Below the pieces are notes generated by a model. The model was given only the letters and a program-made list of their open reading frames with translations, ran no database searches and was not told the DNA's origin. The position numbers were made by a program, and so were the translations under genes. Of a DNA stretch of 29,308 bases, positions 1 through 29,308 are shown one piece after another. The stretch is from a bacterium. GTDB lineage: Bacteria > Chloroflexota > Dormibacteria > UBA8260 > Bog-877. Position 1 is the first letter of the stretch. Each line of letters opens with the position of its first letter. The stretch spans positions 1-29,308 of the forward strand of contig JAKABA010000035.1 of assembly GCA_021802115.1 (NCBI GenBank). Reading direction: 5' to 3'.

Positions 1-257
1 CTGCGGGCGGTGGTGCTGCGACGAGCCGGGGCCGCGCTGCGAGCGGAGGTGCTGCGGGCGGTGGTGCTGCGACGAGCCGGGGCCGCGCTGCGAGCGGTGG
101 TGCTGCGGGCGGTGGTGCTGCGACGAGCCGGGGCCGCGCTGCGAGCGGTGGTGCTGCGGGCGGTGGTGCTACGACGAGCCGGGGCCGCGCTGCGAGCGGA
201 GGTGCTGCGGGCGGTGGTGCTACGACGAGCCGGGGCCGCGCTGCGAGCGGAGGTGCT
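1..257. repeat. 51-bp in-frame tandem repeat, five copies visible
   Basis: The core CGAGCCGGGGCCGCGCTGCG recurs with exact 51-nt spacing; ACGAGCC starts at 21, 72, 123, 174 and 225. Copies differ at an A/T position (GAGG or GTGG, giving Ser or Thr on the minus strand) and at a synonymous Arg position (CTGCGACG or CTACGACG). Because 51 is 17 codons, gain or loss of a unit keeps the minus-strand gene in frame. The array continues past the left edge, so total copy number is unknown. Confidence 0.95.
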
Positions 258-548
258 GCGCCGAGCCGTTACCCGCACGGCGGTTGCGCCCCTGGTCACG
301 GCCGCGTCCAGCTTGCGCTCGATATCGCCAAGCCGCCGCTCCAGTGACTTCAGCTGAGCCGCCAAGCTCTTGTTGAGAGCAGCGGGCGACATCCGCGCCA
401 CTGGGGTACGGGTGGTCCGCCGGGCGGTGGTCCGCTTGGCGGTTGCGGTCTTTGCCGTGGTCCTTCGCGCGGCCGGTTTGCGAGTCGTGCGACTGGCCGT
501 GCGCGCGGTGGTGCGCTTGGTGCCAGTCCTTCTGGTGGTTCGGGGCAT
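1..548 (-). CDS. Histone H1-like Arg/Ala/Ser/Thr-rich protein, C-terminus off the window edge
   Basis: Reading leftward from ATG at 546-548, a frame stays open to the window edge (182 codons). Residues 1-52 are almost entirely Thr, Arg, Ala and Lys. Residues 53-85 (starting MSPAALNKSL) form a short charged amphipathic, probably coiled-coil segment. From about residue 97 the protein consists of 17-residue repeats of the type STTARSTSARSAAPARR. A good ribosome site (AGGAG at 556-560, 7 nt from ATG) supports the start. The composition resembles bacterial histone H1-like or HU-tail proteins that bind DNA or RNA non-specifically, but no specific family can be assigned. Role in nucleoid packing is inference. 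The opposite strand is also open because the repeat length is a multiple of three; the RBS and the non-repeat N-terminus decide for the minus strand. Confidence 0.72.
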   Translation of the reverse strand, partial: MPRTTRRTGTKRTTARTASRTTRKPAARRTTAKTATAKRTTARRTTRTPVARMSPAALNKSLAAQLKSLERRLGDIERKLDAAVTRGATAVRVTARRSTSARSAAPARRSTTARSTSARSAAPARRSTTARSTTARSAAPARRSTTARSTTARSAAPARRSTTARSTSARSAAPARRSTTAR

Positions 549-686
549 GTACGATCTCCTCGTGATTTCAGCGGCGAATCCTGTCGCCGCGCTGTAGGTC
601 CTAACCAGTGCAGGGCCGATCCCTCGAGGTGGCAGAACCGGTGCAACCAGCTTGCCGCCACTTCGATTGCATAGATTGTTACACAT

Positions 687-707
687 GTGCGCGCAGCGCG
701 CGCGCAC
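687..707. repeat. GC-rich inverted repeat in the divergent intergenic region
   Basis: GTGCGCGC (687-694) and GCGCGCAC (700-707) are perfect inverted arms around a 5-nt loop. Immediately upstream, CACATGTG at 682-689 is an 8-bp palindrome overlapping the left arm. The element lies between the histone-like gene (-) and the GDH-like gene (+). It could be an operator or a hairpin; alternating GC makes a chance origin possible. Confidence 0.4.
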
Positions 708-794
708 TGAAGTCCGCACGCTGGTCCCATGTGACGCTCGCTCCGCTGCGGTGAGGCGCCTGTCGGGAGTCGCCCGCGCGCCGGCGATAGCCCA

Positions 795-800
795 TATACT
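795..800 (+). promoter_or_regulatory. -10 box TATACT of the GDH-like gene, leaderless arrangement
   Basis: TATACT is followed by only six bases (GAGCCC) before the GTG start at 807, so the transcript should begin at or next to the start codon. No convincing -35 hexamer is visible 16-18 nt upstream, and there is no Shine-Dalgarno sequence before the GTG. Confidence 0.65.
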
Positions 801-806
801 GAGCCC

Positions 807-2078
807 GTGAGCGTGGCCCCGAGCGAGAGTTTGATCGAGGATCTGTACGCCACCGGGCAACACCGGGTCGACGAGGCTGCGGAGTTTCTGCATCTGGATG
901 ACGACCTGCACGCGGTGCTGCGGGAGGTCAAGCGGGTCCTTCAGGTCCACTTCCCAGTGGTTCATGACGACGGTGCCGTCGCGGTGTACACCGGCTATCG
1001 CGTCCACCACAGCATCGCGCGCGGACCGGCCAAGGGGGGGATCCGCTACGAGCGTGACGCGACCCTAGAGGGCACCAAAGCTCAGGCCATGTTGATGAGC
1101 TGGAAGACCGCCGTCATGTCGCTGCCCTTCGGAGGCGCCGCGGGCGCGGTGGAGGTCAACCCGAGCGAGCTCAGTGCGCGCGAACTGGAGCGTCTCACCC
1201 GCCGTTTCACGACCGAGATCGGGTTGCTGCTGGGTCCGGAGCGCGACATCCCGGCGCCCGACATTGGCACCGGTCCGCAGGTGATGGCCTGGATGATGGA
1301 CACCATCTCCATGCACCAGGGGTTCTCGGTGACCGCCTCCGTCACCGGCAAGCCCCAGGCGGTGGGCGGCTCGGTGGGGCGGGTCGAGGCCCCTGGCCGG
1401 GGTTTGGCCGCGGTCTTGATGCACACCCTGCGCAACACCGGCCTCACCCTCGAGGGTGCCGCAGTGGCGGTGGAGGGCTTCGGCACGGTGGGGGCAACCT
1501 GTGCCCGCATGCTGGTGGAGGCGGGCTGCCGGGTGATCGCGGTGTCCGACCACGCCGGTGGCTGGCACAATGGCTCCGGCTTGGACATCGCGGCCTTGCA
1601 GCGCCTGAAGCTCGAGGGTGGCCGTCTGGGTGACGGTGGGGTTCCCGGCGAAGCCATCAGTCGTGAGGAGTTGCTGGCGCTGCCGGTTACGGTGCTGGTG
1701 CCCGCCTCGGTGGAGAGCGTCATCAATTCCCAAAATGCCGCGCAGGTGCGGGCGCGCATTGTCGCGGAGGGTGCCAACGGACCGGTCACCCCACGGGCGG
1801 AGGCGATCTTGGCGGAGGACGGCATCGTGGTGGTTCCCGACATCCTCGCCAATGGCGGTGGCGTGACCGCGTCCTACTTCGAGTGGGTGCAGGATCTGCA
1901 ATCGTTCTTCTGGGACGAAGAGGAGATCAACTCTCAGCTGGAGCGCGCCATGCTGCGGGCCAGTGACCATGTCTGGGGATTCGCCGCCCACAACCACATC
2001 TCGCTGCGTCAAGCCGCCTATGCGATTGCGATCGGCCGGGTGGCCCGCGCCGCCAGCGCTCGAGGGGTTTATCCCTGA
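807..2078 (+). CDS. Glu/Leu/Phe/Val dehydrogenase-family protein lacking the catalytic lysine
   Basis: This 423-aa protein has the full length and fold order of the GLFV amino-acid dehydrogenases: an N-terminal substrate domain, then an NAD(P)-binding Rossmann domain (VEGFGTVGATCARML). The family oxidatively deaminates glutamate (or Leu, Phe, Val) in the cytoplasm. Seen here: the substrate-binding Lys in PAKGGIRYE (K76), the second Lys in LMSWK (K100), the catalytic Asp in IPAPD (D152), and the C-terminal EGANGP and DILANGGG motifs. The family signature GGAKGG, which carries the catalytic Lys, reads GGAAGA here (A112, codon GCG at 1140-1142). EATGRG is also changed to EAPGRG. It may be a regulatory or chemically altered paralogue; a working gdhA would then be elsewhere. 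The start is GTG 807, fixed by the -10 box six bases upstream. Family membership is certain, activity is doubtful. Confidence 0.9.
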   Translation: MSVAPSESLIEDLYATGQHRVDEAAEFLHLDDDLHAVLREVKRVLQVHFPVVHDDGAVAVYTGYRVHHSIARGPAKGGIRYERDATLEGTKAQAMLMSWKTAVMSLPFGGAAGAVEVNPSELSARELERLTRRFTTEIGLLLGPERDIPAPDIGTGPQVMAWMMDTISMHQGFSVTASVTGKPQAVGGSVGRVEAPGRGLAAVLMHTLRNTGLTLEGAAVAVEGFGTVGATCARMLVEAGCRVIAVSDHAGGWHNGSGLDIAALQRLKLEGGRLGDGGVPGEAISREELLALPVTVLVPASVESVINSQNAAQVRARIVAEGANGPVTPRAEAILAEDGIVVVPDILANGGGVTASYFEWVQDLQSFFWDEEEINSQLERAMLRASDHVWGFAAHNHISLRQAAYAIAIGRVARAASARGVYP

Positions 2079-2101
2079 GTCGCTGAGCCTCTCCAAGCTC
2101 G

Positions 2102-2117
2102 CGCCGCGGGCGCGGCG
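2102..2117. terminator. Short GC hairpin between convergent genes
   Basis: CGCCGCG (2102-2108) and CGCGGCG (2111-2117) are perfectly complementary, 24 nt after the GDH-like stop and before the response-regulator stop on the other strand. There is no T-tract. It may be a bidirectional terminator or just GC-rich chance. Confidence 0.25.
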
Positions 2118-2142
2118 GCTTCGGCGGCGAGACGTCAGTGGA

Positions 2143-2940
2143 TCAGCGGACCAGGCTGAGGCGTCTGCCCATCGCCGGCTCACGTCCGGGTTGGTACTCG
2201 AAGCGATAGCCGGCGCTGATCACCACATGGATGTACTGCGGCCCGTCTGAACGGCCCTGGATCTTGCGCCGCAAGCGGTACAGATGCGCATCCAGGGAGT
2301 GCACCTGGTAGGGGTCCCGGCGGCGCCACACCTCGGCGATTAGTTGGGGTCGTGACACCACCCGGCCGGCGTTGCGGGCCAGGGTCATGAGAATCCCGAA
2401 CTCGGTGGGAGTCAGGGGCACGGGGCGGTCGTCGCGGCGGACCTCGTGTCGTCCCAGGTCGATTGACAAGCCGGGGAATTGAAGCCGGTCCTGGCCCGCA
2501 CTCTGGCGCAACAGACGGGTGCGGCGCAGGCGGGCATTGATGCGTGCGACCAGCTCCCGAACCTCGAACGGCTTGCGCATGTAGTCGTCGGCGCCGACCT
2601 CCAGCCCGATGACCACGTCCTCGGACTCCTGCAGGCAGGAGACCATCATCACCGTGGACTTGTAGCCGGCCGCGCGCAGCCGCCGGCAAACCTCGATGCC
2701 GCTCATGTCGGGCAGCACCAGGTCCAGCAGGATGAGATCGGGCTCACTCTCCATGGCCAGCCGCAGCCCGGACGCGCCGCTGGCGGCGGTGGTCACCTCG
2801 TAGCCGTTTTCGGCGGCGATCAACTCCACCAGCTGCAGCATGGCCGGGTCATCATCGATGACCATCAGCTTGGCGCTGGGGTTCACTACCGTGGCGATGG
2901 GAGGCTCCCAGTTGCGGTCTTCGACGTTGGCCTGTATCAC
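2143..2940 (-). CDS. OmpR/PhoB-type response regulator
   Basis: A two-domain transcription regulator of about 265 aa. The receiver domain (about residues 24-140) has the acidic pocket VIDDD, the phospho-acceptor Asp in LILLDLVLP (D73), a Ser switch residue (MMVSC) and the conserved Lys in MRKPFEV (K123). The C-terminal winged-helix domain contains LTPTEFGIL, the GRVVSRPQLIAEVW helix and the DAHLYRLRRKI recognition helix, ending in SAGYRFEY. Phosphorylation would alter DNA binding. No histidine kinase is encoded nearby, so it is an orphan in this window. I chose GTG at 2938-2940 because CACAAT lies six bases upstream, the spacing seen at other starts here. GTG at 2884-2886 just before NPSAKLMVIDDD is an alternative. 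The longer frame up to 3219 overlaps the sortase gene and is Pro/Thr-rich noise. Confidence 0.88.
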   Translation of the reverse strand: MIQANVEDRNWEPPIATVVNPSAKLMVIDDDPAMLQLVELIAAENGYEVTTAASGASGLRLAMESEPDLILLDLVLPDMSGIEVCRRLRAAGYKSTVMMVSCLQESEDVVIGLEVGADDYMRKPFEVRELVARINARLRRTRLLRQSAGQDRLQFPGLSIDLGRHEVRRDDRPVPLTPTEFGILMTLARNAGRVVSRPQLIAEVWRRRDPYQVHSLDAHLYRLRRKIQGRSDGPQYIHVVISAGYRFEYQPGREPAMGRRLSLVR

Positions 2941-2946
2941 ATGGCG

Positions 2947-2952
2947 ATTGTG
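2947..2952 (-). promoter_or_regulatory. Candidate -10 (CACAAT) of the response regulator
   Basis: Read on the minus strand, CACAAT is followed by CGCCAT and then the GTG start at 2940. This repeats the 6-nt leaderless spacing of the GDH-like gene. The hexamer departs from TANNNT at its first base, and no clear -35 is visible. Confidence 0.35.
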
Positions 2953-3050
2953 TCCCCGGAGGGGCTGAACTCGAAGTCCGGGAACGACAACGGCTGCGTA
3001 ACAAGCTCCGCGCCTGGTGTGACGGGAGCAGGCGTGGTGCCCGGCTGGGG

Positions 3051-3056
3051 TAGGAT
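3051..3056 (+). promoter_or_regulatory. Candidate -10 (TAGGAT) of the sortase gene
   Basis: TAGGAT lies 26 nt before the ATG at 3083, which would give a short leader of about 20 nt containing the AGGAG ribosome site at 3073-3077. The -35 region is not recognisable. Confidence 0.35.
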
Positions 3057-3082
3057 GGGTTGGGCAGGGCGAAGGAGACCCG

Positions 3083-3742
3083 ATGAAGACACCGATGGCG
3101 GGGTGGGCGCGGCGCCGCAAGGTGGGCACGGCTTTGGCCGGTCTGGGAGTGATCCTGGTCCTGGTCGGGGTCGGAGTGCTGGTGCCGCCCGTGCTCGGAG
3201 TGCTGCATCGAGGCAGCAACGATCACAAGTTGCTCAAGAGCTGGCTCGGGCCCAACGGGGCCCTGACCCAGGTCATCCCCGCCCAGAGCGAGAACCCGGC
3301 CGGCTCCTCATCTCCGGCGACGGCCCCCGCTTGCGGCAGCGGATCGCCCACTTCCGAGTTCGCGCTGCTCGGCTTCCCCAGCCTTCCTGGGATTGAGGGT
3401 GTGGCCGGCAACGGGAACTGGTCGATGCTGACCCAGCGGTCGGTGGTGCACTACGCCGATTCACCCGGCCCGGGGCAGGCCGGCAACATGCTGATAGCCG
3501 TGCATCGGGAGCCCAACTTCGAGCCCCTGGGCACGCTCAAGGTGGGCGACCCAATCGTGGTCACCAACCGCAGTTGCCGGCAGTTCACGTACACCATCAC
3601 CCAGATCTGGGTGGAGAGCCCGGCCCAGGTGACCCAGCTGCAAGCCCTGAAGGGAGGCAGCTACCTGACCGTGATCACCTGCACTCCGCTCTGGATCGAC
3701 ACCTCCCGGATCGTGATCCGAGCCGTCCTGACCGGGAGTTGA
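3083..3742 (+). CDS. Sortase family protein (membrane-anchored transpeptidase)
   Basis: A 219-aa protein with a basic N-terminus, one transmembrane signal anchor (about residues 15-40) and an extracellular sortase barrel. The catalytic triad is in order: His in LIAVHRE (H141), Cys in TVITCTP (C200) and Arg in IDTSRIVIRA (R209). The LKVGDPIVV strand is typical of the family. Sortases cleave a C-terminal sorting motif and attach the protein to the cell wall or to pilins. The spacing and short size fit the housekeeping class E/D type, but the class cannot be settled by eye. No LPXTG-like substrate is encoded in the window. A strong RBS (AGGAG, 5 nt from ATG) supports the start. The gene stands alone between the response regulator and guaB3. 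Confidence 0.85.
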   Translation: MKTPMAGWARRRKVGTALAGLGVILVLVGVGVLVPPVLGVLHRGSNDHKLLKSWLGPNGALTQVIPAQSENPAGSSSPATAPACGSGSPTSEFALLGFPSLPGIEGVAGNGNWSMLTQRSVVHYADSPGPGQAGNMLIAVHREPNFEPLGTLKVGDPIVVTNRSCRQFTYTITQIWVESPAQVTQLQALKGGSYLTVITCTPLWIDTSRIVIRAVLTGS

Positions 3743-3749
3743 GCAGCGG

Positions 3750-3775
3750 TCGCCCCGGTCGGCGGCCGGGGGCGA
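3750..3775 (+). terminator. Hairpin after the sortase gene
   Basis: TCGCCCCGG and CCGGGGGCGA (one extra G) can pair around a short GC-rich loop, 8 nt after the sortase stop codon. No T-run follows. This is a plausible terminator in a GC-rich genome; it separates the sortase gene from the guaB3 promoter. Confidence 0.4.
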
Positions 3776-3840
3776 ACACCACATGACGTGTACGGGGAAG
3801 AACCTGCCCACTAGATAGGGGACGATCCGAGCCCATCTGG

Positions 3841-3846
3841 TATGCT
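3841..3846 (+). promoter_or_regulatory. Extended -10 (TGG TATGCT) of the guaB3-guaA-purD unit
   Basis: TATGCT is preceded by TGG, an extended -10. Transcription would start near 3853, leaving a leader of about 55 nt before the TTG start at 3908. The weakly matching GGGACG about 16 nt upstream could act as -35. The ATG inside this box opens a longer reading frame, but that start would lie upstream of the transcript. Confidence 0.5.
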
Positions 3847-3852
3847 CAAACC

Positions 3853-3887
3853 CGGGGTGGCACACGTCAGGTGGTCCCCGTGCACCC
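3853..3887 (+). other. Leader RNA of guaB3 with two mutually exclusive stems
   Basis: GGGTG(G)CAC at 3855-3863 can pair with GTGCACCC at 3880-3887 (8 bp, one bulge). Alternatively CGGGG at 3853-3857 can pair with CCCCG at 3876-3880. The stems share bases, so only one can form. The ribosome site GGAGG (3894-3898) follows directly. It resembles no purine or guanine riboswitch core that I recognise. Confidence 0.3.
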
Positions 3888-3907
3888 GCATACGGAGGTG
3901 GCCCTGC

Positions 3908-5068
3908 TTGGACATTGAACTGGGACGAGGTAAGCGGGCGAGGCGGGCCTACGGCTTCGACGAGGTCGCCCTGGTCCCCGGCAAGGTGACCATCAACCCC
4001 GACGAGATCGACATCTCCTTGCAAATCGGCGAAGTTGAGATTCCGATCCCGATCCTGGCCGCCGCGATGGACGGGGTGGTCGACCCCCACTTCGCCCAGG
4101 AGATGGGCCACCTGGGCGGGGTGGCGGTCCTGAATTTGGACGGGATCAACTGCCGCTACGAGGACACGGCGGCCGTGTACGAGGAGATCGCCGAGGCGCC
4201 CCGCGAGAGGATCAACACCCTCCTCCAGGAGCTCTACCGGCAGCCGGTCAAGGACCAGTTGATATCCCGCCGGATTGAGCAGATCAAGGAGGCCGGCGTC
4301 ATCTGCGGGGTCTCGACCAGCCCCGCCGAGGCTGAGCATCGGCTTCCCATCGTGACCGAGGCGGGGGCCAACCTGTACTTCGTCCAGGGCACGGTGCTCA
4401 CGGCTCGTCACATCTCCCGCTCCTACCGACAGCTCGACTTCAGCCACCTGGCGGCTGCGGCGACGATCCCGGTGGTGGTGGGCAACTGCGTCGAGTACTA
4501 CACGGCCTTGGAGCTGATGGCGACCGGAGTCGACGGGATCCTGGTGGGGGTGGGCCCGGGCGCCGCCTGCACCACCCGTGGCGTACTTGGCATCGGGGTG
4601 CCCCAGGTGACCGCGACCGCCGACGTGGCCGCCGCTCGCAACGATCACCGGCGCACCGGCGGCAAGCCGGTCACGGTGATCACGGATGGCGGCATGAGGG
4701 TCGGCGGTGACGTCACCAAGGCGCTGGCTTCGGGAGCCGACGGGGTCATGATCGGCTCGGTATTCGCGTCGGCGCAGGAGGCTCCCGGGCGCGGCCACCA
4801 CTGGGGCATGGCGACTCCCGATCCCAACTTGCCCCGGGGGACCAGGATCAAGGTGGGCACCAGAGCCACGTTGAAGGAGCTCCTGGTGGGGCCGGCCCGA
4901 GTCGATGATGGCAGTCAGAACCTGGTGGGGGCGATCAAGTCGGCGATGGGGGTGTGCGGGGCCAGGACCATCGCGGAGTTCCAGGAGACCGAGATGGTGG
5001 TGGCCCCGGCCATCCTCACCGAGGGCAAGCTCTTCCAGCAGGCCCAGCAGGTCGGGATGGCTCGCTGA
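3908..5068 (+). CDS. guaB3: GuaB3-type IMP dehydrogenase (CBS-less)
   Basis: A 386-aa TIM-barrel protein of the GuaB3 branch of the IMPDH/GMP-reductase family. The N-terminus ([20 protein letters not shown]) and [19 protein letters not shown] are GuaB3 hallmarks. The catalytic loop [11 protein letters not shown] carries the Cys nucleophile (C221), and [24 protein letters not shown] is the phosphate-binding region. No CBS pair is present, unlike classical GuaB. The reaction expected is IMP + NAD to XMP. GuaB3 is often annotated only as IMPDH-related, but activity has been reported for a cyanobacterial member. Position 22 nt upstream of guaA supports a real role in GMP synthesis. TTG at 3908 is chosen because GGAGG lies 9 nt upstream and the family N-terminus begins there; the longer frame from 3842 starts inside the promoter. 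Confidence 0.9.
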
Positions 5069-5090
5069 TGGCCGGGAGCGGGGGCGGCCG

Positions 5091-6686
5091 ATGATCGCTG
5101 CCGTCCCGCCCGCGTCGGACCTGGCGTCGCAGCCGCCGCCTTCCAAGCTGGCCTTCGACAGCGTCCTGGTACTCGACTTCGGATCCCAGTACAGCCAGCT
5201 GATCGCTCGCCGGATCAGGGAGTTGAAGGTGTACTGCGAGCTGGTGCCCGGAACCACCTCAGCGGCCGAGATCAGCCGGCACCGGCCCCGCGGGCTGGTC
5301 TTGAGCGGGGGACCGGCGAGCGTCTATGACCAAGATGCGCTCCATCCGGACCCCGCCATTTACGACTTGGGTCTGCCGATCCTGGGGATCTGTTACGGCA
5401 TGCAGCTGCTGGCTCATGACCTCGGGGGCAGGGTAAAGCCCGCCACCAAGCGGGAGTACGGCCTGGCCTCGGTGGTGGTGGACAGCGACGACGGGCTGTT
5501 CGCGGGACTGCCCCAGGAGATGCCGGTCTGGATGAGTCACGGCGATGTGATCGAGCAGCTGCCGCCGGGCTATCGGTCTGTGGCTCACACCCTCAACAGC
5601 CCGGTCGCGGCCATGGCAGGGCCGGGTGGTCGGGTGGGCATCCAGTTCCACCCTGAGGTCGCCCACACCCCCCAGGGGGCGGCGATGCTGGCCAACTTCC
5701 TGTATCAGACCTGCGGTTGCCAGCCCAACTGGGAGGCGACCAGCTTCGTCGACCAGGCGATCGCCGAGATCCGGGATCGCGTCGGCGACTCCCAGGTGAT
5801 CTGCGCGCTCTCCGGAGGCGTCGACTCGGCGGTGGTGGCCACCCTGGTGCATCGTGCCATCGGGGATCAGCTCACCTGCATCTTCGTGGACAATGGCCTG
5901 CTGCGGCGAGGCGAGGCAGATCGCGTCATCGACGTGCTCACTCGCAACATGCGCATGAAGATCATCCGGGTGGAGGCCGAGGCCCGGTTCCTGGACGCTC
6001 TGGCCGGCGTGGTGGACCCCGAGGAGAAACGCCGGATCGTTGGCCGCGAGTTCATCGCCGCCTTCGAGGAGGAGACCGGGCGCCTGGGGGCGGTCCCCTT
6101 CCTGGCTCAGGGGACGCTCTACCCCGATGTCATCGAAAGCACCTCGGCGGACACCTTCGGGGCCCACAAGATCAAGACCCACCACAATGTCGGCGGCCTT
6201 CCCCTGGGAATGCGCTTCCAGCTGGTGGAGCCTCTCCGCTACCTCTTCAAGGATGAGGTGCGCCGGGTGGGCCGGGCCCTGGGCCTTCCCGACGACCTGG
6301 TCATGCGCCAGCCGTTCCCGGGGCCGGGGCTGGCGATCCGGATCATCGGCGCGGTCGACCGGGAGCGCCTGGAGACGGTCCGAGGCGCTGACTGGGTCGT
6401 CATCGACGAGATCAAGCACAGTGGGCTGTACGGCCAGGTCTGGCAGAGCTTCGCCATCCTGACACCGGTCAGCAGTGTGGGGGTGATGGGTGACTTCCGG
6501 ACCTACGCCAACGTGGTGGCGGTGCGAATCGTCACCTCCGAGGACGGCATGACCGCCGATTGGGCGCGAGTGCCCTACGACGTCCTGGCCGACATCAGCC
6601 GCCGGATCGTGAACGAGGTTCCGGGGGTCAACCGCGTCGTCTACGACATCAGCAGCAAGCCGCCCTCGACCATTGAGTGGGAGTGA
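5091..6686 (+). CDS. guaA: GMP synthase (glutamine-hydrolysing)
   Basis: A complete 531-aa GuaA that converts XMP to GMP with ATP and glutamine. The N-terminal class I amidotransferase domain begins at [20 protein letters not shown]. Its catalytic Cys is in ILGICYGMQ (C101), and His and Glu are in FHPEVAHT (H187, E189). The ATP-pyrophosphatase domain has the PP-loop [11 protein letters not shown] (about 239-249) and the markers [20 protein letters not shown] and [12 protein letters not shown], ending in the typical [10 protein letters not shown]. The start ATG 5091 follows a GGAGCGGGGG purine tract and leaves a 20-residue leader before the conserved core, slightly long for the family. It is cotranscribed with guaB3 and overlaps purD. 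Confidence 0.97.
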
Positions 6687-7966
6687 GCGCAGACCACGCC
6701 GCCCGGGGATTGCACGTCCTGGTGGTGGGTGGAGGGGGCCGGGAGCACGCCCTGGCCTGGGCCTGCTCCCGCAGCCCTCTGGTGAGCCGAGTGAGCTGCA
6801 GCCCGGGCAACCCGGGCACGGCGGCGCTGGGGTCCAACTGGAGCATCGCCGCCACTGATCCTGCAGGGATCACCCAGCTGGCCCGGTCGGAGGCGGTTGA
6901 CCTGGTCATCCTGGGTCCCGACGCAGCGGTGGCGGCCGGCGTCGGCGACGCCCTCGCGGCCGCCGGGATCCGCCGCTTCGGTCCCACGCGGGCCGCCGGC
7001 GAGCTGGAGACCAGCAAGGCGTTCGCGAAGCGGCTGATGGCAAGGGTGGGCATCGCCACGGCACCATTCAAGGTGTGCCGCGAACCTGACGAGGCGCTTC
7101 GCGAGCTCCGCCGCCGTGACGGCCCGGTGGTGGTGAAGGCGGATGGGCTGGCCCTGGGCAAGGGGGCGTTCGTCTGCCGGAGCCCGGCCGAGGCCGCGGC
7201 GGTCGTCGAGCGCCTGATGGTGAGGGCGGAGCTGGGCGACGCCGGCCGATCGGTGGTGATTGAGGACTGCCTCCAGGGTGAGGAGGTCTCCCTGTTCGCC
7301 ATCTGCGATGGCGAGCGGGCCGTGATGCTGCCCCCGGTCTGCGATTACAAGCGCGCTCTCGACGGTGATCTGGGGGCCAACACCGGGGGCATGGGCGCCT
7401 ACTCGCCGCCGCGGGTGGCCGGCGCGGAGGATTTGAACAGTCGGGCCCTGGCCGAGATAGTGACCCCCACCCTGGCGGAGATGGCGCGTCTGGGGCGGCC
7501 GTTCCAGGGCTGCCTGTACGTCGGCGGGATGCTGGTCGGGGATCGGATCAGCGTCCTGGAGTTCAACGTCCGCTTTGGGGACCCCGAGACGGAGGTGCTG
7601 CTGCCGCTTCTGGCCGACCCCGTGCCACTGCTCTGGGGGGCGGCTTCCGGTGAGCTGACCTCGCCGCTGGCCCCGGTCGGCCCGGCGGCGTCGGTGGGCG
7701 TGGTGGCGGTCAGAGCGCCATATCCCGAAGCGGTCCAGGCCGGCGGCCAGGTGGAGGGCCTGGAGGCCGCCGAGGCCCTCGGCTGTCTTATCTTTCAGAT
7801 GGGTACCAGCGCGGCCGCCACCGGTGGGGTCGAGGTTGGCGGCGGCCGAGTTCTGATCTGCGTCGGCACCGGGGTCGACCTTCCCGCCGCTCGAGGCGCG
7901 GCCTATGCGGGGCTGGGCCAGATCAACTTCGCGGGGATGCGCTACCGCTCCGACATCGCCGCCTGA
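6683..7966 (+). CDS. purD: Phosphoribosylamine-glycine ligase (GAR synthetase)
   Basis: A 427-aa ATP-grasp ligase for the second step of de novo purine synthesis: phosphoribosylamine + glycine + ATP to GAR. Seen: the N-terminal loop [15 protein letters not shown], the ATP-grasp strand [15 protein letters not shown], the [23 protein letters not shown] motif and the Mg site [22 protein letters not shown] at 6683 overlaps the guaA stop as GTGA, a translational-coupling arrangement; GTG at 6677 is the alternative, two codons longer. purD sits with the guanine-branch genes, while the other pur genes are about 9 kb downstream. Confidence 0.95.
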
Positions 7967-8001
7967 TTGGCGGCGGCGCCATCTGGGTACCAAACCGAGG
8001 C

Positions 8002-8382
8002 ATGACAGATCTCGAAAAGGTGGCCCAGGCGGACTCCGAATCGGCTCGGTTGAAGCTGCAGGCCAAGCTGGCGGAGCTCACATCGGAACTGGCCGACCTG
8101 AGCCTGGGCCTGGCGGTGCCCACCGCTCCGGTGCAGTACGGCAAGCGCGCCGGAGACCACATCTCGGAGGTCTCGGAGCGGCTCGCCAGGTCTCGCGCCG
8201 GGGAGGAGCTGGAGAAGCTGTCCGATCAGGTGCGAGCCGCCCTGGGCCGGCTGGACAGCGGTGGCTATGGCCGGTGTGAGCGCTGCGGAGAGGCCATCCC
8301 CGAGGGGCGCCTGGAGGCGCTGCCGTGGGCGATCAGGTGCGTCGCGTGCGCCGCGCTCCGGGAGCCGAAGGCAGGCGGCTGA
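8002..8382 (+). CDS. DksA/TraR-like C4 zinc-finger protein
   Basis: A 126-aa protein. Residues 1-80 are a long charged helical region, probably a coiled coil. The C-terminus carries a four-Cys zinc finger, CERCGEAI then CVACA (C92, C95, C113, C116), with the EGRLEALPWAIRC spacing of the DksA/TraR family. Relatives bind RNA polymerase through the secondary channel and tune transcription, often with ppGpp. The acidic coiled-coil tip of DksA (DxxDxA) is not seen, so a DksA-like mechanism is not assured. The gene begins 35 nt after purD and may be cotranscribed with the gua-purD unit. The start ATG has only a weak ribosome site (CCGAGG). Confidence 0.82.
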   Translation: MTDLEKVAQADSESARLKLQAKLAELTSELADLSLGLAVPTAPVQYGKRAGDHISEVSERLARSRAGEELEKLSDQVRAALGRLDSGGYGRCERCGEAIPEGRLEALPWAIRCVACAALREPKAGG

Positions 8383-8389
8383 CCGGATC

Positions 8390-8404
8390 CCGGGCGCCGC
8401 CCGG
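8390..8404. terminator. Hairpin between convergent dksA-like and deoC-like genes
   Basis: CCGGGC (8390-8395) and GCCCGG (8399-8404) are perfect arms with a 3-nt loop in the 40-nt gap between the two stop codons. It is symmetric, so could serve both directions. No T-tract is present. Confidence 0.4.
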
Positions 8405-8422
8405 CGGCAGCGGCGGGTGAGA

Positions 8423-9160
8423 TCAGCGGACCGCGGGCGCCCACCGTTCCGGCCGAGCCTGGCCGCTGCCCTGAGTCCGGAGTCCGTCCAGGATCGCGAG
8501 TCCGCGGCTGGCCCCAATCCGATCGGCGCCGGCGGCGATCACCGCCAGGGAGTCCTGGGTGGTGCGGATTCCGCCACTGGCCTTGACGCCGGTTTCAGGC
8601 TTGAGCACGGACCGCAGCAGCTCGATGTCGGAGGCCACCATGGGGCGCAGAGAGAGCTCCTTGAACGCGGTTGAGGTCTCGATGAAATCCGCCCCGCCCC
8701 GCTCGGCCGCGAGGGCGGCGTCCACCGACTCCTCGGCGTCCAGCAGCGGCATCTCGATGATCACCTTGAGCACAACGCCGGCCGGGAGCGCGCCGCGGAC
8801 GCCTGCCACCTCGTCACGGATCGACGTGTACTCGCCAGCCCTGGCCCGACCGATGTCGATCACCATGTCGACCTCGTCGGCACCCATGTCAGCCACGGTT
8901 CGGGCCTCCGCGGCTTTGACAGTGGGGGTGTCGGCACCGAGTGGGAAACTCACCACGGTCGCGACCTTGACCTCCGAGCCGCGGACGACCGTGCGCGCCG
9001 TGGGCACCATGTTGGGCAGGATGCAGACCGCTTTGAAGCGCTGATCGACCGCCGCCTGGACGAAGGCCCGGATCTCAGAGCGGGTGCAGCCCACGCTCAG
9101 GTTGGTCAGGTCGATGTACGCCGCCAGCGCGCCCGCCGTGCTCGGCAACCCACCGTTCAT
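8423..9160 (-). CDS. DeoC-like aldolase paralogue A (Schiff-base Lys replaced by Glu)
   Basis: A 245-aa TIM-barrel protein aligning end to end with deoxyribose-phosphate aldolase. Seen: IDLTNLS (family DHTLL region), VVSFPLGADTPTVKAAEA, DEVDMVIDIG with the catalytic Asp (D98), LKVIIEMPLL and VKASGGIRT with the proton-relay Lys (K193). The family motif KTSTGF, whose Lys forms the Schiff base with acetaldehyde, reads ETSTAF here (E161, codon at 8678-8680). The normal retro-aldol reaction is therefore unlikely; a changed chemistry or a structural role is inferred. ATG 9160 starts 16 nt after the stop of paralogue B, so the two form one minus-strand operon. It is not annotated as deoC because the key residue is missing. 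Confidence 0.85.
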   Translation of the reverse strand: MNGGLPSTAGALAAYIDLTNLSVGCTRSEIRAFVQAAVDQRFKAVCILPNMVPTARTVVRGSEVKVATVVSFPLGADTPTVKAAEARTVADMGADEVDMVIDIGRARAGEYTSIRDEVAGVRGALPAGVVLKVIIEMPLLDAEESVDAALAAERGGADFIETSTAFKELSLRPMVASDIELLRSVLKPETGVKASGGIRTTQDSLAVIAAGADRIGASRGLAILDGLRTQGSGQARPERWAPAVR

Positions 9161-9176
9161 CGCCAGTCCGGCGGGA

Positions 9177-9917
9177 TCATGGTGCCGTCCCCAGCAGGGC
9201 CCGGGTCGAGCTGGTGGCCACCCGGTCCGCCCCCGCCGCCAGCATCGCCAGCGCCTCTGGTCTGGAGTCGATCCCCCCCCACGCCATCAGGCGCAGGTCG
9301 GTGCCATAGCGCGCCCTGATGACCTCTACCTGATGACCTTCGGTGGGGCCCTGGAACCCGGAGCTGGTGATCAGGAAGGTGATTCCCGCCTCGCCGATCA
9401 GTTCGGCGGCTCGCAGCGACTCCTGGTCGGTCAGCGCGGGGGCGTAGTAAATCACCTTGATGGCGCCGGCGTCGGCCAGCCGGCGCACTGCGGTCAGGTC
9501 ATCGATCACTCGCTGGTAGTCCCCGGATCGGAAGGCGGAGAGGTCGAGGGCCACGTTCAGCTCGTCGGCGCCATCCTCCAGGGCCTGCTCCGCCTGGATC
9601 ACTTTCGCCTGGGTGGTCAGGGCTCCCAGGGGATGGGCGATCACAGTCGCCAGGCGCTGGCCCATGGCGGACAGGATTGGCTTGGAGGAGGTGACGTAGG
9701 CGGGCTCCACCATCACCGCGGCGTAGTCCCAGCCGGCGAGCGACTCGAAGAACTCCTCGAGCTCCTCGCGGGTGGGAGCCGGGGTGACGAGTGAGGCCTC
9801 GACCGACAACGCCAGCTCCGCGCTCCGAAAGTCCCGCACGCCCACGCCTCCCCGATGCCCAACCGATCCAGGCCGCCGCGACCCGGTGGCCAGAACCTCA
9901 CGGGGTCGCAGCAACAC
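9177..9917 (-). CDS. DeoC-like aldolase-fold paralogue B (no catalytic residues left)
   Basis: A protein of about 246 aa with the DeoC barrel recognisable throughout: ASLVTPAPTREELEEF, VIAHPLGALTTQAKVIQAEQ, KVIYYAPALTDQES and WGGIDSRPEALAML. All three DeoC catalytic positions differ. The Asp of DEIDMV is Asn (N121 in DELNVA), the Schiff-base Lys of KTSTGF is Ile (I183 in FLITSSGF), and the Lys of VKASGGI is Met (M211 in LMAWGGI). The frame is otherwise clean, which argues against a decaying pseudogene. It may form a hetero-oligomer with paralogue A. The start is uncertain: GTG 9917 lies 14 nt after a TATCCT box, but in-frame GTG codons up to residue 27 would still leave the full fold. Confidence 0.78.
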   Translation of the reverse strand: MLLRPREVLATGSRRPGSVGHRGGVGVRDFRSAELALSVEASLVTPAPTREELEEFFESLAGWDYAAVMVEPAYVTSSKPILSAMGQRLATVIAHPLGALTTQAKVIQAEQALEDGADELNVALDLSAFRSGDYQRVIDDLTAVRRLADAGAIKVIYYAPALTDQESLRAAELIGEAGITFLITSSGFQGPTEGHQVEVIRARYGTDLRLMAWGGIDSRPEALAMLAAGADRVATSSTRALLGTAP

Positions 9918-9931
9918 GACCCCACCTAGCG

Positions 9932-9937
9932 AGGATA
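9932..9937 (-). promoter_or_regulatory. Candidate -10 (TATCCT) of the DeoC-like pair
   Basis: TATCCT read on the minus strand ends 14 nt before GTG 9917, putting the transcript start within about 8 nt of the start codon. It lies some 200 bp from the divergent promoter of the carboxyltransferase gene; the 231-nt region between the two genes holds nothing else I can name. Confidence 0.4.
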
Positions 9938-10133
9938 GGTCGGGGCGGGCCGCCCGACGAGCGAGTTACCATCCGGCCTCGCTTAGGTGGGATCATGCGG
10001 ATGCCTGGCGGACTCCACCGCTAGGGCCGGAATTGTGGCCGCGGCGGTGGCGGGCATCCCGGCGCTGCTCCCCCGCCTCTCGTGGGAGAGTCCTCGCCGT
10101 GCCTCAGCTCGGCAGACTACGGCCAAGGCCCGC

Positions 10134-10139
10134 TAACCT
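10134..10139 (+). promoter_or_regulatory. Candidate -10 (TAACCT) of the carboxyltransferase/BCCP gene
   Basis: TAACCT is followed by nine bases and the ATG at 10149. There is no Shine-Dalgarno sequence in those bases, so a leaderless or nearly leaderless transcript is likely. No clear -35 is visible. Confidence 0.45.
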
Positions 10140-10148
10140 TGGCACGCT

Positions 10149-11981
10149 ATGCCTGCTGTCGGACTGATCGAGAGCTGCCTCCGTCACGGGCAGCAGACAC
10201 TGCTCTCCAGCCGCCTGAGAACCCGTCACATGGTCACTCTGGCCGAGGAGCTGAACGCCAGCGGTCTGGCCGGCCTGGAGGTGTTCGGGGGAGCCACCTT
10301 CGGGGTCGCCCTGAGCAATCTTCGAGAGGACCCGTTCGAGCGGCTGCGGGCAGTCCGGGCCGCCACCCAGCTGCCCCTGTACGGCCTGATTCGGGGCCAG
10401 TCGCTGGTGGGGAGCCGGCCGGTCCCGGACGAGGTGGTCGACCTCTTCATCGCCACCGTCGCGGAGCTTGGGCTGGACGTATTTCGCTGCTTTGATCCCC
10501 TCAACGACCTGCGAAACCTGGCCCGGGTGGTGGCCGCTGTCCGGGCCTCCGGCAAGCGTGCCGAGGCCGCCCTGGTTTACACCGAGAGCCCAGTCCACTC
10601 CGCCGACGGCTTCGTGCGCCTGGGCGTGGAGCTGGCCGGGATGGGCTTCCAGAGCCTCAGCCTCTTCGATCCCGCCGGAATGCTGGGTGCCGGCAGCGCC
10701 CGGGCAATCGTGTCCGGGCTGGTCAAGGAGACCGGCCTTCCCGTGAGTGTCCACTGCGCCACCATCACCGGCCAGGCGGCGTTTGCCTACCTGGCGGCCG
10801 CCGAGGCGGGCGCCAGCTCGCTCGATGTCTGCCTGTCGCCGCTCGCCGGAGGCGCCTCGCTCCCCGGCACGGAGGGCGTCCTGGCCGCGCTGCGGGGTAC
10901 CGAGATGGCTCCCCGGGTCGACCCCAGCGCAGTCCTGGCCGCCGCCGACACTCTGGACGCGCTGATGCCCCTGTACGAGCTGGTGGCCGACCCCAGCGGC
11001 TGGCAGCTGGACTCGAGCACGCTGCGCACCCAGATGGCTCCGTCGGTCCAGCAGCACCTGCTCTGGGAGTGCGCGGCTCAGGGGGTCGGGGAGCGGATCC
11101 CCGCGGTGGTGGAGGAGATCGCCCGGGTCCGGGCCGACATGGGCTATCCAGCCTTGATCAGCCCGGTGGCGGAGGTGGTGGTGAGTCAGGCGGTGGCGAA
11201 CGTGGCCTCGCAGGACCGCTACCTCATCGTGGGGCAGGACTTGAAGGACTACTTCCTGGGCCTCTTCGGAGCTCCTCCCGGGCCTGCCGACCCCGAGATC
11301 CGACGCCTGGTGATCGGCACCGAGGAACCGATCACGGTCCGCCCTGGCGATGTCCTGGAGCCGATGCTCGCCGATGCCCGTCGCCGCATGGTCAAGCACC
11401 AGTTGGGGGATCCCTCAGACGAGCAGCTGCTGGAATTCGTCCTCTTCCCGGAGGCGACTGCGGCCACCATGAGAGGAGACCTGCAGGGTGAGCGCCTCGG
11501 GGACGAGCCCGAGCTGGCGGCGGCCGAGGGGGTCCAGGCGGCGGCGGTCGTGGATGGGGGCGACCTCAGTGAGCCGGTCGGGGACGCTGCTGCGATCCCG
11601 GCCCCGACCCTCCCGGCTCCCGGCCCGGCCCCGGTGGCCGAGGAGACCGTCCCCTCGCGAGAGTTCACAGTCGAGGTCGACGGTGAGGTGTTCGAGGTCA
11701 AAGTGGTGGCCCGGGACGCGGGCTTCGCCGTCTCGGGCGTCGCTCCGCGACCGCCGGCAACGTCTGGAGGCGGCGCCGTGAAGGCTCCCATGCAGGGCCT
11801 GATCGCAAGAATCCCGGTCAAGGTGGGCGACCATGTCGAGGTTGGCCAGACGGTCGCGGTCCTGGAGGCGATGAAGATGCAGAACGACATCCCCTCGGAC
11901 CTCGCCGGCGTCGTCCAGGCGGTCAACGTGGCCGAGGGGCAGGTGGTGAGCCGGGGCGACTCCCTGGTGACCATCGCCTGA
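10149..11981 (+). CDS. Pyruvate/oxaloacetate carboxyltransferase-like protein fused to a biotin carrier domain, metal site lost
   Basis: A 610-aa protein with the architecture of PycB/OadA: a carboxyltransferase TIM barrel (about 1-300), the helical conserved-carboxylase region (about 300-440), an Ala/Pro-rich linker (about 460-520) and a C-terminal biotinyl domain with EAMKMQN (biotinyl Lys K576). Many barrel motifs remain: LEVFGGATF, EDPFERLR, RGQSLVG, DVFRCFDPLND. The active site does not. RDAHQS reads RHGQQT (metal-ligand Asp is H13). IKDMAG reads LFDPAG (carboxylated Lys is F173). HCHATTG reads HCATITG (second His is A204). PGGMLTNL reads APSVQQHL (catalytic Thr is Q302). Only H202 of the metal site is kept. 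It is followed 11 nt later by an intact biotin carboxylase, so the biotin is probably carboxylated; the acceptor is unknown. Standard pyruvate carboxylation seems excluded. Confidence 0.87.
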   Translation: MPAVGLIESCLRHGQQTLLSSRLRTRHMVTLAEELNASGLAGLEVFGGATFGVALSNLREDPFERLRAVRAATQLPLYGLIRGQSLVGSRPVPDEVVDLFIATVAELGLDVFRCFDPLNDLRNLARVVAAVRASGKRAEAALVYTESPVHSADGFVRLGVELAGMGFQSLSLFDPAGMLGAGSARAIVSGLVKETGLPVSVHCATITGQAAFAYLAAAEAGASSLDVCLSPLAGGASLPGTEGVLAALRGTEMAPRVDPSAVLAAADTLDALMPLYELVADPSGWQLDSSTLRTQMAPSVQQHLLWECAAQGVGERIPAVVEEIARVRADMGYPALISPVAEVVVSQAVANVASQDRYLIVGQDLKDYFLGLFGAPPGPADPEIRRLVIGTEEPITVRPGDVLEPMLADARRRMVKHQLGDPSDEQLLEFVLFPEATAATMRGDLQGERLGDEPELAAAEGVQAAAVVDGGDLSEPVGDAAAIPAPTLPAPGPAPVAEETVPSREFTVEVDGEVFEVKVVARDAGFAVSGVAPRPPATSGGGAVKAPMQGLIARIPVKVGDHVEVGQTVAVLEAMKMQNDIPSDLAGVVQAVNVAEGQVVSRGDSLVTIA

Positions 11982-11992
11982 GGCAGAGCCAG

Positions 11993-13441
11993 GTGTTCGA
12001 CACCGTTCTGGTGGCCAACCGCGGGGAGATAGCAGTCCGCGTGATCCGAGCCTGTCGCGACCTCGGGCTGCGCTCGGTGGCGGTCCACTCGGAGGCCGAC
12101 CGGGGCGCGTTTCACACCCGCCTCGCCGACGCTGCCGTGGAGATCGGGCCCAGCCCGGCCACCCAGTCCTACCTCAACCTGGACCGGCTCATAGCCGCCG
12201 CCAAGGAGAGCGGTGCCCAGGCGGTCCACCCCGGCTACGGGTTTCTGTCCGAGAGCCCGCGCCTGGCCCAGGCCTGCGTAGACAACGGCCTGACTTTGAT
12301 CGGCCCTCCGGCGGATGCCATGGCCGCCATGGGCGACAAGGTCACCGCCCGGGGCAGGATGCAAGCCGCTGGGGTCCCGGTGGTGCCGGGGACGGACGCC
12401 ATCTCGGATCCGGGGGCCGCCATCGAGGCCGCGCACCATATCGGTTACCCGATCCTGGTCAAGGCCTCCGCAGGTGGTGGGGGCATTGGCATGCGCGCGG
12501 CCCGGGACGAGGATGAGCTGAGGTACGCCATTCAGGTCTGCAGCGACGCGGCTGCCCGCTCATTCGGAGACCCGAGGGTGTTCCTGGAGCGGCTGGTCGA
12601 CGAGCCCAGGCACATCGAGATCCAGGTGCTGGCCGACTCCCATGGCAACACGATCCATCTCGGCGAGCGGGAGTGCTCCATCCAGAGGCGCCACCAGAAG
12701 CTGCTCGAGGAGAGCCCCTCCACCGCGGTCACAGATGAGATGCGGCAGCGCATGGGGGAGGCCGCCATCAAGGCCGCCCGCGCGGTCGGCTACGTCAACG
12801 CGGGCACGGTGGAGTTCATCGAGTCCCGCGGCTCCTTCTACTTCCTGGAGATGAACACCAGGCTCCAGGTGGAGCATCCGGTGACCGAGCTGGTCACCGG
12901 TGTGGACCTGGTGGTGGCCCAGTTGCGGATCGCGTTGGGCGAGCCCCTGCCGCTCACCCAAGAGCAGGTGCGGCAGGATGGCTGGGCGATCGAGTGCCGA
13001 GTCAACGCCGAGGACCCCTGGGAGGACTTCCTACCCACCCCGGGCCGGGTCGTCACCTACCACGAGCCCTCGGGGCCCGGAGTCAGGGTGGACAGCTCCC
13101 TGGCCGGGCCGGGCGTGGTCAGCCCGTTCTATGACCCCATGATCGCCAAGCTGGTGGTCCACGGGGCGACCCGCGAGCAGGCGGCGGCGAGGGCCCGTCG
13201 GGCACTCTACGAGTACTGGATCGGGGGCATCACCACCAACATTCCGTACCATGCGGTCCTGCTCGAGGACCCCGACTTTCTGGCGGGCCGGCTCACGACA
13301 GAGTTCATCCCCACCCATCCCGACCTGATGGGCAGGGCCCGCGACTGGCAGCGGCAGCAGGCCCAGGTGATGGCCCAGTTCGGAACCGACCGGCGCCGGC
13401 TGGCGGCGATGGCGGCGGCGCTGGCGGCGGCGGGAGCCTAA
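11993..13441 (+). CDS. Biotin carboxylase (AccC/PycA type)
   Basis: A 482-aa ATP-grasp enzyme that carboxylates biotin on a carrier protein using ATP and bicarbonate. Seen: the N-terminal ANRGEIAVRVIRAC, HPGYGFLSE, the glycine-rich lid KASAGGGGIGMR, the catalytic block ERECSIQRRHQK and EMNTRLQVEHPVTE with the catalytic Arg. All known key residues look intact, in contrast to the partner carboxyltransferase domain. The GTG start lies 11 nt after the upstream stop, so the two genes form an operon; the obvious carrier is the BCCP domain of that protein. Whether it also serves acetyl-CoA or another acyl-CoA carboxylase cannot be told from this window. Confidence 0.93.
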   Translation: MFDTVLVANRGEIAVRVIRACRDLGLRSVAVHSEADRGAFHTRLADAAVEIGPSPATQSYLNLDRLIAAAKESGAQAVHPGYGFLSESPRLAQACVDNGLTLIGPPADAMAAMGDKVTARGRMQAAGVPVVPGTDAISDPGAAIEAAHHIGYPILVKASAGGGGIGMRAARDEDELRYAIQVCSDAAARSFGDPRVFLERLVDEPRHIEIQVLADSHGNTIHLGERECSIQRRHQKLLEESPSTAVTDEMRQRMGEAAIKAARAVGYVNAGTVEFIESRGSFYFLEMNTRLQVEHPVTELVTGVDLVVAQLRIALGEPLPLTQEQVRQDGWAIECRVNAEDPWEDFLPTPGRVVTYHEPSGPGVRVDSSLAGPGVVSPFYDPMIAKLVVHGATREQAAARARRALYEYWIGGITTNIPYHAVLLEDPDFLAGRLTTEFIPTHPDLMGRARDWQRQQAQVMAQFGTDRRRLAAMAAALAAAGA

Positions 13442-13459
13442 CCGAGCGTCTCACCCACC

Positions 13460-13481
13460 CCGACGTGCCCGAGGGCGTCGG
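13460..13481. terminator. Hairpin between convergent biotin carboxylase and anti-sigma genes
   Basis: CCGACG and CGTCGG arms enclose a GCCC-GA-GGGC inner pairing, giving a strong GC hairpin in the 61-nt gap between the stop codons. No T-tract is present; it could act on either strand. Confidence 0.45.
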
Positions 13482-13502
13482 CGCCACCGACTGGCGGAGG
13501 CT

Positions 13503-15839
13503 TCAGCCGGCTGGTACGGCTGGCAGGGAGAGCTGGTAGGGGACGGAGATGGGGTTGTGGTTGACGTCGGCCAGGGGAGCGCTCACAGTGAGAACCAGCG
13601 GGCCCGCGGGCAGCCGGTTTGCGGTGACCGTCAACTGCCGACTTGAGGCCTGGTAGCTGATCTGCAGATTGCCCACCGCCTGGCCGCCATCGGTCAGGGT
13701 GACCGACTGAGGCCCCACCGTGACCGGGTCCAGGTCGGAGTCGAATTGGAGCAGGAAGGTGGTGGCGCCCGAGGCGCTGGTGGAGGTTGTCGCGTTGAGG
13801 ACCAGGGGGCCGGTCGGCAGGGTGGTCAGCTGACCCTGACTCAGAGCGGCGATGAGTGGGCTGGCGCCGCCCAGGGCGACTGTGACCTGCTCTTGCATGT
13901 AGGCCGCCGGGCTGGCCGCGGTGGCGTCTTGGACCAGCTCCAGATCCACCTGATAACTCTCGGATCCAGCGCTGGTGGGGGCGCTGGAGACCGCATAGAA
14001 GCGGTCGAAGGACCCGGGCAGGAGCTGGGAGGCAGGTATCGACACGTTCGGCGCCAAGAGCCCCGCGATCGCGGCCGGGGCGGTCGGTCCAGCGGTGACC
14101 TGGAGCTGGGCCAGCTGACTGGCGGTGGCGATCGCGCTCGCCGCCAGCCCACCTGCGCTGGATGCCTGAGGTGGGTTCGACAGCTGCATCGAGAGGATGT
14201 CGCTGGCGCCCGACGGTGAGCTCTCCAGGGCCGAAAGCTCACTGCCAAAGGGGGACCAAACCGGCTGACTCATGCCGGTTCGAGTCGAGAGCAGGGCGCT
14301 GGTCCCGGTGGCGACATCCACCGCGCCCACCTGGCTCCCGGTTCCAGGGGTCTCAGCGACGTAGGCGATATAGCTGCCGTCCGGGCTGTAGGCGAGTTGG
14401 CTGAGTCCGACTCCGGCCGGCGCCACCAGCAGCTGGTGGGGTTGGGCGCTCGATGCGGCCGCCAGATCGATGACCTGATGGCCGTCCTGTTCGGCCACGT
14501 AGGCCAGCAGGGCGCCGGCCGGTGACCAGGTGGGAATGCCCTGGAGCCCGGGCAGGGGCTGCGCGGCGCCGCTGGTCAGGTTGTAAACGGTGGGCACCCC
14601 GGCCGGCTCGGAGAACAGGGACTGGCCATCGGGAGCGATTGAGAAGTAGCCGTTCGCGCCCAGCTTGACGAACGGGAAGACGCTCAGGGTCTGGCCGTCC
14701 AGGTTGACCTCAAAGAGGTGGCCCTCGGACGAGTAGAGCAGCTCGCTGTCGTTGATCCACGCCGCCTGGGGCACGGCGTAGCCGCTGCTGGCCAGGGACA
14801 GCAGCTGGCCCTGGCCGCCGATCGGCACCACCTCCAGGGTGGCGGTCCCGGAGGTGGTGGGGGCCCAGTAGGCCAGGTTCTGGCTGTCGGGCGACGCCAC
14901 CGGGCCCAGGGCGTTGCCGGCCAGCGCCGCTTGCGGGCTGGTGAGGGCATAGATCACCCCGCCCGCGGGGGCGGCGGTGAGGGCGCCGGCGGTGGATGGG
15001 GTGCCGGCCGGGGGCGTGGCGGACGTGGATCCGGAGCTGGCCGGCAGCTGGCTACCCTGGTCCACCACCTGCCCGGTGGCCAGCAGCAGCAGCTCCCCGT
15101 CGGGGGCGTAGCTCAAGCTCTCGGCCCCGGTGGCGGCGGCGACCCGGTCGACGGCCACCAGCGAGGGGGGGTACCCGAGCGCGGTGGAGGAAGTCGGAAC
15201 TGTTCCGAAGGGGATCACGATGTTGGACAGCGCGGTGGCGCCACTCTGGGCCTTGGCGGCGTAGCGGGCAATGCTGACCACGTAGGAAACATTGGCCACC
15301 AGGTCGTGGCGGGGCGCCAGCACCAGGGTCTTGGGGTCCGGCCATTCGGCCTGGAAGGAGACCGCGGGATCGATCTTGAGGCCATGGACCACACTCGCCT
15401 CCACCATCGGCAGATTGAAGCTCAACTGGATCGCCTGGGTGACCGGGACCCTGGGGTTCCCCTGCACCGAGGCCCGCACCGTCACCGACCTGGCGCCCGG
15501 GGGGAGCACCACCACCGACACCAGGACCAAGGACAGCATGGCGAGGCCGGCGAGGCCCATGCCGGTGCCCAGGGCGAGGCCGAAACGGCGGCGTCGGGGG
15601 GGCCGGGCGCGGGTGTGGAGCCGAGCCTCCTCCATCAGGCTGGCGCGCAGGTGAGCCCGGTAGCTGGGGTCGGGCTGCGGCCGCGGTCCGGATCGGACCG
15701 CGGCCTGGATCTTGTCCGCCGTTCCCAACAGGTGCTGCGCTCTGCCGCTGGGATCGAGTTCCAGGATCTCCCAGAGTTCGGGGTCCACCCCATCGGGAGG
15801 GGTGTTGCGGCGGCGCAGCCAGCTGGGGAACTCAGCCAT
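13503..15839 (-). CDS. Membrane-anchored anti-sigma-like protein with Ig-like and beta-propeller domains
   Basis: A 778-aa protein encoded directly after, and overlapping by 8 nt, the sigma-factor gene. Residues 1-85 are cytosolic, charged and helical, the position of an anti-sigma domain, but the zinc-binding HxxxCxxC motif is absent. A basic stretch (RPPRRRRFG) leads into one transmembrane helix (about 86-113). Outside, an SbsA/Big_5-like Ig domain (about 117-212, VRASVQGNPRVPVTQAIQL) is followed by a WD40/TolB-type propeller (about 215-560; YAPDGELL, IAPDGQSLF, WSPAGALLAY, YSPDGSYIAY). A region of unknown fold follows (about 560-690), then a second Big_5-like domain (about 690-775, DSDLDPVTVGPQSVT and LADVNHNPIS). 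Regulation of the sigma factor by an extracellular signal is inferred from gene order. Confidence 0.82.
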   Translation of the reverse strand: MAEFPSWLRRRNTPPDGVDPELWEILELDPSGRAQHLLGTADKIQAAVRSGPRPQPDPSYRAHLRASLMEEARLHTRARPPRRRRFGLALGTGMGLAGLAMLSLVLVSVVVLPPGARSVTVRASVQGNPRVPVTQAIQLSFNLPMVEASVVHGLKIDPAVSFQAEWPDPKTLVLAPRHDLVANVSYVVSIARYAAKAQSGATALSNIVIPFGTVPTSSTALGYPPSLVAVDRVAAATGAESLSYAPDGELLLLATGQVVDQGSQLPASSGSTSATPPAGTPSTAGALTAAPAGGVIYALTSPQAALAGNALGPVASPDSQNLAYWAPTTSGTATLEVVPIGGQGQLLSLASSGYAVPQAAWINDSELLYSSEGHLFEVNLDGQTLSVFPFVKLGANGYFSIAPDGQSLFSEPAGVPTVYNLTSGAAQPLPGLQGIPTWSPAGALLAYVAEQDGHQVIDLAAASSAQPHQLLVAPAGVGLSQLAYSPDGSYIAYVAETPGTGSQVGAVDVATGTSALLSTRTGMSQPVWSPFGSELSALESSPSGASDILSMQLSNPPQASSAGGLAASAIATASQLAQLQVTAGPTAPAAIAGLLAPNVSIPASQLLPGSFDRFYAVSSAPTSAGSESYQVDLELVQDATAASPAAYMQEQVTVALGGASPLIAALSQGQLTTLPTGPLVLNATTSTSASGATTFLLQFDSDLDPVTVGPQSVTLTDGGQAVGNLQISYQASSRQLTVTANRLPAGPLVLTVSAPLADVNHNPISVPYQLSLPAVPAG

Positions 15840-16407
15840 GATTCCCCTCGGGCCCGTCGTCGCGGCTGGTCAGGAGGTGTTGCCGCAGGCTGGCCGTGCC
15901 TCTGAAGATCAGAAGCTTCACGGCCCCCTCCGTCTTGCCCATGATGACCCCGATCTGGGCCAGTTTGAGATCCTCCCCATATTTCAGGCTCATGGCGATC
16001 CGCTGCTGCTCCGGAAGTGCCTCGATGAGGTCCCAGATCGCCTGGGCTCCCATCCGATTGGCCACCTCGTCGTCGACCGCGGGGGTGGGGTCGACCGGCT
16101 CTGGCACCTCGTCCAAGCTGTCCTCAGCCCGCCGACGGGAGCGGTAGTGGTCGGTGATGGCGTTGACGGCGATCTGGTAGAGCCAGGCGGAGAAGGGATG
16201 CCCCGAGTGCTGGTAGCGCGGCAGTGCCCGCAGCGCCTTGAAGAAGACCTCACTGGTGATGTCCTCGGCCAGGGGCTGGCTGCGGACCCGGGAGGCCACG
16301 TATCGATAGATCTGGGGGAAGTACTGGTCATAGAGCTCGCCGAAGTATTCCGGGTCCTCCTTGGCCCTGGCAATCAGAGCCTCCTCATGATCGCTGGGGA
16401 GACTCAT
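15832..16407 (-). CDS. ECF-like RNA polymerase sigma factor
   Basis: A 191-aa sigma-70 family protein with only regions 2 and 4. Region 2 (about 20-92) contains YDQYFPQIYRYVASRV, AEDITSEVFFKALRAL and FSAWLYQIAVNAITDHYR. Region 4 (about 120-178) contains LPEQQRIAMSLKYGEDLKLAQIG and TEGAVKLLIFRGTASL. It would direct RNA polymerase to a small regulon. The stop overlaps the start of the anti-sigma gene by 8 nt (ATGGCTGA), a coupling typical of such pairs. I chose ATG 16407, with an AGAGGAAGAG purine tract upstream; the frame continues to 16614 but overlaps purB and is not conserved-looking. Confidence 0.9.
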   Translation of the reverse strand: MSLPSDHEEALIARAKEDPEYFGELYDQYFPQIYRYVASRVRSQPLAEDITSEVFFKALRALPRYQHSGHPFSAWLYQIAVNAITDHYRSRRRAEDSLDEVPEPVDPTPAVDDEVANRMGAQAIWDLIEALPEQQRIAMSLKYGEDLKLAQIGVIMGKTEGAVKLLIFRGTASLRQHLLTSRDDGPEGNHG

Positions 16408-16453
16408 GGTCAGGCTCTTCCTCTCTGTGCCATCAACGCAGGCGTCGACAGTC

Positions 16454-16497
16454 CGGTTACGGCAAGGAGCGGGCGGGCCACCCGTCAAAGGTAACCG
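16454..16497. repeat. Inverted repeat CGGTTAC / GTAACCG between sigma and purB
   Basis: CGGTTAC at 16454-16460 and GTAACCG at 16491-16497 are perfect 7-bp inverted arms with centres 37 bp apart. They lie in the divergent region upstream of both the sigma gene and purB, 38 bp before the purB -10 box. The arrangement fits an operator bound by a dimer or a pair of dimers; chance cannot be excluded. Confidence 0.35.
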
Positions 16498-16535
16498 CCA
16501 GCCATGCCTGGTCGAGGAGCCGGCCCGTCCGACCT

Positions 16536-16541
16536 TATACT
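16536..16541 (+). promoter_or_regulatory. -10 box TATACT of the pur operon
   Basis: TATACT upstream of purB is one of the best -10 boxes in the window. Transcription should start near 16548, giving a leader of about 48 nt that contains a short reading frame overlapping the purB start. The -35 region is not recognisable. Confidence 0.6.
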
Positions 16542-16552
16542 GGCTGGAGTTG

Positions 16553-16606
16553 ATGATCCTCGAGCCGCTCCAGCGCTCAGCCCGGGCCCTCGTGAATGAT
16601 CGATAG
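16553..16606 (+). CDS. Possible 17-codon leader peptide overlapping the purB start
   Basis: ATG at 16553, about 5 nt after the predicted transcript start, opens a 17-codon frame (MILEPLQRSARALVNDR) ending in TAG at 16604-16606. Its end overlaps the purB start (ATG 16596) by 11 nt in another frame. purB itself has no clear Shine-Dalgarno sequence, so translation may be delivered by reinitiation from this frame. It has no homology I recognise. Confidence 0.3.
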   Translation: MILEPLQRSARALVNDR

Positions 16607-17936
16607 GTACGCACCCCCTGACCTGCGCGCCCTGTGGTCCGATGAGGCCAGGGTTGAGCTCTGGTTGCAGGTCGAGTTGGCGGTTTGCCAGGCGCGCGCC
16701 GACCTGGGGGAGATAGCGCCTCCGGAGATGGCCGCCCTGAAGCGTGCCACTCCGCCCAGCCTGACCCGGCTGAGGGAGCTGGAGGCGGAGCAGGGGCACG
16801 ACCTGGCCGCCTTCGTGAGCGCGGTCCAGGAACAGCTGGGGCCCGAGGGCCGGCTGCTCCACCTGGGCCTCACCAGTCAGGATGTGGTCGACACCACCCT
16901 GGCGCTCCAGCTGCGCCGGGTCGCCGAGATCCTGGCCCAGGATCTGGCCCGTCTCGACCAGGCGCTGGCGGACCTAGCCCGGCGCCACCGCGGCACACCC
17001 ATGATGGGCAGGACCCACGGCATGCACGCCGAGCCACTGACCTTCGGTTTCGTGATGGCCAACCACCTGGACGAGCTGCGCCGGGCCGCAGAGCGGCTCC
17101 GGGCCGCCACCGCCGAGGTGGTGGTGGGCAAGGTCTCGGGCACCGTGGGGACCCATGCGACCGTCTCTCCAGAGGTGGAACGCCTGGCCCTGGCCGGCCT
17201 TGGACTGCCGGCGGCGGCGATCACGACCCAGGTGGTGGCGCGGGATCGCCATGCGTCCTTCCTGTGCGCGGTGGCGCTGGTGGGCGCGTCCTGCGAGCGC
17301 CTGGCGACCACCCTGCGCCACCTTCAGCGCACCGAGGTGGGCGAGGTCGAGGAGCCCTTCGCGGCGCGCCAGAAGGGCTCCTCGGCCATGCCCCACAAGC
17401 GCAACCCGATCCGGCTTGAGCAGGTCTGCGGGCTGAGCCGCCTGCTCCGAGGCTGGGCGGTGGCCGGACTCGAGGATGTCGCCCTCTGGCACGAACGGGA
17501 CATCTCCCACTCGTCGGTGGAGCGGGTGGCCCTACCCGACGCCACCATGGCCCTGGGCCACATGGTCCGCACCCTCACCTCCGTCCTGGGGGGCTTGGAG
17601 GTCGACCGCGAGGCCATGCTGGCGAACGTCGAGCGACGAGGTGGCCTGGCTCGGAGCCAGCAGGTCCTGCTGGCGCTGCTGGGCCGCGGTCAGCAGCGTG
17701 AGGAGGCCTACCGCCTAGTCCAGCGGCTGGCTCACGAGGCCGATCACGAGGGCGGGGACTTTCGGGCCGGCTGCCTGGCCTCGCCGGAGCTCGGCCGGCT
17801 GCTGACCGCGGCCGACATCGAGGAGGCGCTCGCCCTTGACCGCTACCTGGGGGGGATCGACGCCAGCTTCCAACGGCTGGGGTTGCTGCCCGCCACATCC
17901 GAGGCCGGCGACCCACCGGCCCAGGGTACCCGCTGA
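16596..17936 (+). CDS. purB: Adenylosuccinate lyase
   Basis: A 446-aa member of the fumarase/aspartase superfamily. It acts twice in purine synthesis: SAICAR to AICAR + fumarate, and adenylosuccinate to AMP + fumarate. Seen: the N-terminal RYAPPDLRALWSDEAR, LGLTSQDVVDT, the catalytic-base region MGRTHGMHAEPLTFG (H141) and the mobile signature loop GSSAMPHKRNP (261-271). First gene of the long pur operon. ATG 16596 gives the expected family N-terminus (MIDRYAPPDL). The stop TGA shares its A with the purC ATG. Confidence 0.95.
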   Translation: MIDRYAPPDLRALWSDEARVELWLQVELAVCQARADLGEIAPPEMAALKRATPPSLTRLRELEAEQGHDLAAFVSAVQEQLGPEGRLLHLGLTSQDVVDTTLALQLRRVAEILAQDLARLDQALADLARRHRGTPMMGRTHGMHAEPLTFGFVMANHLDELRRAAERLRAATAEVVVGKVSGTVGTHATVSPEVERLALAGLGLPAAAITTQVVARDRHASFLCAVALVGASCERLATTLRHLQRTEVGEVEEPFAARQKGSSAMPHKRNPIRLEQVCGLSRLLRGWAVAGLEDVALWHERDISHSSVERVALPDATMALGHMVRTLTSVLGGLEVDREAMLANVERRGGLARSQQVLLALLGRGQQREEAYRLVQRLAHEADHEGGDFRAGCLASPELGRLLTAADIEEALALDRYLGGIDASFQRLGLLPATSEAGDPPAQGTR

Positions 17937-18814
17937 TGGCCGGCGGGGAGGGCTTGGCGGAGGTGGAACTGCCCCAGCTGCCGCTCTTCCGCCGTGGCAA
18001 GGTGCGCGACACCTTCGACCTGGGTGATCGACTGCTGATGGTGGCGACCGACCGGCTCTCGGCCTTCGACTGCGTGCTGCCCGACCTGATCCCTGACCGG
18101 GGCCGGGTGCTCACCACCATGTCCCGGTTCTGGTTTGCCCAGACCGCCGCGACGGTTCACAACCACCTCAGGGAGGACGACCCCGCGGCCATCCCGGCCG
18201 CCAGCTACTCGCAGCTGGCAGGCAGGATGATGTTTGTCGCCAAGGCGGACCGGGTCGACATCGAGTGCGTCGTCCGTGGTTACCTGGCCGGCAGCGGGTG
18301 GCAGGAGTACCTGGAAGCCGGGACGCTCGCCGAGGAGGAGCTGCCCTCGGGGTTGGCCTTCGGCTCGCGGCTCCCCGAGCCGCGCTTCACGCCGGCGACC
18401 AAGAGCGATTCCGGCCACGATCAGAACATCTCGCGGGCCCAGCTGCGAGAGCTGGTGGGCTCCGAGCTGGCCGCCCAGCTGGAAGGCACCAGCCTTCAGC
18501 TGTACCAGTTCGGGGCGGCGCGCTGCCTGGAGGCGGGCCTGATCCTGGCCGACACCAAGTTCGAGTTCGGATTCGTCGACGGGAGGCTGACCGTGATCGA
18601 TGAGATGCTGACTCCGGACTCATCCCGGCTCTGGGAGGCGGGCGACGCCCAAGGGTCCACCCATGGCTTCGACAAGCAACCGGTGCGTGACTATCTGCTC
18701 AGCAGCGGCTGGAACCGGCTCGCCCCCGGGCCCCGCCTGCCCAAGGCCCTGGTGAGCGAGACCAGACTGCGGTACCTGGAGGTATGCCGACGGATAACCG
18801 GCATCGATATATAG
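17936..18814 (+). CDS. purC: SAICAR synthetase
   Basis: A 292-aa enzyme that ligates aspartate to CAIR using ATP, forming SAICAR. The length is of the longer (about 300 aa) PurC type. Seen: RRGKVRDTFDLGDRLLMVATDRLSAFDCVLPD (nucleotide loop and the DR-SAFD motif), ECVVRGYLAGSGW, DTKFEFGF and IDEMLTPDSSR. ATG 17936 overlaps the purB stop by one base. The 3' end overlaps the proposed purS start by 31 nt. Confidence 0.95.
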   Translation: MAGGEGLAEVELPQLPLFRRGKVRDTFDLGDRLLMVATDRLSAFDCVLPDLIPDRGRVLTTMSRFWFAQTAATVHNHLREDDPAAIPAASYSQLAGRMMFVAKADRVDIECVVRGYLAGSGWQEYLEAGTLAEEELPSGLAFGSRLPEPRFTPATKSDSGHDQNISRAQLRELVGSELAAQLEGTSLQLYQFGAARCLEAGLILADTKFEFGFVDGRLTVIDEMLTPDSSRLWEAGDAQGSTHGFDKQPVRDYLLSSGWNRLAPGPRLPKALVSETRLRYLEVCRRITGIDI

Positions 18815-19059
18815 CCGAGGTTGTGGTCACCCTCAAGCCCGTGGTGAACGACCCCCAGGGCCTGGTGGTGACCCAGGCACTGCACGCTCTGGGCTATCCC
18901 GAGGTGGGCGCGACCAGGGTGGGCAAGTTCATCAGCCTTGACCTGGAGGGTGCCGAGGAGGGCCAGGTGCGCGCCCGGGTGGAGGAGATGTGCCGGCGGC
19001 TACTCCGCAACGAGGTGATCGAGGACTACCGCTTCCAGCTCCGGCGGGAGGAGCCATAG
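18784..19059 (+). CDS. purS: Phosphoribosylformylglycinamidine synthase, PurS subunit
   Basis: A small subunit (91 aa) of the three-part FGAM synthetase, bridging PurQ and PurL. The family core is clear: EVVVTLKPVVNDPQGLVVTQALHALGY and VGKFISLDLEG. ATG 18784 lies inside purC, giving a 31-nt overlap and a basic leader (MPTDNRHRYI) before the first beta strand. GGAGGT abuts this ATG without the usual spacing, so a later non-ATG start is possible but would cut into the first strand. purQ follows 1 nt later. Confidence 0.9.
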   Translation: MPTDNRHRYIAEVVVTLKPVVNDPQGLVVTQALHALGYPEVGATRVGKFISLDLEGAEEGQVRARVEEMCRRLLRNEVIEDYRFQLRREEP

Positions 19060-19060
19060 C

Positions 19061-19765
19061 TTGCCGGTGCGCTTTGGCATAGCCGTCTTTCCGGGCACCT
19101 GGTCGGAGCGTGACTGCAGTCATGCGGTATCCCTGGCGGGTGGCGAGTCCACCTTCCTCTGGCACGCTGACCGAGACCTCAAGGGCAGTGACTGCGTGGT
19201 CCTGCCAGGGGGCTTCGCCCATGGCGACTACCTGCGCGCCGGGGCGATCGCGCGTTTCGCTCCGCTGATGGACGCGGTCGCCGAGCATGCCCGGGCGGGG
19301 GGTCTGGTGCTGGGAATCTGCAACGGCTTCCAGATCCTCTGCGAGGCCGGCCTGCTGCCGGGCGCGCTGCTGCGCAACCGGGGCCTTCAGTTCCTCTGCC
19401 AGCCGACCTGGCTGCGGGTGGAGACCGTCTCCACCCGGTTTCTGGCGGGGCTCGAGGTCGGCAACACCCTGGAGATCCCCATCTCCCATGGAGAGGGCCG
19501 GTACTACGCCGACCCGGCCACCCTGGCCCAGCTGGAAGCGGAGTCCAGAGTGGCCCTTCGCTACTCCGGTCCCACCGGGGAGCTGGCCGACCAGTACAAC
19601 CCCAACGGCTCCCTGAATCAGATCGCGGGCATCCTCAACGAGCAGCGCAACGTGCTGGGCATGATGCCCCATCCGGAGCGGGCCTGCGAAGCGCTGCTGG
19701 GGTCTAGTGACGGGCTGGCGCTCTTCTCCGGAGTGGTCCGCGGCCTGGTCGCGGCGGGCCGATGA
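19061..19765 (+). CDS. purQ: Phosphoribosylformylglycinamidine synthase, glutaminase subunit PurQ
   Basis: A 234-aa class I glutamine amidotransferase that supplies ammonia to PurL. Seen: the N-terminal FGIAVFPGTWSERD, the oxyanion strand VVLPGGFAHGDYLRAGAIA, the nucleophile elbow LGICNGFQIL (C87) and the catalytic MMPHPERA (H204, E206). The TTG start one base after the purS stop gives the expected N-terminus, with GGAGGAG ending 6 nt upstream. The stop overlaps the purL start as ATGA. Confidence 0.94.
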   Translation: MPVRFGIAVFPGTWSERDCSHAVSLAGGESTFLWHADRDLKGSDCVVLPGGFAHGDYLRAGAIARFAPLMDAVAEHARAGGLVLGICNGFQILCEAGLLPGALLRNRGLQFLCQPTWLRVETVSTRFLAGLEVGNTLEIPISHGEGRYYADPATLAQLEAESRVALRYSGPTGELADQYNPNGSLNQIAGILNEQRNVLGMMPHPERACEALLGSSDGLALFSGVVRGLVAAGR

Positions 19766-21999
19766 CTCAGGCCGTTCCCGAGGCTCCCACCCAGGAGGAG
19801 CTGCGCGAGATCGCACTGACCCGCGCCGAGTACGAGTCGGCGTCCGCCCAGCTGGGGCGCGCCCTCAATCCTCTGGAGCTGGGCATGCTGGGCGCGATGT
19901 GGTCGGAGCACTGCTCCTACAAGACCTCCAAACCCCTGCTCCGGCAGCTGCGTTCCACGGGCGCCCGGGTGGTGCTGGGGCCCGGCGAGAACGCCGGGGT
20001 GGTGGATCTCGGAGGCGAGCTGCTCTGCTGCTTCAAGATCGAGTCCCACAACCACCCGAGCGCCATTGAGCCGGTCCAGGGGGCGGCCACCGGGGTGGGG
20101 GGCATCCTCCGCGACGTCTTCGCCATGGGGGCCCGTCCGGTCGCGCTCCTCGATGCGATCAGGTTCGGCGACCTGGACCAGTCGCTCCAGCGCCACCGCT
20201 TCGCCCGGGTGGTGCAGGGGATCGGCTTCTACGGCAACTGCATCGGGGTGCCCACGGTGGGAGGCGAGACCTACTTTGACTCCGCCTACTCCGACAACTG
20301 CCTGGTCAACGCCATGTGCGTGGGGCTGGCGGAGCGTTCGCAGCTGGTGCGGGCGGTCGCCTCCGGCCCGGGCAACCCGGTGATGCTGGTTGGAGCCGAC
20401 ACCGGGCGCGACGGCATCCACGGGGCTACCTTCGCCTCGGTGCAGCTGGACGAGAGCGCCGACGAGCGGCGGCCGGCGGTGCAGGTCGGCAACCCGTACC
20501 TGGAGAAGTGCCTGCTCGAGGCCTGCCTCGAACTGTGTGGCCATCCGGCCCTGGTGGGGCTCCAGGACTGTGGGGCGGCCGGGCTCACCAGCAGCTGCGC
20601 GGAGATGGCTCACCGGGGCGGGGTGGGAATCGAGATCGACGTGGCGCAGGTGGGCCGGCGGGAGCTGGGGATGTCCCCCTACCAGGTGATGCTCAGCGAG
20701 TCCCAGGAGCGGATGGTGCTGGTGGTGGAGAGCGGACAGGAGGACGCGGTGCGGCAGATCTTCGCCCGCTGGGACCTTCACAGCGACATCATCGGCCGAG
20801 TGATCTCCGAGCCCGAGCTGCGGATTCTCGACGGCCAGGTGCGGGTGGCCACGCTGCCGCTGGGGATTCTGGTTGACGGCTTCGCGGAGCGCAGGCCGCC
20901 CTCCCGCCGGCCAATCGACCTTGACTCGCGGCTGGCCGCGGACCCGCTGAGCAGCCCGGCGCCGTGGTCGCTGGAGGAGTCCTGGTTGCGGTTGCTGAGC
21001 TCCCCCAACTGCGGCGAGACCGGCTGGATATTCCGGCAGTACGACCACCAGGTGGGCGACGACACCGTGCGTGGCCCCGGCGGCGATGCCGCCGTGCTCC
21101 GGATCAAGGGCCGCAGCGACGGCCTGGCCATGACCGTGGACGGGGCCCACCGCTCGGCCGCGCTCGACCCCCGCCAAGGAACCGCGCTGGCGGTCGCCGA
21201 GGCGGTCAGGAACCTGGCCGTGGTGGGCGCCGAGCCGCTGGCGCTGACCAACTGCCTGAACTTCGGCGACCCGGACCAGCCGGAGGTCATGTGGCAGATG
21301 GAGGAGGCGGTTGGGGGCCTCGCCGAGGCCGCGCTGGCCTTTGGGATCCCCGTCGTCAGCGGCAATGTCAGCCTCTACAACGACTTCCAGGGCAACGGAA
21401 TCCCGCCCACTCCGATGGTCGGCCTGGTGGGCCAGGTGCCCGCGGTCGCTGTCTCCACCGGGCTCGGGTTCCGGGCGGCCGGTGACCAGATCTACCTGAT
21501 CGGGCCGGCCGGGGTCGAGCTGGCGGGGTCCGAGTACCAGCGCCTGGCCCACGGTGCGGTGTTGGGAACGCCACCCCGCCTCGACGTGGCCGCGGAACTG
21601 GCGGCCGCCGCCGCCATCAGGGACCTGGTGCGCGGTTCGGTCCTGAGCTCCGCCCACGATTGCTCCCTGGGCGGACTGGCGGTGACGCTGGCCGAGTCCT
21701 GCATCGCCGGCCAGCTGGGCGCCGTCGTGGACTCCCCGCTCGCTCTCCCGAGCCAGGCTCCAACCGGCTGGGCCTGGGGAGTGCTCTTCGGGGAAACATC
21801 TGGTCGCTACCTGGTCAGCGTCGCGCCAGATCTGATCGACCGCCTGGCCGCGGTCTGCCAGGGCCACGGGGTGCCCGCCCTGAAGCTCGGAGTCGTTGGG
21901 GGCAGGTCGATCTCAATTGGGGGCCTGGCGGAGATCGCCCTGGAGGCTGCGACCAAGGCGAGCGCTGGGGGCCTGGCCGGCTTCATGGAGCGCGGCTGA
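19762..21999 (+). CDS. purL: Phosphoribosylformylglycinamidine synthase, PurL subunit
   Basis: The 745-aa small-type PurL (Bacillus-type, needs PurS and PurQ), which makes FGAM from FGAR, ATP and ammonia. Seen: LNPLELGMLGAMWSEHCSYK, FKIESHNHPSAIEP, GGILRDVFAMGARP, GLQDCGAAGLTSSCAEMA and, in the second half, the repeated PurM-like fold with NCLNFGDPDQPEVMWQ, SGNVSLYN and SSAHDCSLGGLAVTLAE. The start overlaps the purQ stop (ATGA). Length and motifs are normal. Confidence 0.96.
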   Translation: MTQAVPEAPTQEELREIALTRAEYESASAQLGRALNPLELGMLGAMWSEHCSYKTSKPLLRQLRSTGARVVLGPGENAGVVDLGGELLCCFKIESHNHPSAIEPVQGAATGVGGILRDVFAMGARPVALLDAIRFGDLDQSLQRHRFARVVQGIGFYGNCIGVPTVGGETYFDSAYSDNCLVNAMCVGLAERSQLVRAVASGPGNPVMLVGADTGRDGIHGATFASVQLDESADERRPAVQVGNPYLEKCLLEACLELCGHPALVGLQDCGAAGLTSSCAEMAHRGGVGIEIDVAQVGRRELGMSPYQVMLSESQERMVLVVESGQEDAVRQIFARWDLHSDIIGRVISEPELRILDGQVRVATLPLGILVDGFAERRPPSRRPIDLDSRLAADPLSSPAPWSLEESWLRLLSSPNCGETGWIFRQYDHQVGDDTVRGPGGDAAVLRIKGRSDGLAMTVDGAHRSAALDPRQGTALAVAEAVRNLAVVGAEPLALTNCLNFGDPDQPEVMWQMEEAVGGLAEAALAFGIPVVSGNVSLYNDFQGNGIPPTPMVGLVGQVPAVAVSTGLGFRAAGDQIYLIGPAGVELAGSEYQRLAHGAVLGTPPRLDVAAELAAAAAIRDLVRGSVLSSAHDCSLGGLAVTLAESCIAGQLGAVVDSPLALPSQAPTGWAWGVLFGETSGRYLVSVAPDLIDRLAAVCQGHGVPALKLGVVGGRSISIGGLAEIALEAATKASAGGLAGFMERG

Positions 22000-22041
22000 A
22001 TTGCGGCAGCATCGAGTCGAGGCCGCCGGGCCGCTGGCGGT

Positions 22042-22047
22042 TATGCT
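22042..22047 (+). promoter_or_regulatory. Possible internal -10 (TATGCT) before purF
   Basis: TATGCT is followed by seven bases and an in-frame GTG at 22055. The spacing is the same leaderless pattern as for the GDH-like gene. It would give purF its own promoter within the operon. The same bases contain the ATG at 22043, so the two readings exclude each other as start signals. Confidence 0.3.
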
Positions 22048-23545
22048 GGCGGAGGTGATCGACATCAACGGCCACCCGGGGCATCCCCGGGCGGAGAGCC
22101 GTGCCGCTGGCGTCGGCGACGACAAGCTGCACGAGGCTTGCGGCGTGTTCGGCGTGTACGCCCCGGGGGGCAACGTGGCCAACCTCTGCTACCTGGGCAT
22201 CTACGCGCTCCAGCATCGGGGCCAGGAGTCGGCGGGGATCTGCGTTTCAGACGAGAAGCAGTTGCGGGTGCACAAGGACATGGGCCTGGTCTCGCAGGTC
22301 TTCTCCGAGGAGTCCCTGAGCCGCTTGCCGGGGTCCTGGGGGCTGGCTCACACCCGCTACTCCACCACCGGGTCGTCCCACGCCAGCAACGCCCAGCCCT
22401 TCACATTCGAGCACGGCCAGCTGGGCCCGGTCGCGATCTCCCACAACGGCAACCTCACCAACGCTCAGGCGCTCCGCAACGCCCTTGTGGAGGAGGGCTA
22501 CGCCTTCGCCACCAGCAGCGACACCGAGGTTCTGGCGGGTCTCCTGGCACGGACTCCTGGGGAGCGCTTGGAGGTAGTCCTGCAGCGCTCGTTGCCCCGG
22601 GTCCTCGGCGCCTACTCGCTGGGGTTCCTGACCCGGGACAGCCTGGTGGCAGCGCGGGACGAGCTGGGGCTGCGGCCGCTTTGCATCGGCCGTCTGGGAG
22701 ACCTTCGCGCCCCTGGCGGCGAGGGTTACATAATCGCCAGTGAGACCTGTGCCCTGGACGTGGTGGGCGCCCGGCTGGTGCGTGAGGTGCGGCCTGGCGA
22801 GATCGTCACGATTGACGCCAGCGGGCTGCACAGCGTCAGCTTCGGGCAGCGGCGCCCGCCGGCGATGTGCTCGTTCGAGTTCATCTACTTCGCGCGTCCC
22901 GACTCTGTGATCCAGAACCGTAGCCTCTACGAGGTCCGCTTGGCGATGGGCAGGCGCCTGGCCGAGGAGTCGCCCGTGGACGGCGACGTGGTCATCCCGC
23001 TGCCCGACTCGGGAACCCCGGCCGCGATCGGATTCGCCCAGGCCAGCGGGATTCCCTTTGCCGAGGGCATGATCAAGTCGCGCTACATCAATCGCACCTT
23101 CATCCAGCCCCAGCAGGGGATGCGGGACGCCGGGGTGAGATTGAAGTTCAACCCCATGCCCCACGTCTTGGCGGGCAAGCGGGTGGTGCTGGTGGACGAC
23201 TCGATCGTGCGGGGCTCGACATCCCGCCAGATCGTGGAGGCGCTGCGCCGGGCGGGGGCGCGCGAGGTGCACATGCGGGTGGCCTCGCCGCCGATTCGCT
23301 ACCCCTGCTTCATGGGGATCGACATCGCCAGCCGCAGCGAGCTGATCGCCGCCGGACGCAGCTCCGACGAGGTGGGTGCCATCATCGGGACGGACTCCCT
23401 GGCGTATCTCAGCCTGGATGGGCTGCGTATCGCCCTGCATTCCCGCCCCGAGACGGCTGGCTTCTGTTTCGCCTGCTTGGATGGCGTCTACCCGCTCCAG
23501 GTTCCCCAGCAGCTGGAGATGGACAAGCTGGCGCTCGAAGGATGA
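22043..23545 (+). CDS. purF: Amidophosphoribosyltransferase
   Basis: The first committed enzyme of purine synthesis: PRPP + glutamine to phosphoribosylamine. About 500 aa. A 32-residue propeptide precedes the catalytic Cys of EACGVFGVYA (C33), so self-processing is expected. Ntn-type glutaminase motifs follow (QHRGQESAGI, AHTRYSTTG, HNGNLTNA). The PRPP loop is VVLVDDSIVRGSTSRQ. Cysteines at MCSFEF, YPCFMGID and FCFACLDG match the 4Fe-4S cluster positions of the Bacillus-type enzyme, so oxygen sensitivity is likely. ATG 22043 is used; GTG 22055 (preceded by TATGCT and GGAG) is an equally possible start. The stop overlaps the ATG of a 69-codon frame. Confidence 0.94.
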   Translation: MLAEVIDINGHPGHPRAESRAAGVGDDKLHEACGVFGVYAPGGNVANLCYLGIYALQHRGQESAGICVSDEKQLRVHKDMGLVSQVFSEESLSRLPGSWGLAHTRYSTTGSSHASNAQPFTFEHGQLGPVAISHNGNLTNAQALRNALVEEGYAFATSSDTEVLAGLLARTPGERLEVVLQRSLPRVLGAYSLGFLTRDSLVAARDELGLRPLCIGRLGDLRAPGGEGYIIASETCALDVVGARLVREVRPGEIVTIDASGLHSVSFGQRRPPAMCSFEFIYFARPDSVIQNRSLYEVRLAMGRRLAEESPVDGDVVIPLPDSGTPAAIGFAQASGIPFAEGMIKSRYINRTFIQPQQGMRDAGVRLKFNPMPHVLAGKRVVLVDDSIVRGSTSRQIVEALRRAGAREVHMRVASPPIRYPCFMGIDIASRSELIAAGRSSDEVGAIIGTDSLAYLSLDGLRIALHSRPETAGFCFACLDGVYPLQVPQQLEMDKLALEG

Positions 23546-23751
23546 ACGGACCATGCGGCCGGGTGCCTTTTCCCGAGCGCGGCTCTCATGAGGCCGGCGC
23601 CAACGGCTTGGCCCTGGCGGGAGCAGGCGGGATTGGGGCGACTGGATTGCGTCCCCGTGGTGACCTTCTCGGCCTCGGGCGGGTCGCGGTCGTGCCGGGT
23701 CTCGCCAGGTCGCTCGGGCCCGCGGCGGGTCCGCTCCCGGTGACGGCTTGA
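23542..23751 (+). CDS. 69-aa ORF bridging purF and purM
   Basis: I do not recognise this protein. It is rich in Gly, Ala, Leu, Pro and Arg (MNGPCGRVPFPERG at the start), with no clear domain or membrane helix. What suggests a gene is position: its ATG overlaps the purF stop as ATGA (23542-23545), and its stop overlaps the purM start as TTGA (23748-23751). It thus fills the only sizeable gap (202 nt) in an operon whose other junctions mostly overlap. It may be a true small protein or serve only to carry ribosomes to purM. Coding composition is not decisive. Confidence 0.35.
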   Translation: MNGPCGRVPFPERGSHEAGANGLALAGAGGIGATGLRPRGDLLGLGRVAVVPGLARSLGPAAGPLPVTA

Positions 23752-24815
23752 ACGAGACCCCCCCGGTGGGGGGCCCGCCCACGAGTGACCTGGGGCCGAC
23801 CCAATACGCACAGGCGGGAGTGGACCGCAACCGTGCCCAGTCGGCCATCGCCCGGGTGGCCGCGCTGGCGGCGACCACCCATCTGCCCTCCCTGATGGCG
23901 GGGATCGGCCCCTTCGCTGCGGTCTGGCGCCTGCCCGAGGACCTGCCTCGTGACGCGGTCCTGGTCTCATCCACCGATTCGGTGGGGACCAAGACCAAGG
24001 TGGCCGTGGCGATGGGCGACCACCGCGGGATCGGCCAGGACATCGTCAACCACTGCGTCAACGACGTGCTCACGACCGGGGCCACGCCGCTGTTCTTCCT
24101 GGACTACTTCGCCACCGGCAGGATTGAGGCTGAGGTCCTGGGCCAGCTCGCGGAGGGGATGGCCCTCGCCTGCCGGGAGGCAGGCTGCTCCCTGGTTGGC
24201 GGCGAGACCGCCGAGATGCCCGGTCTGTACGGGATCGGAGACTATGACCTAGCCGGCTTCCTGGTGGGCATGGCCTCGGCTTCCAACCTATTGGGACCCG
24301 CCCTGGTGCGCGAGGGCGACATCCTGCTGGGGCTGCCGTCAACCGGTCTGCACACCAACGGCTTCTCCCTGGTGAGACACCTGTTGACGCAGCGGGACCT
24401 GGCCTATCGGACGGTCCTGCCTGGCACCGACCGACCCCTGGGAGAGCTGCTGCTGGCCGCTCATCGGTCCTATCTGGCGCCCGTCCTGGCCCTGCGCGAG
24501 CTGGGCGAGGTGCACGCTCTGGCTCATATCACCGGGGGCGGGATCGTGGAGAACCTGCCTCGGGTGCTGCCGGACGGATTGGCCGCCCGGATCGAGACTC
24601 GCAGCTGGCAGGTGCCCAGCCTCTTCAGCGCCCTCCAGGAGCTGGGCGGCATTGCCCCAGATGAGATGTGGCGGACGTTCAACATGGGCGTGGGCATGAT
24701 CTGCATCGTGCCCGGCGCCACCGCCGATCTCTCTGCGCCGTTGACCGGGCACGGCTTCTTTCGGATGGGGGAGGTGATCGCCCGCAGCGGTTCGGACCGG
24801 GTGATCCTCCGCTGA
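23748..24815 (+). CDS. purM: Phosphoribosylformylglycinamidine cyclo-ligase (AIR synthetase)
   Basis: A 355-aa enzyme that closes FGAM to AIR with ATP. Seen: TQYAQAGVDRNR at the family N-terminus, SSTDSVGTKTKVAVAM (the nucleotide signature), DIVNHCVNDVLTTGATPLFFLDYFATG, VGGETAEMPGLYG, GLPSTGLHTNGFSLVR and AHITGGGIVENLPR. The TTG start at 23748 is the first in frame and overlaps the stop of the preceding small ORF; GTG at 23766 is an alternative. The leader before the conserved core is a few residues longer than usual. Confidence 0.93.
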   Translation: MNETPPVGGPPTSDLGPTQYAQAGVDRNRAQSAIARVAALAATTHLPSLMAGIGPFAAVWRLPEDLPRDAVLVSSTDSVGTKTKVAVAMGDHRGIGQDIVNHCVNDVLTTGATPLFFLDYFATGRIEAEVLGQLAEGMALACREAGCSLVGGETAEMPGLYGIGDYDLAGFLVGMASASNLLGPALVREGDILLGLPSTGLHTNGFSLVRHLLTQRDLAYRTVLPGTDRPLGELLLAAHRSYLAPVLALRELGEVHALAHITGGGIVENLPRVLPDGLAARIETRSWQVPSLFSALQELGGIAPDEMWRTFNMGVGMICIVPGATADLSAPLTGHGFFRMGEVIARSGSDRVILR

Positions 24816-24838
24816 CCGACCAGCCAGCACGACGCGGG

Positions 24839-25447
24839 GTGGGGGTGCTGGTCTCCGGGCGTGGCAGCAACCTGGCCGCCCTGGTCTCCGCCGCCAGGGT
24901 GCCCGGCTTCCCAGCCGCGGTGGTGGCGGTGGCGTCCAATCGGACCACCTGCCCGGCGCTGGCGGTGGCCCGGTCGGCCGGGATCCCCTGCCAGGCATTT
25001 CCGGCCCGCGACTACGCGGGGGATTCCATGGCCAGGGACGCCGCCATGGCCGATTGGCTGGGGGAGAAGAAGGTTGAGATCCTGGTCCTGGCCGGGTACG
25101 ACAGGATCCTGGGAGACCCTCTCCTGAGCGCCTTCGCCGGGCGGATCCTCAACCTGCACAACAGCCTGCTGCCCGCCTTCGCGGGCACCATGAGCGCGGT
25201 GGAGCAGGCCCTCGACTACGGGGTCAAGGTGACCGGCTGCACGGTCCACATCGTCGATCCCAAATCCGTCGACGGTGGTCCGATCGTGCTGCAGGCGGCG
25301 GTGGAGGTCAGGGACGACGACACCCCCGCCAGTCTGCTCCAACGAGTCCACGAGCAGGAGTGGCGAATCCTGCCCCGGGCGGTCGAGCTGCTGGCCAGCG
25401 ATGGGCTGCTGGTGGAGGGCCGCCGGGTCCGGCGCCGGCCATGTTGA
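24839..25447 (+). CDS. purN: GAR transformylase (folate-dependent)
   Basis: An enzyme of about 202 aa transferring a formyl group from 10-formyl-THF to GAR. Seen: the N-terminal GVLVSGRGSNLAAL, ILNLHNSLLPAFAG (catalytic Asn and His kept, with Asn in place of the usual Pro) and TGCTVHIVDPKSVDGGPIVLQ (catalytic Asp). The start is uncertain. GTG 24839 makes a very short N-terminus. CTG at 24812, overlapping the purM stop as CTGA, would give a more natural one (starting TDQPARRG). The end overlaps purH by 7 nt. Confidence 0.9.
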   Translation: MGVLVSGRGSNLAALVSAARVPGFPAAVVAVASNRTTCPALAVARSAGIPCQAFPARDYAGDSMARDAAMADWLGEKKVEILVLAGYDRILGDPLLSAFAGRILNLHNSLLPAFAGTMSAVEQALDYGVKVTGCTVHIVDPKSVDGGPIVLQAAVEVRDDDTPASLLQRVHEQEWRILPRAVELLASDGLLVEGRRVRRRPC

Positions 25448-26979
25448 AGCCTCGCCGCGCTCTGCTCGGAGTTGATGACAAGGCCGGCCTGGTGGAATTC
25501 GCGACCGGGCTGAGCGGCCTGGGCGTCGAACTGGTGGCGACCGGCGGCACCGCCCGCGTCCTGAGCGAGGCAGGGCTCCCCGTGATCCCGATCTCGGAGC
25601 TGACCAAGGTGGAGGAGATGCTGGAGGGAAGGGTCAAGACCCTTCACCCAGCGGTCCATGCCGGCATCCTGGCGCGCCGAGATCGGACGGAGGACCTGGC
25701 GACCCTGGAGCGGTTCGGTTACCGGCCCATTGACATGGTGGTGGTCAACCTCTACCCGTTCGCCCGGGTGGCCGCCTCGGGAGCGGCCCTGGCGGAGGTG
25801 ATCGAAGCGATTGACATCGGCGGCCCGACGCTGCTTCGGGCTGCCGCCAAGAATTGGCGCGACGTGGCGGCGGTGTCCAGCCCCGACCAGTATCGGGAGG
25901 TGCTGGAGGCGATTGGTTCTGGGGGCCTTGCTCCGGATCGGCTGCGGGAGTTGGCCTTGCGTGTCTTCCAACTCACCGCCGCCTACGACGGGGCCATCGC
26001 CGCCCATCTGGCCGGGGTGAACCCACCGGCGCCTCAGCCGTGGCCATCGCGCCTGACCCTGACCGGGAGCCTGCGCCAGGTCCTCCGCTATGGGGAGAAC
26101 CCCCATCAAGAGGGCGCCCTCTATGAGGCCGGCGCTGCCGCCGGCGGGGTCGCCGCCGCCCAGCAGCTCCAGGGCCCGGAGCTCTCCTACACCAATTGGC
26201 TGGACGCCGACGCCGCCTGGCGCCTGTGCCAGGCGCTCCCGACCCCCTCGGCGGTGGTGGTGAAACACACCAACCCCTGTGGAGTGGCGCTTGGCGTGAC
26301 CGTCGCCGAGGCTTTTCAACGGGCTTACGACTGCGACCCACGCTCTGCCTACGGCGGGGTTGTGGGCCTCAATCAGGAGCTTGACGTCGAGGCCGCCGAG
26401 GCGCTCCGGGGCCATTTCCTGGAGCTTGTGGTGGCGCCTACGATCACCTCCGAAGCGGCCCTTGTGCTGGCTGCCAAGCCCCGTCTCAGGGTCCTGCGGG
26501 TGGCCCTGCCATCGGCCTCGGGCGACTGGGATTTTCGCAGCCTGGATGGAGGTTTTCTGGTTCAGACGCCGGACTCCGCCGCGGACCCTCAGGCCTCCTT
26601 CACGGTGCTTTCCCGACGCTCCCCCAGCCCCGCTGAGTGGGCCCAGCTGACCCTTGCCTGGCAGGTCGTGAGGGTGGTCAAGTCGAACGCCATCGTGCTC
26701 TGCCGGGACGGCACCGCGGTTGGGATCGGGGCGGGCCAGATGTCTCGGGTGGAGTCGGTCCAGCTGGCGGTTGCTCGTGCCGGCGCTCGCTCCCAGGGCA
26801 GCTGCCTGGCCTCGGACGCATTCTTCCCGATGCCGGACGGCCTGCAGGTGGCCGCCGACGCAGGGGTCAGTGCGGCCATCCATCCCGGGGGCTCGAAGCG
26901 CGACCCCGAGGTTCTGGCCGTAGCCGACCAAGCTGGAATGGCACTGGTGGCGACCGGGAGACGTCACTTTCGCCACTGA
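25441..26979 (+). CDS. purH: Bifunctional AICAR transformylase / IMP cyclohydrolase
   Basis: A 512-aa enzyme for the last two steps to IMP. The N-terminal cyclohydrolase domain shows RALLGVDDKAGLVEF, VATGGTARVL and GRVKTLHPAVHAGILARR (K66). The transformylase domain shows RYGENPHQEGALYE, VVVKHTNPCGVA (K275, H276), DPRSAYGG, SNAIVL, GQMSRVES and ASDAFFPMPDGL. Residues around the IMP cyclohydrolase site (LGVDDK for the usual SVSDK; TKVEEML) are a little divergent. ATG 25441 overlaps purN by 7 nt. Last gene of the pur operon. Confidence 0.95.
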   Translation: MLKPRRALLGVDDKAGLVEFATGLSGLGVELVATGGTARVLSEAGLPVIPISELTKVEEMLEGRVKTLHPAVHAGILARRDRTEDLATLERFGYRPIDMVVVNLYPFARVAASGAALAEVIEAIDIGGPTLLRAAAKNWRDVAAVSSPDQYREVLEAIGSGGLAPDRLRELALRVFQLTAAYDGAIAAHLAGVNPPAPQPWPSRLTLTGSLRQVLRYGENPHQEGALYEAGAAAGGVAAAQQLQGPELSYTNWLDADAAWRLCQALPTPSAVVVKHTNPCGVALGVTVAEAFQRAYDCDPRSAYGGVVGLNQELDVEAAEALRGHFLELVVAPTITSEAALVLAAKPRLRVLRVALPSASGDWDFRSLDGGFLVQTPDSAADPQASFTVLSRRSPSPAEWAQLTLAWQVVRVVKSNAIVLCRDGTAVGIGAGQMSRVESVQLAVARAGARSQGSCLASDAFFPMPDGLQVAADAGVSAAIHPGGSKRDPEVLAVADQAGMALVATGRRHFRH

Positions 26980-26989
26980 CGCCGTCTCC
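26957..26989 (+). terminator. Hairpin at the end of the pur operon
   Basis: GGAGA-CGTCA (26957-26966) pairs with TGACG (26977-26981) and TCTCC (26985-26989), giving ten base pairs with a 3-nt bulge and a 10-nt loop. The hairpin spans the purH stop codon. No T-tract follows, so termination is inferred from position and from the next promoter only about 14 nt downstream. Confidence 0.45.
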
Positions 26990-27002
26990 GCCCGGGCTGG
27001 TG

Positions 27003-27008
27003 TATGGT
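27003..27008 (+). promoter_or_regulatory. Candidate -10 (TATGGT) of the zinc-ribbon membrane protein gene
   Basis: TATGGT lies 31 nt before ATG 27040; transcription from about 27015 would leave a 25-nt leader with GGGGG as ribosome site. This argues against the in-frame ATG at 27004, which is inside the box. No -35 is evident. Confidence 0.4.
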
Positions 27009-27039
27009 GCCCGCAGGTGGGTTTCACGTGGGGGTCACG

Positions 27040-27702
27040 ATGAGTTCGATGCCGAAGCGCTCCGGGCTGGTGGGATTGGCCTCCGAAGGAGTCCTGCTGG
27101 CGGGGCTGACTGCGGGCTTCTTCATCGACCTCTTCTTGCCCTGGGGCCCGAGTCCGGTCTGCCTTGCTCCCGGACCGGTGATCCGGTCCCCCTTCACGAC
27201 CCACGCGGCGATCCTGCAGCCATTCGGCTTTTGCGGCGGTGTTCAGACCGGGCTGGGTGGGGCTGGGCTGGCGGCGGCGCTCTTCGCGCTGGCGCTGCTG
27301 CTCTGGGAGGCGCTTCGGTTGGCGCGCCTCAGCTTGATGCTATCGAGCGCCTACCGCAGTTTGATCTCAACTTTCCTCAGCGCCGCGCTTCTGATGTTCA
27401 CCATCCTGGATCTGATACCGCACTTCGGCTCTCTGGTCTCCAATCCGGGGGATGTCCCGTTTGGAGGGGCGTTCGCCTGGGTGGGTTTGGCGCTCGCCCT
27501 CCTGATCGCCGGGCTGGGTCTGGTGCACTGGCGAATCTGGCAGATGGGAGCCCCGCCAGCTCTCGACCACCCTCGCTCCGGGGCGTCGACACGACCGTCC
27601 GGAGTGGCCAGCCCGGACTCTCAGATCTGCCCATCTTGCGGCCGGGTGCTGCTGGCTGGCGCGCACTTCTGCTCCCAGTGCGGGCAGGCCGCCCCGGGCT
27701 GA
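27040..27702 (+). CDS. Four-helix membrane protein with C-terminal zinc ribbon
   Basis: Not a family I can name. The 220-aa protein has four predicted transmembrane helices (about residues 10-34, 71-95, 107-127 and 143-165), a hydrophilic linker and a C-terminal zinc ribbon CPSC...CSQC (C197, C200, C211, C214) of the type common on bacterial membrane proteins. A loop between helices 1 and 2 is rich in Pro and Cys (CLAPGPVIRSPF). The gene has its own promoter after the pur operon and faces the ACT-domain gene. Function unknown; ATG 27040 chosen from promoter position and GGGGG upstream. Confidence 0.75.
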   Translation: MSSMPKRSGLVGLASEGVLLAGLTAGFFIDLFLPWGPSPVCLAPGPVIRSPFTTHAAILQPFGFCGGVQTGLGGAGLAAALFALALLLWEALRLARLSLMLSSAYRSLISTFLSAALLMFTILDLIPHFGSLVSNPGDVPFGGAFAWVGLALALLIAGLGLVHWRIWQMGAPPALDHPRSGASTRPSGVASPDSQICPSCGRVLLAGAHFCSQCGQAAPG

Positions 27703-27714
27703 CCCTGCGACCGA

Positions 27715-27737
27715 CTCCGAGCGACCCCCGGTCGGAG
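27715..27737. terminator. Hairpin between convergent genes
   Basis: CTCCGA (27715-27720) and TCGGAG (27732-27737) are perfect arms in the 92-nt gap between two facing stop codons. An alternative pairing CCGAC/GTCGG overlaps it. No T-tract is seen. Confidence 0.4.
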
Positions 27738-27794
27738 CTCTAGGGGTAGGCGCCGCCCGCGTCCCAGATCAGGTCCGTCTCCGGTCGGTCCCCG

Positions 27795-28211
27795 TCACGG
27801 CGTCGACCGCGGACGGTGGCTGGCGCTCAGTCTCCGCAGGACATCGAGGGCCTCGACAACCCGCTCCAGGGGCACCAGCAGGTGGTCGTGGTGGTAGCCG
27901 GCGATCACGTTGCAGCTGATCCCGGCGTCGGCAAGGGCGGCGCTAACCGCTGCCGTCAGGCCGACATCGCTGACCTTCGAGGACACCCCCAAGGTGACCC
28001 AGCCGGCCAGGAATTCGTAGGCCAGCCCCGCCGAGTCGGCATCGTCACGGGCCAGCACCAGCGAGACCCCCTCCGCCTCCACCACGCTGGCGAATGCCTC
28101 CACCTCAGGGAGCGGCTCTCCCCTGGCGACGAACACGAACACGTAGGTCCCGGGACGGCGCCGGGGAGACCGCCGCGCCAGCAATCCCTTCAGGCCAGCC
28201 TCAGCATTCAT
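27795..28211 (-). CDS. ACT-domain protein (DUF2241/ACT_7-like)
   Basis: A 138-aa protein matching a small family of stand-alone ACT proteins. After a basic N-terminus (LLARRSPRRRPG) come YVFVFVARGEP, VSLVLARDDADSAGLAYEF, WVTLGVSSKVSDVGLTAAVSAALADAGISCNVIAGYHHDHLLVP, the family core with the GLTAAVSAAL and CNVIAGYHHDH motifs. ACT domains bind amino acids and similar ligands; the ligand and partner here are unknown. ATG 28211 is preceded by CAGAAT six bases upstream. The longer frame to 28625 has no conserved content. Confidence 0.85.
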   Translation of the reverse strand: MNAEAGLKGLLARRSPRRRPGTYVFVFVARGEPLPEVEAFASVVEAEGVSLVLARDDADSAGLAYEFLAGWVTLGVSSKVSDVGLTAAVSAALADAGISCNVIAGYHHDHLLVPLERVVEALDVLRRLSASHRPRSTP

Positions 28212-28217
28212 GCCGCA

Positions 28218-28223
28218 ATTCTG
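28218..28223 (-). promoter_or_regulatory. Candidate -10 (CAGAAT) of the ACT-domain gene
   Basis: On the minus strand CAGAAT is followed by TGCGGC and ATG 28211. The 6-nt spacing matches other leaderless candidates in this window. The first base departs from TANNNT. Confidence 0.35.
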
Positions 28224-28691
28224 CCCGATGGGGGCCGCGGCGCGGCCCATCGAGGGGCGCGTATCGGTGGCCCCGCGGCGCCGACGCAACGTGGCGACCG
28301 AAGCCACCTCCAGAAGACGACCGTCGCGGGCTCGAAGGTGGGGCGCTCCAGCGCCCAGTGTGGCCCGCTTGATCCGTCTGGTCGGGAGACCCGAAGTGAC
28401 CGGCGTGACCGCCCAGCGCCCGCTGTCTGCCGCGGCGGCGACCGCCCAGCCGCCTGATTCGGGGGCGTGTGGGCGCAGATGGCCGCCATCCTCACAGCGG
28501 AACCCGGCCGCGCCGACCAAGGCGCACCCGCCCTGGTCCTGCGTCCGCTGAACTGGATCTGCACTGCGCCGGTCAAGGTTGCCCAGGGCCAGCGTTCCTA
28601 CGGGCGTCCACGGTGGCTTGGCCACGCTCTCGGTGCTCCCGGCGCAGCCCCCCTGCTTGGGCTGCCACGTACCGGCTCAGGACCGGCGTGG

Positions 28692-28697
28692 CACACT
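28692..28697 (+). promoter_or_regulatory. Candidate -10 (CACACT) of the HEAT-repeat gene
   Basis: CACACT is followed by TGGACA and ATG 28704, again six bases from box to start. The match to TANNNT is weak, so the support is mainly the repeated spacing. Confidence 0.3.
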
Positions 28698-28703
28698 TGG
28701 ACA

Positions 28704-29234
28704 ATGGCGGGCTTCTGGGGCGTCAGCCCCAGGCGGAGCGTGGCGGCGGAGTGTGCCCGGCGAGGGGAGCCTGCGGTGGTAGCTGGCTGTGTCGCTCTGC
28801 TCCTGGGCCGTGAGGTCGACGATGACCTGGTTCTGGCGCTTGGTGGTCCTCACGCCACATTCGTGCTTGGTGGTGCCGAGGGAGGCAGGGGTGGCTACTG
28901 GCCCCGGGTGTGGGCCTGCCGGGGACTTCTCTATGCCTGGGAGGACTCGGCGGCGCCGGCGGTGGTTCAGGCGCTCATGGCAGACCAGTGGCGGGTTCGC
29001 GAAATGGCCGCCAGAGTGATTGCCAGGCACCGCATAGAAGCCGCCATCGAAGCAGTGGCCAGCCTTCAGTGGGATCCCGTGGCGCGGGTTCGGGCGGCTG
29101 GCGAGCGGGCGGTGGTGGCGCTCCACGTCGAGGAGACCCGAGCGGCGCGCACCAGGACCGCAGGCCGGGCGTCGGAGCGTCCCAGCTCGCCCACTTCAGA
29201 CCATGGGACATCAAGATGCGTGGGTCGGAAATAG
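28704..29234 (+). CDS. HEAT-repeat protein
   Basis: A 176-aa helical protein. The central and C-terminal part reads as HEAT-like repeats: ACRGLLYAWEDSAAPAVVQALMA, QWRVREMAARVIARHRIEAAIEAVASL and DPVARVRAAGERAVVAL, each with the conserved WRVRE or ARVRA turn. Such proteins are scaffolds for protein contacts. The N-terminus (MAGFWGVSPRRSVAAECARRGEP) has a preceding helical pair. ATG 28704 is chosen because the first recognisable helices follow and a box lies six bases upstream; the frame stays open to 28467 without motifs. The tail (about 145-176) is basic and low complexity. Confidence 0.65.
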   Translation: MAGFWGVSPRRSVAAECARRGEPAVVAGCVALLLGREVDDDLVLALGGPHATFVLGGAEGGRGGYWPRVWACRGLLYAWEDSAAPAVVQALMADQWRVREMAARVIARHRIEAAIEAVASLQWDPVARVRAAGERAVVALHVEETRAARTRTAGRASERPSSPTSDHGTSRCVGRK

Positions 29235-29263
29235 TTAGAGGTGCATCTGGGCCCGAGATGTGC

Positions 29264-29269
29264 TATACT
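29264..29269 (+). promoter_or_regulatory. Extended -10 (TGC TATACT) for a gene beyond the right edge
   Basis: TATACT with an upstream TGC is an extended -10 and the best promoter in the window. Transcription should start near 29276. The window ends with GAAGAGGTGA (29299-29308), which could be the ribosome site of the next gene or include its GTG start (29305-29307). Confidence 0.6.
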
Positions 29270-29308
29270 GAGGCATCAGCACTGCAGAGACCGCCACCGA
29301 AGAGGTGA

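Follow-up and report, generated by a model that had tools for sequence, protein, structure and literature searches.

A PycB-like biotin protein of Dormibacteria with a fixed loss of catalytic residues and a possible role as shared biotin carrier

Results

Genes and domains at the locus

We analyzed a stretch of 29,308 nucleotides (the window; contig JAKABA010000035.1, assembly GCA_021802115.1, class Dormibacteria) that carries a purine gene cluster in two parts on the forward strand. The upstream part holds guaB, guaA, and purD (3842..7966; names partly by reading and synteny), and the downstream part holds purB, purC, purQ, purL, purF, purM, purN, and purH (16596..26979; translations read); the corresponding genes of G001, the window's nearest genome among those compared, were confirmed as members of the PurC and PurH families. 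Between the two parts lie a gene for a 610-amino-acid PycB/OadA-like protein, here PycB' (10149..11981, forward strand), and directly 3' of it a biotin carboxylase gene (11993..13441, forward strand; 482 amino acids). The carboxylase is complete in its three Pfam domains (Biotin_carb_N, CPSase_L_D2, and Biotin_carb_C), in agreement with the initial annotation; its best NCBIfam match, PRK08654.1, scores 685 bits, below the cut-off of 739. Two adjacent deoC-like genes on the reverse strand (8423-9160 and 9177-9917) occupy the slot held by purE in related families (f2-f4, below), the second falling narrowly below the TIGR00126 cut-off (116.5 against 117.3). Past the carboxylase, also on the reverse strand, are a TolB-like propeller protein (13503-15839; weak TolB match) and a sigma-factor-like gene (15832-16614; named by reading only), whose placement after the biotin carboxylase is kept class-wide. 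In one genus (g14; L057, 8608-12289), about 3.8 kb of unrelated open reading frames separate PycB' from the biotin carboxylase. A repetitive protein rich in Lys, Arg, Ala, and Thr, with near-identical short repeats, is encoded on the reverse strand at 3-1010 and is open at the window start.

PycB' comprises an HMGL-like (beta/alpha)8 barrel (residues 4-267; 10158..10949; PF00682), a PYC_OADA domain (residues 309-444; 11073..11480; PF02436), and a biotin carrier domain (residues 544-609; 11778..11975; PF00364), in which Lys576 of the motif EAMKMQ is the predicted biotin attachment site (11874..11876). The protein scores 461 bits against the general PycB domain model PRK09282.1, over its cut-off of 402, and in the same profile search falls short of the thresholds set for the equivalog models of oadA, PycB, and pyruvate carboxylase.

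A threonine in the carboxyltransferase barrel of these enzymes has a catalytic role, and the PDB titles of Thr-to-Ala mutants agree with this; residue 302 of PycB' corresponds to Staphylococcus aureus T908. The metal-ligand set (Asp, carboxylated Lys, and two His) was taken from PMC9581989, and general background on the enzyme family from PMC3199775. Aligned to solved relatives, PycB' is altered at four of the five catalytic positions: His replaces the ligand Asp at residue 13 (D13H; 10185..10187), Phe the carboxylated Lys at residue 173 (K173F; 10665..10667), Ala the second ligand His at residue 204 (H204A; 10758..10760), and Gln the Thr/Ser at residue 302 (T/S302Q; 11052..11054). The first ligand His is retained at residue 202 (10752..10754), leaving one of four metal ligands. 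These are the four changes that the initial annotation had mapped by eye, and a shift of the ligands to other positions was ruled out by alignment together with structural superposition. A replacement metal site built from His13 and His202 was rejected as well, position 13 being Gln in five of the 12 readable rows of the window's own family. Most of the rest of the barrel had been described as kept, and the fold is intact: the AlphaFold model (mean pLDDT 86.4) has all eight strands and superposes on OadA and on transcarboxylase 5S with an rmsd of 2.0-2.4 Å. To judge from alignment and model, the fold is preserved and the known metal chemistry is absent.

Fixation and stepwise loss of the catalytic site

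Alterations of this kind might mean that PycB' is one damaged or decaying copy, since its catalytic residues are indeed missing. We compared it with 120 listed homologues of 348 found, which are 44-100% identical to PycB'; those with names are for the most part annotated as pyruvate carboxylase subunit B of Dormibacteria or Dormibacterota, and a few carry the names of other taxa. In these 120 plus the window protein, the canonical residue at 13, 173, 204, or 302 occurs in 0 of 121 rows (five gaps at 13), and the biotin Lys576 is present in 120 of 121, the remaining row having a gap. The same rows retain Gln16 throughout and Arg82 of the RGQ motif (10392..10394, kept in the window protein) in 99 of 121, with Arg82 lost in 20. 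The former catalytic residues are thus missing across homologues and not in one protein only, so PycB' is no single damaged copy. With the motifs fixed in the 120 listed homologues down to 44% identity, the biotin site and partner carboxylase intact, and PycB' retained in most genomes, we regard decay of one copy as refuted, its probability being close to nil. The initial annotation had asked whether the substitutions were fixed in a clade and had called the biotin site perfect, and both points stand.

The genomes around G001 fall into four families of one class, f1-f4, with the window in f1, and the site differs among them in a graded manner. Twelve PycB proteins from the same phylum, but not from this class, carry the full set of Asp, Lys, both His, and Ser302. 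The seven f4 rows retain Asp and both His, six of them also Lys, and every one shows Glu or Asp at residue 302; in the f4-like named loci L191, L192, and L197, RDAHQS, IKD, and the two His are likewise present and 302 alone differs. The six f3 rows retain Asp and both His, with Lys replaced by Glu (K173E) and Ala at 302. Finally, in f1 (13 rows) and f2 (28 rows) the canonical residues at 13, 173, 204, and 302 are all missing from every readable row, the Pro at position 13 of G030 and G035 being an artefact of misaligned N-termini, and Arg82 is lost from 22 of 26 readable f2 rows. Ser/Thr302 is absent from every f1-f4 row examined. In a tree made by a quick method, f1 and f2 are joined, and f3, f4, and the class are each grouped, each with 100 SH-aLRT. 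The loss of the catalytic site is fixed and stepwise across the class.

What remains of the pocket was examined over residues 3-440 by comparing 31 canonical sequences (12 from outgroup genomes and 19 from 80 loci) with 67 degenerate f1/f2-type sequences (34 of the 120 homologues, 32 from genomes, and the window), leaving out G019, G022, G029, and G040 and the partial G009, G030, G034, and G035. Of 129 positions at which at least 90% of the canonical sequences share one residue, 69 are retained in the f1/f2-type sequences, 47 fall below 80% there, former catalytic positions included, and 13 have become fixed to a different one (H15Q, T21S, D27H, E44D, W46F, W63F, Q139E, M175P, P181A, S207T, G298P, N303H, and Q307E). 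These 13 re-fixed positions suggest that the barrel has a retained role, which speaks partly against a pure scaffold. The barrel might be a metal-free carboxyltransferase for another small acceptor, or might release CO2 or bicarbonate locally from carboxybiotin. Ten residues near the old site (R12, G14, Q15, Q16, F46, G47, G48, D174, T207, and G208) are invariant in 45 aligned homologues, which fits such a function, and H15Q, W46F, S207T, and N303H are among the re-fixed changes. Yet the former catalytic positions differ between subclades, and gene content points to no acceptor except a purine one, so we consider this reading improbable, if still a serious rival.

Carboxylase genes of related genomes

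The gene inventory covers 61 related genomes, which are metagenome-assembled and mostly less than 95% complete (18 in f1 and 43 in f2-f4). The PYC_OADA domain was found in 56 of the 61, with a single match in 55 and two in G002. The search for a second, canonical PycB that the initial annotation had proposed therefore came out negative in 55 of 56 positive genomes, and a second enzyme standing beside PycB' was ruled out on this ground. Biotin carboxylase is present in 54 of 61 genomes, with exactly one match in 47 of these, and 42 of the 47 lie, by coordinates, on the contig of PycB'; G005, G020, G026, G036, G039, G042, and G044 have two to five matches. Acyl-CoA carboxyltransferases are widespread: PF01039 occurs in 60 of 61 genomes, and a full-length AccA-like match (E below 1e-96) in all 28 genomes searched for one.

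Biotin/lipoyl domains were also searched in 28 of the 61 genomes, and every listed domain was read in G001, G008, G014, G022, and G029 (84-91% complete). Among the domains listed in these five, a loose motif scan, which carriers near a stop codon could escape, turned up no further biotin carrier; their other biotin/lipoyl domains (six each in G001, G008, and G014, two each in G022 and G029) are of the lipoyl type with a TDK/TEK motif, and a third match in G029 was taken to be PycB'. Elsewhere, further biotin-like matches appear in the f1 genomes G005, G007, and G010, and a second small carrier of the ESMKMEI type in at least six f2-f4 genomes (G019, G024, G027, G045, G051, and G052). By coordinates, this small carrier has a PF01039 gene no more than 1 kb away in G024, G027, G045, and G052.

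The inventory also bears on the possibility that PycB' is still a pyruvate carboxylase, working without the usual ligands. It is the sole PYC_OADA protein in most genomes, Gln16 is invariant, and most of the 121 rows (120 of the 348 homologues plus the window) keep Arg82. Moreover, PEPC was found in 14 of the 28 genomes searched for it; if PycB is dead, the remaining 14 would have no anaplerotic carboxylase among those searched. Against this, Asp, Lys, the second His, and Ser/Thr are all gone, and even Arg82 has been lost in a sixth of those rows and in most f2 proteins. The initial annotation had argued from sequence that pyruvate could not be the usual acceptor; the lost ligands and Ser/Thr support this, and pyruvate carboxylation by PycB' is probably absent, its persistence being very unlikely.

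Purine context

In f2-f4, a recurring gene order, with gaps and contig breaks, is guaB-guaA-purD-purE-PycB'-biotin carboxylase, then the TolB-like and sigma-like genes on the opposite strand, then purB-purC-purQ-purL. In 32 of 39 f2-f4 loci, purE precedes PycB' on the same strand, at a gap of up to 151 bp in 22 and at 0.6-2.6 kb in 10. It is absent from the PycB' stretch examined in G026, G034, and G044, and no PurE match was found anywhere in G019, G022, G029, or G040. PurK scored over cut-off in 0 of 43 f2-f4 genomes, against 16 of 18 in f1, each time beside PurE, with fragments in the other two f1 genomes. The f1 pair sits away from the purine cluster (G001, contig C216, L084; G013, contig C29, L083), and purE is not in the slot upstream of PycB' in the f1 loci read. 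The idea that PycB' stands in for PurE as well as PurK in the genome of the window was dropped, as f1 genomes have the pair elsewhere. This purine context, the absence of purK from sister families, and the stepwise loss lie outside the argument of the initial annotation.

One explanation for this context, which we hold only tentatively, is that the PycB' barrel of f2-f4 may form, together with the biotin carboxylase, a biotin-dependent AIR carboxylase. In the altered barrel, AIR would take up the carboxyl group of carboxybiotin, itself made by the biotin carboxylase, either at C4 or at N5, where the acceptor is an amine and no metal would be required; the neighboring PurE would complete the step from the resulting N5-CAIR or CAIR, and the module would have replaced PurK. 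For f1, the corresponding and likewise doubtful scenario is that a PurE-PurK pair was acquired and the module survived as a biotin carrier, as in purine-less relatives. The position of purE and the distribution of PurK fit this explanation, as do the loss of Ser/Thr302 in all f1-f4 rows examined and the re-fixed pocket; the 12 PycB loci outside the class have none of the purine genes tested. The f2 and f4 PurE proteins read also appear to be class I by motif.

Other observations weaken the AIR carboxylase explanation and leave it unlikely overall. The f1 genomes own PurE and PurK elsewhere and yet retain PycB' with a conserved pocket. Nor was the module lost with purine synthesis: the four PurE-less genomes (G019, G022, G029, and G040; 98, 91, 84, and 65% complete) also lack PurC and PurH and have probably lost de novo purine synthesis, but they retain PycB', with a complete or partial biotin carboxylase. 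(Further genomes lack PurC, namely G010, G041, and G048, or PurH, namely G030, G034, and G044; these have other purine genes or low completeness.) An Actinobacteria metagenome-assembled genome (L201, 7001-15710) has an intact PycB-biotin carboxylase pair followed by a FAD protein, purA, purD, purE, and purB; with an unaltered PycB site beside purine genes, neighborhood alone is no proof of changed function. Finally, archaea have class-I-like PurE without PurK, for which PMC3261824 gives other explanations. The longest PycB' branches or stem in the tree belong to three of the purine-less genomes (G040; G022 with G029). In a test for relaxed barrel evolution in purine-less lineages, made with 54 of 66 rows picked for coverage and not including G040, the ratio of barrel to biotin carboxylase branch length is 2.2 in the purine-less G022 and G029 and 1.28 in the purine-less G019, but among genomes with purine genes it reaches 2.6-2.7 in G031, G032, and G046.

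Discussion

Our best explanation, in which we place about even confidence, is that PycB' may be a pyruvate carboxylase beta subunit turned into a biotin carrier that acyl-CoA carboxylases share, its pyruvate barrel now retired. The intact domains and motif suggest that the adjacent biotin carboxylase puts CO2 on the biotin of Lys576. The barrel, to judge by its lost ligands and Ser/Thr, would no longer pass the carboxyl group to pyruvate and may persist as a docking scaffold for both the biotin carboxylase and the swinging arm. The gene inventory points to AccA/AccD- and PccB-type carboxyltransferases encoded elsewhere as likely recipients in trans, with malonyl-CoA and related compounds, at the start of fat synthesis, as the expected products. 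Against this proposed partnership, the carboxyltransferase genes are not adjacent to PycB' in the loci read.

The shared-carrier explanation accords with a ligand loss that is fixed while the fold and biotin site stay intact, with the single PYC_OADA protein and single biotin carboxylase of most genomes, with the negative carrier search in the five genomes read, and with the retention of PycB' and its biotin carboxylase in genomes without PurE, PurC, and PurH. Several observations count against it: 13 pocket and barrel positions are re-fixed, beyond the needs of a mere scaffold; some f1 and at least six f2-f4 genomes keep PycB' along with further biotin-like matches or a carrier; half of the genomes searched for PEPC would have no anaplerotic carboxylase among those searched; the genomes are mostly incomplete assemblies; and the purine-cluster linkage is left without account. 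The initial annotation had offered either a regulatory or scaffold domain or a new acceptor with metal-free chemistry; the gene inventory favors the scaffold, and the metal-free acceptor stays as its rival. For the two-subunit enzyme, the authors of PMC5059739 consider that perhaps just one carboxyltransferase domain per beta dimer is active, the other beta subunit giving the biotin arm, and a carrier-only barrel may find its precedent there.

Similar barrels occur outside the class. Desulfoluna limicola (L263, 6842-8917) encodes a PycB-like biotin protein whose barrel lacks all five residues, with replacements other than those of PycB'; a PF01039 gene precedes it at a distance of 255 bp. All five positions are altered in 10 of 10 close homologues of this type (P0122-P0131), nine of which have the biotin domain, P0131 being partial. 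In a Clostridia metagenome-assembled genome (L230, 5159-8769), a PF01039 gene, a biotin carrier, and an altered PycB-like barrel stand side by side, the barrel lacking Asp, Lys, the first His, and Ser/Thr and retaining the second His. The window biotin carboxylase had no match in the L263 locus (15.5 kb examined) or the L230 locus, so these proteins may be decarboxylases or transcarboxylases. Both cases would fit, by analogy, a carrier working with an acyl-CoA transferase, the pyruvate half being retired. A plasmid search with the Desulfoluna protein gave only matches below 60% identity, oxaloacetate decarboxylase genes among the best.

In an uncultured soil-bacterial class, a core metabolic enzyme has thus shed its active site stepwise while keeping its cofactor arm and partner, and Desulfoluna makes at least one separate fixed case of a ligand-less barrel. 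Since many of these proteins bear the name pyruvate carboxylase subunit B, metabolic models that rely on names would count on oxaloacetate being formed where it probably is not. If the AIR carboxylase explanation were true, there would be a third purine carboxylation route beside PurK with PurE and the CO2-using PurE; no paper naming either this protein or a biotin-dependent AIR carboxylase was among those listed by our literature searches.

Among known systems, PycB of Methylobacillus flagellatus (5ks8) shares with PycB' the domain order, the fold (best PDB match), the fused biotin domain, and the adjacent biotin carboxylase gene; PycB' differs in lacking the Asp, Lys, second His, and Thr/Ser and in sitting in a purine cluster. 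Transcarboxylase 5S of P. shermanii (1rqh) has the ligands, whereas PycB' has a fused biotin domain and an adjacent biotin carboxylase. Compared with OadA (2nx9), PycB' has lost ligands and is followed by a biotin carboxylase gene. With PurK, the N5-CAIR synthetase, the candidate likeness is an ATP-driven supply of carboxyl groups beside PurE, but the barrel is unrelated in sequence and the system uses biotin rather than direct ATP-grasp chemistry. AccB/YngHB-like carriers share the proposed job and the EAMKM motif with PycB', in which the carrier domain is instead mounted on a whole PycB body.
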